Below, piece by piece: positions 1 to 64,000 of a DNA stretch of 64,000 bases. The translations under genes and the position numbers were made by a program. Each line of letters begins with the position of its first letter. Within the stretch, counting starts at the first letter, position 1. This DNA is from Marinifilum caeruleilacunae (lineage in GTDB: Bacteria; Bacteroidota; Bacteroidia; Bacteroidales; Marinifilaceae): positions 1-64,000 of the forward strand of contig NZ_RZNH01000017.1 in NCBI RefSeq assembly GCF_013141825.1. The letters are read 5' to 3'. The notes under the pieces are model-generated. The model worked only from the letters and a program-made list of their open reading frames with translations. It did not search any database and was not told the DNA's origin.

Positions 1-76
1 ATCTGTTTGGATCTATAATAACAAGAGACCTCATTTGAGTTTGAATTATAAAACACCTAATTTTATACATCAAAAA

Positions 77-100
77 TCCAGTGAGGCTAGCCTCACTGGA
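77..100 (-). terminator. Rho-independent terminator of the beta-mannosidase gene
   Basis: A perfect 24-base palindrome (two 12-base arms) lies about 55 bases past the stop of the GH2 gene. Read on the minus strand it is followed by five T. It ends the minus-strand transcript. Nothing else is visible in bases 1-154. Confidence 0.75.
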
Positions 101-154
101 TCATATAATTAATTTATAAATGTGTCAACCTATTTTAGGACGACTCAAAATTAT

Positions 155-2731
155 CTATTCAAAAGTAGAATCTAGTGTTCTAAGCTGTATCACTTCATTG
201 AGTTTTTCAAGTGATATTTCTGTTTCCAGCCTAATGCTTATGGTTTCACCTGCCAAAACATCAAAGTAGTTATCCGAAAAGAATCCATCTTCATCTCCAA
301 GGCTTAAAAATACATTCTTTGCCAGTACATCCGATTCGATCCTGATCTCATAAGAATTCTCTTTTTTCAAAATGCTATACTCCACTTTGGGTTTAGGCAA
401 TTTTACATCTTTCACCGACTTAAAGTAAAGAATATTTCTAGCCACAACTTCCGAATCTACCTTCAATTCAACCAGAAATAACTCCTTTTCAGGATTTCTA
501 CCCTGCAAGAATTTCTTCAGCTGCTGACCATAGAAAACTTCGCTGGAATTTTTGCGAATGCTAATCTCTTTGCTTTCCGACCAGGTCACATTTCCTGTAA
601 AATCCATCACTTTCAAAATCAGTTTGGCATCAATTTCCTTCAAATGATCATTCACGACAGCCACCTTTAAGTTATCCTTTTCGAGATATGGCGAAACCAA
701 CAAAGGTTCAAATCCTTTCTTCACATAGTACTGCAAGGCTTTCCACTCCTGGTAGTAATCGGTCGAGCTCCACGAGGCAACCGGCCAGCAATCGTTAATT
801 TGCCAATACAAACTGCCCATGCAGTATGGCATTGCACGACGGTGGCCTTCCAATGCAAATTTAATTCCTTCTGCCTGCAAGACATGATTCACATACAGGA
901 ACGACTCGAAATCCTTAGGTTTCCTGTAATCCTGCAACATGTAATACTCAATCGTTTCGTTCCCGATAGACGAACGTTGATGCGATTTCATGACCTCCGA
1001 AAAAATATCGCAATCTTCGGGTTCGGCATATTTTCTTACCGATTTCATTTCAGGAAAAGATTGAAAACCATACTCACTCATAAATCTTGCAATATGTGTT
1101 GCATAGGTTTCAAAGGGTTCTTTTCCCCACCAAACGCCCCAGTAATGGTCATCTCCGTTGATTAAGTCAGGCTTTACCCCTGTGCCCGAAGAAGGACTGG
1201 AACTCCAGTAAAACCTTGAAGGATCGTATTCTTCCACTGCTTTAGGAAGCACTTCATGAAAAATATCAGCGTAAGCTTTCCAAACCATAGCAGGCACTTC
1301 CTCGCCTTGCTCCCTGGCTTGCCTTTTCCAACCCCAATTGTGCCAGGCAACCAAAATTTCATTATTCCCACACCAAAGAGCAATGCTGGGGTGATTTCTT
1401 AACCTTCTGATATTGTCTCGTGCTTCTGCTTTTATATTGTCCAAAAACTCACGCTTACCCGGATACATGGCACAAGCAAACATAAAATCCTGCCAAACCA
1501 GTATTCCTGCCTCATCGCATAAATCATAAAACAAATCATCTTCGTAATAGCCACCACCCCAAACTCTCAGCATATTCATGTTAGAATTTTTGGCAGTCTC
1601 GATTACCTTTTTCAATTGATCCTTACTCACTCTTGACGGGAATATGTCATTTGGAATGTAATTGGCACCTTTCATGAATACGGGCACACCATTTACTTTA
1701 AAATAGAAGGAAGTTCCTTCATCGTCCTTTTCACGAACCACTTCCATCGTTCTAATGCCAATTCTTCTACTTGCCTGTTCTACTCTACCATTGACATTAA
1801 TTTCTGCATTAATCGTATACAGATCTTGTTCGCCCAATCCGTTAGGCCACCAAAGTTTTGGATTTTCAATATCAAAGTTTAGCTCATATTTGTGAACTCC
1901 CTTTTTCAGTTGCACATTTGAGGCAGCCAATTCCAATCCATTATTTCGAATTTGAATATCTGCCAATACTTCCTGTTCAGATTCCAATTCTAAAACTGCC
2001 GTAAAACTGGCAAGATTTTCTTTCACCTGATTCTGAACAATTTGCAAATCTTGAATTCTTGCATGATCCCACGCTCTGAGGTATACAGGGCGCCATATGC
2101 CACTGCTTACCAAACGTGGGCCCCAATCCCAACCATAATGATAGCCAGCCTTTCGGGTATAAATACTTACTCTTTTGTTCCCTTCAACTTGTCCCAGTTC
2201 TGCCTGATCGTTTTCCGCTCCCGGATAAACAAAAGCATTTGCATCGTGCAGCTCTAAACCTTTTGTAATGGGTGAATAAAACGCTATGTGTAGTTTATTT
2301 TTTCCCTTTTTCAGATATTTCTTTACATCAACTGTCCACTCTCGAAACATATTATCTGCCGATAGCACTTTCTGATCGTTCAGGTAAACGTCTGCATAGG
2401 TATCCAGACCTTTAAAATCGAGCACAATTCGACCTTTACTCAAAATGACCTGATCCAGCTCAAATTCCGTTTTGTAGATCCAATCTTTCTTATCAATCCA
2501 TTGCAAGTCGTGTTCATTTAATCGATAAAAAGGATCTTCGATTTTTCCATTGGCCAACAAATCGGTGTGCACGCATCCTGGTACTTTTGCAGGCAACCAG
2601 CTTAGCGAATCTTTTTCAGAAAAGGTCCAATCGGAGCTCAGGTCTTTCACAATCATTAAGTTTTGATTTTGCGATTTGCAACCAAGAAGAAAAGTTAGGG
2701 CAGCAAATAATACAATACATCGTAGAGACAT
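155..2731 (-). CDS. GH2 beta-mannosidase, lipoprotein
   Basis: An exo-acting beta-mannosidase that removes terminal beta-mannose from mannan or glycan fragments. I start it at the internal Met (2731), because this places a lipoprotein signal (hydrophobic stretch ending L-L-G-C) at the N terminus; the frame is open to 2773. Domain order is a GH2 sugar-binding domain with Y-H-Y-G-W-D-W-G-P, an Ig-like domain, then a TIM barrel. The acid/base Glu is in G-N-N-E (about residue 458) and the nucleophile Glu in M-S-E-Y-G-F (about residue 553). This spacing agrees with characterised Bacteroides beta-mannosidases. The length of about 858 residues is normal. It is separated from the upstream gene by a terminator, so it is probably its own transcription unit. 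It should act in the periplasm or on the outer membrane. Substrate linkage beyond beta-mannoside is inference. Confidence 0.92.
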   Translation of the reverse strand: MSLRCIVLFAALTFLLGCKSQNQNLMIVKDLSSDWTFSEKDSLSWLPAKVPGCVHTDLLANGKIEDPFYRLNEHDLQWIDKKDWIYKTEFELDQVILSKGRIVLDFKGLDTYADVYLNDQKVLSADNMFREWTVDVKKYLKKGKNKLHIAFYSPITKGLELHDANAFVYPGAENDQAELGQVEGNKRVSIYTRKAGYHYGWDWGPRLVSSGIWRPVYLRAWDHARIQDLQIVQNQVKENLASFTAVLELESEQEVLADIQIRNNGLELAASNVQLKKGVHKYELNFDIENPKLWWPNGLGEQDLYTINAEINVNGRVEQASRRIGIRTMEVVREKDDEGTSFYFKVNGVPVFMKGANYIPNDIFPSRVSKDQLKKVIETAKNSNMNMLRVWGGGYYEDDLFYDLCDEAGILVWQDFMFACAMYPGKREFLDNIKAEARDNIRRLRNHPSIALWCGNNEILVAWHNWGWKRQAREQGEEVPAMVWKAYADIFHEVLPKAVEEYDPSRFYWSSSPSSGTGVKPDLINGDDHYWGVWWGKEPFETYATHIARFMSEYGFQSFPEMKSVRKYAEPEDCDIFSEVMKSHQRSSIGNETIEYYMLQDYRKPKDFESFLYVNHVLQAEGIKFALEGHRRAMPYCMGSLYWQINDCWPVASWSSTDYYQEWKALQYYVKKGFEPLLVSPYLEKDNLKVAVVNDHLKEIDAKLILKVMDFTGNVTWSESKEISIRKNSSEVFYGQQLKKFLQGRNPEKELFLVELKVDSEVVARNILYFKSVKDVKLPKPKVEYSILKKENSYEIRIESDVLAKNVFLSLGDEDGFFSDNYFDVLAGETISIRLETEISLEKLNEVIQLRTLDSTFE

Positions 2732-2796
2732 AAGTTTGTTTTTGAATTTTTTGTATTGGCTTTTGGAATTCAAGCACTAAAATAATCAGAAAAAAG

Positions 2797-2841
2797 AAAC
2801 CGATGAGCCATTACGAATACAAGTTGCCTATCATCGGGTTT
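2797..2841 (-). terminator. Terminator after the zinc-binding protein gene
   Basis: The arms AAACCGATGA and TCATCGGGTTT pair with one bulged G. On the minus strand the hairpin is followed by CTTTTTT. It lies directly after the stop of the gene at 2858-3451 and separates it from the beta-mannosidase gene. Confidence 0.6.
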
Positions 2842-2857
2842 ATATCTATTTCACCTG

Positions 2858-3451
2858 TTATATAAACAGTACTTTTTTATCTTTAAAAAGTTCTCCAAAT
2901 TCAGGTGGTAAATCAATTAAATCGGCTGTCAGGTCGTTAATAATATCCAAACTTTTGCTGGACAGCAAGTTTAAGATATCATCTATAGTTTCGCCGCAAA
3001 GCATAAATGGCATCTGGTGAAAAACCAGCTCATCTTTCCAACACAAAGCGTAGATCTGGTATTCATTCACCTCATCCATCGATTTGTTCTTAACGATACA
3101 ATTGTTTAGCCAAATATCGGTATCAACCAAATTGTGCTCCTTCAGCTCTCTATCTCTTTCTTCAACACGACTATTTGCCTCGAAATAAGCTGCAATTTTC
3201 TCGTTCGACTCTATGGATAATGAATCATGCATCTCTTGCCTGCAATCCATACAACAAGCCAGTTCGAAAACCAACTCAGCTTGAGTAGAACCAGTTTTTT
3301 TTTCGAACGCCTTCTCAATTAAATACAACTCATTGCCACCAGTTAAATTTTTCCCGCAAATGGTACATTCAGTAAATTGCTTCTCTTCCTTCTCCATGTA
3401 AAACACCTTTGGTATTGGTGCTGAATGTGTTATTTCCAGTGCTTCTGACAT
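2858..3451 (-). CDS. Hypothetical protein with a two-pair cysteine zinc-binding site
   Basis: I do not recognise the family. The 197-residue protein has a C-x2-C pair (C29, C32, in E-C-T-I-C-G-K) and a second cluster C-C-x2-C (C66, C67, C70) about 35 residues later. This is the usual layout of a treble-clef or zinc-ribbon site. The rest is acidic and mixed alpha/beta, and the C terminus (from about residue 130) looks like a compact domain ending in K-K-V-L-F-I. There is no signal peptide or membrane segment, so it is probably cytoplasmic. It is flanked by terminators on both sides and seems monocistronic, so context gives no function. Confidence 0.75.
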   Translation of the reverse strand: MSEALEITHSAPIPKVFYMEKEEKQFTECTICGKNLTGGNELYLIEKAFEKKTGSTQAELVFELACCMDCRQEMHDSLSIESNEKIAAYFEANSRVEERDRELKEHNLVDTDIWLNNCIVKNKSMDEVNEYQIYALCWKDELVFHQMPFMLCGETIDDILNLLSSKSLDIINDLTADLIDLPPEFGELFKDKKVLFI

Positions 3452-3550
3452 ACCTTAAATTTTTACTTAAAAATAATAAAATACAAGTGAAATGGTTTTA
3501 AAAGTTATCGTAAATCCACAAGATGAAAGGATTAAAGAGAAGAACAAAAA

Positions 3551-3580
3551 AGAGCAGTTACTCCCCATCGCAACTGCTCT
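3551..3580 (-). terminator. Hairpin terminator upstream of the zinc-binding protein gene
   Basis: The 9-base arms AGAGCAGTT and AACTGCTCT pair perfectly around a 12-base loop. On the minus strand they are followed by six T. It acts as a second barrier between the glycerate kinase operon and the next gene. Confidence 0.65.
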
Positions 3581-3704
3581 TATACTAATCAACTCATCTA
3601 TATCAGTATTTTTGGAATGATTTTGAATGATTCTTATTTCAAAATAGATACTGATGATACTCTTTATAAACACCTGGGATTTTAAAAAGGGTGAATAAAG
3701 CAAG

Positions 3705-3738
3705 AAAGACTCCCTTCCTAAAATAGAAAAGAGTCTTT
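3705..3738 (-). terminator. Terminator of the glycerate-glycoside operon
   Basis: The arms AAAGACTC and GAGTCTTT lie 23 bases past the stop of the glycerate kinase gene. The following minus-strand sequence is T-rich but interrupted. It marks the probable 3' end of the operon. Confidence 0.5.
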
Positions 3739-3760
3739 GCATCATCTAAGGAAAGCTATT

Positions 3761-4891
3761 TTATTTTTGAACTTTCAATTTCTCTCCAAACAGTTCGGCA
3801 GCTATTTCGAGGTATTTCCCGGCGTTTTGCATGGAATCCTGAAGGTCTTTGGCATACACCGAAGTTTCGGCAATATGATCTACCTTAAGCTTTTCCCGAT
3901 CCTCTTCTGGCAGATCTACCAATCCGCAAAACAAAGCCAGTTTCTGATTTTCCAAAGAGTCCAACACACCCCGAATCACTTTCCCCGAGAAGGTTTGTGA
4001 ATCCAGTTTTCCCTCACCGGTTATGATCCAGTCGGCATCTTTAATTTTATTATCGAAGTCTGCTTCAGTTTTGATCAGTTCAATGCCAGAATTCAATTTT
4101 GCTCCCAGAAAAAGAATGCATCCTGCACCAAGTCCACCTGCTGCACCAGCACCTTTTATATGTTGTAAATCCAGCTGAAACTGAGATTTTACGACTTCAT
4201 TAAAAATAATAAGTCCATTATCGAGTTGCATCACCATTTGGGGAGTTGCCCCTTTTTGAGGCGAATACACGTAAGCAGCGCCATTTGGTCCATACAATGG
4301 ATTATCCACATCGCAGGCTACTTCAAATTTCACCTCATTAACTTGCGGATGAACTCCTGAAATATCAATGGTTTCTATTTCCTGTAAATCTTTTCCTATC
4401 CCTGATAATTCTTTCTTATCCTTATTAAAAAATCGATATCCCAGCGCTCTTGCCATACCCATTCCGGCATCGTTGGTTGCGCTACCTCCAATCCCTAGTA
4501 TGATATGTTCAACTCCTTTATCAAGAGCATCTTTTATGAGCTCACCCGTTCCATAGGTACTGGTTTTTAAAGGATTTGCTTCCTTATCAGTAAGCAAACG
4601 AATACCTGAGGCCTCTGCCATTTCGATAAATGCAGTTTTCTTGACCTCGGAATACAAGTAGGATGCATTTACTTTTCTACCAAGCGGATCGGAAACATTT
4701 AACGAAATTATTTCCCCATCCAGATAGTATTGAAGCACCTCAACGGTTCCATCTCCACCATCGGCCAAAGGCAGTTTTTCAATTTCAACATCGTGAACAT
4801 GCTTTCTGATGCCTTTTTCGATGGCTTCGCAAAACTGAAGCCCCGTAAGGGATCCTTTAAATTTATCGGGAGCTATGATTATTTTGGTCAT
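3761..4891 (-). CDS. Glycerate kinase
   Basis: Phosphorylates D-glycerate with ATP; this family (GarK/GlxK type) usually makes 2-phosphoglycerate. The 376-residue length is typical. The N terminus I-I-I-A-P-D-K-F-K-G-S-L and the motif L-A-D-G-G-D-G-T-V-E are hallmarks of the family, as are G-G-S-A-T-N-D-A-G-M-G-M-A and the later D-W-I-I-T-G-E-G-K-L-D. It is the last gene of the minus-strand operon, 171 bases after the GH38 gene. Its presence beside a glucosylglycerate-type phosphorylase explains its job: it captures the glycerate released from glycerate glycosides and feeds it to glycolysis. Cytoplasmic. Product position (2- versus 3-phosphoglycerate) is from family knowledge, not from this sequence. 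Confidence 0.95.
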   Translation of the reverse strand: MTKIIIAPDKFKGSLTGLQFCEAIEKGIRKHVHDVEIEKLPLADGGDGTVEVLQYYLDGEIISLNVSDPLGRKVNASYLYSEVKKTAFIEMAEASGIRLLTDKEANPLKTSTYGTGELIKDALDKGVEHIILGIGGSATNDAGMGMARALGYRFFNKDKKELSGIGKDLQEIETIDISGVHPQVNEVKFEVACDVDNPLYGPNGAAYVYSPQKGATPQMVMQLDNGLIIFNEVVKSQFQLDLQHIKGAGAAGGLGAGCILFLGAKLNSGIELIKTEADFDNKIKDADWIITGEGKLDSQTFSGKVIRGVLDSLENQKLALFCGLVDLPEEDREKLKVDHIAETSVYAKDLQDSMQNAGKYLEIAAELFGEKLKVQK

Positions 4892-5062
4892 ATCTTTGAT
4901 TATTGGTTAAAGATAACAATCAGAACCTACATTTGGCACAGCACACTCTATCTACAACTTTACCCTAAATCTGTACCAATGCAGATCCTGCTTGCGCATC
5001 TCTAACTAAACTAACAGCTAACTTTTTTAATCTTATTTCTTATCGGTTGAATGAACAATTAT

Positions 5063-7894
5063 TTATTGCTTATCCGGATCTTTAAATTGCTTGATGTAAT
5101 CGTAAACCCTACGCTGTACACGAGCTTCGTTCAAGCCATAGCCCAATTCGGTAATTCTTTTTTCATTATACCTATGTTGTGCTAAAATTGCCGAAAGTTG
5201 AGCTTCCAAAGCTGTTCTTCTCCACATTGGATGATGAGATTTCTCCTTCAATCCTTCAGCTCTTTCCAACTCTGATTCAATCTCACCCAAACTTACGTAG
5301 CTTGCATATTCGTAGGCTTCAAAATCTTCCTTTTTACGGTCGTATTCGTAAACCAACTCACATTCGTCTGATGGTTTATAGTTTTCCCTAACAAGATTCA
5401 ACTTTAAAGTGAAAATCTTTTTGCCATCAAGCTTAAACTCGGCACCATCGTTAACGAGCTTAACAGCTTCCATTTCTTCTTCCAGCAGGTTTGTTAAAGC
5501 AGCCTTTTCTACTTTAAAGGCACTGCTAACTCTAACATCTGTTGTCTTTTCAGCAGAATTGTATCCCCTAATCACAAGCGATTTTCCATCTTCACTCCTC
5601 TTTAGTGCTGTAATTTTTAGAGCACCCAGGCTATCCTTCGCAGTAAAATAGCTCGCCTCATTCGCCAATTCTCCAACATGCTTGTCGGTGGTAAAGCATA
5701 CCAAATCGGTATTGTAAAGGTCTGACAACTTGCAAACCTGCGCCTCTTCAGTAGTTCCCTGGTGAGGATATACTGCATATTCGAATTCCATTTCGCGCAA
5801 ACATTGTGCGTCTGGTGTAAAAATCTCCGGTCCGGCATCGCCAATTCGCGAGTTGATTTCTTTGGCAATCCAACCTACCGATCGGAACAATGTTAATGCA
5901 ATGGTATCTCCATCAATCACCTGGTATTCAGGCAATCCTTTTGAGAATATGGCCAGGCCATCCTTTTCATCGTTCAAATCAACAAATTCACGATTCAGGA
6001 AAATGGTATTTGGCTTTGCCTCGCGAGCACCAATAATCACCTTCTTCACATCTTCAGGTATGGTCGACTCGTCGTAATCTTCAATAAGGATTGGACGTTT
6101 TACCACATCAAACGGACTTCCAGCATTGGCAAATTCAGTCTCGATTCCCGATTTGAACAAGACCCTCATCAAATGGTCTTTTACCGTATTTCTCAGGAAA
6201 GTTTTACATTTTACCACTTCCGAATCGGCTTCGATTGTATAGTAGGTAACAATCGGTAAATCTCGCGTAAGCGTGCTTCTCACACTGTGATTTTCCGCAT
6301 CCGACTCAGGCAAATTCATCACCAACTCGGTACGTACCACCACTTTTGTTGCCAACTGCTCCACAATTTCCATCTTGGCTTTACAAGCTTCGCTGGTAAT
6401 AATAATATCCTTGTCGGGATATGAATAGTTGTACTCATCGCCGGTATCGGCGCGATCTTCAAACATTCCCTGCTTAAAGAACTGCTTGCCCGATTTTTTA
6501 TAGAACAAGTTGAAAGATCCATTTTTATTGAAATCTACAACAATCTTATTATTGCTAATTTTCAAACCTTCCACCTCAACAATCGATTCTGCCAGGTCCG
6601 ATTTCTCAACGATTTTATAACCCATTGCTGGGATATCTTTCACATAGAATTCGCCATTTTCGAAACTTACATTTTCCGATCTGCTTTGGAAAGATGGATT
6701 AAATACCACTTTTACTTCCTCATCCTTTGCATCCGCTGTGTGAATCAAACTGCAAAGCTCTCGTAACTTTTGCTCTGTTAGCGATTGTGTCAGCTGGTTT
6801 ACAACACGGGTACGGTTCTCCATATCGGTATGAACATCATCAATACTTACACCACAAATACTATCGTGCGGATGATTTTTCAGCAATGTTTTCCAGGCCT
6901 CGCGAATTTGTGTCTTCTCATATTCACCACCCAAAGCCCAGCTCAGTGCTGCCAATGGCTCCACTCTCTTTTCCAAAGCTTTTTGCTGCTGATCGTTCTG
7001 CAATTTCAAATACATTCGAGCCGACATTACGCCTGGGAAAACCGAAATAAACCTTCCACTATACAAAGCTCCATGAAGGGTTTTTAAGTCAGGTTTTTCG
7101 CTCATTACATCGCGAATGTATTTTACCGGATTACTTTGGATGATTTTAAACTCATCGGTATCCATTTTTCCATCCGAAATGTAGGGCTGAATATCATCAG
7201 GAATCATCTCCTGATCGTAACCATTCATTAGCAGAATATGACTACTTGTTGCAAAAGGTGTCAGCTTGTGAACCTCATCGTATACCCTATCTTTCATGAT
7301 ATCGTTATACTCTGCCAGGCGCATAACATTTCGGTAACTGTCCAAGAGGTACATCGAAGGAATTGAGGTTCCATCAGGCGAACGCCAGTAGAATTCCGAT
7401 TGTACATCATTTGGATCCATTTCAACGCCTCGCCATACATATAAACCTTCCAGCTTAAACTGGTCATGAATTTGCGATGTTTGAGAAATCTGTCCAAAAT
7501 TATCGAGCATCCAGCCTACTTTCATGGCTCCACCCAACTCTTTTGCAGCCTGAATTCCATAGGTCAGGTTACGCACCAGGGATTCTTCACTTAGCAATTG
7601 CCAATCGGGCTGCAAGTAGTACGGGCCAATGAACAGCCTGTTCTGTTTCACATACTTTCTAATCTTGCGTTTGTATTCATTTACATTGTAATTGTTCTTG
7701 TCCAGCTCCTCAAAATAATCCTCAACCATTGCCATCTGGCCATCCAAGACAAAAATGTACTCTGGTTCTTTCTCAAACATCTTAAACAGGTTATCGAAGA
7801 ATGGAATCAACCATTCATTGGTGTATTTGCTATTCAAGTACCATTCTCTGTCCCAATGAGTATGCGATATAATATGTGCCGTTTTCTGTTTCAT
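5063..7894 (-). CDS. GH38 alpha-mannosidase (MngB-like)
   Basis: A zinc-dependent retaining alpha-mannosidase. The N-terminal motif H-T-H-W-D-R-E-W-Y supplies metal ligands. The nucleophile Asp is in G-W-M-L-D-N-F-G (about residue 131), and another ligand region is N-H-P-H-D-S-I-C-G (about residue 340). A long C-terminal beta-sandwich follows, as in GH38. There is no signal peptide, so it is cytoplasmic. I prefer the start at 7894: AAAGGA stands 5 bases before it and homologues begin close to the H-T-H-W-D-R-E motif; the frame extends to 7918. It lies 63 bases (39 from the longer start) after the GH13_18 gene in the operon. E. coli MngB in this family hydrolyses mannosyl-D-glycerate derivatives, and the neighbours point to a similar substrate here (mannosylglycerate or mannosylglucosylglycerate). 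That substrate is inference. Confidence 0.9.
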   Translation of the reverse strand: MKQKTAHIISHTHWDREWYLNSKYTNEWLIPFFDNLFKMFEKEPEYIFVLDGQMAMVEDYFEELDKNNYNVNEYKRKIRKYVKQNRLFIGPYYLQPDWQLLSEESLVRNLTYGIQAAKELGGAMKVGWMLDNFGQISQTSQIHDQFKLEGLYVWRGVEMDPNDVQSEFYWRSPDGTSIPSMYLLDSYRNVMRLAEYNDIMKDRVYDEVHKLTPFATSSHILLMNGYDQEMIPDDIQPYISDGKMDTDEFKIIQSNPVKYIRDVMSEKPDLKTLHGALYSGRFISVFPGVMSARMYLKLQNDQQQKALEKRVEPLAALSWALGGEYEKTQIREAWKTLLKNHPHDSICGVSIDDVHTDMENRTRVVNQLTQSLTEQKLRELCSLIHTADAKDEEVKVVFNPSFQSRSENVSFENGEFYVKDIPAMGYKIVEKSDLAESIVEVEGLKISNNKIVVDFNKNGSFNLFYKKSGKQFFKQGMFEDRADTGDEYNYSYPDKDIIITSEACKAKMEIVEQLATKVVVRTELVMNLPESDAENHSVRSTLTRDLPIVTYYTIEADSEVVKCKTFLRNTVKDHLMRVLFKSGIETEFANAGSPFDVVKRPILIEDYDESTIPEDVKKVIIGAREAKPNTIFLNREFVDLNDEKDGLAIFSKGLPEYQVIDGDTIALTLFRSVGWIAKEINSRIGDAGPEIFTPDAQCLREMEFEYAVYPHQGTTEEAQVCKLSDLYNTDLVCFTTDKHVGELANEASYFTAKDSLGALKITALKRSEDGKSLVIRGYNSAEKTTDVRVSSAFKVEKAALTNLLEEEMEAVKLVNDGAEFKLDGKKIFTLKLNLVRENYKPSDECELVYEYDRKKEDFEAYEYASYVSLGEIESELERAEGLKEKSHHPMWRRTALEAQLSAILAQHRYNEKRITELGYGLNEARVQRRVYDYIKQFKDPDKQ

Positions 7895-7957
7895 TTGTCC
7901 TTTTTCTAATCGTTTCAAAAGTCTTTTCTATACCCTAATATTCCCTGACAATTCAAG

Positions 7958-9613
7958 CTATACGATCCACATGAATTCATAAGCTGTCAAACTGCTATCA
8001 GCATTATTTCCTGTTGCCAGATCTATCTTCCCCTCTGTAAGTTTTTCAATATCTTTCTCGCCTCCTGTAAAATTGTAAAGGCAATAAACTGTGTCCGAAG
8101 CCGATTTTCGTTCTACAATAAAAACGCCATTCTCCTGGTAAAACTTTGCCTCTCCAAATGGATCAAAGGCTTTTTCAGCTTTCCTGACTTTTAGCATCTT
8201 CATGTACATTTCATACACTTTTGAGCGCAAACTACCAGGCTGATTCAATTCTTTTTCGAGCTGCGAAAACTCTAATTTTTTCCTGTTGATTCTGCGATTA
8301 ATCCCCGAATCGATTACGCCTTGCTCATCGTTCTCAGAGCCAAAAATGGAGTGATAATAAATTCCCGGAACTCCCGGCATACTCAACATTACTGCCTGCG
8401 TAAGCATAAATCTCTTCACCCTTAAATCATCTGCTTCATTAGGATTTGTAAGTAAATCCATATAGTTGCAATTGAGTTCGTAGGGCGATTCCGAACCATC
8501 AGGATTTGATTTGTAGGAAACACGTCCGTTATGCGACTCTACAATTTTAGCCAGCTTTCCAATTTCTGCGTCGCTCACAATGCCTTGTAATGGCCTTACA
8601 CCAATTCCATCGTGACTTGCCGTAAAATTGAAAAAGCATGTTTTATCCGAAGGCAATTGTAATGATTGCGCCCAATGGGTAAGGACATCAACATTTTCCT
8701 TGTGCAGACTATAGGCCAAAAGCGGAGGCAAACTAAAATTATACACCATATGCGCCTCGTTTAAACCATTACCGAAGTAGGAAATATTTTCGCTGTGAGG
8801 CACGTTTGTTTCGGTAATCATCACAGTTTGAGGTGCTACCTGTTCAATAATTTTTCGGTACAACTGAATAATTCGATGCGTTTCCTCCAAATGAATGCAT
8901 GTAGTTCCTAGTTTTTTCCACATAAACGCAATGGCATCCAGACGAATTAGCTTTGCTCCTTTCGATACATAAAATAGGAGCACATCCAGCACCTTCAAAA
9001 AGATTTTAGGATTTGCGTAGTTCAAATCAACCTGATCTTCCGAAAAAGTAGTCCACACAAAAGCGTCCTTCCCATTTTTATTGTACTTGTGAAGCAATGG
9101 CCATACTCTTGGCCTGGTCACCATATTCAATTCCTCCTTATCGGGATTTTCCTCGATAAAGAAATTCTCGAATTCAGGATCTTCTCTTAAAAACCCTTTG
9201 AACCAATCCGACGACTTCGACATGTGATTGATCACAGCATCGAACATCAGGTAGAAAGATTTTTCGAGCTCTGCCACATCCTTCCAATTTCCAAAATCAG
9301 GATTGACCTCCATATAATCCACTACAGAAAACCCATCGTCTGATGTATATGGATAGAAAGGCAGGATATGGATGCTGTTGATCCCCTCTTTCAGGTACTT
9401 TTTGCACAACTTGTTCAAAGTTTGAAGCGTACTTTCATTTTCATCCTTAAAGCTATCTGCATAAGTAATCAAAATGGCATCTTCCTCATCGAGCTTAAAA
9501 GCTTCGGAAGGAGTGATCGCTCTGTAATGATTCATGATCTGATCAATTTCCTGTAGCGTTTCATCTACTCGATCAGGATATAGAAATTGTATGTCTTTTT
9601 TAAATTGTTCCAT
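7958..9613 (-). CDS. GH13_18 glycoside phosphorylase, glucosylglycerate phosphorylase type
   Basis: A retaining alpha-glucoside phosphorylase that would split glucosylglycerate with phosphate into glucose 1-phosphate and glycerate. The 551-residue protein has the GH13 triad: nucleophile D226 in I-R-L-D-A-I, acid/base E268 in I-T-E-T-N-V-P-H, and transition-state D336 in A-S-H-D-G-I-G. The stretches G-T-T-C-I-H-L and T-E-T-N-V-P-H-S-E-N-I-S-Y-F-G match the glucosylglycerate phosphorylase branch (as in E. coli YcjM, from memory) and not the classical sucrose phosphorylase branch. No signal peptide, so cytoplasmic. Its start overlaps the end of the GT4 gene by 14 bases, so the two are translationally linked. 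Glycerate kinase two genes downstream supports the glycerate-releasing reaction. Glucosylglycerol or sucrose as substrate is less likely but not excluded. Confidence 0.85.
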   Translation of the reverse strand: MEQFKKDIQFLYPDRVDETLQEIDQIMNHYRAITPSEAFKLDEEDAILITYADSFKDENESTLQTLNKLCKKYLKEGINSIHILPFYPYTSDDGFSVVDYMEVNPDFGNWKDVAELEKSFYLMFDAVINHMSKSSDWFKGFLREDPEFENFFIEENPDKEELNMVTRPRVWPLLHKYNKNGKDAFVWTTFSEDQVDLNYANPKIFLKVLDVLLFYVSKGAKLIRLDAIAFMWKKLGTTCIHLEETHRIIQLYRKIIEQVAPQTVMITETNVPHSENISYFGNGLNEAHMVYNFSLPPLLAYSLHKENVDVLTHWAQSLQLPSDKTCFFNFTASHDGIGVRPLQGIVSDAEIGKLAKIVESHNGRVSYKSNPDGSESPYELNCNYMDLLTNPNEADDLRVKRFMLTQAVMLSMPGVPGIYYHSIFGSENDEQGVIDSGINRRINRKKLEFSQLEKELNQPGSLRSKVYEMYMKMLKVRKAEKAFDPFGEAKFYQENGVFIVERKSASDTVYCLYNFTGGEKDIEKLTEGKIDLATGNNADSSLTAYEFMWIV

Positions 9614-10946
9614 CGATAAAAATCTCCTTTAGCATTCCCCTCAAACTATCAATCGACAAGTTTTGCTTTGCAATTCGATAGTTTTCTTCTGTTTTTTCTC
9701 TTCTGTATTCTTTATCTACCAGATATTTTATGCTTTCATCTGCAGCAGTCTGAATAATGCTCTGGTCTACTTCAACCAGATTTTCTGCTTTACTGTATTC
9801 ACTTCCCAGCGCTATTATGTGGAATCCAAACTGTTCAATATCGGTAAGGTAAACCGGGTATTTATAAGTTGCTATTGGCAGTTTTGCCACCAAAGCTTCC
9901 AGGAACTGATTACCCCAGCCTTCCAAAATACTCGGGTAGGTAACGATATCGGCAATGGAGTATGCATCCCATAATGAATAAACCTTTTTGCCATCCACAA
10001 GCTTGCGCTCATGGTTTACCCGATTGCTGATATCAATTACTTTAACCCCTTTTTGAACTGAATAATCTATCAAGTTTTGATAGTAGTGTTCCGATTCGTT
10101 TTGCCCGGCAAAAACCAGGTAAAACTCTGTATCGTTATTAATTATATCATTGTGGTACAACCTATTACCAAGCAGCTTTTCTTTTTTCTTTTGAACTTCG
10201 GATAGCAGATCAATTGCAATTTCTATTGCTTTACGCTCAACAACGCGGGTGGCCTGCATAAACACAATATCATTGGATTTTATTCCAAATTCTTTTCTCA
10301 AGTCTGCATTGTAATCATCAATTGCAATTAACTCCTGCTCAAATTCAAAAACATTGGGAACCACCACGGCTTCTAACCCGTACCTGTTTTTTAACTCGAT
10401 TTTAGCGATATGGTTGATGCAAACGTGCTTCACTTGATTGCTTACCGGCGGAAAATGTTTATCCAGCAAATCGTTCACAAAACTCACTTTTGGATTGGAA
10501 TACAACTCCCTTTCCCAATGAAAATCGTGATGATGACAAATTGCCTTGACGCCAGTTTTTTCAATGGCAGCATGAAATGCAATTCCTGCCGAAAGTCCCC
10601 AGCCAAGCGACAAAACATTATTCGGCACAATTACATCAATTTGCTGCTCACTGATGATCCTAACCAAATCATTTTCTATCTCTTTGGCCAGATCGTATAT
10701 TTCCTTTTCCAGTTGCGATTCATTTTCATAATCGCTTAAACTTTGGTAAGCATTTGCTACAATCCTATTATTTACCGGATGCTGATAATGAAGGGCCGGA
10801 ACCAATTCCGCCTCACAATTCCCCGAACTTCCGGCAATATATATTACCTCATGCCCAAGTTGCTCAAGGGCTTTTTTCCATTTATCCATTTCGAGCGAAA
10901 CTCCATCGGTTTCACCCACTCTAAAATGACAGAGTGCAATTCGCAT
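9600..10946 (-). CDS. GT4-type retaining glycosyltransferase
   Basis: A GT-B fold glycosyltransferase of 448 residues. The C-terminal half has the GT4 phosphate-binding pair in A-T-R-V-V-E-R-K (R234, R238/K239) and the E-x7-E motif E-G-W-G-N-Q-F-L-E (E342, E350). The N-terminal half binds the acceptor and has a histidine-rich stretch, C-H-H-H-D-F-H-W-E. No membrane segment; cytoplasmic. Its start codon shares one base with the symporter stop (TAATG) and its end overlaps the phosphorylase start, so it is made in step with catabolic enzymes. A biosynthetic-looking enzyme in a catabolic operon may run in reverse, transferring mannose or glucose from the imported glycoside to a nucleotide or phosphate, or may build mannosylglucosylglycerate. 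Donor and acceptor cannot be read from the sequence. Confidence 0.85.
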   Translation of the reverse strand: MRIALCHFRVGETDGVSLEMDKWKKALEQLGHEVIYIAGSSGNCEAELVPALHYQHPVNNRIVANAYQSLSDYENESQLEKEIYDLAKEIENDLVRIISEQQIDVIVPNNVLSLGWGLSAGIAFHAAIEKTGVKAICHHHDFHWERELYSNPKVSFVNDLLDKHFPPVSNQVKHVCINHIAKIELKNRYGLEAVVVPNVFEFEQELIAIDDYNADLRKEFGIKSNDIVFMQATRVVERKAIEIAIDLLSEVQKKKEKLLGNRLYHNDIINNDTEFYLVFAGQNESEHYYQNLIDYSVQKGVKVIDISNRVNHERKLVDGKKVYSLWDAYSIADIVTYPSILEGWGNQFLEALVAKLPIATYKYPVYLTDIEQFGFHIIALGSEYSKAENLVEVDQSIIQTAADESIKYLVDKEYRREKTEENYRIAKQNLSIDSLRGMLKEIFIDGTI

Positions 10947-12595
10947 TATCCAAATATTTGAGGGATGTACAAACTAAAAATTACGATTACGATGAAGAAC
11001 AATACCAAAATCACCGATTCTTTGGTGAGGATATCCTTCTTACGGATTTCGAATTTCACATCGGGTACCTTGTTGTTCTTGTCTTTAAACAGAACGCTTA
11101 CCACATAGGTAATGATTACACAAAGTCCAAAACCAGTGAAATTCAGCCAAATCCAGAAAATTTCAACTCCCGGGTCGAAACCGATAATCTCCTGCATGGT
11201 TTTCGAGAAAATCAGGTTGATCAATACAGAAAGAATGATACCTGCATTCATTCCATATTTGTTCGATTTTTTCGAAAGAATGGCCATAATAAAGGTTGCC
11301 AATACGGGTCCGTAGAATACCGAACCAATGGCATTAATAATTTCGATTACAGCACTTTCGCTGCCACCCAATAAAAATGCACAAGCAATACAAACGGTTC
11401 CCCAAAATACAACCGAAGCTTTCGAAAGCATCATGTATTTTACACCTGTAAGTTTCTTTTTTCCCCGGTTAAAGAAGTCCTCTACAGTTACTGCAGATAA
11501 AGAGTTTACAGTTGAACTCAAGGACGACATGGCTGCTGAAAGAATTCCGACCATTAATATCCCAATTACTCCATGAGGAAGGTATTTGGTGATAAAAACC
11601 GGCACCATTAAATCTGGTTTAATTCCAGACCTGGCATATTCTTCAGGGAAATATTTCTGGGTAATCAGACTGATATCTTCCAGGAAATCCGGTGCAACCG
11701 AAATTAATCCTCCCAATACCAAACCCATGGTACAGTATACCAATACAACAGGCAAACGAAGCATTCCATTTGCGAAGAGCAAGGTTCTAACTGTTTTTTC
11801 GTTCTTTGCTGAAAGCAAGCGTTGAGCTTGTGTCTGATCGCATCCATAATAAGATACGTACAAGAAAAATCCACCAATCAGCATGGGCCAGATTCCATAT
11901 TCGCTACCTTCTCCAATTCCCAGGTTATTTTGAATTACCACCAATCGGTCTGGATCAACATTGGCAATGGAACCTCCTTTTTCAATCATTAAATCGTAGC
12001 CAAAGACAAGGCAGATTAGCAATCCTGCAAACAGGATAATCATCTGAATTGCATCTCCCCAAACAACGGCTTTCATTCCGCCTTGCCAGGAATAGATAAT
12101 GGTTACAATACTAATGAGCGGGATGGTATAGACAAATGCAATATCCAATACTGCTTGTAAGATAATGGCAATGGTATAAACCATAACTCCGGTTGCCAGC
12201 GCTCTACTAATCTGGAAAACCACGCTCAGAATCAACCTTGTTGACACATCGTAGCGTCTTTCAACAAATTCGTAAATGCTGACTACTCCCGATCTGAATA
12301 GCGGCGGAATAATCACAATCATGATAAAAAACATGGCCAACGGAACAGCAAACTCAAAAGAGAGCCATTTCATACCTCCTCCTGCTTTCAATGCCACAAA
12401 TGCTGGTGCCGACACAAAACTAATTGCTGAAAGTTGTGTAGCCATAGTCGAAAGACTTAATGGAAACCAGCTTATACTCTTCCCTCCGAGAAAATAATCA
12501 GTAGAATCTTTATTGTCTTTAAAGAAATATCCCATTCCCAGGAATCCACCAAAGTAAAACAGGATAATAATATAATCGAGCCAATTCATTGACAA
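10946..12595 (-). CDS. Sodium:solute symporter (SSS family)
   Basis: An inner-membrane Na+-coupled importer of 549 residues with about 13-14 hydrophobic segments. The SSS signature is seen near the N terminus (D-Y-F-L-G-G-K-S-I-S-W, then S-L-S-T-M-A-T-Q-L-S-A-I-S-F) and in the middle (the G-Y-D...Q-R-L-L-S-A-K region). It is the second gene of the operon, 117 bases after the TonB receptor gene and across a terminator-like hairpin. It overlaps the GT4 start by one base. It should carry the solute delivered by the TonB receptor from the periplasm into the cytoplasm, where GH38, GT4 and GH13_18 act. The substrate is inferred from these neighbours only. Confidence 0.92.
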   Translation of the reverse strand: MSMNWLDYIIILFYFGGFLGMGYFFKDNKDSTDYFLGGKSISWFPLSLSTMATQLSAISFVSAPAFVALKAGGGMKWLSFEFAVPLAMFFIMIVIIPPLFRSGVVSIYEFVERRYDVSTRLILSVVFQISRALATGVMVYTIAIILQAVLDIAFVYTIPLISIVTIIYSWQGGMKAVVWGDAIQMIILFAGLLICLVFGYDLMIEKGGSIANVDPDRLVVIQNNLGIGEGSEYGIWPMLIGGFFLYVSYYGCDQTQAQRLLSAKNEKTVRTLLFANGMLRLPVVLVYCTMGLVLGGLISVAPDFLEDISLITQKYFPEEYARSGIKPDLMVPVFITKYLPHGVIGILMVGILSAAMSSLSSTVNSLSAVTVEDFFNRGKKKLTGVKYMMLSKASVVFWGTVCIACAFLLGGSESAVIEIINAIGSVFYGPVLATFIMAILSKKSNKYGMNAGIILSVLINLIFSKTMQEIIGFDPGVEIFWIWLNFTGFGLCVIITYVVSVLFKDKNNKVPDVKFEIRKKDILTKESVILVLFFIVIVIFSLYIPQIFG

Positions 12596-12616
12596 TTGTT
12601 TTTTGTTAGATAATCA

Positions 12617-12634
12617 TGCAGATCATGGTCTGCA
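12617..12634. promoter_or_regulatory. Imperfect palindrome between receptor and symporter genes
   Basis: The 18-base sequence TGCAGATCATGGTCTGCA matches its own reverse complement at 16 of 18 positions. It sits 22 bases before the symporter start and downstream of the receptor terminator. It could be an operator or an RNA hairpin controlling the enzyme part of the operon. No direct evidence of function. Confidence 0.35.
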
Positions 12635-12658
12635 ATTGGGTTTTGTTTTTTTTGAAAA

Positions 12659-12682
12659 AGGGAGAGAAATGATCCTCTCCCT
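12659..12682 (-). terminator. Intra-operon terminator after the TonB receptor gene
   Basis: The arms AGGGAGAG and CTCTCCCT pair perfectly around an 8-base loop, and on the minus strand are followed by TTTTTC then an A-run. It lies about 30 bases past the receptor stop and before the symporter gene. It probably gives partial termination, so receptor mRNA exceeds enzyme mRNA. Confidence 0.7.
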
Positions 12683-12712
12683 AAATTCCCTAAACAATAT
12701 TAAATGTACTTA

Positions 12713-15343
12713 TTAGAAGCTAAATGTCATTCTAAAGAATGCTCTTCTAGGAAGAATTGGACGTCCTACGAAGAATTCTCCAGCACCCGACTGGGTAACA
12801 TCCCTTGGATTACCTTCGGTTACACCGTTATCATCAAACAGGTTGAATACCGAAACTCCAAATCTTAATGTTTCTCCATCTTCGCCAAGATCCATGGTAT
12901 AACCAGCATCTAATCTGAAAATGTTAATTGCGTCAAGCTCAACTGCATTTGAAATGCTCGAGAATTTTTTCCCTGTATAGTTCCATGAGAAACCTGCATC
13001 AAATGCTCCATTGTCGTAGTTCAAGGCCGAATATGCCAACCAAGAAGGCTGTCTTTCCAATTCATTTCCTACGTACTCTGGATTGTCTTCACTCTCGTTG
13101 TACTCGTGATTTTGGTAGGTAACACTACCCGACCAGTCAAGGTTTTCTGCCAATTCATATCCCCAGGTTGCTTCAACACCAACCGCTTTTGTACTCAATG
13201 TAGTAACGGTTTCGATTGTAGTTCCCGGATTGTTAGGATCGTCGCGTAAATCAACATTTCTACGGTCGTTCAAATCAACAAAGTAAGTAGCAAATGTTCC
13301 TCTGAATTTTCCTGAACCATACTTCACACCAAGTTCTCCCTGGTAAATTTCTTCTGTTTTATAGGAACCAACTGTTCCGTCAGAAGCAATCTTAATACCA
13401 CGAGGTTGCGGGAAGAAGTATCCTTTGGTTACGTTACCATAAAGGTTCACCTTATCGTTCAATTCGTAGTTGGCAGCAATAACACCGGCCCAGTCCGAAT
13501 CTTTTCCTTTACCGTGAAGGTAAGCATTGTTCCCCCACTTCACAGTTTGTAAATCTGATGATAGAGAAGCATCACTATCCATTGTGTAAGTTGTATTTCC
13601 TTCGCGGGATACATCTGCTTCGATGGTTTCGTAACGGAAACCAACATCGATTCTCCATCTGTCCATCTTCATCTCGTTTGTAAGATAGAAAGCCTGTTTG
13701 TTTGCCGTAATGAAGTTGTTTGAATAAGCTGCTCCAGGATTGAACAAACCGTTCTTACTCAATGTCATTGGATCGCCACCACTTGTGTAAGAAATATCAA
13801 GCAAGTAAGGTTTTGATGTAAATTCTGATACATATCTTGTTTGAACATTCTGATCGTGAGCTTCGGTTCTAGACAAGAATACACCTGCAGTAATATTGTG
13901 CTCAACGGTTACACCTTCAAATTTCTTGGTAACGTTCATCTCTGTAGCCATATCGGTCATCGGACGATTACGGTCTAACAAAGTATTTACCAATACAAGA
14001 TCGTTTCCACCAATGGTACTGTTCGACATGCCGGTTCTGTTTGCAGAAATATTGCTCGCGTTTGGATCGATATCAGTCACAAAATTGTTTAATGTTGATG
14101 GATTACCCGATCCGGTAAGGAACAAGTTAAACTCGTGAGCATATCTTGCATAACGCATTTTTGCATCCATTTTAAGACCATTATCGAAATTGTGCTTGTA
14201 ATTGGCCATAAAATATCCACCTTTAGTGGCAACACCATCTTTAATAGGTGTTCTGTAAATTCCATCAGGAGTTGCATAAGATAAATGCTGTGCATGCATG
14301 GTTTGAATGGTTTTTACATCTTTTCCATCGTTGCCCTTTGCGTAGTCGCGAGAATCTCCATCCAATGGCAATGGCAAGAAGAACTGAACTCTGTCATCGA
14401 TCCATTGTCCCGAAACGATCAATTCACCATTATCAAACTCTTGTTTGATATTACCACGCAACTGGAAACCCTGTGTTGGCAAACCTGTATCAAGAGGTCC
14501 TTCATCGTAACGATAGAATCCACTTAAAGCATAGTAAGTGCGAGAATCTTCTCCTCCTAATTTACCTCCCGAGAAAAAGTCTGCTTTGTATCTTCCGTCT
14601 TCGGCAAATTCTAATTGAATGATGTTTTCAGGCTCATCGGTTCCTGTTTTAGAGATGTAGTTGATTACACCTGCAACCGAACCTGCTCCGTAAAGAATGG
14701 CAGCACCACCACGAGGAAAGTCAAGCGACTTGATACCCAAATCGTTTCTGATGTACACATCATGTGCCGATGAATTTAATCCGAAAGTACTGATTACCGG
14801 CATTCCATCATATTCAAGAGGGTTGAATACATACTGACCACCAGAAGGCAAACCACGAACAAATACATTGGTAGCAACTTCACCACCACCACCTTCGGCA
14901 GTAATACCAGGAACCGATCTTAAGATATCGGCCTGACTGCTTGCAGCCTTGTTCTGAATTTCTTTTGCTTTCATCGATGTCATCGACATTGCTGATTGCT
15001 TTTGAGAACGAATGGTTCTCGTACTGGTTACCATGATTTCATCAAGACCAACACCTTCGGTCATGGTAATGGTAACTGCATCGGAAGAAGTAACAACGGT
15101 TTCTTTGGTTTTGTAACCCACAAAACTTGTTACCAAAGTTACAGGCAAAGTTTCAACCTCTAATTCAAACTTACCGTCCATATCGGTAATGGTTCCGGTT
15201 GTTGTATTTTTAACGATTACACTAACGCCAGGAATCGAAACTCCGTTTACATCCTGTACTAATCCTGTAACAGTATTTTGCGCAATGCTGGTAAATGCAA
15301 AACATGTTAGTAACATCAGGATTAAAACTCTCATTTTTTTCAT
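12713..15343 (-). CDS. TonB-dependent outer-membrane receptor
   Basis: An outer-membrane beta-barrel that takes up a ligand with TonB energy. Of its 876 residues, the first 21 or so are a signal peptide ending S-I-A-Q. A carboxypeptidase-D-like domain follows (N-T-V-T-G-L-V-Q-D to about residue 95), then a plug domain (I-R-S-Q-K-Q-S-A through G-G-G-G-E-V-A-T-N-V-F-V-R-G-L-P-S-G-G), then the barrel, ending in an aromatic residue (F-R-M-T-F-S-F). It is shorter than SusC proteins and no SusD follows, so it is a stand-alone receptor, not part of a Sus pair. It is the first gene of the operon. Two LacI-type operators lie 58-90 bases upstream, so it is very probably controlled by the divergent lacI gene. 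The ligand is inferred to be a glycerate glycoside or a small oligosaccharide. Confidence 0.92.
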   Translation of the reverse strand: MKKMRVLILMLLTCFAFTSIAQNTVTGLVQDVNGVSIPGVSVIVKNTTTGTITDMDGKFELEVETLPVTLVTSFVGYKTKETVVTSSDAVTITMTEGVGLDEIMVTSTRTIRSQKQSAMSMTSMKAKEIQNKAASSQADILRSVPGITAEGGGGEVATNVFVRGLPSGGQYVFNPLEYDGMPVISTFGLNSSAHDVYIRNDLGIKSLDFPRGGAAILYGAGSVAGVINYISKTGTDEPENIIQLEFAEDGRYKADFFSGGKLGGEDSRTYYALSGFYRYDEGPLDTGLPTQGFQLRGNIKQEFDNGELIVSGQWIDDRVQFFLPLPLDGDSRDYAKGNDGKDVKTIQTMHAQHLSYATPDGIYRTPIKDGVATKGGYFMANYKHNFDNGLKMDAKMRYARYAHEFNLFLTGSGNPSTLNNFVTDIDPNASNISANRTGMSNSTIGGNDLVLVNTLLDRNRPMTDMATEMNVTKKFEGVTVEHNITAGVFLSRTEAHDQNVQTRYVSEFTSKPYLLDISYTSGGDPMTLSKNGLFNPGAAYSNNFITANKQAFYLTNEMKMDRWRIDVGFRYETIEADVSREGNTTYTMDSDASLSSDLQTVKWGNNAYLHGKGKDSDWAGVIAANYELNDKVNLYGNVTKGYFFPQPRGIKIASDGTVGSYKTEEIYQGELGVKYGSGKFRGTFATYFVDLNDRRNVDLRDDPNNPGTTIETVTTLSTKAVGVEATWGYELAENLDWSGSVTYQNHEYNESEDNPEYVGNELERQPSWLAYSALNYDNGAFDAGFSWNYTGKKFSSISNAVELDAINIFRLDAGYTMDLGEDGETLRFGVSVFNLFDDNGVTEGNPRDVTQSGAGEFFVGRPILPRRAFFRMTFSF

Positions 15344-15401
15344 ATTACAATGGTTTAGAAATTAGATTTGCTAACAAAGTACGATCTTAAAAAAATAGAA
15401 T

Positions 15402-15413
15402 GCAAACGTTAAC
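15402..15413. promoter_or_regulatory. LacI-family operator, site 1
   Basis: GCAAACGTTAAC agrees at 10 of 12 positions with the perfect site 2 (15421-15432). The two centres are 19 bases apart, about two helical turns. It lies between the divergent receptor gene and lacI gene. Confidence 0.65.
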
Positions 15414-15420
15414 ATCTTAC

Positions 15421-15432
15421 GTAAACGTTTAC
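15421..15432. promoter_or_regulatory. LacI-family operator, site 2
   Basis: GTAAACGTTTAC is a perfect 12-base palindrome with the central CG typical of LacI-family operators. It lies 20 bases before the promoter-like box of the lacI gene and upstream of the receptor gene, so one repressor could control both. Confidence 0.75.
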
Positions 15433-15452
15433 AGTTAATAACTTTTTTTAGC

Positions 15453-15460
15453 TATATTTG
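15453..15460 (+). promoter_or_regulatory. Promoter -7 box of the lacI gene
   Basis: TATATTTG fits the Bacteroidota -7 consensus TAnnTTTG. It lies 38 bases before the GTG start of the regulator. No clear -33 TTTG is seen; a T-run takes its place. Confidence 0.5.
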
Positions 15461-15497
15461 ACATTTAGAATCAATCCACATAATGTAAATAATTATC

Positions 15498-16514
15498 GTG
15501 AAGAGGACAACTTTAAAAGACATTGCAAAAGCCTTAAACACAACCATTGCAACGGTTTCGAGAGCATTGCATGACAATCCTGAAATTAGTGATGAAATGA
15601 AAAACAGGGTTCGGGAAGTAGCCAAATTGTACGACTACAAACCCAATTCAACAGCTCTTTCTCTTAAATTTCAGAAGTCGTATACATTTGGTGTGATTTT
15701 CTTTACCCTGAACCAATATTTCACTACCCAGATATTAAGTGGTTTGCTACAGGAGGCAACCAAAAACGGCTACAAATTGATTGTTGCAGAGAGCAATTAC
15801 GACCCCAAAAAGGAACTTGAACTGATACAAGAATTTTATGAACTAAACGTAGACGGCATATTGATTCTACCAAGTAGAAAACTGAATACCAAGCGATTTG
15901 AACTGGAAAATATAATTCGTGATGATGTTCCCTTCGTGATAATTGACAGGACCATCTACTTTGAAAAGAAAAAAATTCCCTTTATCACTTCGGACGATTA
16001 TGTGGGAACCAGAGAAGGCATTAGCCATTTAATCAAAAAGGGTTATAAACGCTTCGCGCAGATTAAAGGCTTGGATAGTTCTTCCATTTCGAATATCAGG
16101 TACCAGGCATTTCTGGAAACGCTTACCAGGCATAAGCTCGAAATCGATCATCGGAAAATTATTTCCTGCCAGGAATTCACCAAAGAAGAAGGCGAAGAGC
16201 TAGCCAACCAATTGATGTCTTTGGAAGACAAACCTGATGTTATTTTTTGCATCAGTGATATGGTAGCAGTAGGCGTATTACATGCACTAAGAAAAAAAGG
16301 CTATCGGGTACCCGAAGATGTTGCCGTACTAGGATTTAGCAATTCCAATATCTGTGAAGTATGTACACCACAGCTTTCTACAATTCATCAGCCTGGAGTT
16401 GAAATGGGAAAAAAGAGCATCAAGCTAATCTTATCCAATATCAAACAAAAGAAAGACATTTCGGATGTTAAAATTGTAATGAAAACCAAATTAATTGAAA
16501 GAGAATCAACTTAA
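15498..16514 (+). CDS. LacI-family transcriptional regulator
   Basis: A 338-residue sugar-responsive DNA-binding protein. The N terminus holds the LacI helix-turn-helix (T-L-K-D-I-A-K-A-L, then A-T-V-S-R-A-L-H-D-N-P-E-I-S) and hinge helix (N-S-T-A-L-S-L). A periplasmic-binding-protein-like effector domain follows (about residues 60-338), with family stretches such as D-G-I-L-I-L-P-S and P-E-D-V-A-V-L-G-F-S-N. The start is GTG, chosen because it leads directly into the helix-turn-helix. It is divergent from the TonB receptor operon and the two operators lie between them, so it most likely regulates that operon and itself. The effector is unknown and could be the imported glycoside or a breakdown product. 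A hotdog thioesterase gene follows 11 bases later on the same strand. Confidence 0.93.
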   Translation: MKRTTLKDIAKALNTTIATVSRALHDNPEISDEMKNRVREVAKLYDYKPNSTALSLKFQKSYTFGVIFFTLNQYFTTQILSGLLQEATKNGYKLIVAESNYDPKKELELIQEFYELNVDGILILPSRKLNTKRFELENIIRDDVPFVIIDRTIYFEKKKIPFITSDDYVGTREGISHLIKKGYKRFAQIKGLDSSSISNIRYQAFLETLTRHKLEIDHRKIISCQEFTKEEGEELANQLMSLEDKPDVIFCISDMVAVGVLHALRKKGYRVPEDVAVLGFSNSNICEVCTPQLSTIHQPGVEMGKKSIKLILSNIKQKKDISDVKIVMKTKLIEREST

Positions 16515-16525
16515 TACACACATAA

Positions 16526-16987
16526 ATGAAAGGAATACAAGATTACTATCCCGACCATTTTGCACAATGCTATGGCTGCGGGAGATTAAATGAGCATGGT
16601 CATCAGCTGAAAACCTATTGGGAGGGTGAAAATACGGTCACCAAATTTGTCCCAAAAGAATACCACACGGCCATTCCGGGATTCGTTTACGGCGGCATGC
16701 TTGCTTCAGTAATCGATTGCCATGGAACAGGTTCGGCCGCATTGGCTTTTGCCAGGCAGCAAAACATTGAACTTTGCGAACACAATGCTCCAAGGTGCGT
16801 TACCGCTTCGCTGCAGGTAAAATATTTAAAACCAACTCCCATTGATGGCGAGATCGAAATCAGGGGAAAAATTGCTGAAATAAGCGAAAGAAAAGCAAAA
16901 ATTGAGGCTGAGCTATTTGCCGGGGGAAAACTCTGCGTAACTGGCGAAATTGTAGCAGTTTTGGTGCCCGATAATTTTGGCGATTAA
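16526..16987 (+). CDS. Hotdog-fold thioesterase (PaaI-like)
   Basis: A 153-residue hotdog-fold protein, probably hydrolysing acyl-CoA thioesters. The family region G-F-V-Y-G-G-M-L-A-S-V-I-D-C-H (about residues 50-65) forms the hotdog helix with its catalytic acid, and the strand T-A-S-L-Q-V-K-Y-L-K-P-T-P follows. The N terminus has C-Y-G-C-G (residues 13-17), as in many PaaI-like members. It lies 11 bases after lacI, probably co-transcribed, and ends at a strong bidirectional terminator. The acyl substrate is unknown and there is no obvious link to the glycoside pathway. Confidence 0.85.
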   Translation: MKGIQDYYPDHFAQCYGCGRLNEHGHQLKTYWEGENTVTKFVPKEYHTAIPGFVYGGMLASVIDCHGTGSAALAFARQQNIELCEHNAPRCVTASLQVKYLKPTPIDGEIEIRGKIAEISERKAKIEAELFAGGKLCVTGEIVAVLVPDNFGD

Positions 16988-16990
16988 AAA

Positions 16991-17031
16991 AAACAAAAGG
17001 CTATTCACACCATGCGAATAGTCTTTTGTTT
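16991..17031. terminator. Bidirectional terminator between thioesterase and TolC genes
   Basis: Arms of 16 bases pair with a single G-U wobble. Runs of A and T flank both sides, so it can stop transcripts from both converging genes. Confidence 0.8.
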
Positions 17032-17048
17032 TTAATATGTCGGATCAC

Positions 17049-18353
17049 TTATTCATTCAGGATTCCTCCCGTTAATCGAACCAATGAGGTCTTGGATTGT
17101 ATCAAATTAAATATCGCATTTAACCTTGCCAGGGCAACATTCTGATACACCACTTGCACATCTCGATAGTTGAATGAGTTGATACTACCAGCTTCATACT
17201 TGTCTTTCGAAATGGACAGGTTCAGTTCTGCAGCCTCGAGGTTCTCCTCGGCCAGCAAATACAACTCTCTTCGAACCTGGTACAACTCAAAGTTTTGAGC
17301 CAGTATATTGCTTAAGCTGTGCTTTAAATCTTCGGTTTCTATTTTGCCAATATCCTCCTGAATTTTTGCAATCTGCAATGCCCTTCGGTTAGAGTTTCCA
17401 TTGAAAATCATGTAACTCAAACTTAAATTGGCGTACAAATTATGCGAATCGGCAGTACTCGAAGACATGCCGTCCAGTTTGGTTTTGACACGATTTCCTT
17501 GTATTCCTGCACCCAAACTCAACTTGGGGTAAAAATTACTTCTGGCCAATTCCACATCGCGCTTTAGAATCATTTCCTGAATGTAACGATTCTTCAGGTT
17601 ACTATTGTCGTTTAACATTTTATCCAGCAATGCAGCCAACTGGTAATCATCGCTTACAGGTAAAAACGCATCGCTAAACTGGTAAGTTTTACTCTCTTTA
17701 ACTCCCAATAAAAAATTCAAGTCGCGAACTGCGTTATTAAAGTTCACCTCCTGCAAAAGATAAGCCGATCGATCTTCCAACCAGGCATTTTTGGCTTGCA
17801 AAACATCATAGGTAACCGAGCTTCCAAGCTCCTTGCCTATTTTACGTTTCTCGAATCTATCAGATGATAAACTCATGATTTTCTCACTTACTTTTAACCT
17901 TTCTTTTTCAAGTAAAATCTTGTAGTAAGCAAGAATAATCAGCTCTATTCTGTTTTCGATTGCCACTATGGTGTTTCCTTCCGATAATTGCTGCAAATCG
18001 TTGAATTTGTCTTTACGAATGCTTACTGCAAAGCCATCGAAGAGCGTCCAGTTTAAATCGAGAGAAGGCGAAGCTGTAAGACGGTTGAAATCATTGGTTT
18101 CATTATAATCCTTAATGCCACGCCCCTGAAGGTTGAATTGAATGCTTGGATATCGCCCCACATTTCCCCAGCTGTTATTCAATTCTGAAATCTCTTCGGA
18201 TTTACGGATAATTTTTAGTTCGTAATTGTTTTCCAATCCAACTTGAATTGCTTTTGATAAACTCAGTTCTTCCTGGGCAATTAGTCCCACACAAAACAGG
18301 TTAGCAATCAGGAGTAATGATATCTTTTTTATCATTGTTTGTCTTTTTATCAT
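17049..18353 (-). CDS. TolC-family outer-membrane efflux protein
   Basis: The outer-membrane channel of a tripartite efflux pump. It has 434 residues with a signal peptide ending L-I-A-Q-E. A second Met six codons in (18335) is an equally good start and gives a more typical signal peptide. The mature protein shows the TolC repeat pattern of long alpha-helices and beta-strands, starting L-S-L-S-K-A-I-Q-V-G-L-E-N-N-Y. It is the third gene of the operon, 13 bases after the RND permease gene. Exported compounds cannot be inferred. Confidence 0.9.
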   Translation of the reverse strand: MIKRQTMIKKISLLLIANLFCVGLIAQEELSLSKAIQVGLENNYELKIIRKSEEISELNNSWGNVGRYPSIQFNLQGRGIKDYNETNDFNRLTASPSLDLNWTLFDGFAVSIRKDKFNDLQQLSEGNTIVAIENRIELIILAYYKILLEKERLKVSEKIMSLSSDRFEKRKIGKELGSSVTYDVLQAKNAWLEDRSAYLLQEVNFNNAVRDLNFLLGVKESKTYQFSDAFLPVSDDYQLAALLDKMLNDNSNLKNRYIQEMILKRDVELARSNFYPKLSLGAGIQGNRVKTKLDGMSSSTADSHNLYANLSLSYMIFNGNSNRRALQIAKIQEDIGKIETEDLKHSLSNILAQNFELYQVRRELYLLAEENLEAAELNLSISKDKYEAGSINSFNYRDVQVVYQNVALARLNAIFNLIQSKTSLVRLTGGILNE

Positions 18354-18366
18354 GGTTCGATAGGAA

Positions 18367-21300
18367 TTAATCCAATCTTATTTTTGATTCTTTTATTTTA
18401 GGTTCCACATCGCGGGCATCTATTTTATATCCCTCCCAAAACTGTTTTGAATACCTCTTAATATCATTCAAAATCATAATTAATACTGGGAAGAACAACA
18501 AAATAAACATGGTTCCAATTAAAACGCCATAGGCAAGTGCAATGGCCATTGGAATCAGGAATTTTGCCTGGAACGAATTCTCCAGAATAAGTGGATATAA
18601 ACCTACCGATGTGGTAATGGTGGTAAGCACAATGGCTCTAAACCTTGCCTTTCCGGCGGCTTTTACAGCATCCACCGGCACCATTCCTTCCTGTATCAGC
18701 GAATTGTACTTCGACAGGAATACTACGGCATCGTTAATAATTACACCCGAGAGTGCAACCATTCCCCAAACGCTTAACATCGAAACCGGAAATCCTTCGA
18801 TACCATGTCCCCAGGCCGATCCTAAAAATCCAAGAGGAACCATAAGCAATACAATCATCCCCTGGGTAAAGCTTCGGAAATGAATCATTACAATAAAAAT
18901 GATAATCATAAATGCAATGGAAAAGTAGAGGCTTAATTCCTCAGCATCTTCTTTCGAACGCTTCTCTTGCCCCTGGTACTCTGTTCTTACACCCGGAAAT
19001 CTACTATCCAATTCCGGGAATATGTTGGCTTCAATAAATTCCAGAATTGGCGGAACCGGTTCGTTAGGATCTAATAGCTCCGCCTCTACCCTGATTTCGC
19101 GAGAACCATTGTAACGCTGAATACTTACTGGCCCTCTTTGAATATCATATTCGATTAATTCCGACAAGGGAAACTCTCCCTTTGGAGTTCTGATTCGCAT
19201 GTCTTCCATTTGGCCAATAAAAACCCTGTCGCTCTTTGGATACCTTACCCATACTTTAATTTCATCTTTTCCTTCCTGCAATCTTTGGGCCTGACCACCA
19301 AAGAATCCTTGCCTGATTTGCGAAGTAATGGTTCTTAAATCCATTCCCAAATAATAAGCTTTGGGCTTGAGCCTTAGTCTTACCTCTCGACTTCCCAGTG
19401 GGTTATTATCGCTAATATTATATAGTGATGCTATTTTTCTAAGCTCATCCTGGAAAAACAAATTGGCCCGATTTAACTCGTCCAAATCGCTACCAAGCAA
19501 ACTTACCGAAACAGGAGCTCCCCAACGGTTAAAGGCTCCAATGGTAAATTTCTCTGCTTCGGGAACATTGCCAATTTTCTTTTTTACCCTCGTGGTGATA
19601 TCAAAACTAGACAAAGGTGCTCCTTCCATATCTCGAAGCATTACCCACATATTTCCGGCATGTGGTCCGTTTTCCTGACCACTAAAGGACGATCCGGTTG
19701 AAACCCCGGTGTATTGTATGTAGGCAGAGGTATCGCTGAATTCCTTCATGATTTCGTCGTTCACCTCCCAAACTGCCTTCTCAAAATCTTTTAGATATGC
19801 AGTGGTAACATCCTTATTACTACCTGGTTTAAAGGCAACATTAATATTAAAGGAGTCGAAAGGCATATTCGGAAAAAATGTACTTTTAATGATACCACCA
19901 CTAAACAATCCATAGGTGATTAAAATTAAGGCAACTGGCGTAACTACAACAAACCAACGCCATTCAACCACCCAATTCAGGATATCGGCATACACCTTAT
20001 CACGTACATGGATAATTCCTTTTTCAATTCTTCCTCTTAAACGATTAAAAGCATTTTTATTCTTTTTTACATTCAGAACTACCTCGTTTCCAACATGACT
20101 AGGCAGTACGAAGAAACTTTCGAAGAGAGAAAGAAACAAACAACCACAAACTACAAAGGCCATTTCGTATAAAAACTCCATATTTCCCGATACGAGAAGC
20201 AATGGCGAAAAAGCTACCATGGTTGTAGTAACCGAAGTAAGAACGGCAGGTATTACCTCCAGGGTACCATCGATAGCTGCACGCCGCGGACTTTTCCCCT
20301 TCTCAAAATGCGAATAGATATTTTCGCCAATCACAATTCCATCATCAACCAGGATTCCGATAATCAGGATCATCCCAAAAAGGGAAATCATATTAATGGT
20401 AACACCCATTAGGTTTGCAATGATAAACATACCAAGGAATGAGGCAGGAATACCCCAGGCAACCCATAAAGCCAGGCGGAAACTAAGGAAAAAGGCTAGT
20501 GCGATTACAACCAGTCCCAATCCGTAACCTCCATTTTCATACAAGAGGTTCAATCTCGATTTCAGCATGTCAACAAAGTCGAAAGTAATAATCATTTGCG
20601 CATCATCATGACTGGCATTGAACTTTTCGACATATTCGTTACAGAATTCCGAAATCTCCTTTAGATCTTCATTATTCAGCTTGTTTACAACGATATAAAC
20701 TGCCGGATTCTGATTCACAAAAGTAGAATTCGGCACATCCTGAAACTGAAAATGAGTACTGGCAACATCCCTGATTCTTAAATAGCTTCCATCAGGATTA
20801 GCCTTAAGAATGATCTCGCCAATTTTATCAGGATCAACAGAACGATTCCTACTGCGGATTAAAATTTCTTCTACTTCGTTTTTTATGGTACCACCCGAAA
20901 TATCAATATTATTACTTGATATGGCATTGGATATTTCGCTAAAAGTTAAATTGTATCTTCTTAAATTTTCTTCCTTTACCTCAACCGAAAGTTCCAAGCG
21001 GGGAAAACCCGAAAGGTTAATTTGCGACATCTTTTTCGATCGCAAGAGGTCATCGTAAATCTCGTCGGCATATCTTTTTAAAGTCAGAAGTTCCACATCG
21101 CCCGTAACAACCATATTGATAGCCGGCGTAGTAGACCTTCGCTTGGCAATTACAGCTTTTTCTGCCCCAGTAGGGAAACTTGGGATACCATCCACTGCAT
21201 TTTTGATATCTGCCAATGTTTCATCCAGATCGTATTCGCCCGTTGTGGTAATGGTAACGCGCGAAAACCCTTCAGATGACACAGAGTTCATTTCCTTGAT

Positions 21301-21531
21301 TCCCACAATTCCTCGAATCGCATCCTCAATTCTGGAGGTAATCCCCTCTTCCACCTCCTTAGGGCTCGCTCCCGGATATACCATAGAAACCGTTATGGTT
21401 TTCGATTCGGTTTGCGGGAAAAACGATTTCTTCATAAATGCCAGGGAAGTTAAGCCGGCAATTAGCAATACGGCAATAATCATCTTACCGTAGAACGGAT
21501 ATTTTACAAATCTTGTAACAATTCTTTCCAT
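18367..21531 (-). CDS. RND efflux permease
   Basis: The proton-driven inner-membrane pump of the tripartite system, 1054 residues with the twofold RND plan: TM1, a large periplasmic loop, TM2-6, TM7, a second loop, TM8-12. TM4 holds the proton-relay acidic pair in G-I-L-V-D-D-G-I-V-I-G-E-N. The porter-domain start V-Y-P-G-A-S-P-K-E-V-E-E is typical of the hydrophobe/amphiphile (AcrB-like) class and not of the heavy-metal class, which carries charged residues in TM4 that are absent here. The gene is flanked by adaptor and TolC genes in the order adaptor-permease-channel. Substrates are unknown. Confidence 0.93.
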   Translation of the reverse strand: MERIVTRFVKYPFYGKMIIAVLLIAGLTSLAFMKKSFFPQTESKTITVSMVYPGASPKEVEEGITSRIEDAIRGIVGIKEMNSVSSEGFSRVTITTTGEYDLDETLADIKNAVDGIPSFPTGAEKAVIAKRRSTTPAINMVVTGDVELLTLKRYADEIYDDLLRSKKMSQINLSGFPRLELSVEVKEENLRRYNLTFSEISNAISSNNIDISGGTIKNEVEEILIRSRNRSVDPDKIGEIILKANPDGSYLRIRDVASTHFQFQDVPNSTFVNQNPAVYIVVNKLNNEDLKEISEFCNEYVEKFNASHDDAQMIITFDFVDMLKSRLNLLYENGGYGLGLVVIALAFFLSFRLALWVAWGIPASFLGMFIIANLMGVTINMISLFGMILIIGILVDDGIVIGENIYSHFEKGKSPRRAAIDGTLEVIPAVLTSVTTTMVAFSPLLLVSGNMEFLYEMAFVVCGCLFLSLFESFFVLPSHVGNEVVLNVKKNKNAFNRLRGRIEKGIIHVRDKVYADILNWVVEWRWFVVVTPVALILITYGLFSGGIIKSTFFPNMPFDSFNINVAFKPGSNKDVTTAYLKDFEKAVWEVNDEIMKEFSDTSAYIQYTGVSTGSSFSGQENGPHAGNMWVMLRDMEGAPLSSFDITTRVKKKIGNVPEAEKFTIGAFNRWGAPVSVSLLGSDLDELNRANLFFQDELRKIASLYNISDNNPLGSREVRLRLKPKAYYLGMDLRTITSQIRQGFFGGQAQRLQEGKDEIKVWVRYPKSDRVFIGQMEDMRIRTPKGEFPLSELIEYDIQRGPVSIQRYNGSREIRVEAELLDPNEPVPPILEFIEANIFPELDSRFPGVRTEYQGQEKRSKEDAEELSLYFSIAFMIIIFIVMIHFRSFTQGMIVLLMVPLGFLGSAWGHGIEGFPVSMLSVWGMVALSGVIINDAVVFLSKYNSLIQEGMVPVDAVKAAGKARFRAIVLTTITTSVGLYPLILENSFQAKFLIPMAIALAYGVLIGTMFILLFFPVLIMILNDIKRYSKQFWEGYKIDARDVEPKIKESKIRLD

Positions 21532-21558
21532 CTCGTTTGTTTTGATGATTAAGCTGCT

Positions 21559-22674
21559 TTAGCGCACTTGCACTTTCATATTTTCCGTAGCTTTTACAGG
21601 TGGTTCTATAATTAAAATCTCACCTTCTTTTAAGCCTGTAAATATCAAGGAATTCTCATTTCTTTTCAGCACATTTACTCGTCTGGATTTCATCAAATCG
21701 TTTTCTAGAACATAGACTTTATTCGAACTAAACACAGCAGTTCGGGGAATTTCCATTGCTTCTGAAATCTGCTTGCCATTGAACCTTGCTGTTAAAAACT
21801 GTCCCTGGTACAAGTCTACTTTATGATTTTTCAGTTTTACAAATACCGATACCGACTGTGTTCCCTGGTCAACAAATTCCGACTTGCGAACCAATTTTCC
21901 CATACAAAGCAAATCTCCATTGGAATCCAACACTTCAACCTCATCGTTCAGTCTTAACCATTTAATATCTTCCGAGTCAACCGGAACCTGCAATTCAAGA
22001 TTTTTGGATTCGATTATGCCAGCCAGTTTTGAACCCATTCCGGCAACCGATCCAACCTGCGTATTTACTTCTACAAAAGATCCATCGAAAGGCGCATATA
22101 TTTTTCTTTTTTCCAGTTTTACCTCCGCGCTTTTAATGGCGTAGAACTCTCCCAAAATATTTCTGCTGGCCATAAATACTTTCTCCTGTGTACTCTGTAC
22201 TTCTGGCAAATCAGGAATGCGTTCGTCAAGTTTAATGGAATTGAAAAAATTCATCCAATTTTCGAAGTTATCTGGATAATCAACCTTGATATCGGGCAGG
22301 TTTTCGGCCAGCTTATTCAAGAAGCGACTCTTTTGAGCCCTAAGATCCATTTTGGCATCTTTGTCATATATCTTTATCAGGAGATCTCCTTTTCTGAATT
22401 TTTGCCCCACTTTTAGCGGTACACCTGACTCAACAATACGTCCTGCTACTTCTGAACTAAGATTAACCTCCAGGTTGGAAAGCAACCTTCCTTTTTCAAT
22501 AATTGGGGACTCAATAGATGAATATTTCACCTCTTGTACTCTTACTGTTGGCAATTTACTACTGTCCAGGTTTTTGGCTGGATCAACCTTCATGCTTTCA
22601 AAAAACATTGCCAAACCACCGGCCACTGCAAGCGTTGCAACAACCAATAGGACAATAACTACTTTACGATTCAT
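21559..22674 (-). CDS. Periplasmic adaptor (membrane fusion protein) of RND efflux pump
   Basis: A 371-residue HlyD/AcrA-like adaptor anchored by an N-terminal hydrophobic segment (residues 3-25). Next come a barrel-sandwich half (L-S-S-E-V-A-G-R-I-V-E-S-G-V-P-L-K-V-G-Q-K), a helical hairpin, the second sandwich half (I-Y-A-P-F-D-G-S-F), a beta-barrel and a membrane-proximal domain. It is the first gene of the efflux operon, 27 bases before the permease. An A/T-rich inverted repeat lies about 60 bases upstream, but no regulator gene is next to it. Confidence 0.9.
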   Translation of the reverse strand: MNRKVVIVLLVVATLAVAGGLAMFFESMKVDPAKNLDSSKLPTVRVQEVKYSSIESPIIEKGRLLSNLEVNLSSEVAGRIVESGVPLKVGQKFRKGDLLIKIYDKDAKMDLRAQKSRFLNKLAENLPDIKVDYPDNFENWMNFFNSIKLDERIPDLPEVQSTQEKVFMASRNILGEFYAIKSAEVKLEKRKIYAPFDGSFVEVNTQVGSVAGMGSKLAGIIESKNLELQVPVDSEDIKWLRLNDEVEVLDSNGDLLCMGKLVRKSEFVDQGTQSVSVFVKLKNHKVDLYQGQFLTARFNGKQISEAMEIPRTAVFSSNKVYVLENDLMKSRRVNVLKRNENSLIFTGLKEGEILIIEPPVKATENMKVQVR

Positions 22675-22732
22675 AGAGATATCTGTTTAAATGTGCTTTG
22701 TGTTATTTAGATTTTAGTAACGTATAAATATA

Positions 22733-22752
22733 ATATATCTAGCTCGATATAT
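22733..22752. promoter_or_regulatory. Inverted repeat upstream of the efflux operon
   Basis: ATATATC and GATATAT are separated by six bases, about 60 bases upstream of the adaptor start. A second small palindrome, TTAACG-aag-CGTTAA, lies at 22777-22791. Either could be a repressor site, but at this A/T content the first may be chance. Confidence 0.3.
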
Positions 22753-22913
22753 ATTTGAATAATTGATAGAAAAATCTTAACGAAGCGTTAATTTCCTTAC
22801 TTAAATGCAACCAATAATCGTTTCAATTCGTTTCTTTTAAAATACACTTGAATTATCGTTTATAGCATAAAATATTTTCCCATTTTTGTGCCACCAAATT
22901 ATAATGCAGAAAT

Positions 22914-23186
22914 ATGGATCAGGATAAATACAACAAAATAAAGCAACACCTCATTGAGTCGACACAATGGCCTTCTTTGTACATGTTTAAGTTTATTGTA
23001 CCCAATAATGAAGACAAACTTAATGCGGTTAAGAATTTGTTTCCGGAAGAAACAGAGTTTAGCTACAAAACTTCGCGAGATATTCGATTTATTGGCGTAA
23101 CGGTTAAAATCATGATGCCTTCGGCTGAAGAGGTGATTGAAGTTTATTCCAGGGCCCAGGGAATTAAAGGCATTATGTCTTTATAA
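22914..23186 (+). CDS. DUF493 (YbeD-like) protein
   Basis: A 90-residue cytoplasmic protein with the ACT-like fold of the DUF493/YbeD family. Its core W-P-S-L-Y-M-F-K-F-I-V-P and the later F-I-G-V-T-V-K-I-M-M-P-S-A-E are typical, as is the full length. The family's exact role is not established. A weak promoter-like CATTTTTG sits 26 bases upstream at 22881-22888. The gene is monocistronic and ends in a terminator at 23214-23244. Confidence 0.9.
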   Translation: MDQDKYNKIKQHLIESTQWPSLYMFKFIVPNNEDKLNAVKNLFPEETEFSYKTSRDIRFIGVTVKIMMPSAEEVIEVYSRAQGIKGIMSL

Positions 23187-23213
23187 CACAATAGTTTCTA
23201 ATACAATATTTGA

Positions 23214-23244
23214 AAAGGCTGATGATTGAATCAGTCTTTTTTTT
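23214..23244 (+). terminator. Terminator of the DUF493 gene
   Basis: The arms AAAGGCTGAT and ATCAGTCTTT (one G-U) enclose a 6-base loop and run into a T-tract. It lies about 28 bases past the stop. Confidence 0.8.
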
Positions 23245-23431
23245 GATCACCTTCACCAACAAACATGATATTTGTCATGTTTTACACCTATACAAGTTGG
23301 ATTAATATGATTACTTTCTAAAAAAACCAACAAGTTTGCTTATTTTCTTTTGACACACCTACATACAATAAATTCAATACTTTCAGGCCACATACCGCAT
23401 TTCGAAGTAAATAAAATTGAATATTTTTTAT

Positions 23432-23443
23432 CATACTAGTATG
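23432..23443. promoter_or_regulatory. Palindrome upstream of the susC leader promoter
   Basis: CATACTAGTATG is a perfect 12-base palindrome ending 18 bases before the TATATTTG box, where a -33 element would be expected. It could be a regulator site that replaces a canonical -33 box. Confidence 0.4.
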
Positions 23444-23461
23444 TACTGGTAGTGTTTTTTA

Positions 23462-23469
23462 TATATTTG
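23462..23469 (+). promoter_or_regulatory. Promoter -7 box for the micro-ORF and susC leader
   Basis: TATATTTG matches TAnnTTTG exactly. Transcription from here would give a leader of about 440 bases before susC, containing the 24-codon micro-ORF and five hairpins (23584-23893). Confidence 0.5.
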
Positions 23470-23550
23470 CTGCAAAGGTTTTCATTTAAACCTGGAGTTT
23501 GGATAGATGAAGTAGATGTTTTTATTAATCACACGTTAATGTTCATTCCC

Positions 23551-23625
23551 ATGCGACAACAAACAACCGTAAAACTAGTGTACAGACATTCACACCGTGG
23601 ACTCTTTGAATGTCTAATTTGTTGA
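23551..23625 (+). CDS. 24-residue micro-ORF in the susC leader, copy 1
   Basis: A short ORF from ATG 23551 to TGA 23623-23625; an in-frame ATG at 23539 would add four codons. Its product starts M-R-Q-Q-T-T-V-K and ends R-G-L-F-E-C-L-I-C. It aligns without gaps to the 24-residue micro-ORF at 31629-31703, with identical residues at 1, 11 (Y), 14 (S), 17 (G), 18 (L), 20 (E), 21 (C), 23 (I) and 24 (C), plus K/R at 16 and F/Y at 19. Within the coding region codons 12-14 can pair with codons 19-22 (9-base arms). A second hairpin places the Cys24 codon in its loop. There is no signal peptide or membrane segment. It lies 293 bases upstream of susC. It may be a regulatory leader peptide or a small secreted or modified peptide. 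I do not recognise the family. Confidence 0.6.
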   Translation: MRQQTTVKLVYRHSHRGLFECLIC

Positions 23626-23668
23626 TTACCTCTTATGACTTTTGGAATAGCTACCAACTATTTCCAAA
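23584..23668 (+). promoter_or_regulatory. Three consecutive hairpins over and after micro-ORF copy 1
   Basis: Hairpin 1 has arms AGACATTCA (23584-23592) and TGAATGTCT (23607-23615). Hairpin 2 is TAATT-TGTT-GATTA (23615-23628), sharing one base with hairpin 1; its loop is the last Cys codon plus the first stop base. Hairpin 3 is TTTGGAATAG with CTATTTCCAAA (23641-23668, one bulge). None has a following T-run, so these are not plain terminators. The order is the same as at 31666-31744. Confidence 0.5.
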
Positions 23669-23812
23669 CACCCCTTATATCAAAATTCAGAAAACAGAAA
23701 TCAATTAATTGTTCTGGAAAGAATTGGAAAGATGTTAAGCTTGCCTGATTAACGCCTGGTAAGAATATTGACAACACCAATAGATTTTCAGCTGACGAAG
23801 TAATAAATAAAA

Positions 23813-23893
23813 ACAGGGAAAGCTACCAACAATCCCTGTTTACAAATAATTAATCGTTTGTTGTTCTGTACGCATATAATAAAGAACAACAAA
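23813..23893 (+). promoter_or_regulatory. Two hairpins just upstream of susC
   Basis: AACAGGGA (from 23813) pairs with TCCCTGTT (to 23840) around a 13-base loop. Then TTTGTTGTTCT (23857-23867) pairs perfectly with AGAACAACAAA (23883-23893), ending 25 bases before the susC ATG. The first resembles an attenuator and the second could hide or stabilise the translation start region. Confidence 0.45.
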
Positions 23894-23918
23894 ACTAACT
23901 TTTAACGCATCTAAATTT

Positions 23919-26900
23919 ATGAAAAAAAACGCAAAAACTATTGTGCGGAAATCATTCGCGCAACAGTGCTTGGTTTCATGGATGATGAAACTTTGCATCC
24001 TGGCCGTTTTAGTAGGACCAATGCCTGTTCTGGCTTCGGATTCTTCAGAAACTTTCACTAATCAGCAAAATCAAAAAAAGATTTCGGGAACAGTTGTTGA
24101 TGAACAAAATTTACCACTGATTGGAGTAAACATTGTTGTTAAAGGAAGTACCATTGGTACCGTAACAGACTTCGATGGAAATTTCCAATTGGATGTCCCT
24201 GAAAATGCAATGTTGATATTCTCTTTTATTGGTTATGTAGATCAGGAAATTGTAGTGGGCAACGAAAGCACTTTCAATGTAATCCTTAAAGAAGATGTTC
24301 AGGGGTTAAATGAGGTGGTAGTAGTTGGGTATGGTACTCAGAAAAAATCGGACTTAACAGGGGCAGTTGCTTCTGTAAAAGCTGAAGATTTGGCTAAGAC
24401 ACCATCTTCGAACCCTGTAAATGCTTTACAAGGGAAAGTTGCGGGTGTTACCATTACAAAATATGGTGGTGCTCCAGGTTCGGGGTCAAACATTACCATT
24501 CGTGGTATTGGTACCATTGGAAATAACAACCCATTGTACATTATCGATGGATTGCCAGGCTCAATGTCTTTGTTAAATCCTGATGACATTGCTTCTATCG
24601 AAGTATTGAAAGATGGTGCAGCTGCTGCTATTTATGGTTCTCGTGCTGCAAATGGTGTGGTTTTAATCACTACCAAAAAAGGAAAAGCTGGTAAAGTAAA
24701 TGTTGATTTCAACATGCACGTAGGTTCGGTTAAAGCAATCGATCAGTTAGATTTACTAGATTCTGAAGGTTATGTGAAAGTACACAGAATGATGTACGAA
24801 AACTACAACCAATATGCATCTCCTGGTGATCAAAACCCAATTCCAACATATGTAACTGATCCTATTATGGCGAATACCGATTGGCAGGATGAAGTTTCTG
24901 GAAACGGATTACAGCAATTTTACAACCTTAGCATTAATGGTGGCAACGAATTGGGATACTATGGTATTTCGGGAAGTTGGAATGATGAAGAAGGTTCACT
25001 AATGGGAAGTGAATATCTTAAGAAAACTCTTCGTGCTAAACTTGGTATGGAAAAAGGACGTCTTAAAGTTGATGCCAACATCTCATATGCTGAAACCAAC
25101 TCAAAAAGCGCTAAATTTTCCTTACGCGATACTTACAACTTAACACCTTTAATTTCTCCTTTTGATGAAGATGGTAACGTTCAGTTGACTTATGGTGATA
25201 TGCCAGCAAATGCGAATCCATATGCAAATCACATCAACAGAAAAGGTGAAACAGATCTACAGTATTTTTCAGCGAATGTAACAGGTCGTCTTAAAATTAC
25301 TGATTACTTATCGTACCAGGTAAATTTAGGTTTGATCAATAGCAATAATATTGAGTGGAGCTACCACCCAAAATTCCAGCGCAGTCCTAAAGATGGTGAA
25401 GATTGGATTTACTATGGTGAGGAGAGAAACAACTACCGTTCTCAAATCATGGAGCACTTGATTAACTTCCAAAAAGATTTTGGCAAGCATTCGGTAAGTT
25501 CTGTGATTGGTTATACTGCATCAGAAGATACAAACCATTGGATTGGAGCTAACGTAACAGGTAAAAAAACAGAATATTCTGCCGAAGACGATAACGTAAT
25601 CACCAATGATATTCCTGCTGGTTTCCTTGATCCAAATTTCATGACTTTGAATGGTGGTGAAGGTGGTACTTACGATGCTTATGGTAGCAAGAATGAATAT
25701 ACTCGTACTTCTATTTTAGGTCGTATTAACTATTCTTACGACAACAAATATCTTGTTCAGGTAACAGCTCGTCGCGATGGTTCTTCTAAATTTGGTGAAG
25801 ATTCTCGTTTCGGAACTTTCCCATCGGTAGCATTGGGTTGGAGAATTACCGAAGAAGCTTTCATGTCGGAATATGACTTTATCGATAACCTAAAATTACG
25901 TGCTTCCTGGGGTAAATTAGGTAACGAGGTAACCTTAGGATTGTATTCGTACCAGGCCCTAATTAGCTCGGGAACCGATTACAACACTGGTGCCGTTAAA
26001 GGTACAGGTGCAAACCCATGGACAGGTAGCATTGCTCGCGACCTTGAAAACAAAGAGTTACAATGGGAAACTACCATTTCTAAGAACTTAGGTTTGGATT
26101 TTGCATTCCTTAACTCAAAGATTACTGGTACAATGAACTACTACAACACAACTACAGAAGACATGTTGGTGGTTCGTAAACTTCCTGGATCAGCAGGTTT
26201 AAATAATCCTACATTAAATGTTGGAGAGATCGAAAACAAAGGTCTTGAATTGGAATTGGGATATCACAAAAACCAAGGTGATTTCACATATAATGTAAAC
26301 GCAACTTTCACAACCATTAAGAACGAAGTTATTAGCCTGGCTAATACCGATCAGGCCTTGTTTGGTGAAGGTTTGAAATTTGGCGATTCTCACTTCCCAA
26401 CTCAAACAAGAGTGGGTTCTGAAATTGGTGCCTTCTACTTGTACCAAACCGATGGAATCTTCCAGTCGATGGATGAAGTGAATGCACACGTAAACGCAGA
26501 TGGTGATCTTTTACAAGCTAACGCAAAACCAGGTGATATTCGCTTTAGAGATATGAATGGTGATGGTATTATCGATCCGGAAGATAAAGTATATTCTGGT
26601 TCAGGTATTCCTGATTTCACTTACTCACTAAGCTTTGACGCAAAGTACAAAGGTTTCGATTTCTCGATGATGTTCTACGGTGTTCAGGGCAATGAGTTGT
26701 ACAACGGAAACCGTTACTATTTGGAAAACATGTCGGCAGGACAAAACTTCCTTTCTTCAAGCTTGAATGCATGGACAGAAACCAACCGCAATACAAATGT
26801 TCCTAGAGCAGTATTGGGAGATCCAAACTCAAATACTCGTGAATCAACCAGATATCTTGAAGATGGTTCGTTCTTGAGATTGAAGAATATTGAATTGGGT

Positions 26901-27104
26901 TACACCTTACCAAAAGAAGTAATCAGCAGAATTGGACTTACCAAATGTAGAGTGTATGTAAATGCACAAAACATCTGGACAATGACTGATTATTCAGGTA
27001 TCGATCCGGAAGTTGGACGCGGTGATGTATTGAGTTTAGGTATCGACCGTAGCTTCTACCCTATCAACAAATCATTCTTTGCTGGTATTCAACTATCATT
27101 CTAA
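23919..27104 (+). CDS. SusC/RagA-type TonB-linked outer-membrane transporter
   Basis: An outer-membrane importer of 1061 residues that works with the SusD-like lipoprotein encoded next. A signal peptide (about residues 1-40) is followed by a carboxypeptidase-D-like domain (I-S-G-T-V-V-D-E-Q-N-L-P-L-I-G-V). Then come the segment E-V-V-V-V-G-Y-G-T-Q-K-K-S-D-L-T-G-A-V, a plug domain (V-L-K-D-G-A-A-A-A-I-Y-G-S-R-A-A-N-G-V) and a 22-strand barrel ending G-I-Q-L-S-F. The susD start is 18 bases after its stop. No carbohydrate enzyme lies within 12 kb downstream, while a string of peptidases does. By analogy with RagAB it may import peptides; this is inference. Its mRNA carries a long structured leader. 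Confidence 0.93.
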   Translation: MKKNAKTIVRKSFAQQCLVSWMMKLCILAVLVGPMPVLASDSSETFTNQQNQKKISGTVVDEQNLPLIGVNIVVKGSTIGTVTDFDGNFQLDVPENAMLIFSFIGYVDQEIVVGNESTFNVILKEDVQGLNEVVVVGYGTQKKSDLTGAVASVKAEDLAKTPSSNPVNALQGKVAGVTITKYGGAPGSGSNITIRGIGTIGNNNPLYIIDGLPGSMSLLNPDDIASIEVLKDGAAAAIYGSRAANGVVLITTKKGKAGKVNVDFNMHVGSVKAIDQLDLLDSEGYVKVHRMMYENYNQYASPGDQNPIPTYVTDPIMANTDWQDEVSGNGLQQFYNLSINGGNELGYYGISGSWNDEEGSLMGSEYLKKTLRAKLGMEKGRLKVDANISYAETNSKSAKFSLRDTYNLTPLISPFDEDGNVQLTYGDMPANANPYANHINRKGETDLQYFSANVTGRLKITDYLSYQVNLGLINSNNIEWSYHPKFQRSPKDGEDWIYYGEERNNYRSQIMEHLINFQKDFGKHSVSSVIGYTASEDTNHWIGANVTGKKTEYSAEDDNVITNDIPAGFLDPNFMTLNGGEGGTYDAYGSKNEYTRTSILGRINYSYDNKYLVQVTARRDGSSKFGEDSRFGTFPSVALGWRITEEAFMSEYDFIDNLKLRASWGKLGNEVTLGLYSYQALISSGTDYNTGAVKGTGANPWTGSIARDLENKELQWETTISKNLGLDFAFLNSKITGTMNYYNTTTEDMLVVRKLPGSAGLNNPTLNVGEIENKGLELELGYHKNQGDFTYNVNATFTTIKNEVISLANTDQALFGEGLKFGDSHFPTQTRVGSEIGAFYLYQTDGIFQSMDEVNAHVNADGDLLQANAKPGDIRFRDMNGDGIIDPEDKVYSGSGIPDFTYSLSFDAKYKGFDFSMMFYGVQGNELYNGNRYYLENMSAGQNFLSSSLNAWTETNRNTNVPRAVLGDPNSNTRESTRYLEDGSFLRLKNIELGYTLPKEVISRIGLTKCRVYVNAQNIWTMTDYSGIDPEVGRGDVLSLGIDRSFYPINKSFFAGIQLSF

Positions 27105-27122
27105 ATCAATTACTGAAATAAA

Positions 27123-28658
27123 ATGAAAAAATTATTATATATACTTAGTGCAAGTATCCTGTTGGGATTGTCTTCTTGTGACGAAGATTTTATGGATACA
27201 AAATCGCCAGACCAGTTAACTGGTGATAGCTTTTGGAGAAATGTGAGCGATGCAGAAGCCGGATTGGCAGCTGCCTACTCGCAAATGGAATGTGCAACCT
27301 CGTACTGGGGATTTGCAGAAATTAAATTCCCTGTTGAAATGTACCCATCAGATTTGGTAAGAATTGGTGGCGATGCATACAACTATGAAGATTGGTTGTC
27401 GATTTACAACTTTAACGTAAACTCTGCAAACACGCAAACTACTTCGTATTGGAACATCCACTACAAAGGAATTAACTTTGCAAACCAGGTGATCGAAAAA
27501 GTAGGTGAAATGACCGAAGAGCAAATCGATCAGGCAAAGAAAAATGAAATTATTGCCGAAGCTCACTTCTTAAGAGGATACTATCACCTTAAGCTGTTAT
27601 TGGCCTGGGAGAAAATTATTGTAAGAGATGCTTACCCTAAAGGACTTTCGGATATCGATAAAGCATTAAGCGAAAGAACCGAATGTTGGGATTTTATTGT
27701 AGCTGATTTTGCAAAAGCTGCTGCTACTCTTCCTGGTTCGTACGATAGCGCAAACGTAGGTAGAGTAACCAAATGGGCTGCTTATGCATACCTTGGAAAA
27801 GCGAACCTTTACCGCGCTGGTGAAGAAAGCGCCAACTCTGGTGAGTATTACAATGCAGCAAAAACGGCTTTCGCCGAAGTGGTAAACTCAAACAACTTCT
27901 CTTTGGTTGATAATTTCATTAGCATGTTCGATGGAACAAACCAGAACTCAAGCGAAGCAGTTCTTGAATTGCAGCTTTCGAACAATACCGATAATGGTGC
28001 ATGGTTCAAGTTCCCACATCACCGTTGGATCAAGCCTAAAGGTTTGTACGGATGGGACGAAATTGCAGGTAGCGCATTCTTATTGGAAGAGTTTAAAAAA
28101 GAAGGCAAAGTAGCAACAGATGGTCGTTACGATCACCGCTTGTACGGAACCTTATTCTTCGATGATGACTATTTTAACGATTCTGATAACCCAAGAGTTT
28201 ACGGATACACCTTCAGAGAATGGTGGGATGCAAGCAGCACTGCTTACGATTACACTGGTTTCAGAAAATATTTGCCATCAACAAGAGAAGAGCTGGATGC
28301 TTACAGCCATGGTAACAACATGCCATTAATGAGATATGCTGATGTTTTATTGATGTATGCAGAAACGCTAAACGAGCTGAACGAAACTGCAGCAGCTATT
28401 CCACATATCAACAATGTAAGAGCTATGCATGGTGGTCTTCCTGCAATGACTGGAACAGATAAAGCAGCTGTTACAGCACAAATCGAACACGAAAGAATTT
28501 GTGAATTTGCAATGGAAGGTTCACGTTTCCACGACCTGCGTCGTTGGGGCAAGCTGAACGAAACCATGGCTGCCCATGGTAGAAGCGGTGTAACTGATGC
28601 TAGTCACTTTTTCCCTATTCCGGAATCAGAAGCCAATTCGAACAACAACATAGATTAG
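27123..28658 (+). CDS. SusD/RagB-type outer-membrane lipoprotein
   Basis: The surface lipoprotein lid of the SusC transporter, 511 residues. The lipobox ends L-S-S-C (C19). SusD features follow: the N-terminal helix region (S-F-W-R-N-V-S-D-A-E-A-G-L-A-A-A-Y), TPR-like helices (F-L-R-G-Y-Y-H-L-K-L), and a C-terminal region with M-P-L-M-R-Y-A-D-V-L-L-M-Y-A-E and E-R-I-C-E-F-A-M-E-G-S-R-F-H-D-L-R-R-W-G. Together with SusC it should bind peptides or a related polymer. The transcript may end at the hairpin at 28699-28728. Confidence 0.93.
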   Translation: MKKLLYILSASILLGLSSCDEDFMDTKSPDQLTGDSFWRNVSDAEAGLAAAYSQMECATSYWGFAEIKFPVEMYPSDLVRIGGDAYNYEDWLSIYNFNVNSANTQTTSYWNIHYKGINFANQVIEKVGEMTEEQIDQAKKNEIIAEAHFLRGYYHLKLLLAWEKIIVRDAYPKGLSDIDKALSERTECWDFIVADFAKAAATLPGSYDSANVGRVTKWAAYAYLGKANLYRAGEESANSGEYYNAAKTAFAEVVNSNNFSLVDNFISMFDGTNQNSSEAVLELQLSNNTDNGAWFKFPHHRWIKPKGLYGWDEIAGSAFLLEEFKKEGKVATDGRYDHRLYGTLFFDDDYFNDSDNPRVYGYTFREWWDASSTAYDYTGFRKYLPSTREELDAYSHGNNMPLMRYADVLLMYAETLNELNETAAAIPHINNVRAMHGGLPAMTGTDKAAVTAQIEHERICEFAMEGSRFHDLRRWGKLNETMAAHGRSGVTDASHFFPIPESEANSNNNID

Positions 28659-28698
28659 GTTAGTTAATTAGTAGTTAATTATTAGTTACGCATGACTT

Positions 28699-28728
28699 GA
28701 AGTGCCCTCAGCAATTTGAGGGCACTTC
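28699..28728 (+). terminator. Terminator-like hairpin after susD
   Basis: A perfect 12-base-arm hairpin (GAAGTGCCCTCA with TGAGGGCACTTC, 6-base loop). It lacks a strong T-run, so it may terminate or stabilise the 3' end. Confidence 0.6.
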
Positions 28729-28762
28729 ATCTCATCATGCCATTAGGCAATAAAAATTTAAG

Positions 28763-28770
28763 TAAATTCG
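28763..28770 (+). promoter_or_regulatory. Possible promoter of the LysO genes
   Basis: TAAATTCG differs by one base from TAnnTTTG and lies 27 bases before the first lysO ATG. No convincing -33 box. Confidence 0.35.
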
Positions 28771-28797
28771 CCCCAAAGAACAAAAAGAATAATTATC

Positions 28798-29070
28798 ATG
28801 ATTACAGTTTTAGTATTAATGACCTTGGGTATTGGTTTGGGTTTTTTCGTAGGGAAGTTTCCAAAAGTTATTAAAGGGGTTGACAAAATGACCACCTGGT
28901 CGATTTATTTATTGCTGTTCCTTTTAGGTATCGGTGTAGGTTTAAACGAGAAGATCATTAACAACTTGCATACCATTGGTTTGCAAGCCTTAATATTGAC
29001 CATAGGTGCAATTATAGGCAGTTTGGTTTTCGCATACATTACCTACAAACTTTTTTTTAAAAGCAAATAA
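28798..29070 (+). CDS. LysO-family lysine exporter, N-terminal subunit
   Basis: A 90-residue membrane protein with three hydrophobic segments (about residues 1-18, 33-51, 63-84) corresponding to the start of LysO (Lys_export family), which exports lysine. In E. coli LysO is one chain of about 300 residues; here it is two genes. The second half starts 23 bases downstream in another frame with its own ATG. Both halves are intact, so I read this as a genuine two-gene form. The location next to peptidase genes fits release of excess lysine during growth on peptides. Confidence 0.8.
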   Translation: MITVLVLMTLGIGLGFFVGKFPKVIKGVDKMTTWSIYLLLFLLGIGVGLNEKIINNLHTIGLQALILTIGAIIGSLVFAYITYKLFFKSK

Positions 29071-29093
29071 GCTAACAACAGAACTTTTATACC

Positions 29094-29699
29094 ATGAAGA
29101 ACAGCCTTATCATACTTGGATTTTTTGCGTTGGGATTAATTCTGGGACTAACCAGATTTCTTCCAGAAGTAATAATGGAATCTGATTTCTCACTTTATGC
29201 CCTTTACCTTTTAATGTTTTTGGTAGGAATTGGCATTGGTGCCGACCGATCATCCTGGAGGGTGATTAAGGAAACCAACATTAAAATTATACTTGTACCC
29301 TTGTGCGTTATCATTGGCTCATTGGTTGGTGTTGGGCTAATCTCTGTATTCACACCCGGAATACAATTAAAAGAAGCTTTAGCAGTAGGAGCCGGTTTTG
29401 GTTACTATAGTTTATCTTCTATTTTCATCACTCAAATTAGCGGCGAAACCTTAGGAGTTATCGCTCTACTATCAAACATCTTACGTGAAATCATCACATT
29501 GCTTGCCGTACCTGTTTTTGTAAAATACTTTGGTAAACTTGCCGGTATTGCATCGGGTGGAGCCACAGCAATGGATACAACACTTCCCATCATATCAAAA
29601 TACACGGGAAAAGAATGGGCAATCATTGCCATATTTAGCGGAATTGTGCTAACAATACTGGTTCCTTTCCTTGTTCCTTTTATTCTGGAAGTGTTCTAA
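29094..29699 (+). CDS. LysO-family lysine exporter, C-terminal subunit
   Basis: A 201-residue inner-membrane protein with six or so hydrophobic segments. It includes the Lys_export motifs G-I-G-I-G-A-D-R-S, V-G-A-G-F-G-Y-Y-S-L-S-S, and G-G-A-T-A-M-D-T-T-L-P. It probably pairs with the 90-residue protein just upstream to form a complete lysine exporter. The M6 protease gene follows 19 bases later on the same strand, so the three genes are likely an operon. Confidence 0.87.
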   Translation: MKNSLIILGFFALGLILGLTRFLPEVIMESDFSLYALYLLMFLVGIGIGADRSSWRVIKETNIKIILVPLCVIIGSLVGVGLISVFTPGIQLKEALAVGAGFGYYSLSSIFITQISGETLGVIALLSNILREIITLLAVPVFVKYFGKLAGIASGGATAMDTTLPIISKYTGKEWAIIAIFSGIVLTILVPFLVPFILEVF

Positions 29700-29718
29700 T
29701 TAAATTAGAATTTAACCC

Positions 29719-31533
29719 ATGTTCAAATACACTACTAATCTACTTTTTGTTCTTTTCTTTTCAATTCAAGTATTTGCTCAAACAGATGTTCCTACAGGTG
29801 CCCCTGTTTGCAACGATCCAATTCAAATTACAATACTAAACGGCAATAAGCTGGAAGTAATTTGCAGAGGTGATAGCAGATTACATTGGATGGAAACAGA
29901 AGATGGTTATATGCTATCGCAATTCGAAAATCAGTATTTTTTCGCAAAAATTGCTGATGGTAAATTGATTAAAACGGATATAACCGTTTCTAAAGCCAAC
30001 ATTACTGCCAATAGAACAAAGCTGAATAAGCTGCGTATTCAAAACGATCAAGCTTTATCCGCTATTCAATATCGTTCAAAATCGCTAAAAACCATAGGTG
30101 GTGTTCCTGCCAAAGGAAAAATTAAAATCCCGGTTTTATTGGTCGATTTTGCTAACCAACTACACACCCGAAGCAAGGAAAATGTAGAAGAAATGTTCAG
30201 TCAGGATGGACACAATAACTACGGAAGCGTAAAAGAATATTACCTGAGAGCCAGTCACAACCAACTTGACATTGAGTTTGAAGTTTTTGGTTGGTATCAG
30301 TCTGGTCTGACAACACAAGAAGTTGCAGAAAACAAAGGTGGAAAAGCTGCCGGTAAACTCGTAAAAAAAGCCGTAGAACTTGCACATGCCGATGGCGTTG
30401 ACTTCTCGCCATATGATAATGATGGTGATGGCGATGCCGATGTGCTTGTTGTGATGCATGCTGGATTGGGTGCCGATCATTATGGGCAGGAAGAGTACAT
30501 CTGGCCAAGATCGTGGGCACTACAATATACAGTTGGTTTGCCACAAACTTACGGCGACCTAAAAGTAAACGACTATGTAATTGCATGCGAAATGCGCGAA
30601 TATGACGGCAGCTGGCAAGATGCTGGAATTGGTACTTTTGTTCATGAGTTTGGGCATGCTCTTGGTCTTCCCGACCTTTACGATGGCACTGGAAATTCGA
30701 ATGGCCTAGGTCATTGGGCCATCATGTCGGCCGGATCTTGGTTGAACAGGGGCTATAAACCATCAAACTTTTGTGCATGGGCACGTGTAAAAATGGGTTG
30801 GGATGAACCTAAAGTTCTTCAGTACGACGATTATGGCAATTATAGTATGAACTCCTCAAATATCAATCAAAATGAGGTGTACAGAATTAATACTACCAAT
30901 GACAACGAATATTTCCTACTTGCCAATAAACAAGCAGAAGGAAATGATATCGGACAACCTGCATCAGGCCTGGCAATTTTTCATATTAATGAACAAAAGG
31001 CAAATCAGGATTACAACGTAAACGATGACCGCGACAACCCGGGCGTTCGCTTTGTTGAAGCAGATTTTAATGAAAACCAGGGCTTATATAACGCCATGGA
31101 TAGAGGTAAAGCAAGCGATCTATTCCCAGGAACCACCAACAAAACAGAATTTGGACCACATTCAAACCCGAATTCCAACTTGTTTAATGGTGAAGGTTCA
31201 GAAGTGTGGATTCGCGATATCAAATTGGAAAATGCCCTGCTAAGCTTTTCATTAAACCAGGTAACAGGCATTACATCAATTGATGAAACATCAGATCTTA
31301 TCCTTTATCCAAATCCGGTGAAAGATTACATTAAAGTAAGAGGTTCACGTGAAATTCTTGCAAATGCCAGCATCGAAATATATCATGCCAATGGAAGTAA
31401 AATGCTTGAAAAAACATTGAATTCTTTTCAGGACGAAGAGCAAATTAATCTTCAATTTTTACCCAAAGGTGTATACCTGATCAAGATTATTAGTGATAAA
31501 AATATCTATTCTAAAAAAATAGTAAAATACTAA
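29719..31533 (+). CDS. Secreted M6-family metalloprotease with T9SS sorting domain
   Basis: A zinc metalloprotease of 604 residues. The signal peptide ends V-F-A-Q (about residue 21). The zinc motif is H-E-F-G-H-A-L-G-L-P-D (H309, H313, D319; catalytic E310), the extended metzincin-like form used by M6 (immune inhibitor A-like) proteases. An Asp-rich stretch, D-N-D-G-D-G-D-A-D (about 233-241), probably binds calcium. The C-terminal 80 residues start L-I-L-Y-P-N-P-V-K-D-Y and end K-K-I-V-K-Y, the type A sorting domain of the type IX secretion system. It is thus exported to the surface or outside. It would cut proteins into peptides for the SusCD pair and the exopeptidases encoded nearby. Confidence 0.92.
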   Translation: MFKYTTNLLFVLFFSIQVFAQTDVPTGAPVCNDPIQITILNGNKLEVICRGDSRLHWMETEDGYMLSQFENQYFFAKIADGKLIKTDITVSKANITANRTKLNKLRIQNDQALSAIQYRSKSLKTIGGVPAKGKIKIPVLLVDFANQLHTRSKENVEEMFSQDGHNNYGSVKEYYLRASHNQLDIEFEVFGWYQSGLTTQEVAENKGGKAAGKLVKKAVELAHADGVDFSPYDNDGDGDADVLVVMHAGLGADHYGQEEYIWPRSWALQYTVGLPQTYGDLKVNDYVIACEMREYDGSWQDAGIGTFVHEFGHALGLPDLYDGTGNSNGLGHWAIMSAGSWLNRGYKPSNFCAWARVKMGWDEPKVLQYDDYGNYSMNSSNINQNEVYRINTTNDNEYFLLANKQAEGNDIGQPASGLAIFHINEQKANQDYNVNDDRDNPGVRFVEADFNENQGLYNAMDRGKASDLFPGTTNKTEFGPHSNPNSNLFNGEGSEVWIRDIKLENALLSFSLNQVTGITSIDETSDLILYPNPVKDYIKVRGSREILANASIEIYHANGSKMLEKTLNSFQDEEQINLQFLPKGVYLIKIISDKNIYSKKIVKY

Positions 31534-31628
31534 CTGATTAATAAATATTTATTCGGGTACAGTTTTTACAATTTTCAAATTATTATTTGCGTTTTTTTTC
31601 TAAATTTACCCAAGACAAATTCAAATGT

Positions 31629-31703
31629 ATGTTTCTATTTAACGACTACATAACGCACTACAATAACTCGTACAAAGGCTTGTACGAGTGTTGGATTTGT
31701 TAA
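31629..31703 (+). CDS. 24-residue micro-ORF upstream of the aminopeptidase gene, copy 2
   Basis: The ATG at 31629 leads to TAA at 31701-31703. The product starts M-F-L-F-N-D-Y and ends S-Y-K-G-L-Y-E-C-W-I-C. It has the same length as copy 1 (23551-23625), aligns without gaps, and shares nine identical residues, seven of them in the last eleven. The codon region for N13-K16 can pair with that for L18-C21 (10-base arms, 4-base loop), and the next hairpin has the Cys24 codon in its loop. DNA identity between the copies is low outside the last codons, so conservation at protein level and at pairing level suggests selection and not a recent repeat. It may be a regulatory leader peptide for the peptidase operon or a small functional peptide. 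Not a family I recognise. Confidence 0.6.
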   Translation: MFLFNDYITHYNNSYKGLYECWIC

Positions 31704-31744
31704 TCCCTCCCATATTCACGATTGTATCAGAAATTCTTATTTCT
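31666..31744 (+). promoter_or_regulatory. Three consecutive hairpins over and after micro-ORF copy 2
   Basis: Hairpin 1 has arms ACTCGTACAA (31666-31675) and TTGTACGAGT (31680-31689). Hairpin 2 is GGATT-TGTT-AATCC (31693-31706), with the last Cys codon in the loop. Hairpin 3 is AGAAAT-TCTT-ATTTCT (31729-31744). The order and the TGTT loop match copy 1 while the stem sequences differ. Confidence 0.5.
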
Positions 31745-31815
31745 CAACACTTTATATTTTCTAATGGAATTACTGTATCCTTTAGAATTTGCCAAAACAC
31801 CATAAATCCAACCTT

Positions 31816-33198
31816 ATGTTTACAAAAGAAACTTATCAAAAACGCAGAGAACTATTAAAATTAACAGTAAAATCGGGCATTCTATTATTCTTGGGGAATG
31901 ATGAATGTGGCATGAACTATGCCGATAATACATATCACTACCGCCAGGATAGTACCTTTTTATACTTCTTTGGTTCCGATTATGCCGGCTTAAATGCCAT
32001 TATTGATATCGATGAAAATCGTGAAATTATTTTTGGTGATGAATTGACTATCGACCATATCGTTTGGATGGGTACCCAACCTACCATAAAAGAAAAGAGT
32101 GAAGCAGTTGGTATTAACGAAACTGCACCAAGCAATCAACTTAAGGAGTATTTAGGCAAAGCAATTGCTCAAGGCCGTAAGGTACATTATCTACCTCCTT
32201 ACCGTCCGGAGCACCAGGTTAAATTATTGAACTGGATGAATATTCATCCGGATCAGGCTGTAGAAAATTCATCGAGCGAATTTGTTCAGGCAGTTGTAAA
32301 TCAAAGAAATTACAAAACGGAAGAGGAAATTATTCAGATAGAGGAAGCTGTAAACATTACCGCAGATATGCACCTAACGGCAATGAGAATGGCTAAGCCT
32401 GGGATGAAAGAATCGGAAATTGCTGCTGCGGTGCAGGAAGTTGCCATTCGCGCAGGTGGTCAGCTTTCTTTTCCAACAATTGCGACAATAAATGGCCAAA
32501 CATTACACAATCACTATCATGGAAACACCATTAAAAGTGGTGATATGGTCTTGATTGATTGTGGTGCCGAAAATGGGATGCACTACGCAGGTGATATGTC
32601 GAGCACATTCCCTGTGAACAAAACATTTACCGAACGACAAAGAGAAATTTACCAGGTTGCCTTAAATGCACACGAAGCTGCCATAGCTGAGTTAAGACCT
32701 GGCGTTCGTTTTAAAGATGTACACCTGAAAGCTTGTAAAACCATTGCCGAAGGAATGAAGCAAATGGGTTTCATGAAAGGCGATATGGATGAAGCCGTTC
32801 ATCAGGGTGCACACGCATTATTTTTCCAATGTGGATTGGGACATATGATGGGATTGGATGTTCATGATATGGAAAATCTTGGAGAAGTATATGTAGGCTA
32901 CAATGGTGAGGCAAAAAGCACGCAGTTTGGTTTAAAATCCTTGCGTTTGGGAAGAGAATTAGAGCCAGGCTTTGTACTCACAATCGAACCTGGAATTTAC
33001 TTTATCCCGGAACTAATTGATATGTGGAAAGCAGAAAAGAAATTTGCCGATTTTATCAATTACGATAAAGTAGAAGAATACAAGAATTTTGGAGGATTGA
33101 GAAATGAAGAAGATTTCTTGATTACAAAGGATGGAGCTCGTTTATTAGGTAAGCCGATTCCTAAAACCATTGAAGACGTAGAATCTCAAAGATCATAA
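31816..33198 (+). CDS. pepP: Xaa-Pro aminopeptidase (M24B)
   Basis: A dimetal exopeptidase removing N-terminal residues that precede proline. I start at ATG 31816; the frame reaches back to a TTG at 31789. The 460-residue protein has an N-terminal creatinase-like domain (to about 165) and a C-terminal pita-bread domain. Metal ligands are D248 (V-L-I-D-C-G-A), D260 (H-Y-A-G-D-M), H343 (L-G-H-M-M-G-L-D-V-H-D), E391 (T-I-E-P-G-I-Y-F) and E431 (L-R-N-E-E-D). No signal peptide, so cytoplasmic. It heads a run of genes for proline peptides and hydroxyproline, and is preceded by a structured leader with a micro-ORF. Confidence 0.93.
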   Translation: MFTKETYQKRRELLKLTVKSGILLFLGNDECGMNYADNTYHYRQDSTFLYFFGSDYAGLNAIIDIDENREIIFGDELTIDHIVWMGTQPTIKEKSEAVGINETAPSNQLKEYLGKAIAQGRKVHYLPPYRPEHQVKLLNWMNIHPDQAVENSSSEFVQAVVNQRNYKTEEEIIQIEEAVNITADMHLTAMRMAKPGMKESEIAAAVQEVAIRAGGQLSFPTIATINGQTLHNHYHGNTIKSGDMVLIDCGAENGMHYAGDMSSTFPVNKTFTERQREIYQVALNAHEAAIAELRPGVRFKDVHLKACKTIAEGMKQMGFMKGDMDEAVHQGAHALFFQCGLGHMMGLDVHDMENLGEVYVGYNGEAKSTQFGLKSLRLGRELEPGFVLTIEPGIYFIPELIDMWKAEKKFADFINYDKVEEYKNFGGLRNEEDFLITKDGARLLGKPIPKTIEDVESQRS

Positions 33199-33424
33199 TT
33201 ATACCAAATCTACATTAAAATGAACTCAATTATTTTGTTCTTTTGCGTTTATCTTTCGTTAAAAAATATCCCCGTAGCTTAGGCTATGCATCTATTTTTT
33301 ATCTCATCTAAACCCAAAATATTCCAAATAATTTAAAGCTCATTTTAAAATAGAATTGGAATTAGTTTTTGTTTCCATCTGGAGGGTGAGAGTCTCAGCT
33401 CTCCCCTCTTACACCATTGAACCA
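33199..33424 (+). other. Intergenic region with hairpin before the reductase gene
   Basis: It holds a hairpin at 33382-33408 (GAGGG-t-GAGAG pairing with CTCTC-CCCTC, one bulge, 6-base loop) that ends 16 bases before the preferred ATG of the next gene. No T-run follows. It may modulate translation of the reductase gene. Otherwise nothing recognised. Confidence 0.45.
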
Positions 33425-34384
33425 ATGCTAATACTCAATCAAAATCAGATCAAAAACCTCTTTTCAAGCCATGAGGTTCTTGAAGCAATAGAGCGGGCTT
33501 TCAAAATTTTCCACGAAAACAAATTTGAAATGCCTGATCGGATGCATGCGCATCACGAGGATATCACTCTTTTGTTAATGCCTTGTTTTACCGAAGGATT
33601 TTTTGGCACCAAACTGGTAAGTGTGAATCCAAAAAATACGGCGATAGGGAAGCCGTCTATTTATGGGAGCATGATTTTAAATGATTCCAAAACAGGTGAA
33701 CCAATTGCCTTACTAAACGGAGCTGCTCTTACTGCGGTTAGAACTGGAGCTGTTGGAGCAAGCGGCATCAAATACACGAGCAAAGAATCTGCTCAAAATA
33801 TTGGAATTATTGGAACTGGTATCCAAGGATTTACACAAGCTATATTTGCTTGTGCAGTTCGACCTGTGAAAAAAATTCATGTGTTTGACTTGAATGAAGA
33901 GAAACTGGCTGAATTTGCTGCGTCACTTCAAGAAAAATTGCCCGAAGTTGAAATATGCAGCCAAACATCATCCGAAACATTAGTGAAAGAATCGGATGTT
34001 ATTATTTGTGCTACCAGTGCAAATGAGCCTGTAATTCCAGATGATCCGGAACTGCTAAGAGGCAAATGTTTTATTGGCATTGGATCGTACAAACCAAACA
34101 TGAGAGAATTGCCTGATGCTCTGTTTTCACTGATTGAAAATGTATGGGTAGATACGCCTTTTGCTGCTTTTGAAAGTGGAGATATTGCAAAGCCTCTCGA
34201 AAAAGGTTTACTAGGCGAAAAACAGGTAAAACCCATTAGCAATTTGGTGGCAAACGAAACTTATGACTCATCGGAAACAAGCTTCTTTAAATCGGTAGGA
34301 ATGGCATTGTTTGATGTCCTTGTAGCCGAATACCTGTATCAAAAAGCAATAAAAGAAAACATCGGAACCCAAATCGACTTATAA
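33425..34384 (+). CDS. Ornithine cyclodeaminase/mu-crystallin family protein, probable pyrroline-2-carboxylate reductase
   Basis: An NAD(P)H-dependent enzyme of the OCD/mu-crystallin superfamily, 319 residues from ATG 33425. The frame is open from 33356, but the extra 23 residues do not look like the family. It shows the family N terminus with P-D-R-M-H-A-H, the substrate region T-A-V-R-T-G-A-V-G-A, and the Rossmann motif I-G-I-I-G-T-G-I-Q-G. Some members reduce delta1-pyrroline-2-carboxylate to L-proline. The trans-3-hydroxyproline dehydratase gene two genes downstream makes exactly that substrate, so I favour this activity. Ornithine cyclodeaminase or another imine reductase remains possible. 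It lies 1 base from the S9 peptidase gene. Confidence 0.8.
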   Translation: MLILNQNQIKNLFSSHEVLEAIERAFKIFHENKFEMPDRMHAHHEDITLLLMPCFTEGFFGTKLVSVNPKNTAIGKPSIYGSMILNDSKTGEPIALLNGAALTAVRTGAVGASGIKYTSKESAQNIGIIGTGIQGFTQAIFACAVRPVKKIHVFDLNEEKLAEFAASLQEKLPEVEICSQTSSETLVKESDVIICATSANEPVIPDDPELLRGKCFIGIGSYKPNMRELPDALFSLIENVWVDTPFAAFESGDIAKPLEKGLLGEKQVKPISNLVANETYDSSETSFFKSVGMALFDVLVAEYLYQKAIKENIGTQIDL

Positions 34385-34385
34385 A

Positions 34386-36644
34386 ATGAAAAGTACTCCT
34401 TACATACTAATATTCATGCTGTTTGTAAGCTCATACAATCTATTTGCTCAAGGTGAGCTGAAAGATTATCAGGAAGCTGAAAAATGGCTTTGGAAAAATA
34501 TCGAAAGTAAAATTTACAAAAGCAATATCTACCCCAACTGGATTGGGAAAGGCGATTCCTTATGGTACAGCACCAAAACACGAAAAGGACAGGAATTTTT
34601 TCTTGTTGATATCAAAAACAAAAAACAGGAGGAGCTCTTCGATCATCAAAAAATGAGCGAAGCGCTAAGCACTTATACTGGTACAGAGTTAAAAGCTTAT
34701 GAACTCAAATTAAAACAGTTAAAGCTTAAGAATCAAAGCAAACTCGAGTTTGCTCTTGATACTTTCCTGCTTTCGGTCGATCTGAAAACTTACAATGTAT
34801 CGAAGCGAGAGAAAGAAAAAAAATATCGCAGTCAGGAACTGCTTTCACCAAACAAAGAGAAAATTGCTTTTATTAAAGATTATAACCTATTCCTAAAATC
34901 GGGAGATGAAGAGAAACAATTGACTACTGATGGGAATGCAGAATTGAGTTATGGAACCTCAATTTCTTGGTATTTCGTGAAAAACGAAAGTCAGAACCAA
35001 AAAATGGAATACGAGATTGATGCCTATTGGTCGCCTGACTCACGATACCTGATTTGTGCAAAATACAACCGAAAGCATACACAAAAGTTGTTCATGTACA
35101 AATCGACTCCGAAAGAAGGGTTCAGAGCCGAAGTGTATTCCTACGAAAGACCCATTGCCGGCGATAAAGACCTGACAAGGGTTTCCTATGTGGTTTTTGA
35201 TACACAAACAGGCAAAACCATAGATTGTGATCTTCCTGAAAACGCCACTTTCCTGGAGTATGGATTTCAGTGGAAATCGAACACAAGAGCATATACACTT
35301 CGCTATTATAGAGGTTATCAGAAAAGAGAACTCATAGAGTTGGATGTGGCAACGGGTAAGAGCAGAAGCATCGTTTCGGAAACTGCAGATACTTACGTTG
35401 ATCCAAACATGCACATTTACAAAGTGAACAAAGAGTCTGATGATGTGATTTGGACGTCGGAAAAGGATGGCTGGCATCACTTGTATCGCTATAGTTATGA
35501 ATCAGCAAGTTTAAAAAATCAGATCACGAAAGGAGAATTTGTAGTAAGAGAAATTTGCAAAGTGGATTACAAAAAGAAAAAAATCTACTTCAGAGCAAAT
35601 GGAAAGGAAGAAGGAGATCCATACTACACCTACCTCTACTCCATTAATTTTGATGGAAGCGGAATGAAACTCTTATCGCCAGAGAATGCATTTCATAGCT
35701 GCAGAATAAGTCCAAACGGCAAATATATTTTCGACAATTATTCTCGTGTTGATCTTCCCGATCGATTTGTAATCAGAAGTGCTAAAAGTGGGAAAAGGGT
35801 GATGGATATTGCTGAAACCGATATCCAGGACATTCTAAAAATGGGTTGGAAAGCTCCCGAAATGTACTCGGTAAAGGGCCGTGACAATGAAACCGATATT
35901 TATGGTGTGATTTACAGACCATTTAATTTGGATGCTACAAAAACCTACCCTGTTCTTGATGGCACCTACTCGGGACCACAAACCATACGCACTCCAAAAA
36001 CTTTTCGCCGCGGCCTAATTAATATGGATGTGCCAATGGCTCAGATTGGTTTTGTTGTGGTAACAGTTGATGGTATGGGATCTGCCTTCAGATCGAAAAA
36101 ATTTCACGATGTTTCCTATAAAAACCTTGGGGATATTGGGGCACCTGATCATATCAAAGCCATTAAAGACCTGGCAAAAAAATATCCATACATGGATATA
36201 GAAAATGTTGGGATTTATGGCCATTCTGCTGGAGGTTACGATGCTACTCATGCATTACTGGCTCATCCTGATTTCTACAAAGTTGGTGTTTCATCAGCAG
36301 GGAATCATGACCACAGAAGTGCAAAGGCCTGGTGGCCCGAATTGTACATGGGTTTCCCTGCAGGAAAACATTACGATGAACAGTCAAACTTTTTTATGGC
36401 AGACAAGCTGGAAGGAAAGCTATTATTGGTTCATGGAAATATGGATAACAATGTAAATCCGGCTGCTTCTATTCGAATGGCCGATGAGCTGATTAAAGCC
36501 AATAAGGATTTTGAATTGATTCTTCTGCCCGGCAAAGATCATGGAACTTGTTATTACGATACATATTTTATTCGCAAACGCTGGGACTTCTTTGTAAATT
36601 ACCTGATGCACAAACATGCTCCAAAAGAGTTCAAAATTAACTAA
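34386..36644 (+). CDS. S9 family prolyl dipeptidyl peptidase (DPP-IV-like)
   Basis: A serine exopeptidase that releases dipeptides, typically Xaa-Pro, from peptide N termini. It has 752 residues with a signal peptide ending L-F-A-Q. An N-terminal beta-propeller (to about 490) includes A-Y-W-S-P-D-S-R, and a C-terminal alpha/beta-hydrolase domain follows. The catalytic triad is S614 (Y-G-H-S-A-G-G), D687 (H-G-N-M-D-N-N-V) and H719 (P-G-K-D-H-G-T). The nucleophile elbow G-H-S-A-G-G departs from the G-W-S-Y-G-G of classical DPP-IV, so substrate preference may differ. Periplasmic. It follows the reductase gene by 1 base and precedes the dehydratase gene by 10 bases, so they are one operon. Confidence 0.9.
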   Translation: MKSTPYILIFMLFVSSYNLFAQGELKDYQEAEKWLWKNIESKIYKSNIYPNWIGKGDSLWYSTKTRKGQEFFLVDIKNKKQEELFDHQKMSEALSTYTGTELKAYELKLKQLKLKNQSKLEFALDTFLLSVDLKTYNVSKREKEKKYRSQELLSPNKEKIAFIKDYNLFLKSGDEEKQLTTDGNAELSYGTSISWYFVKNESQNQKMEYEIDAYWSPDSRYLICAKYNRKHTQKLFMYKSTPKEGFRAEVYSYERPIAGDKDLTRVSYVVFDTQTGKTIDCDLPENATFLEYGFQWKSNTRAYTLRYYRGYQKRELIELDVATGKSRSIVSETADTYVDPNMHIYKVNKESDDVIWTSEKDGWHHLYRYSYESASLKNQITKGEFVVREICKVDYKKKKIYFRANGKEEGDPYYTYLYSINFDGSGMKLLSPENAFHSCRISPNGKYIFDNYSRVDLPDRFVIRSAKSGKRVMDIAETDIQDILKMGWKAPEMYSVKGRDNETDIYGVIYRPFNLDATKTYPVLDGTYSGPQTIRTPKTFRRGLINMDVPMAQIGFVVVTVDGMGSAFRSKKFHDVSYKNLGDIGAPDHIKAIKDLAKKYPYMDIENVGIYGHSAGGYDATHALLAHPDFYKVGVSSAGNHDHRSAKAWWPELYMGFPAGKHYDEQSNFFMADKLEGKLLLVHGNMDNNVNPAASIRMADELIKANKDFELILLPGKDHGTCYYDTYFIRKRWDFFVNYLMHKHAPKEFKIN

Positions 36645-36654
36645 TCGATTGGCT

Positions 36655-37695
36655 ATGAAAATTACAGATAATTGGAAGTGGCAAGCTCCACAGGATTGGT
36701 TAAAAATTAAAACCATTGATCTTCATACAGGAGGCGAGCCTTTAAGAGTATACACCAGTGGTCTACCTGAAATAAAAGGAAATACCATCCTGGAAAAGAG
36801 ACGATATTTTAGAGATCATTTCGATTACATTAGAACGGGAACCATGTGGGAACCTCGCGGACATGCAGATATGTACGGAGCGATTATTACCGAAGCAACT
36901 ACTGATGATGGTGATTTTGGTACCTTCTTTCTGCACAACGAAGGTTACAGCACCATGTGTGGCCATGCCATGATCGCACTGGTTACATTGGTTTTAGATA
37001 CCGGAATGATTGTGCGCGATGAGCAAAATCCGATCATTAAAATTGATGCGCCTCCGGGTAGAATTACCTGTAAAGCATTTCGAAAAAACGGAAAAGTTGA
37101 AAAGGTGAGTTTTCAGAACGTTCCTTCTTTTATGCCTTTAAAAGATCAAATTGTTGATGTTCCCGGAATTGGGAAAGTAAAATTTGATATTGGCTATGGT
37201 GGTGCTTTTTATGCCTATGTGCAAGCCGAAGATTTGGGTTTACAACTGGATGAAAAGGATTACAACCGATTGATTGATTATGGCCGAAAAATCAAATATG
37301 CTGTTATGGATCAGTTTGAAATCAAACATCCTATCGAAGAAGATCTGAGTTTCCTGTATGGAACCATTTTCATTGGAGAAGCCAAAGACCCAAAACATCA
37401 CAGTAGGAACGTGTGCATTTTTGCCGAGGGCGAAGTAGATCGCTCTTCAACAGGTTCGGGTGTTAGCGGCCGAGCAGCCATCCATTTTGCCAAAGGAGAG
37501 TTAGCCATGAATGAGGAGATTATCATTGAGAGTATTCTGGGAACATGTATGAGTGTGAAAGTTCTGGAAACTTGTAATTACGAAGGCATTGATGCCATTA
37601 TCCCGGAAGTGAGCGGAACTGCCTCCATTACGGGGCAAAATGAATTCTATTTCGATCCTAATGATCCATTAAAGGATGGATTTATTTTCAGATAA
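36655..37695 (+). CDS. trans-3-hydroxy-L-proline dehydratase (proline racemase superfamily)
   Basis: Dehydrates trans-3-hydroxy-L-proline to delta1-pyrroline-2-carboxylate. It has 346 residues from ATG 36655; the frame starts earlier at 36616 but those residues overlap the previous gene. Family motifs are D-L-H-T-G-G-E-P and, at the first catalytic site, M-C-G-H (C102). The second site reads D-R-S-S-T-G-S-G-V-S-G-R: Thr (T266) stands where proline racemases and 4-hydroxyproline epimerases have Cys. This Cys/Thr pair is the known signature of the dehydratase (in human L3HYPDH, Cys104 and Thr273, from memory). Cytoplasmic, no signal peptide. Its product would be reduced to proline by the OCD-family enzyme encoded upstream. 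Confidence 0.88.
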   Translation: MKITDNWKWQAPQDWLKIKTIDLHTGGEPLRVYTSGLPEIKGNTILEKRRYFRDHFDYIRTGTMWEPRGHADMYGAIITEATTDDGDFGTFFLHNEGYSTMCGHAMIALVTLVLDTGMIVRDEQNPIIKIDAPPGRITCKAFRKNGKVEKVSFQNVPSFMPLKDQIVDVPGIGKVKFDIGYGGAFYAYVQAEDLGLQLDEKDYNRLIDYGRKIKYAVMDQFEIKHPIEEDLSFLYGTIFIGEAKDPKHHSRNVCIFAEGEVDRSSTGSGVSGRAAIHFAKGELAMNEEIIIESILGTCMSVKVLETCNYEGIDAIIPEVSGTASITGQNEFYFDPNDPLKDGFIFR

Positions 37696-37710
37696 TAACA
37701 AAAACGAATC

Positions 37711-39006
37711 ATGAACAAACTAAGAACTAAAATTTTCTCACTTCTCTTTGTACTAAGCATTGGTCTTGCTGCATGTACTCAACCAAAGAGCCTGGTAGAG
37801 CGACTTGAACAGCTGCCCGATGTAACAGTGCAAAAAATAAGCGGAGATACAAGCTACACAGAATATTACGAGCTATACTTTACGCAGCCTTTAGATCATG
37901 AAAACCCTGAAGCCGGAACTTTCAAACAAAGAGTTCTGTTGGGACATCATGCCATTGAAAAACCAATGGTGGTTGAAATTCAGGGATACAATATCTGGAC
38001 CGAAAGAGCCGGAGAATTAAGCAAGCTTTTGGATGCCAACCAGCTTACCATTGAGCATCGATATTTTAAAAATTCAATGCCTGATAGTCTTGATTGGAAA
38101 TATCTGAACATTAAACAAGCTGCAGCTGATCAACACAAAGTGATACAGGCACTGAAGAATATTTATCAGAACAAATGGATTACCACAGGAATTAGCAAGG
38201 GTGGACAAACCACAATTTACCACCGCTTTTTCTATCCAAATGATGTGGATGTAAGTGTGCCTTATGTAGCACCTCATAACCTGGCTCGTGAAGACAAAAG
38301 AATTCACGAACACCTTGCCAGTGTTGGCAGTAAGGAATGCCGTGATAAAATTTATGACTTTCAATTGGCCTGTTTCAAAAACAAGAAAAACATGCTTCCA
38401 TTGGCAAAAGCTCATGCCGAAGAAAAAGGCTATTCTTTCTCGATGGGACTTGAAAAAGCGCTTGACCTATCCATTTTGGAATATTCGTTTGCCTTCTGGC
38501 AATGGGGAGGAACAAAATGTGAAGACATTCCTTCTTCTGATACTGAAGCTTCAGTATTATTCCAACACCTGGTACGCGTTTCGGGTATGGATTTCTTCGA
38601 CGAGATCAGTCTAAAGCCTAGCCTTGCTTTCTACCACCAGGCATTGAGCCAAATTGGCATGTACAGCTATGAGATAGAACCCTTCAAGGCATATTTGGAC
38701 TATGAAGAGGATTTGACTTTTGATCATGTTTTCCCAAATGAACCAATCAGGAAATTTAATCCGGAAGCCATGATTGAAGTGAACCAATGGCTTCAATCTG
38801 ATGCAGAAAGAATGCTTTTCATTTATGGTGAATGGGATACCTGGTCGGCTACAGCTGTTGATCTAAAAGAGAATACTAAATGTAAGAAATTTGTGAACCC
38901 GGAAGGGGCGCATGGCACCCGCATAAGACACTTTCCTCCTGAAATGAAAAAGGAGATTATCAAGACATTGGAGAAATGGCTGGAGATGCCAATTGCCAAT
39001 GAATAA
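37711..39006 (+). CDS. S37-like prolyl (tripeptidyl) aminopeptidase, lipoprotein
   Basis: A serine peptidase of the S37 family, related to Streptomyces prolyl tri/tetrapeptidyl aminopeptidases. It has 431 residues with a lipobox ending L-A-A-C (C22). The body begins with Y-E-L-Y-F-T-Q-P-L-D-H, typical of S28/S37 enzymes. The nucleophile Ser162 lies in T-G-I-S-K-G-G; the likely acid is in Y-G-E-W-D-T-W and the likely His in P-E-G-A-H-G-T-R. Periplasmic or outer-membrane location. It follows the dehydratase gene by 15 bases in the same operon. The exact cleavage unit is from family knowledge. Confidence 0.85.
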   Translation: MNKLRTKIFSLLFVLSIGLAACTQPKSLVERLEQLPDVTVQKISGDTSYTEYYELYFTQPLDHENPEAGTFKQRVLLGHHAIEKPMVVEIQGYNIWTERAGELSKLLDANQLTIEHRYFKNSMPDSLDWKYLNIKQAAADQHKVIQALKNIYQNKWITTGISKGGQTTIYHRFFYPNDVDVSVPYVAPHNLAREDKRIHEHLASVGSKECRDKIYDFQLACFKNKKNMLPLAKAHAEEKGYSFSMGLEKALDLSILEYSFAFWQWGGTKCEDIPSSDTEASVLFQHLVRVSGMDFFDEISLKPSLAFYHQALSQIGMYSYEIEPFKAYLDYEEDLTFDHVFPNEPIRKFNPEAMIEVNQWLQSDAERMLFIYGEWDTWSATAVDLKENTKCKKFVNPEGAHGTRIRHFPPEMKKEIIKTLEKWLEMPIANE

Positions 39007-39076
39007 TTAGCAATGAATGATTAAAAACAGAGAACTTGAGATAACATACAGCTTCTCGAAACCAATTTCTGAAAAG

Positions 39077-40705
39077 ATGAAAAAACTAATCATACTAACA
39101 ATTTTTGCTTGCCTGATACTTCCGAAAAGTCATGCATGTACCGATATTGTAGCCGGTAAAAAAGCAACAGTAGATGGTTCTGTAATTACTTCGCATACTT
39201 ATGGTGGTAACGATACCAGGATAAGAGTGGTACATGGTAAGAAATTTCCTGCTGGTTCTAAAGCACCTGTGTACTACGGACTGCAAGAGATCAATGGCGG
39301 ACTGGAAGAATATGGCGAAATTCTGGGCTATGTGCCACAGGTTCAACAAACCTACACCTATTTCCATTCTGCCTACTCGCACATGAATGAGTTTCAGTTG
39401 GCAATTGCAGAAAGTACCTTGAGCCAGAAGAAAGAACTACAGGTTGACAGAGATTCTGGCAAGCAGATCATGACAGTAGAGCAAGCTCAGATTTTTGCTC
39501 TACAAAGATGCAAAACAGCTCGTGAAGCGATTAAGCTGATTACTTCGCTGATGGAGGAATATGGTTTTCTGCCTTCCTGCGGACCAGAATCGGAAGCACT
39601 ATGTATTGCAGATCCTGACGAAGTATGGGTATTGGAAATTGTAGCGGTTGGAAAAGACTGGGAGCCAAATTCAGGCAAATCGGGAGCCATTTGGGCTGCG
39701 CAAAGAGTACCCGACGATCATATTGCCATTGTACCCAACTGGAGCATTATCAAGGAGATTGATTTAAGTCAACCTGAATGGTTCATGGCTTCGAAGAACT
39801 ACAAGCAAGTAGCCATCGATCATGGATGGTACGATCCGAAATCGGGGAAACCATTTATCTGGCAGGAAGCCTACAGCCCAACATTGCGTGAATGGTCGAG
39901 CGGAAGATTCTGGCTATTTTACTCAAAATATGCACCGAATTACAAAGACTGGCCTGATCGTAAATTGAGCGATCCGTTTACCGGACAAGATGCCTATCAT
40001 CAATATGTTGAAGATATTTCTATCTACCCTTTTTCTGTGAAGCCGGAGAAAAAAATATCTGTTCGGGATATTATGGAATTCCAGCGCTCTACCTTCGAAG
40101 GAACCATTTACGACAAAACATCGGATCCCGATTGGTATATACCTAACAAGGAAGGCAAATTGGTGAAAAGTCCACTAACTACTCCTTTCCCAACAAAGGC
40201 AATGCGCGAATTACTCGATATTACCAATCGTAGAAATGTATCTAAAGGTAATTATGGTATGATTTGCCAGCTGCGATCATGGCTGCCAGATCCTATAGGT
40301 GGGATTTACTGGGTATTCCAGGATAACCAGTATACTTCGCCATATGTTCCAATTTATTGTGGAACGCAGGAAATTCATGAGTCTTATAAAATTTATGACC
40401 CGAACCAGTACGATCCAAGATCGGCTCGCTGGGCCATCGATTTTGTGGATAACCTGCTCTATTTAAGATGGCAGGATGCTGTACAGGATATGTTTACAAT
40501 GAGAGAGCCATTGCAAGAAGATTTTTTCAAGCAGATTGAAGAAAATGACAAGCAAGCCAAAAAACTATATGATAAAAGCCCTAAAAAGGCGAAGGAATTC
40601 CTGACCGAAAAGTGTCATGAAAACATGCAAAAAGTGTTGGATGTATACAATGAAATCAGGAATACATTAATTACCAAATACACAAACAACAAACACGGAT
40701 CGTAA
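39077..40705 (+). CDS. C69 family dipeptidase
   Basis: An N-terminal nucleophile dipeptidase (PepD/U34 family), 542 residues from ATG 39077; the frame begins at 39017 but the extra 20 residues spoil the signal peptide. The signal ends K-S-H-A and is followed by C21 in C-T-D-I-V-A-G-K-K-A-T-V-D-G-S. Removing the signal peptide would expose Cys as the catalytic N-terminal nucleophile, as expected for C69. Further conserved stretches are A-Y-S-H-M-N-E-F-Q-L-A-I-A-E-S-T and P-E-S-E-A-L-C-I-A-D-P-D-E-V-W-V-L-E-I. Periplasmic. Last gene of the prolyl-peptide operon, with a strong terminator after it. Confidence 0.92.
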   Translation: MKKLIILTIFACLILPKSHACTDIVAGKKATVDGSVITSHTYGGNDTRIRVVHGKKFPAGSKAPVYYGLQEINGGLEEYGEILGYVPQVQQTYTYFHSAYSHMNEFQLAIAESTLSQKKELQVDRDSGKQIMTVEQAQIFALQRCKTAREAIKLITSLMEEYGFLPSCGPESEALCIADPDEVWVLEIVAVGKDWEPNSGKSGAIWAAQRVPDDHIAIVPNWSIIKEIDLSQPEWFMASKNYKQVAIDHGWYDPKSGKPFIWQEAYSPTLREWSSGRFWLFYSKYAPNYKDWPDRKLSDPFTGQDAYHQYVEDISIYPFSVKPEKKISVRDIMEFQRSTFEGTIYDKTSDPDWYIPNKEGKLVKSPLTTPFPTKAMRELLDITNRRNVSKGNYGMICQLRSWLPDPIGGIYWVFQDNQYTSPYVPIYCGTQEIHESYKIYDPNQYDPRSARWAIDFVDNLLYLRWQDAVQDMFTMREPLQEDFFKQIEENDKQAKKLYDKSPKKAKEFLTEKCHENMQKVLDVYNEIRNTLITKYTNNKHGS

Positions 40706-40721
40706 AGATCCACACTTCATG

Positions 40722-40771
40722 AAAAGGGCAATCCGGTTAGGGTTGTGGTAATTGTTACCGGATTCCCTTTT
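40722..40771 (+). terminator. Terminator of the prolyl-peptide operon
   Basis: Arms of about 15 bases (AAAAGGGcAATCCGGT with ACCGGATTcCCTTTT) with one C-C mismatch. A T-rich tail follows. Strong stem for the sequence composition. Confidence 0.8.
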
Positions 40772-40848
40772 CTACTCAAACTTTAAATTATTAAACGCAA
40801 ATAGACATGTGTTTTGGAAAGAAAAACATTGCCATGTCTGAGATCTAA

Positions 40849-44004
<3,156 letters not shown>

Positions 44005-44108
44005 AAGTAACACTTTGTCGGATCTCTTAGGATTCGGCAGAGTTAATCTATTATCAGATATACAAAATATTGATTTTATATCCCCGAAAGGGGGCAACAA
44101 ATAATACA

Positions 44109-46142
44109 ATGAAACTTACATACATTAGTTTAATTGCAGGCATTATTTCTCTTTCATCCTGCCTGAATCCTTCGGCAGGTAAAAAGGAGAAGCAAGCAGT
44201 AGATTTTCAGGAGCAGTACAGCAATGTGCTCAATATACAAGGGATTCCGGCAAAACAATATGATTTAAAACCTTTTGGTTTTTCTGATTTAGGTGCGTGG
44301 CACGGATATGCTTTGCCACATCAGGACAGTACAGATTACTATGGAGGATTTGCGGGTCCGTTGAGCATGAAAATGTGGGGACAATGGTTGGGCAAAAACC
44401 TATCTCAACTGGTATTGACCGATGCGACTACAAATCAGCAAATAGATTTGACCAAGGCAAAAGCTGAAATGATTTACAAACCAGGAATGCTGCAGCAAAA
44501 ATTACAGTTGCCAAAACTTACAATAGACATTCAGCTTGTATTTGCCAGCAACAGAACTTCGCTGATTCACACTTCGGTGCTCAACACTTCGAAAGAGGAA
44601 AAGCAAATTAAAATAGGCTGGAAAGGGCAATTGTTCGAGAAAGAGTTGCAATTGGCCAAGAATGCAAATGGAGTTCAGGTAAACTACGAAAAAAGTGATG
44701 AGATTTTCCTGATTCAAAACCAGGATAAAAAAGAAGTGAGCATTACCAAAGACAAGCTTTCTTACCAAATGGACCTGAAGGAAGTTCAATCATTAAAAGC
44801 TGGCGAAAAAACTGTAGTTACACTTCTTCACTCCCATTATTTTAACGAGCAGGAAAAACTTGCCGAAGCCGGACTTTTAAAAACTTATTTGAGTAATCCT
44901 GAACAAGTTTTTACGGATAATAAATTGCGTTGGAACGGATATTTAAGCGAAGCTTTAAGCAGTGAAACTGAACTGTTAGAGCAGGAAAAAAACAGACGCC
45001 TTGCCGTAAAATGTGTTCAAACCTTACTCACCAACTGGCGCTCTCCTGCCGGCGATTTACAGCACGATGGAGTATTTCCTTCGGCGGCATATCAAGGTTT
45101 TTACGGATTTTGGTCGTGGGATAGCTGGAAACAGGCAGTTGCATTGGTTCGTTTTAATCCTGAACTGGCAAAAAGCAATATCCTGTCTATGTTTCAATAC
45201 CAGGATGAAATGGGAATGGTAGCAGATTGTGTGTACTTCGATCCGAGAGAAAACAACTGGAGAGACACCAAAGCACCATTGGCAGCATGGGCGGTTCTGG
45301 AAATTTACAAGAAAACCAATGACCTGGATTTTGTTCGAAACATGTATCCTAAATTGGTAAAATACCATGAGTGGTGGTACCAATATCGCGATCACGATCA
45401 GAATGGTTTATGTGAATATGGCTCGACCGATGGAACCATTATCGCTGCCAAGTGGGAAAGCGGTATGGACAATGCGGTGCGTTTCGACGATGCTAAAATG
45501 CTTCAGAATAACGATCATGGATGGTCGATGGATCAGGAATCGGTAGATTTAAATGCATACTTGTTTGCCGAAAAAGAACAATTGGCGCAGTTGGCCAGTT
45601 TGTTGGAAAAGAAAGAAGAAGCAAGAAACTTTTACGCACAGGCAAACCTATTGAAAGACAGAATTGCCAAAGAATTTTATGATGCTGATAAAGGATTCTT
45701 TTACGATAGAGCCATTAAAACAGGCAAATTATTAACTGTACAACAAGGACCGGAAGGTTGGATTCCTTTGTATACAAAAATCGCAAACCAGGAGCAGGCA
45801 AAGGGAGTTAAATCCTTATTAACAGACAGTACAAAGTTCGCAACTAAAGTCCCCTTTCCTACCCTGGTGGCCGATCATCACAAGTTTAATCCTTTAAAAG
45901 GATATTGGCGTGGCCCGGTGTGGTTAGATCAGGCTTACTTTGGGATTCAGGCTTTGAAAAACTACGGATACAAACAGGAAGCTGACGCATTAACACAAAA
46001 ACTACTGCACAATGCAGAAGGCTTATTGCAAGATGCTCCTATCCGTGAAAACTATCACCCAATTACTGGTGAGGGATTAAATGCAAATCATTTTTCGTGG
46101 TCGGCTGCACATTATTTAATGTTACTAACCGACGAAAATTAA
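44109..46142 (+). CDS. GH63-like (YgjK-type) glycoside hydrolase lipoprotein
   Basis: A probable inverting alpha-glycosidase of 677 residues. I start at ATG 44109, giving a lipoprotein signal ending L-S-S-C (C18); the frame is open from 44070. An N-terminal beta-sandwich (to about 270) is followed by an (alpha/alpha)6 barrel. Hallmarks shared with E. coli YgjK (GH63) are F-W-S-W-D-S-W-K, W-E-S-G-M-D-N (probable acid D454) and I-R-E-N-Y-H-P (probable base E647), then N-A-N-H-F-S-W-S-A-A-H. Location is periplasm or outer membrane. It is probably co-transcribed with the beta-galactosidase, suggesting a mixed alpha/beta-linked galactose- or glucose-containing oligosaccharide. The exact substrate is unknown. 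Confidence 0.8.
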   Translation: MKLTYISLIAGIISLSSCLNPSAGKKEKQAVDFQEQYSNVLNIQGIPAKQYDLKPFGFSDLGAWHGYALPHQDSTDYYGGFAGPLSMKMWGQWLGKNLSQLVLTDATTNQQIDLTKAKAEMIYKPGMLQQKLQLPKLTIDIQLVFASNRTSLIHTSVLNTSKEEKQIKIGWKGQLFEKELQLAKNANGVQVNYEKSDEIFLIQNQDKKEVSITKDKLSYQMDLKEVQSLKAGEKTVVTLLHSHYFNEQEKLAEAGLLKTYLSNPEQVFTDNKLRWNGYLSEALSSETELLEQEKNRRLAVKCVQTLLTNWRSPAGDLQHDGVFPSAAYQGFYGFWSWDSWKQAVALVRFNPELAKSNILSMFQYQDEMGMVADCVYFDPRENNWRDTKAPLAAWAVLEIYKKTNDLDFVRNMYPKLVKYHEWWYQYRDHDQNGLCEYGSTDGTIIAAKWESGMDNAVRFDDAKMLQNNDHGWSMDQESVDLNAYLFAEKEQLAQLASLLEKKEEARNFYAQANLLKDRIAKEFYDADKGFFYDRAIKTGKLLTVQQGPEGWIPLYTKIANQEQAKGVKSLLTDSTKFATKVPFPTLVADHHKFNPLKGYWRGPVWLDQAYFGIQALKNYGYKQEADALTQKLLHNAEGLLQDAPIRENYHPITGEGLNANHFSWSAAHYLMLLTDEN

Positions 46143-46165
46143 TAAAACAACAACAACAAACACCG

Positions 46166-46190
46166 CTCAATACATTTGAGCACATTTTTA
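46166..46190 (+). terminator. First terminator after the GH63-like gene
   Basis: GCTCAA pairs with TTGAGC around a 5-base loop, followed by ACATTTTT. Confidence 0.5.
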
Positions 46191-46222
46191 GTTTCTTAGT
46201 AGTAGAATAGTTAATTTGTGAT

Positions 46223-46261
46223 CACCTCGGTTTTCCTTTTGGAAGACTGGGGTGTTTTTTT
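46223..46261 (+). terminator. Second, stronger terminator after the GH63-like gene
   Basis: A 14-pair stem (including three G-U pairs) closes a short T-rich loop and runs into seven T. Tandem with the hairpin at 46166. Confidence 0.8.
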
Positions 46262-46353
46262 ATTAAACATTTACAAAACTTATCATTTGTTTTGACATAT
46301 GATTATTGTTACTTTAATTCCTTAAAAATCGACAAAACATCTATTTAAATTCT

Positions 46354-47187
46354 ATGAAACAAATTGAAACATGCAAATCCTGTGAAAATCGTAAATTCGA
46401 TACACAACAAGGGATTCTCTGCTCATTAACTGATGCCAAACCAATTTTTGAAGAGATTTGCTCCGACTATGTTCAAGATGAAAAAACGATCCAAAAAAAA
46501 CTGGAAGTCAGCAAATTCATCCTTCCTAATCAAAAGCTGGCTAATGCTCTAATGTGGGTGATGTGGTTGGTTCTTGCCACTCAATTATTGGGTATGCTGT
46601 CACACTACATGCAGTATAATTTGCTTACATCAGCTTTAAATGGTGAAACTGTAACCACACAAATGGCAGAAGACAATGATATCAGACATACATTAATTAT
46701 GCTGGTTCATTATTTAGCTTTTATTGGTTCAGCAGTTTTATTTGCCATATGGTTTTATCGAGGCTATAAAAATTACCATACCAGATTTAAACACCCCTCG
46801 TATAATAAAAGTTGGGCCATTTGGGGTTGGATTGTTCCCATTGCCAGCCTTTTTATTCCATACAAAATTATGAATGAGATGTATAATGATTCCAAAAAGA
46901 AACTGCTTGAATTCTCGGAGGATTACTCTTTTATCAACATGACAAGCTTAATTACTTTTTGGTGGGTACTATGGATTCTTTCAAACTTTGTGAGTAATAT
47001 CGTATCTAAATTCTTTGAAGACGAAGAGACAATACAAGGTTTAATTGATTACTCTATGGCCGAAATGATATTAGGAGTTTTCTTTATTCCTGCCGCTATT
47101 ATCACATTTAAACTAATCAAAGATTACTCTTTTATAGAAGAAAAATTAACAGCTTTTGAAGCTGAGGAATTGACCTTGCATTCTTAA
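46354..47187 (+). CDS. DUF4328-type membrane protein with N-terminal cysteine site
   Basis: A 277-residue protein of unknown function. The first 40 residues hold four cysteines (C7, C10, C23, C36; C-K-S-C, then I-L-C-S, then E-I-C-S), which look like a zinc-binding site on the cytoplasmic side. About five hydrophobic segments follow, with the stretch S-W-A-I-W-G-W-I-V-P-I-A-S-L-F-I-P-Y characteristic of DUF4328 proteins. Next to it, 10 bases downstream, is another small membrane protein gene, so the two may act together. No enzymatic motif seen. Confidence 0.75.
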   Translation: MKQIETCKSCENRKFDTQQGILCSLTDAKPIFEEICSDYVQDEKTIQKKLEVSKFILPNQKLANALMWVMWLVLATQLLGMLSHYMQYNLLTSALNGETVTTQMAEDNDIRHTLIMLVHYLAFIGSAVLFAIWFYRGYKNYHTRFKHPSYNKSWAIWGWIVPIASLFIPYKIMNEMYNDSKKKLLEFSEDYSFINMTSLITFWWVLWILSNFVSNIVSKFFEDEETIQGLIDYSMAEMILGVFFIPAAIITFKLIKDYSFIEEKLTAFEAEELTLHS

Positions 47188-47197
47188 TCTTATTTCA

Positions 47198-47695
47198 ATG
47201 AAAAAAGTAGAAATTATTGTAATTATAGGAGTATTAACTGGTTTGTTATTCAAATATCTTGAATTAGCATATGCAGGAATAATTCTCTCTGTTTCAATTC
47301 ACATTTTAGCCGTATTTTACTTTTTATTTTATTTAAACAGCAAAGATCCATTATCAAATAAAATCAGAAAGTTAATCGTTAAAAATGATGTAAAAGCATC
47401 GCTTGAAACAATGATTTCCAGTTATGCTCTGCCCTTATTATTAATCTCGGTATTGTTTAAATTGATGCATTATCCTTATGCTAGTCTTCTTTTTAATATT
47501 GGCATAACAGCTTGTTCTCTTGCATTAATTATCACATTCATTAAATATCAAAAAAACAAGAGTTTATATTTAAAAAGCCTCCTACTCAGACTCATTATCA
47601 TTGGAGCGATAGGAATATTAACAACTCTTGTCCAGAATGATACACAGCCCGATTTGAGAGACTTAAATCCCGATAGGCTTGAGACTAAAAATTGA
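47198..47695 (+). CDS. Small four-to-five-segment membrane protein of unknown function
   Basis: A 165-residue hydrophobic protein with segments at about 5-19, 24-48, 71-91, 95-113 and 125-145. The stretch L-F-K-L-M-H-Y-P-Y-A-S-L-L-F-N-I-G recalls a motif found in GldL-like and other Bacteroidota membrane proteins, but the resemblance is weak. It follows the DUF4328 gene by 10 bases on the same strand and is probably co-transcribed. The C terminus is hydrophilic. No function assigned. Confidence 0.65.
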   Translation: MKKVEIIVIIGVLTGLLFKYLELAYAGIILSVSIHILAVFYFLFYLNSKDPLSNKIRKLIVKNDVKASLETMISSYALPLLLISVLFKLMHYPYASLLFNIGITACSLALIITFIKYQKNKSLYLKSLLLRLIIIGAIGILTTLVQNDTQPDLRDLNPDRLETKN

Positions 47696-47794
47696 GCCTC
47701 ACCTTATTTACTCTTAAGCAAAGTCAGTACTGATACAAATAAAAAGTCTTTAATTTCAGTTGTAAAAAGAATCTCAATAGAGGGATTTCAAACA

Positions 47795-47822
47795 AAAAGG
47801 AGCACCAAACGATGCTCCTTTT
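47795..47822. terminator. Bidirectional terminator between membrane-protein and flotillin genes
   Basis: AAAAGGAGCA and TGCTCCTTTT pair perfectly around an 8-base loop, usable from both strands, between converging genes. Confidence 0.8.
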
Positions 47823-47842
47823 CTTATGATTTAGAAATCTGC

Positions 47843-49264
47843 TTATTCCTCATCTTTGTTTTCCTGATCGGTAACATCTTCGAAATCTACAGTTTCCTTG
47901 TTTTCTTCTACCTTTTTCCCAAGATAAGTAGGCAATTCCATACCAGCCATTTTAAACAATTCTTCCATTGGAGGAATCGATCCCATCATGCCTTGCATAA
48001 AGTTCGCAGTTGATGTTTTACCATCCTTGCCGTTCCCATTTTCCCAAACAGTAACCTTATCAATCTTGATGTTCTTAATTGCTTCAACCTGGGTAGAAAC
48101 CAGTTCTGGCAATTTGTCTGCAATCATTAACATTACAGCATCTTTAGCATCGTCACCGGCTGCATTCACAATCTTATCGAAACCTTCAGCTTGCTTACTC
48201 AAAATCTCGTAGATCCCTTTCGCTTCTGCTTCCATCTTCATGTAAATTGCATCTGCCTCCCCTTTCGCATGACGACGAGTTTGTTCCGCAATCGCTTCTG
48301 CAGCAATCTCAATCTTTTCTTTATCGATTTGTGCAGGTACAACGATATCTGCTGTCTGCGATGCTTTATCACGAATTGCACGGGCAGCCTCGGCTTTTTG
48401 CTCAGCCGAATACGCTTCCTCTAATGCTCGTGCCGAAGCAACTTTCTCTGCTGCAACTGCCAATCGTTCAGCTTCTGCTTCTTTCTCACGTCTGTCTGCA
48501 TCAGAGTTTGCAACCGTAATTTTAGCGGTATTCTCCCCTTCAACAGCCGAAGCATCTGCAGCAGCTACCTGTACACGTTGCTCTTGCAATGCATTTGCCT
48601 CACCAATGGAACCATCACGGTTTTTCTCAGCTACGCTCTTCTTCGCGTCATTAATCGCTTTTGCAGCAGCTTCCTTACCCAAAGCTTCGATATATCCCGA
48701 TTCATCGTTGATATCCGTTACGTTTACGTTGATCAGCTTCAAACCAATCTTCTTCAATTCCGCCTCTACATTAGATGATACAGCAGCAAGGAACTTATCA
48801 CGGTTGCTGTTAATCTCCTCGATATCCATGGTAGCCACAACCAAACGCAACTGACCAAAAATGATATCTTTTGCAAGATTACTGATATCTACCTGCGATA
48901 ATCCCAGAAGACGCTCAGCAGCATTGGTCATTACGCCAGATTCTGTTGAAACACCTACAGTAAATCTCGAAGGCACATCAACACGAATGTTCTGCTTACT
49001 CAAAGCATTTGTCAGGTTAATTTCGATCGAAATTGGTGTAAGATCAAGGAAAGCATAATCCTGAATGATTGGCCATACAAATGCCGCACCACCATGAATA
49101 CACTTGGCCGAGCGCGATTCTGCGCCACCACCTTTTCCTACTTTACCGTACACAACCAATACCCGGTCGGACGGACAGCGCTTGTATCTCTTAAAGAAGG
49201 ATACAATAAGGACAAATACGAATATTACTGCAGCAGTAATTAAAAGAACTATATATTCTCCCAT
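47843..49264 (-). CDS. Flotillin-like SPFH protein
   Basis: A membrane-scaffold protein of 473 residues. It has an N-terminal membrane segment (residues 4-23), an SPFH/band-7 domain (about 30-210), then a long Ala/Glu-rich coiled coil (about 210-360) with many E-A-E-A-type repeats, and a variable acidic tail ending D-Q-E-N-K-D-E-E. It resembles YqiK/FloT flotillins that organise membrane microdomains. It lies 41 bases downstream of an NfeD-like gene, the classical partner. The A/E repeats are natural to the coiled coil and not a tandem-repeat expansion. Confidence 0.92.
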   Translation of the reverse strand: MGEYIVLLITAAVIFVFVLIVSFFKRYKRCPSDRVLVVYGKVGKGGGAESRSAKCIHGGAAFVWPIIQDYAFLDLTPISIEINLTNALSKQNIRVDVPSRFTVGVSTESGVMTNAAERLLGLSQVDISNLAKDIIFGQLRLVVATMDIEEINSNRDKFLAAVSSNVEAELKKIGLKLINVNVTDINDESGYIEALGKEAAAKAINDAKKSVAEKNRDGSIGEANALQEQRVQVAAADASAVEGENTAKITVANSDADRREKEAEAERLAVAAEKVASARALEEAYSAEQKAEAARAIRDKASQTADIVVPAQIDKEKIEIAAEAIAEQTRRHAKGEADAIYMKMEAEAKGIYEILSKQAEGFDKIVNAAGDDAKDAVMLMIADKLPELVSTQVEAIKNIKIDKVTVWENGNGKDGKTSTANFMQGMMGSIPPMEELFKMAGMELPTYLGKKVEENKETVDFEDVTDQENKDEE

Positions 49265-49305
49265 AATGTTTTGTTATTTAATAGGGTTTAACGTTTATAA
49301 ATTGA

Positions 49306-49890
49306 TTATCCGATTGGGTATACAACCAAAATTTGATCGTTTAGAATTTCGATAACTTCAACTACAGCACCGGTTTTAATGTCTTTTTCGGCGTCGGTTA
49401 TTGCGTCGAGTGTTTGTAATCCTTGTACCTGAATTTGAATTTTACCCATGCCTTTTCTTGAAGCCGGGATGGTGAGGTAGACATTGCCAACTTTACCAAT
49501 GGCATTGTTTAGATTTAGGGTTCCTTCTTCGGTAAGTTTTCCCATAAAATACATGATTGAGGCCATAATAACCATCATAATCAGACCTGCGATGGTGGCA
49601 ATAAAAGTTGCCAGTCCTGGGCCAAACCCCATGTGCAGACAGATAATTCCGGTCCAACCAAAAATGGTAAAAAATGCTATCAGGTTCTTTAATGTCAGAA
49701 ACTGAAAGTCGATTCCTGTATCTCCCGACACATCTGCATCTCCATCGGCTGCAACATCATCAACATCACCCCCTAAAAAGGTCATCACCATTTGAATGAG
49801 AAACAGCACTGAAAATGGAACGGAGATCCCCCAGTATATCTTTTCAACGATATCCATGGCAGTCCACCAATCAGAAATTTGTAGTATCAT
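49306..49890 (-). CDS. NfeD-like membrane protein
   Basis: A 194-residue partner of flotillin. Three hydrophobic segments (about residues 20-40, 70-90, 93-116) precede a C-terminal OB-fold NfeD domain with N-A-I-G-K-V-G-N-V-Y-L-T-I-P and G-A-V-V-E-V-I-E-I-L-N-D-Q-I-L-V-V. Between the first two segments is an Asp-rich loop (G-G-D-V-D-D-V-A-A-D-G-D-A-D). The start could also be Met12. NfeD-flotillin pairs are widespread and act at the inner membrane in membrane homeostasis. It is the first gene of the two-gene operon. Confidence 0.87.
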   Translation of the reverse strand: MILQISDWWTAMDIVEKIYWGISVPFSVLFLIQMVMTFLGGDVDDVAADGDADVSGDTGIDFQFLTLKNLIAFFTIFGWTGIICLHMGFGPGLATFIATIAGLIMMVIMASIMYFMGKLTEEGTLNLNNAIGKVGNVYLTIPASRKGMGKIQIQVQGLQTLDAITDAEKDIKTGAVVEVIEILNDQILVVYPIG

Positions 49891-50055
49891 AATTATTGAT
49901 TTTGATTTGATCTAAAATAACAAGAATTATTGACCTAACAGTGATTATGCTTAGCTGTTTTTTGCTTTTTAGTTGTATTCTAAATTTCACATGTTTTTTG
50001 CTTTTTTTTAAGGGATAAAATGATCTTGCCAAAACCCAGCCTTCATAACAACAAA

Positions 50056-50082
50056 AAGAGGCCACCAAACTGGCAGCCTCTT
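50056..50082 (-). terminator. Terminator of the M16 peptidase gene
   Basis: AAGAGGC pairs with GCCTCTT, with CCA and TGG extending the stem after a 2-base internal loop. Minus-strand TTTTTG follows. Confidence 0.65.
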
Positions 50083-50111
50083 CTATTATTTTAAAAGTGA
50101 AGTCGGAAATC

Positions 50112-52934
50112 TTATTGTTTTGGTGACATTACCACCTCAACTTTTCCTGGTTTTGTAAAGTATTTCTTAGCAAACTTCTCTACTTTTTCTTTGCTGATCG
50201 AATTGATCATTTTTTCGTAGTCTTCAACAGACATCACGCTTTCGTCGTATCTGTAGTAACGATTAATTGCATTGATCCAATAACCATTCTTACGAAGATT
50301 TTCCTGGTATTCCTTCACAAAGTTTTTCTTGGCTTCAACCAGGTCATCCTCTTTAATTCCCTTGGTAAACAGCGCCTGAATTTCATCGTACACAATTCCT
50401 TTCAACTTGTCTGCTTTAGCAGGATCAGTATCGAAACGAACAATTAAATTGTATTCTTCGCGAGGGAATTTATCTACATAAGCTCTAACACCTACACCAT
50501 AAGTTCCACCTTCTTGTTCGCGAATTACATCGGTATATCTTTTATCCAACAATTCAGAAACAACATTCATCATAATACGATTCTCTCTTGTGTATTTGAT
50601 ATCACCGTGAAGGTCGATGTGAATGGTAGTTTTAGGCGTTTCCATTGCTCTTGAAAAATGGTTGTAAGTATCTTTTTCAGGATAATCTACTCCATTGTCT
50701 TTCCAGTTTTCTTCACGATCGATATCCTTAATGCTTCCAATGTATGTTTCAATCATTGGTTTTGCTTTCGCGATATCAATATTACCTACAAATACAAAGG
50801 TAAAGTCGCTTGCATCCACAAATCTTTCCTGGTATACTCGTTTCATGGTTTCAAGATCCAAACTTTCAATCATTTTGGTGTTGAACAAGATGGTTCTTGG
50901 GTGATGATCGGTTGTTGTAGTTGAAACAGAATCTCTAAATGCTTTATTTACATCGGTTCCCATATTTGCCACATAAGCCTTGTATCTTCCTTTTAATGCA
51001 GTAAAAGCATCATTATCGAAGCGAGGCGCTACAAAATACATGTGCAACAATTGAAGCATGGTTTCAAAATCCTTAACCGACGAATTTCCATTAAATCCTT
51101 CGCTTAATTCGCTGATATAAGGAGCAACACGCACCGATTTACCCGTTAATAACTTTTGAAGACTTGTTTGGTCGAATTTGCCCAATCCAAAGTTTGCGAT
51201 GAATCCACCGGCCATTTCTGCTGAAGCAAGATCTTCAACTGCATAAAGTGAATTACCACCTGTACTGAAGGCTTGCATGCGAATTTCATTCTCTTTAAAA
51301 TCGGTCTTTTTCACAACAACTTTTGCACCATTAGCCAAAGTCCATTCTGTAGCTTCAAATGCATCAAGTTTTGCTTCTTTACTTACATTTCCGGCTTTAG
51401 GAGTTTCAGCAATTAAAGGTTCGGTAATTACCTTATCAACGTAAGGTTTTAATTCAGCCTTTTTCACCTTATCAACAACGGCTAATAGTTGTTCTTCGCT
51501 TGGCAGTTCTACACCTTCTTTTTCTGGAGCAGTAAAGGTAATTATGATATTCTCTTTGGTCATCCACTTTTTAGAGAATGCATTCACTTCCTCAGCTGTA
51601 ATACCTGGCAACAATTTTTTCATTGCTTCGAACTCGAATTCGATACCTGGAGCTGGTTCGTTTACCAAATAATGTCTTGTATAACCTCGCACCAAACGGT
51701 CGTTATTTTGCTTGTTACGATCTTTATATTGCTTTTCAACCCTGCTCAACATTTCGGTTTTAGCTCTTTCCAACTCAGTTGCTACAACGCCATGTTTGTT
51801 GGCTCTTTCAATCTCCTTAAGGAAGGTTTCAATACCCCCAAGCAAATTGTCTTCTTTCAATGTAACACTATTGTGATATACATCCATTTTACGAGCACGG
51901 TTGTAATATGCTCCAAATGCATTAATAAAGGGCGCATTTCCTTTCTGAAGCAGTTCATTTAAACGATTACCCAAAATGCTGGAATGCAAATTCTCGATAA
52001 TTGAATTGCGATAGTACTGCAAGTTTTTCTCCTTAAAAGGAGTTGCTTTGTGCTTGTAGAAAATATCGAATTTGTAGTTGCTAACTTCCGGATCGGTAAT
52101 AATTCCTACAATTGCCTCTTTGTTACCAGGAACATCGTAATATACTCTTTCCTTTGGATTTTCAACTGCAGGAATATGAGCAAACATTTCTTTGATTTTC
52201 TGTTCAAACTTCTCAGCGTCAATATCTCCTACAACAATAATTGCCTGAAGGTCTGTACGATACCAATCGTGATAAAAATCGCGAATTACCTTGTGATCGA
52301 AGTTATTAATCACATCAAGGCTACCAATCACATCGCGTTTCGCATACTTTGAACCTTTGTAAATTACTTTACTTTGCTCCAAATAAGCACGCATACCACC
52401 CGATCTTCTGGTTCTCCACTCTTCGCGAATTACGCCACGTTCACTATCAATTTCTTCTCCTTCAAGGCTAAGATAATTCGACCAATCGTGCAATACCAAT
52501 AGTGCCGAATCCAAAAGATTCTCGTTCGAGGTTGGAATATTACTTAAATTGTAAACCGTTTCGTCAACATTGGTATAGGCATTAATATTACGTCCAAATG
52601 CAACACCATATTTTTCAAGGTAATTCAGCACACCTTTTCCTGGAAAATTTTCTGTTCCATTAAAGGCCATATGCTCTAAAAAGTGAGCCAATCCATTCTG
52701 ATCGTCATTTTCGAGAATTGCACCTACATTCTGCACAATATAAAAACTCGCACGATCCTTTGGTTCTTCGTTATGCCTTACATAATAAGTAAGTCCATTC
52801 TCTAGTTTTCCGGTTCTGACATTAGGGTCTAAGGGCAATTCAGAACTTCCATTTTTTTGAGCAGACAGCATTGCTGTTCCTGCCAGGAGTAAAGTACCGC
52901 AAAGCGTGGCTTTACCGAGTAAATTTTTAATCAT
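50112..52934 (-). CDS. M16 family zinc peptidase (pitrilysin-like), two-domain
   Basis: A zinc peptidase of 940 residues with a signal peptide ending M-L-S-A-Q. The inverted zinc motif is H84-F-L-E87-H88 in G-L-A-H-F-L-E-H-M-A-F-N-G-T. The third ligand is expected in the E-G-E-E-I-D-S-E-R region about 75 residues later. The C-terminal half is a second, catalytically inactive M16 repeat (G-G-N-S-L-Y-A-V onward). Such single-chain M16 proteins degrade small proteins and peptides in the periplasm. It is monocistronic, with a terminator 30 bases past its stop. Confidence 0.92.
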   Translation of the reverse strand: MIKNLLGKATLCGTLLLAGTAMLSAQKNGSSELPLDPNVRTGKLENGLTYYVRHNEEPKDRASFYIVQNVGAILENDDQNGLAHFLEHMAFNGTENFPGKGVLNYLEKYGVAFGRNINAYTNVDETVYNLSNIPTSNENLLDSALLVLHDWSNYLSLEGEEIDSERGVIREEWRTRRSGGMRAYLEQSKVIYKGSKYAKRDVIGSLDVINNFDHKVIRDFYHDWYRTDLQAIIVVGDIDAEKFEQKIKEMFAHIPAVENPKERVYYDVPGNKEAIVGIITDPEVSNYKFDIFYKHKATPFKEKNLQYYRNSIIENLHSSILGNRLNELLQKGNAPFINAFGAYYNRARKMDVYHNSVTLKEDNLLGGIETFLKEIERANKHGVVATELERAKTEMLSRVEKQYKDRNKQNNDRLVRGYTRHYLVNEPAPGIEFEFEAMKKLLPGITAEEVNAFSKKWMTKENIIITFTAPEKEGVELPSEEQLLAVVDKVKKAELKPYVDKVITEPLIAETPKAGNVSKEAKLDAFEATEWTLANGAKVVVKKTDFKENEIRMQAFSTGGNSLYAVEDLASAEMAGGFIANFGLGKFDQTSLQKLLTGKSVRVAPYISELSEGFNGNSSVKDFETMLQLLHMYFVAPRFDNDAFTALKGRYKAYVANMGTDVNKAFRDSVSTTTTDHHPRTILFNTKMIESLDLETMKRVYQERFVDASDFTFVFVGNIDIAKAKPMIETYIGSIKDIDREENWKDNGVDYPEKDTYNHFSRAMETPKTTIHIDLHGDIKYTRENRIMMNVVSELLDKRYTDVIREQEGGTYGVGVRAYVDKFPREEYNLIVRFDTDPAKADKLKGIVYDEIQALFTKGIKEDDLVEAKKNFVKEYQENLRKNGYWINAINRYYRYDESVMSVEDYEKMINSISKEKVEKFAKKYFTKPGKVEVVMSPKQ

Positions 52935-53263
52935 CTAATTTCTGTTTTGGTGATTTGATTAAATATGAATATACAACATAAGTGTAATCCTTTCCTAAAA
53001 TAACGAAACATATGGTTATTTAACAATTATCTTTACATTTTTTAACGCTTTACAGAAACTTAATTTCACGCTTACCTCCTCGATTCAAACACCTTTAAAC
53101 CTGCCTGTTTTACATAGAAAAGCAGTTGCTACTTTTACTTTTTAATACCTGTAATTAAGGATAATATATACCTGTTCTAAATTAATATGTCAAACAATTT
53201 AGAATTTATTACAAAAAAAAGGAGCATCAACACTGATGCTCCTTCAAAATATATAAATGAATC
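52935..53263. other. Intergenic region between M16 and S41 peptidase genes
   Basis: These 329 A/T-rich bases hold the terminator of the S41 gene at 53213-53242 and should hold the promoter of the M16 gene. I found no clear TAnnTTTG on the minus strand (closest is TATGTTTC) and no gene. Confidence 0.55.
53213..53242 (-). terminator. Terminator of the S41 peptidase gene
   Basis: GGAGCATCA pairs with TGATGCTCC around a 4-base loop. On the minus strand eight T follow. Confidence 0.85.
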
Positions 53264-56200
53264 TTATTTGATATCTTCTTCAATCCATTCCGACCTGTTT
53301 GGATCGGCTGGTGGTGTTACTTTTTTCTTTGCTGGTCGACTTTCCAGTTCTTTCATTAATTCCTCAACGGCACGTTTAACACAAGGATCAATTCCTTTCG
53401 CTACCAAATGAGGCTCATCATAAACTTCAATATCAGGATAAACACCAATACCTTCAATAATCCAGTTTTGGTTTTCGTCGAAAATACCAAAGCGAGGAAC
53501 AGCAATGTATCCGCCATCAACAAGTCCGGCATTGCCCGACATTCCTACTAATCCTCCCCAGGTACGGGTTCCGATAAGCTTACCCAAGCCTTTTTTACGG
53601 AAGAAATATGGGAATGCATCGCCGCCAGAAGAGGAGTAATGATTAATTAGCATAGCCTTTGGTCCATCATGAGCTACTCCAGGAGTTTTCCACGGTTCTA
53701 ATCCACGCAAGTGCCAGTAAGAAAGCACATCGCGATCTAGTAAGTCTGCCATATGATCTGGAATAAATCCTCCTCCATTGTACCTGTCATCAATAATCAA
53801 TGCTTCCTTATCGTGATAAGCATACATTCCGCGGTGCAATTCACGATTTCCTTCGACAGCCGTATTCGGAACATGAATGTATCCAATTTTTCCTCCCGAT
53901 AATTTTTCAACCATAGCACGACGTTCGTTCACCCAATCAAGGTAAAGCAATTCCATTTCGCTGGCAATTGGTTTAATGGTATAGGTCTTTGCTCCTTCGG
54001 TTCCCGGCTTAGTGTTCACCGTAATTTCTACTCTCTTTCCAACTGTATTTTCAAGATATAGATAAGGATTTACCTTTGTCGTTACATCCTTGCCGTTGAT
54101 CTTGATTAAATACATTCCTTCTTTCACATCCACACCTTGTTCGGTTAATGGAGAGCGTCGACTTGGGTTCCAGTTTTCACCATCGAAAATTTTAGAAATG
54201 ATGTATCTTTTATTTGCCAGATCAGCTTTTAATTTGGCACCCAGTAATCCTGTTTGTACTCTTTTTACCTTCTCGAAATCGCCATAATTCACATAAGCAT
54301 GCCCGGTGTTGGTTTCCGAGATAATCTCACCCAGGATATAATCCAAATCGGCACGGTGACTTACATCCTGAATCATTGGTTCGTAATCGGCCTTAATTTT
54401 GGCCCAATCAACACCATGAATGTTTTCCACATAGAAGTAATCTCTGAAAATTCTCCAACCATCGGTATAGATTTGCTTCCACTCTTTAACAGGATCAATC
54501 TTCATTTCCATATCATCAAGATCCAAAGCTCCTGCTTTAGCAGCCTGGCCTTTCGATAGGTCTGTAATTCCGTATGTAGAACCCGAACGGTACATGATTT
54601 TCTTACCGTTTCCTGTTAATTCGTATGAAGAAACAGACTTTAAGATTACCTCATCCTTTTCTTTTTTCAGAAGATAATGATGCAAACTGCCACCGGTTCT
54701 ATATAAGATTCCATCATCGGTAGCTTCCAATGCGCTATAGTTTCCTGATGATAACGGGAATGCAGTAATTCTATCATTGATCCCATCAAAATCGATTTTC
54801 ACTTTTAGCTTTTTCTCTTCGGAAGTATTTGTTTTTCCTTTTTTCTTCGATTTCGCTTCTTCTTTTACCTCTTCCTTGTACTCCTCTACATCGTTCTTTA
54901 ATGGGAACAATTTTGGACCATTGGCTTGCAAAGCCATTGCATAAATGCGAGTTGCATTATTGTAAAGGTAGTTGAATTCGAAGCTTGAAAAATCGAGGTT
55001 GAAATCACGATTTGAGAAGAAGAAAATGAAGTTTCCATCTTTTGAGAATACAGGTGATGAATCGCTGAAGGTATCATTGGTTAAGGCATACTTTTTTCCT
55101 GTAGAGATTTGATATACCCAAATGGCACCTTGTCCGTTAGAACTGTCTTTTACATAGGCAATCCAATCGGAATCCGGTGAAACCGAAAAATCTCTGATTT
55201 CATTTCTCTCTGCCTGATCAACCACTTTGATTACACCACTTGCAACATCAAGTAATTTTAATTTCAAACTGCGATCGAAGAATAACATGTGCTTGCTATC
55301 CTTTGTCCATATTGGCTGATACATCCACGACGAAGATCCTTTGGTAATTTGTTTTGCCTTTGCACCTTCTTTGTTCTCTAACAAATACACTTCGTATTCT
55401 CCGGTAGCATCAGAATAGTACGAAATGTACTTCCCGTTTGGCGACCAGCTTGGCGACATTTCTCTTACACCTTGGGTTTGAGTTAAGTTAATGGTAGTTC
55501 CATTCTTTGCCGGCACAGAGAAAATATCTCCACGAGCATCGAATAAGGCACGTTTACCAGAAGGAGAAACTGTCCAGTTTTCAATAAATCCTTTTACATT
55601 TTTATAGAAAGGTAAAGTGTTTGGGTTATCGAAATTGATGTTTACAACCACACGTTTTTCTTCACCAGTTTCAAGGTTTAATTTGTAAATATGACCCCCA
55701 TTTTCGTATGCCAATTGTCCGTTTTCACCCGATGGCCACATCACATCAAAGTTCTTGTGATTGGTCATTTGAGTCAACTCTTTGCTGTCTACATCGTACT
55801 TGTAAATATTTAATTTTAAATCGCGATCGGAAGCAAAATAAATGGCATTCTTGTACCATGAAGGAATCTGATCGGAACCCACAAATTTGGTAATTCTCTC
55901 GGATTGATCATTCTCTAAATCGTAAATCCAAAGGTCGGCAGCACGTCCTCCTTTATACCTCTTCCAGGTACGGAATTCACGGCTAATCGGAGCAAAACAC
56001 ATTTTTGTTGCATCGGGTGAGAAAACACCAAATCCACCTTCCGGAATTTGAAGTTCTTCTTCCATTCCACCATCAATACCCACTTTAAAGTATTTACCAT
56101 TTCTCTCGCCAAAGGCAGTACGGTTCATACGTACCAAAATTGATTTGCTGTCTGGTGTCCAGTCCAAAACTACATTATCAAACCCACCACGTGGAGGCAT

Positions 56201-56542
56201 TAAGCCAACCGAATTGTAGTAAGTCAATTGTTTTGGTGTACCTCCGGTTGCAGGCATTACATACACTTGTCTGCTTCCCGAGTATTCGCCCGAAAAGGCA
56301 ATCCACTGTCCATCAGGAGAGATTTTAGGGAACAATTCCATTCCCATATGAGAGGTTAAACGTGTAGCATCACCACCATTGGCATTCACTGTCCAAATGT
56401 CGCCTGCATACACAAAGGCAATTAAATCTTTATTGATATCGGGATATCGCAATAATCGAACATCCTCTTTTGCCTGAGCATTCCAAAAAATGCTTATAAA
56501 AGCCAAACACAACAAGCTGGCTTTTAAACTGAATCTTAGCAT
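53264..56542 (-). CDS. Tricorn-like S41 peptidase
   Basis: A secreted serine protease of 1092 residues from ATG 56542; the open frame reaches 56644 but runs through the terminator of the GH97 gene. A signal peptide ends W-N-A-Q-A. Next are beta-propeller repeats of PD40/TolB type (for example P-K-I-S-P-D-G-Q-W-I-A-F-S-G, S-P-S-W-S-P-N-G-K-Y-I), a Tricorn C1-like helical region, a PDZ domain, and the S41 peptidase core. The nucleophile Ser lies in N-H-Y-S-S-S-G-G-D-A-F (about residue 972). A Lys/Glu-rich insertion (E-E-V-K-E-E-A-K-S-K-K-K-G-K, about residue 565) interrupts the second propeller. Periplasmic. It probably trims peptides; it has no obvious operon partner. Confidence 0.9.
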   Translation of the reverse strand: MLRFSLKASLLCLAFISIFWNAQAKEDVRLLRYPDINKDLIAFVYAGDIWTVNANGGDATRLTSHMGMELFPKISPDGQWIAFSGEYSGSRQVYVMPATGGTPKQLTYYNSVGLMPPRGGFDNVVLDWTPDSKSILVRMNRTAFGERNGKYFKVGIDGGMEEELQIPEGGFGVFSPDATKMCFAPISREFRTWKRYKGGRAADLWIYDLENDQSERITKFVGSDQIPSWYKNAIYFASDRDLKLNIYKYDVDSKELTQMTNHKNFDVMWPSGENGQLAYENGGHIYKLNLETGEEKRVVVNINFDNPNTLPFYKNVKGFIENWTVSPSGKRALFDARGDIFSVPAKNGTTINLTQTQGVREMSPSWSPNGKYISYYSDATGEYEVYLLENKEGAKAKQITKGSSSWMYQPIWTKDSKHMLFFDRSLKLKLLDVASGVIKVVDQAERNEIRDFSVSPDSDWIAYVKDSSNGQGAIWVYQISTGKKYALTNDTFSDSSPVFSKDGNFIFFFSNRDFNLDFSSFEFNYLYNNATRIYAMALQANGPKLFPLKNDVEEYKEEVKEEAKSKKKGKTNTSEEKKLKVKIDFDGINDRITAFPLSSGNYSALEATDDGILYRTGGSLHHYLLKKEKDEVILKSVSSYELTGNGKKIMYRSGSTYGITDLSKGQAAKAGALDLDDMEMKIDPVKEWKQIYTDGWRIFRDYFYVENIHGVDWAKIKADYEPMIQDVSHRADLDYILGEIISETNTGHAYVNYGDFEKVKRVQTGLLGAKLKADLANKRYIISKIFDGENWNPSRRSPLTEQGVDVKEGMYLIKINGKDVTTKVNPYLYLENTVGKRVEITVNTKPGTEGAKTYTIKPIASEMELLYLDWVNERRAMVEKLSGGKIGYIHVPNTAVEGNRELHRGMYAYHDKEALIIDDRYNGGGFIPDHMADLLDRDVLSYWHLRGLEPWKTPGVAHDGPKAMLINHYSSSGGDAFPYFFRKKGLGKLIGTRTWGGLVGMSGNAGLVDGGYIAVPRFGIFDENQNWIIEGIGVYPDIEVYDEPHLVAKGIDPCVKRAVEELMKELESRPAKKKVTPPADPNRSEWIEEDIK

Positions 56543-56616
56543 ATTATAAAAGTATTTGTGATTTGTAGGAAACAATTTTCCATGCATAGAAAATTGATGT
56601 AGTGAAGCTACAAAAA

Positions 56617-56646
56617 AAGTGGCATCCTTCGAGAAGAATGCCACTT
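56617..56646 (-). terminator. Terminator of the GH97 gene
   Basis: AAGTGGCAT pairs with ATGCCACTT, extended by TTC and GAA. It starts 21 bases past the GH97 stop and is followed on the minus strand by a T-run. Confidence 0.75.
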
Positions 56647-56667
56647 AAAATATTGTTAAAGTATGAA

Positions 56668-58785
56668 CTAGTTCATTTCCATCAAACTAATTGCAGCTCC
56701 ACCTCCTGCTGCCAGCTTCAATTTCAATTCGCTGGAACGATCAACTTCCATTTTTTCAATTTTAAATTCTGTCGGATTTTTATCCCAATGAGCATTATCG
56801 CCATCTAAATAAAGTGTTGCCATGAATTTTTTGCCTTCCGGTAAAAAGTCAAGCTTGATATTCATCTCTCTTTCATTTTCATCGGTAATGGCACCCACAA
56901 ACCAATTGTTCGATTCACGATCCTGACGCGCTATGCTCACAAAATCGCCAATTTCACCATTCAATACTTTTGTTTGTTCCCAGTTAACAGCAACATCGCG
57001 AATAAACTGAAAAGCATCGTTTCCTTTATAGCTTTCAATTAAATCCGGAACCATTTGAATTGGGCTGTTAATTACAACATACAAAGCCAATTGATGTGCC
57101 AAAGTTGTGTTTACCTGATTCTCCTTTTTATAAGGTTCCAATTTAATATTAAAGATACCAGGTGTATAATCGATAGGACCCGATAACATTCTTGTAAATG
57201 CAACAATTGGCAAATGCTCGGGTGGGTTTCCACCGTCGGCAGACCATGCATTAAATTCCTGTCCGCGAAGACCTTCACGTGCAATTGCATTCGGGTAGGT
57301 TCTGCGCAAACCAGTTGCTTTGATTGGTTCGTGCGCATTGATTGCAATCTTGTTTTCAGCACCCTTAAGCAATGCCCTGCGATAATGATTTACCATCCAT
57401 TGTCCGTGATGGAATTCTCCTTTAGGAATAATTTTACCCACATAACCTGTTTTCACAGAATGAATTCCCAAAGCGTTCATCATGTGATAAGCCGTATCCA
57501 TTTGTTGATCGTAAGTACGTGGAGCTGCTGATGTTTCGTGATGCATGATTAATTCCACACCTTTTTCTTTACCGTAACGAACCACTTCTTTCAAATCGTA
57601 ATCAGGATAAGGCGTTACAAAATCGAAAACTCCTTCACGATCTTCAAAGCCAATCCAATGTTCCCATCCGGTGTTCCAGCCTTCAACCAAAATACCACCA
57701 ATATTGTTTTCAGATGCAAAATCGATTAATTCCTTTGCATATTCGGTAGTTGCACCATGTCGGCCATGAGCTTTTAAACCTGTTGCTGAATTCATATCTT
57801 GAGATGCGCCATAATCCCAGGTTCTGGTTCCCAGGTGCATATCCCACCAAATTCCAACATATTTCATGGGTTTAAAATAATCTACATCACCAAGTTTATT
57901 GGGTTCGTTCAGGTTAACAATCAAATCTGATTCAATCAAATCACCAGCTTTTTCAGCAATTTGAATGGTTCTCCAAGGCGTATTAAAAGGCAAACTTCGT
58001 TTTACTTTGTAATCGTTGTTTAAGGAACCTACCAAACAAGCTTCCCACATCAAATCTTTTTGATTCACTTTCAATGTCATTCCTGAATAATCTGTCAGGT
58101 TTGCCTCGTGAAAACTCAGGTAAATTCCCTCATCAGTTTTCATGGTAACCGGAGTATTTACCGCATTATTGGGTATAGATGTTTGAGCAAGACTAGCGTG
58201 GTTTCTCAAACTAGTAGCATCAATCTCAGAGAACATTGTGGTATTGTACAGGTGCTCGTAGATATCCCAGTCTCCAGGTATCCACCAGGTTTTATGATCG
58301 CCGGTAAGATTAAACTGCGTATTCTCTTCGGTGATTAACACTTCCTTCATTCCTTCCTGTTCAGGAAATTCATATCGGAATCCCAATCCATCGTTGTACA
58401 CTTTAAATACAAGATTCATTTTTCTGTTTGGAGCCTGTTCTTCCTCCAAATAAAGTTTTAACTGATTGAACTGGTCTACTACAACTCGTTTTTCTCCCCA
58501 CTGCATTTCCCAGTTAGAGTCGCCAGTGCTACTTTCAGAATTCACAATTTTCCATCCTTTTTCGATAGAAGGCATGTTCTTAAAATCGAAACCCATACTC
58601 GAAGGCTCGATCACCTGCTTTCCATTAAAGGAAACCTGGTACACCGCTTGTCCTTCTACCATACTCACTTCCACGCCAATTTTACCATCGGGCGATGATA
58701 CTTTGCTTGTCATTTTCCCATTGGTGCATGATGCGAATATCATCAATACACCAATCAATAAACTTTGAATCGCTCTAAAATTCAT
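56668..58785 (-). CDS. susB: GH97 alpha-glucosidase (SusB-type, inverting)
   Basis: A calcium-dependent exo-alpha-glucosidase of 705 residues with a lipobox ending F-A-S-C (C20). An N-terminal beta-super-sandwich (to about 290), a TIM barrel (about 300-580) and a C-terminal beta-domain are present. Three glutamates stand at E417 (M-H-H-E-T-S), E486 (I-N-A-H-E-P) and E510 (L-R-G-Q-E-F). The spacings of 69 and 24 equal those of E439, E508 and E532 in Bacteroides SusB, the bases and acid of the inverting mechanism. It also carries S-V-K-T-G-Y-V-G and not the Asp nucleophile of retaining GH97 alpha-galactosidases. It is the last gene after SusC, SusD and SusE-like genes, so it should finish malto-oligosaccharides in the periplasm. 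Confidence 0.93.
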   Translation of the reverse strand: MNFRAIQSLLIGVLMIFASCTNGKMTSKVSSPDGKIGVEVSMVEGQAVYQVSFNGKQVIEPSSMGFDFKNMPSIEKGWKIVNSESSTGDSNWEMQWGEKRVVVDQFNQLKLYLEEEQAPNRKMNLVFKVYNDGLGFRYEFPEQEGMKEVLITEENTQFNLTGDHKTWWIPGDWDIYEHLYNTTMFSEIDATSLRNHASLAQTSIPNNAVNTPVTMKTDEGIYLSFHEANLTDYSGMTLKVNQKDLMWEACLVGSLNNDYKVKRSLPFNTPWRTIQIAEKAGDLIESDLIVNLNEPNKLGDVDYFKPMKYVGIWWDMHLGTRTWDYGASQDMNSATGLKAHGRHGATTEYAKELIDFASENNIGGILVEGWNTGWEHWIGFEDREGVFDFVTPYPDYDLKEVVRYGKEKGVELIMHHETSAAPRTYDQQMDTAYHMMNALGIHSVKTGYVGKIIPKGEFHHGQWMVNHYRRALLKGAENKIAINAHEPIKATGLRRTYPNAIAREGLRGQEFNAWSADGGNPPEHLPIVAFTRMLSGPIDYTPGIFNIKLEPYKKENQVNTTLAHQLALYVVINSPIQMVPDLIESYKGNDAFQFIRDVAVNWEQTKVLNGEIGDFVSIARQDRESNNWFVGAITDENEREMNIKLDFLPEGKKFMATLYLDGDNAHWDKNPTEFKIEKMEVDRSSELKLKLAAGGGAAISLMEMN

Positions 58786-58850
58786 AACAGATTGATACTT
58801 TTATAAAATTGAAAAAATCCATATGGTAACTACCACTGGAATATAAATTT

Positions 58851-58881
58851 AGGATGTTCGTCTCAAAAAGACGAACATCCT
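58851..58881 (-). terminator. Hairpin after the SusE-like gene
   Basis: AGGATGTTCGT pairs perfectly with ACGAACATCCT around a 9-base loop. The T-run on the minus strand is weak, so readthrough into GH97 is plausible. Confidence 0.55.
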
Positions 58882-58953
58882 GAACTAAATTTCTAATTTA
58901 TCTCACCTAAGGCTAATAAGGGTGAAATTTCTTTATCACTAAGGATGTAACTT

Positions 58954-59658
58954 TTAATTTTTGTTCAGTTCATAATCGAACTTTGTTCCTAAAATCAATT
59001 TGACTGTATAATTCCCACTTTCAGGAACCTGAATTGAACCAGGATCTGATTCCGATTCGAATAGTCTCAAAGACAAACTTCCATCAACTACTCCAAATTG
59101 TGGAGCCCATTGATCATTTGCTCTGAATTTTAACCATTCTCCACCAATCAAATCAAGCGTTACAGAATAAATGTATTCTCCATTCTCCGACGATTCCAGG
59201 CTCATGTCGGTATCTTCGCCCCAACCTCCCGGGGTTGCACTTCCAATTGCACCCCAGCTGTTAATGGCTACAAATGATACTGATCTTGAGGTGGTATCAG
59301 TTCTGAAAAAATAGGTGCCCGGAGTATCGTTAAAATTGATTGCCTCTCCATCAATTACAAACTCATCAGCCGAATTCAGACCAAATTTTGTTGAATTAGG
59401 CAGCTCTGCCGTTGAATTGTTTTCCTGGCTCACAAGAATACTGCCGCCTGCCAGTTCCATAAATTTTGTTGCCTGGCCAACAACACTACCAGGAACCATC
59501 AAACCTCCATTCTCTAGTTCAGGAAATGGTGTTGCATCTCCCGAAACATAGTATCCATTGTAGATTTCCATTACTTGTGGAGCATCTACATCATCATCGC
59601 AAGAATACAATGAAACACTTGCAACAATTGCTAATATTAATATTGTCAGTTTATTCAT
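58954..59658 (-). CDS. SusE/SusF-like outer-membrane lipoprotein, short
   Basis: A surface lipoprotein that probably binds alpha-glucan. It has 234 residues from ATG 59658 (the frame extends to 59676), with a lipobox ending L-Y-S-C. The C-terminal half resembles a starch-binding domain of SusE/SusF: Y-I-Y-S-V-T-L-D-L-I-G-G-E-W-L-K-F-R-A-N-D-Q-W in that order, with aromatic residues usual for sugar stacking, ending Y-T-V-K-L-I-L-G. It is shorter than SusE or SusF (close to 390 residues or more) and appears to have one or two modules. It lies 33 bases after susD. Binding specificity is inferred from the locus. Confidence 0.8.
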   Translation of the reverse strand: MNKLTILILAIVASVSLYSCDDDVDAPQVMEIYNGYYVSGDATPFPELENGGLMVPGSVVGQATKFMELAGGSILVSQENNSTAELPNSTKFGLNSADEFVIDGEAINFNDTPGTYFFRTDTTSRSVSFVAINSWGAIGSATPGGWGEDTDMSLESSENGEYIYSVTLDLIGGEWLKFRANDQWAPQFGVVDGSLSLRLFESESDPGSIQVPESGNYTVKLILGTKFDYELNKN

Positions 59659-59691
59659 TTCTAAATCATTTTTCAATTCTTAATACCTCTT

Positions 59692-61176
59692 TTAGTTCAA
59701 ATTTGGATTGCTATCAATTGCCCATTGAGGTATCGGAAACAAATGATTTACTTCGGTATCCGGAGATTTCTCCCACCATGATTCCGTGAAACTTCCAAAT
59801 CGGATTAAATCCTGACGGCGATGTGCTTCGCACCACATCTCTCTTCCTCTCTCATCCAGAAGGTTATCAAGGGTTATGTCAGCATCATCCCATGCACTGG
59901 CACCTGCAGCTGTTCTAATATCATTAATTTCCGATTTAGCCACAGCCAGACTTCCGCCCACTTTTCTCAGTTCACATTCTGCTTTCATCAATTTGAAATC
60001 GGCCAAACGGAAAATTGGCAAATCATTACTTAGGTTATCTTTTACACCGCTTTTGATTTCAAATTTCACCATTCTTGCACCCGAGAATCGAATCTCTGCT
60101 GATGAAAACGAAGCATCCATTCTTAGTGCAGGAACCTCTTTTGTAAAGATTACAGGAGCGTTACCAGCATCGGCGTCAAGCAAAGCCTCTCCTGTCGATG
60201 AGAATTGTTGCCCCAACAGCAATCCTGCTCTTCGTGCATCATTGTCTTCAAAGAAATCGACCAATCTTTCTTGCGCACAGAAGCCATTCCAAAATGTTGT
60301 TCTGGCATTAAAGGTTGCGGTGTTTGTATAGTGCAAAGTTCTTCGGTGAAGAATAAATCCCTGGTAGTTGTCCTCATCGTAAGGTACGGTGAAAATGTTC
60401 TCTGGAGAATTCTGATTCTCTGTAACAAATGCACCCAGTCTGTTCGACTCTAGGCTGTACGGACCATTAATGATCAGATCACAATAGTTTTCGCATTCTT
60501 CCCACATCGGGCTTCCAGTATACACTTCGGCATTTAAGTACAATTTTGCCAATAGGGCGTAAGCTGTATATTCATTTACCGAACTTGTTGAAGATCCACT
60601 AAGGTCGCCAATTACACTTTCAATATCAGCAATAATATTATTGAAAACGGTAGCTCTGCTTGCCTTTTCAGGAGCTTCAGGAGCATCCGAAAAGCTTGTT
60701 ACATAAGGTACATCGCCATAGTTATCAATCAACAGGTAATAATAGTAGGCACGTAAAACCTTCATTTGAGCCACAGCATTTTTCGAAGCTTCGGCATCGC
60801 CAAGGTATTCAATTGCCTTATTACACTCGGTTACCCCGTTGTAAAAATTACGCCACATGTTGTTCACATATTCGTGATTGTTATCCCAGGTGTGCGTATG
60901 AAGAGCTCTCCACTTTCCTCCATCGTCCCAGTCGGAACCACGAGTTGGTGCTACAATAAGGTCGGAAGTAATTTCTTGTGCAAACCACCAACCACCATCG
61001 ATATGAGATTGCAATTGGGCGTAAGCATTATTTGTTATCAGTTGCGCCTGAGTTTCATTCTCAGGATATTCGTCTGCCAACAGTTCACTATATACTTCAT
61101 CAGTCAAGTCGGTACATGAAGCAAACATTGCAATAATGGCCAGAAGTCCAAATATTTTAATTTTCATCTTGTTCAT
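59692..61176 (-). CDS. susD: SusD-like outer-membrane lipoprotein
   Basis: The glycan-binding lid of the SusC importer, 494 residues, lipobox ending M-F-A-S-C (C21). It has the SusD N-terminal helices (M-W-R-N-F-Y-N-G-V-T-E-C-N-K-A-I-E-Y-L), the TPR region (M-K-V-L-R-A-Y-Y-Y-Y-L-L), and the C-terminal F-R-L-A-D-F-K-L-M-K-A-E and E-M-W-C-E-A-H-R-R-Q-D-L-I-R-F. It lies 67 bases after the SusC gene. With GH97 downstream, starch or a related alpha-glucan is the most likely substrate. Confidence 0.93.
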   Translation of the reverse strand: MNKMKIKIFGLLAIIAMFASCTDLTDEVYSELLADEYPENETQAQLITNNAYAQLQSHIDGGWWFAQEITSDLIVAPTRGSDWDDGGKWRALHTHTWDNNHEYVNNMWRNFYNGVTECNKAIEYLGDAEASKNAVAQMKVLRAYYYYLLIDNYGDVPYVTSFSDAPEAPEKASRATVFNNIIADIESVIGDLSGSSTSSVNEYTAYALLAKLYLNAEVYTGSPMWEECENYCDLIINGPYSLESNRLGAFVTENQNSPENIFTVPYDEDNYQGFILHRRTLHYTNTATFNARTTFWNGFCAQERLVDFFEDNDARRAGLLLGQQFSSTGEALLDADAGNAPVIFTKEVPALRMDASFSSAEIRFSGARMVKFEIKSGVKDNLSNDLPIFRLADFKLMKAECELRKVGGSLAVAKSEINDIRTAAGASAWDDADITLDNLLDERGREMWCEAHRRQDLIRFGSFTESWWEKSPDTEVNHLFPIPQWAIDSNPNLN

Positions 61177-61243
61177 TTTTCTAGTTAAGCATTTGACAAT
61201 CTGCCTTTCGGCGGATTACTTAATCCCATTCAGTTCATTTTGC

Positions 61244-64000
61244 TTAAAAACCTACTTTCATCCCAAAAGTGAAAGTTTTGGTTTTTGGATAGATATCGTA
61301 CATGTCCAAACCAAGGTTCTGATAGCCACCATAACTTGATTCTGGATCGATTCCGGAATACTTGGTAAGCGTGAACAAATTGTTTGAGCTTACATACATT
61401 CTACAATTGCTTAACCACTTGATTTTACTTACATCGAAGTTGTAACCTAAAGTCACGTTGTCTAAACGAATGAATGATCCATCCTCGATGTAGTAATCTG
61501 AAAACTTAGGAGCATCTGAAAGAATTGGAGCCAAAGTCATCGCATCTTTTAATGCATTTCTGTTTGGAAGCATGTTTGGATTGCCCAGAATCATACGGGT
61601 AACATTCAATACATCGCCACCAACCACTGCTCTTAATGAGAAGTTTAAATCCCAGTTTTTATAAGTGATATTGTTGGTCCAACTCATGGTGAAATCAGGC
61701 AAAGCATGTCCAATTACCTGGCGGTCTTCATCTCTTTGTTCCTTGGTAATGTTTCCATCTTTGTCGTAGAACAACCACTGTCCATTCTGATCGATTCCAG
61801 CATGTTTCCATCCATAGAAGGTTCCCAGCTCGCGTCCCGGCTCAATCAACTGGGTCCATACACCAACCATACCTCTACCACTAATCCATGAAGTGTGCAT
61901 ATTATCCAGTGAATAAGTATCATCCGATAGTGAAACTACTTCCTGCTTGTTTGTTGAGAATGAATAAGTTGATTTCCAGGTGAAATTTTGAGTACGAATA
62001 GGATTAGCAGTAAGGTTAATTTCCAAACCTTTGTTCGAAATTTCTCCTGCATTGGCATAAATTCTATCGTATCTGTTTGGAGGAACCGGAACAGCATATT
62101 CTGCAAGCAAATCATCGGTTGTTTTGTCGTAAACATCAATCGAACCGGTTAATTTGTTATTGAACAGTGCGAAATCCAAACCAAAGTTCCATTCCCTGTT
62201 TTCTTCCCATTTCAAATCGGGATTTGCATTGCTCGATTGCTGAATAATTAAAGTTTCTTCTCCTGTAGTAGGATCTAAAGTTCTACCTCCTGTACCAATT
62301 CTTGCAATATCATGATAGTTGCCAATTTCCTGGTTACCAGTCACACCAAATCCAACTCTTAACTTTAACTGCTCAATCCATTGGGCATTTTCCATAAATT
62401 TCTCGCTAGAAATATCCCAGGCGGTAGAGAATGATGGAAACCATCCCCACTCATTGTTATCACCAAATCTTGAAGATCCATCGCGACGAATGGTTGCTGT
62501 CAGGTAATATTTTGAGTCGTAGTTGTAAACCGCTCTACCAATAAAAGAGATTAAACGGCTTCTCTGTTTCCATGATTCAATATCCTGAGGAAGAACATCG
62601 TTAGCAAATCTCAAGTTATCAGCGCCAACTTCGTCTGATAATAAATCTCTCCCTTGAGCCGCAAAACTTGTGCTCTTATCCTCTTGCCACGAGTAACCTC
62701 CCAATAAATTCACATTGTGCTTTTCCTTAAATACTTTGTTGTACTTAAGCGTAGCTTCAATCATTTTGGTATCGCTGTTGTTATAGCCTCTTCGTGCGTA
62801 TCCGCCATCACTTGAAGTGATTTGGTAGGAAGGACGGTGGAACCAGGTTTCATCATCATCTTTTCGATAAGAGATATTTAGCCCAGCTTCCAGGCCATCG
62901 ATAATTTCAAGATCGGCTTTTGCATTGGCAAGATATCTTTTGGCATCTCTCTCATTTTTAATCTGATTGATCAAAGCCAAAGGATTCGAATTCTCAAAAT
63001 CGTTTACTTCATAGTAAGATCCATCTTCCCTGTAAACCGGATAGGTTGGGTTTCGCGAGAAAGTTTGAAACAAAACTGCTTCACCATTGTTGCCACTGGT
63101 TTGAACGTAGTTGTTATTTTCAAATGTACCAGAAAGGTTTACACTCAATGTCAGTTTGTCGTTCAATCCTTTTTGCATGGCATTCAATCGAACAATGGCT
63201 CTTTCTCTATCGGTTCCTCTTACGACACCCTCGAAATTGGTGTAGGCAATACTTGCTCTGTAAGTATGGTCATCTCCACCTCCACTCATCGAAATATTGT
63301 GAGATTGAGACATTCCTGTTCTGAAAACCTCATCCTGCCAATCGGTATCGGCACCACCATCGTCAAGTGTTAATCCATTTTCGCTGGCATATTCACGAAT
63401 TTCGGCTGCGCTTAACAAATCTAATTCATTGGCAACAACATCGGAAGATATGTAACCTGAATAAAAGATTCTGCCTTTTTGATTTTGTTTTCCTTGTTTG
63501 GTGGTAATAATAATAACACCAGTTGCACCACGAGAACCATAAATGGCTGCAGAAGATGCATCTTTTAATACGTTAAACGATTCAATATCTTCAACTGCAA
63601 CAGTGGTAGGATCAACTCCAGGAACTCCATCGACTACATACAAAGGCGATGTTCCTGAGAAAAAACCAGCAGTACCACGAATTTGAACATTAAAGCCAGC
63701 ATTTGGGTCACCCCCTTTTTTGCTAATGTTTACACCGGCAACCTTACCCATAATTCCCTGGATAGGATCCTGTAGCACTCCCTGCTGAAGATCGTCAGCT
63801 CCAACATTCATTACAGCTCCGGTTTTATCCTTTTTTCTTTGTACGCCATAACCTACAACAACTACCTGTTCCAGGTTCATAACATCCGGTTCCATGAAAA
63901 CTTCAACGTTTTCGGTTCCGAGCACCTCAACCTCCTGGTTGATAAATCCAACAAAAGAAAAGACCAAAAATTGACCTTTATCGGCATTTAGAGTAAATAC
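61244..64000 (-). CDS. susC: SusC-like TonB-linked outer-membrane transporter, 5' end outside window
   Basis: The first gene of the alpha-glucan locus, cut by the right edge of the window. The reading frame stays open to base 64000, so the true start lies outside; a TTG at 63967 is internal. Visible are the end of a carboxypeptidase-D-like domain (L-V-F-S-F-V-G-F-I-N-Q-E), then E-Q-V-V-V-V-G-Y-G-V-Q-R-K-K-D-K-T-G-A-V, a plug domain (V-L-K-D-A-S-S-A-A-I-Y-G-S-R-G-A-T-G-V) and the barrel ending F-G-M-K-V-G-F. About 918 residues are present and roughly 60-100 are missing. It imports glycan bound by SusD. Confidence 0.93.
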   Translation of the reverse strand, partial: VFTLNADKGQFLVFSFVGFINQEVEVLGTENVEVFMEPDVMNLEQVVVVGYGVQRKKDKTGAVMNVGADDLQQGVLQDPIQGIMGKVAGVNISKKGGDPNAGFNVQIRGTAGFFSGTSPLYVVDGVPGVDPTTVAVEDIESFNVLKDASSAAIYGSRGATGVIIITTKQGKQNQKGRIFYSGYISSDVVANELDLLSAAEIREYASENGLTLDDGGADTDWQDEVFRTGMSQSHNISMSGGGDDHTYRASIAYTNFEGVVRGTDRERAIVRLNAMQKGLNDKLTLSVNLSGTFENNNYVQTSGNNGEAVLFQTFSRNPTYPVYREDGSYYEVNDFENSNPLALINQIKNERDAKRYLANAKADLEIIDGLEAGLNISYRKDDDETWFHRPSYQITSSDGGYARRGYNNSDTKMIEATLKYNKVFKEKHNVNLLGGYSWQEDKSTSFAAQGRDLLSDEVGADNLRFANDVLPQDIESWKQRSRLISFIGRAVYNYDSKYYLTATIRRDGSSRFGDNNEWGWFPSFSTAWDISSEKFMENAQWIEQLKLRVGFGVTGNQEIGNYHDIARIGTGGRTLDPTTGEETLIIQQSSNANPDLKWEENREWNFGLDFALFNNKLTGSIDVYDKTTDDLLAEYAVPVPPNRYDRIYANAGEISNKGLEINLTANPIRTQNFTWKSTYSFSTNKQEVVSLSDDTYSLDNMHTSWISGRGMVGVWTQLIEPGRELGTFYGWKHAGIDQNGQWLFYDKDGNITKEQRDEDRQVIGHALPDFTMSWTNNITYKNWDLNFSLRAVVGGDVLNVTRMILGNPNMLPNRNALKDAMTLAPILSDAPKFSDYYIEDGSFIRLDNVTLGYNFDVSKIKWLSNCRMYVSSNNLFTLTKYSGIDPESSYGGYQNLGLDMYDIYPKTKTFTFGMKVGF

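Follow-up and report, generated by a model that had tools for sequence, protein, structure and literature searches.

A conserved family of short, probable leader peptides preceding prolyl-peptide and hydroxyproline utilization genes in Bacteroidales

Introduction

Metabolite-sensing arrest peptides are, to our knowledge, known for few ligands only and usually for one operon each. A described system that resembles the locus presented here is TnaC of the Escherichia coli tryptophanase operon, a peptide of about 24 residues whose gene directly precedes an operon for amino-acid catabolism and in which the conserved motif reaches the stop codon (PMC8429421, in the parts of that source drawn on here). 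A rut site follows directly after tnaC and is hidden by the ribosome that is arrested at the stop codon (PMC8429421). SpeFL, which senses L-ornithine, is a further case of stop-codon release controlled by a non-proteinogenic amino acid and, thus, a precedent for hydroxyproline sensing (PMC8429421). Within the phylum Bacteroidota, arrest uORFs of the NAP-stop and NSP-stop types likewise carry conserved C termini next to the stop codon; they end, however, in proline and are located before protein-localization genes such as secDF (PMC10987492, as far as the excerpted part goes), whereas the family described here ends in ECWI-x and precedes proline and hydroxyproline genes. Leader peptides in Bacteroidota are also suggested by long 5' UTRs containing sORFs in Bacteroides thetaiotaomicron (PMC7366714) and by leader-peptide candidates in Flavobacterium psychrophilum (PMC9723704), and the excerpts of these two reports name neither such a family nor such a target class for their candidates.

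Compared with TnaC, the present family shares the peptide length, the position before catabolic genes and the motif next to the stop codon, and a C/U-rich tract follows the stop at the position that the rut site has after tnaC. In contrast, TnaC has a C-terminal Pro24 (PMC8429421, same excerpt), while proline is absent from the final residues of the 98 peptides analyzed here. Further differences are that no sequence similarity was noticed, that other genes are targeted, that several operons per genome carry a leader, that phylum and promoter are different, and that arrest is here a prediction. A literature search for the motif strings, or for hydroxyproline in combination with leader peptide and stalling, retrieved no description of the family in a corpus with few subscription papers and preprints, and further searches listed no more than the precedents named above. 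The arrest leader peptide is a known kind of regulator; the family, its dispersal over a whole regulon and the ligand proposed here are, as far as could be seen, new.

Two related micro-ORFs in the window

The window, i.e. the whole analyzed stretch of 64,000 nucleotides from Marinifilum caeruleilacunae, contains two ORFs of 24 codons (Table 1) which, as claimed in the first-pass annotation, are identical in nine of 24 residues (M1, Y11, S14, G17, L18, E20, C21, I23, C24). When all 136,503 pairs of the 523 ATG-started ORFs of 15–40 codons in the window were ranked by C-terminal similarity, using BLOSUM62 over the last 8, 12 or 15 residues, this pair occupied rank 1, with a score of 38 at 8 residues versus 27 for the runner-up. 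Copy 1 runs from 23551 to 23625, where a TGA stop closes the frame; its end had been placed at 23628, three bases too far. A second in-frame ATG at 23539 allows a copy 1 peptide of either 28 or 24 residues. In blastn searches of copy 1 or copy 2 against their own genome, only the self-match was returned at E 0.001; mobile-element DNA hairpins were therefore dropped as an explanation, no dispersed DNA copies being found in this way. In total, the genome contains four leader copies, located before SusC, PepP, DPP-IV and HypD genes.

Table 1 Features of the two leader loci of the window and further leader copies in the same genome
Feature	Position	Strand	Description
Leader peptide ORF, copy 1	23551..23625	+	MRQQTTVKLVYRHSHRGLFECLIC-stop (TGA); HMM E 8.6e-8; scan score 30.5
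Leader peptide ORF, copy 2	31629..31703	+	MFLFNDYITHYNNSYKGLYECWIC-stop (TAA); HMM E 2.4e-10
Leader, third own-genome copy	contig 29, 90543-90608	minus	before DPP-IV
Leader, fourth own-genome copy	contig 66		second form of leader; before HypD
Promoter -7-like element, copy 1	23462..23469	+	TATATTTG; pattern TAnnTTTR
Promoter -7-like element, copy 2	31601..31608	+	TAAATTTA; pattern TAnnTTTR
C/T-rich, G-poor tract after copy 1 stop	23626..23665	+	T16 C10 A10 G4 in 40; candidate Rho loading region
C/T-rich, G-poor tract after copy 2 stop	31704..31743	+	T16 C11 A10 G3 in 40
SusC/RagA TonB-linked outer-membrane transporter	23919..27104	+	presumed copy 1 target; Pfam, NCBIfam TIGR04056
SusD/RagB partner	27123..28658	+	Pfam
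Xaa-Pro aminopeptidase (PepP; M24 with AMP_N domain)	31819..33198	+	Pfam; first gene after copy 2
Ornithine cyclodeaminase / pyrroline-2-carboxylate reductase-like protein	33356..34384	+	Pfam PF02423; NCBIfam all below cut-offs
Dipeptidyl peptidase IV-like S9 peptidase	34386..36644	+	Pfam
Proline racemase family, nearest trans-3-hydroxy-L-proline dehydratase	36616..37695	+	Pfam PF05544; NCBIfam NF045511, 368 bits, cut-off 540
S37 (PS-10) peptidase	37711..39006	+	Pfam
C69 family dipeptidase	39017..40705	+	Pfam

The peptide family and its distribution

The leader peptides form a real family, found repeatedly throughout Bacteroidales and in a small number of other Bacteroidota. Its consensus reads ..LYHxxGKGL[FY]ECWIx-stop; in an alignment of 46 sequences (A4), L18 and C21 are invariant and the N-terminal half is without conservation. 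A second form, xYRRLF[ESN]CL[MI]FYN-stop with variants, is found before a second clade of HypD. The common length of 24 residues proposed in the first-pass annotation may hold for both window copies but not for the family as a whole: exactly 24 residues are encoded in 40 of the 92 loci with a single in-frame ATG, and 80 of these encode 23–25, the rest comprising 20–27 residues plus one peptide each of 51 and 63. The supposed terminal cysteine is likewise no family trait, as it occurs in only 41 of 98 reduced peptides (a set restricted to 19–28 residues, a restriction that does not apply to the 92-locus length count), and the others end in F, Y, L, N, I, W, T and further residues. The conserved motif ends one residue (67/74) or three residues (7/74) before the stop codon.

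As a check, it had been proposed to look for the motif as an ORF in other genomes, where profile, DNA-pattern and PSSM searches indeed found it on a large scale. Thirteen relatives have the micro-ORF upstream of the same Xaa-Pro aminopeptidase gene, namely four further genomes of the genus and nine from six other genera of the family; counted from the nearest ATG, it comprises 24 codons in every one of them. Including the own locus, this makes 14 of 30 Xaa-Pro aminopeptidase loci; one of the 16 leaderless loci begins at a contig end (L015). A profile of 14 peptides (A3) retrieved further copies across the order, and the subsequent A4 profile matched 77 of 295 genomes of the order Bacteroidales at E 0.02. 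In a sample of the whole phylum, it matched three of 395 genomes at E 0.01, own genome included; one of these matches (G673) is a leader before HypD, and another (G586) was dropped as a leader because it lies inside a frame of 885 codons. A degenerate DNA pattern hit 86 stretches in a collection of 84,980 species, and the 80 with names all belong to Bacteroidetes/Bacteroidota or taxa within, except for one MAG labelled Chlorobiota; the other six stretches (L200–L205) entered the analysis by their sequence. None of the four family peptides submitted to NCBIfam gave a match up to E 1.

Target genes

In total, 133 loci were collected, which are unique by a 100-base key only and of which four have no next gene in the DNA stretch examined; all counts given here derive from related genomes, with some species present twice, and are hence not independent. 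Next genes were assigned by blastp to identified proteins, with Pfam on representatives. Among the 129 loci, the next gene encodes HypE, the radical-SAM activase of hydroxyproline dehydratase, in 82 cases, the dehydratase HypD itself in one, PepP in 18, DPP-IV in 12, an S37 peptidase in ten, an M9 collagenase in two, SusC in one and a TPR protein in three. Thus, 125 of 129 next genes are HypE/HypD (83), PepP, DPP-IV, S37 or M9, i.e. peptidase, collagenase or hydroxyproline genes, which supports the initial suggestion of a regulatory leader peptide upstream of peptide-utilization genes and specifies the target class as prolyl-peptide, hydroxyproline and collagen utilization.

In the window, copy 2 precedes an operon whose gene families, with the exception of the C69 dipeptidase, have prolyl peptides or hydroxyproline intermediates as their substrates. 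Both hydroxyproline-type names in this operon denote nearest families, below the NCBIfam cut-offs (Table 1). The stretch between SusD and copy 2 (29094–31533) encodes LysO, a lysine exporter, and an M6 peptidase that carries a secretion-sorting tail. At three loci (L136, L191 and L202; Pfam assignments for the latter two), a TPR protein takes the position of the peptidase or HypD behind the leader, and at L202 the TPR gene is followed by a SusC-like fragment as judged by eye; possibly, the TPR protein is a regulator of the same regulon. At another locus (L065, 900–1259), the DPP-IV leader is separated from a flavodoxin-like gene by a fragment reading MPNHIHAIL.., a signature of REP-associated (RAYT) transposases.

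Co-occurrence with hydroxyproline dehydratase

The association was also assessed with HypD as the starting point. The HypD protein was searched in the 295 genomes of the order, and the upstream DNA of 110 chosen matches was scanned with a PSSM whose training set consisted in part of leaders from these genomes. These matches comprise 82 of the 83 in group A (at least 62% identity over the gene), 18 in group B (52–54%, the second HypD clade) and ten weaker ones; HypD was identified by NCBIfam and PDB, with NF043068 above cut-off in members of both groups and 6vxc as best PDB match. The micro-ORF was detected upstream of 61 of 82 group A and 13 of 18 group B HypD genes, while only one of 110 opposite-strand controls exceeded the threshold and none of ten other glycyl-radical enzymes had a micro-ORF in the same upstream scan. 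With an earlier PSSM built without the variant forms, the opposite-strand maximum was -2.1. At 21 of 82 group A and five of 18 group B loci, no leader was found in the scanned stretch; five of the 21 group A misses offer less than 1.2 kb of upstream sequence, and in one miss (G161) the leader is located farther upstream, before an S37 gene.

Of the 71 genomes in the order sample whose leader reaches E 0.001 or better, 68 have HypD, versus 106 of 295 overall (Fisher p 4e-35, relatedness ignored). Six genomes with partial or split matches (G076, G079, G111, G175, G231, G254), which were outside the upstream scan, are counted here as having HypD; in G254 (contig 22, 30426–33182), the gene is matched in three pieces. 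The three genomes with a leader and without HypD are G022, G039 and G095, and in the first two the leader stands before DPP-IV. Among the genomes of the phylum sample, 25 have HypD. The micro-ORF is found in all six members of the clade with 76–83% identity, the query's own genome included and four of them outside the order, and the other 19 loci, all outside the second HypD clade, gave no clear leader, the top score being 13.9 at about 1 kb from the gene versus an opposite-strand maximum of 9.2. The second leader form together with its HypD clade occurs in few genomes outside the order (L352–L357), and, as the HypD proteins there are 80–83% identical, a joint transfer of gene and leader is suggested by these sequences. 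The HypD activase comprises 265 residues in the main clade (L108, 2541–3335) and 302 in the second clade (L346, 5517–6422), the latter with Fe-S-protein matches around residues 50–100, and both score below the NCBIfam activase cut-off.

Promoter, stop codons and the tract after the stop

TAnnTTTG is the -7 promoter element of Bacteroidota (PMC7366714 and PMC9723704, in the parts drawn on). At 120 loci, the 40 bases preceding the ATG of the micro-ORF contain it 61 times in total, compared with 0–6 times per 20-base bin elsewhere. This peak just before the ATG suggests that the micro-ORF is often the first element of the transcript. The element of copy 1 lies 89 bases upstream of the ATG, which is less typical for the family.

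Directly after the leader stop, the DNA is rich in pyrimidines, accounting for 66% of the following 40 bases versus 49% farther upstream (105 loci, Wilcoxon p 8e-18); C exceeds G in 98 of 105 loci, and the 30 bases after 316 long-ORF stops in the same loci, which served as control, contain 46% pyrimidine. By its composition, this C/U-rich tract is a candidate Rho loading region. The stop codons themselves deviate in group A, with TGA in 32, TAG in 21 and TAA in eight of 61 leaders, so that TGA or TAG closes 53 of 61 leaders versus 65 of 145 long ORFs (TAA in 80 of 145). Since no such shift is seen in group B (TAA in 6/13) or in PepP leaders (TAA in 9/16), it lends weak support at most. In the susC leader, two copies of approximately GGRAWAGCTACCAACWAT are located 172 bases apart (23644–23661 and 23816–23833), each in a small hairpin as judged by eye, and a 14-bp inverted repeat is found at 23857–23893, just before susC.

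Proposed mechanism and alternative explanations

Starting from the observed selection at the level of translation (see below), from the location and target class of the leaders, and from the position of the promoter and the composition of the tract, we propose that a proline/hydroxyproline (collagen-peptide) regulon of Bacteroidales, and of some further Bacteroidota, is probably controlled by cis-acting leader peptides, with arrest at the stop codon relieving early termination. A TnaC-type switch is proposed because three parts coincide, namely a short ORF close to the beginning of the transcript, conserved C-terminal residues next to the stop and a C/U-rich tract behind it; stalling, its ligand, the direction of the response and the participation of Rho are what we infer from this arrangement. 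Transcription would start just upstream of the micro-ORF, which a ribosome would translate at once. If no inducer is around, this ribosome would terminate and leave, and the exposed C/U-rich RNA would permit early, Rho-type transcription termination. With trans-4-hydroxyproline, proline or a prolyl peptide in ample supply, release at the leader's own stop codon would be blocked by the nascent ..GKGL[FY]ECWI-x within the exit tunnel, and the stalled ribosome would cover the RNA, so that the downstream operon is transcribed.

The proposed ligand follows from the target genes, and trans-4-hydroxyproline would be the one that fits HypD best. It need not be hydroxyproline, since the three genomes named above carry a leader without HypD, and proline or prolyl peptides would fit these as well. 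A more specific version is put forward tentatively, as conceivable but short of probable: that GKGL[FY]ECWI-x-stop and the variant YRRLFxCLxFYN-stop sense free hydroxyproline, the marker of collagen, in the tunnel in a riboswitch-like manner and, dispersed before several unlinked operons, place collagenase, transporters and dehydratase under the control of stop-codon-stalled ribosomes without a dedicated transcription factor.

The same leader might instead undergo an arrest that is constitutive or set by release-factor or tRNA state, cysteine or redox, with its downstream effect on translation initiation or RNA stability instead of transcription. Such readings would accommodate the varying last residue and stop codon as well as the invariant Cys21 in A4, and the distances from leader to next gene, ranging from overlap to 361 nt, do not demand one mechanism. 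We nevertheless consider them rather unlikely, as the proline/hydroxyproline chemistry common to the targets argues for a matching ligand and the C/U-rich tract adjoins the stop codon. Cysteine sensing, one of the first guesses for this locus, found no support: the identified next genes include no cysteine gene and the final cysteine is variable, the last residue being different from Cys in 57 of 98 reduced peptides, so that such a role is not favored.

Very improbable is a classical attenuator, in which leader codons for Pro, Cys or Trp would stall the ribosome when that amino acid is scarce. Of 133 peptides, 41 contain proline at any position and five have it within the last 12 residues, no single-codon run stands out in the aligned peptides, and hairpin-plus-T terminators were detected in 14 of 113 intergenic stretches. 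Although a Trp codon and one or two Cys codons stand at the end of most copies, codon sensing would leave the conservation of the whole motif unexplained.

Coding selection versus nucleic acid structure

As an alternative to stop-codon arrest, the loci could represent a structured, riboswitch-like RNA element whose sequence is open by chance. In both window copies, a perfect stem indeed spans the last codons (9 bp in copy 1, 10 bp in copy 2), and stems of at least 8 bp occur in 16 of 124 loci versus five of 1240 shuffles. However, 12 of these 16 stems are tied to peptides reading SYKGLYE and are gone in homologues in which the peptide is kept (L012, L017, L021, L063). Folding energies are slightly better than those of shuffled sequences (70 loci, mean z -0.8, 11% below -2), and single-copy folding is inconsistent, with z 0.3 for copy 1 (121 nt) and z -3.3 for copy 2 (146 nt). 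RNAalifold predicted no structure for 60 of 124 ungapped, stop-anchored sequences, and Rfam gave no match in the window at gathering thresholds.

The substitutions follow the pattern of a coding sequence. In six close PepP leaders, pN is 0.022 and pS 0.60 over 24 codons (ratio 0.037), which bears out the earlier claim of selected coding. For 61 HypD leaders, pN/pS amounts to 0.25 over the nine core codons versus 0.58 over the eight codons upstream, and the invariant leucine is encoded by all six Leu codons, glycine by four and isoleucine by three. The first-pass annotation had named hairpins that are kept while the frame is broken as an argument against coding; the opposite was found, as stems disappear in relatives keeping the peptide and reading frames persist there. 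Judged from these sequence comparisons, the conservation of the micro-ORF is one of coding and not of DNA or RNA, and an RNA element is highly improbable.

Hardly credible, too, is a free product, i.e. a secreted signal or a radical-SAM-modified peptide with HypE, the first gene in 82 of 129 loci, as modifying enzyme, because nearly all copies stand just before a prolyl-peptide, collagen or hydroxyproline gene, no modifying enzyme is common to the loci, the same peptide precedes a peptidase at the PepP, DPP-IV, S37 and M9 loci, the own-genome group B locus (L346) is arranged in the order ORF, HypD, activase, and the non-conserved N-terminal half differs between the operons of the own genome.

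Implications

If the proposed stop-codon arrest is true, an abundant bacterial phylum would possess a regulon of dispersed proline/hydroxyproline leader peptides. The motif can be used in annotation and links the separate genes for M9 collagenase, DPP-IV, PepP, S37 peptidase, HypD and a SusC by function. Sensing of hydroxyproline by the ribosome would become directly testable, and the mechanism would explain how these bacteria decide on collagen use.
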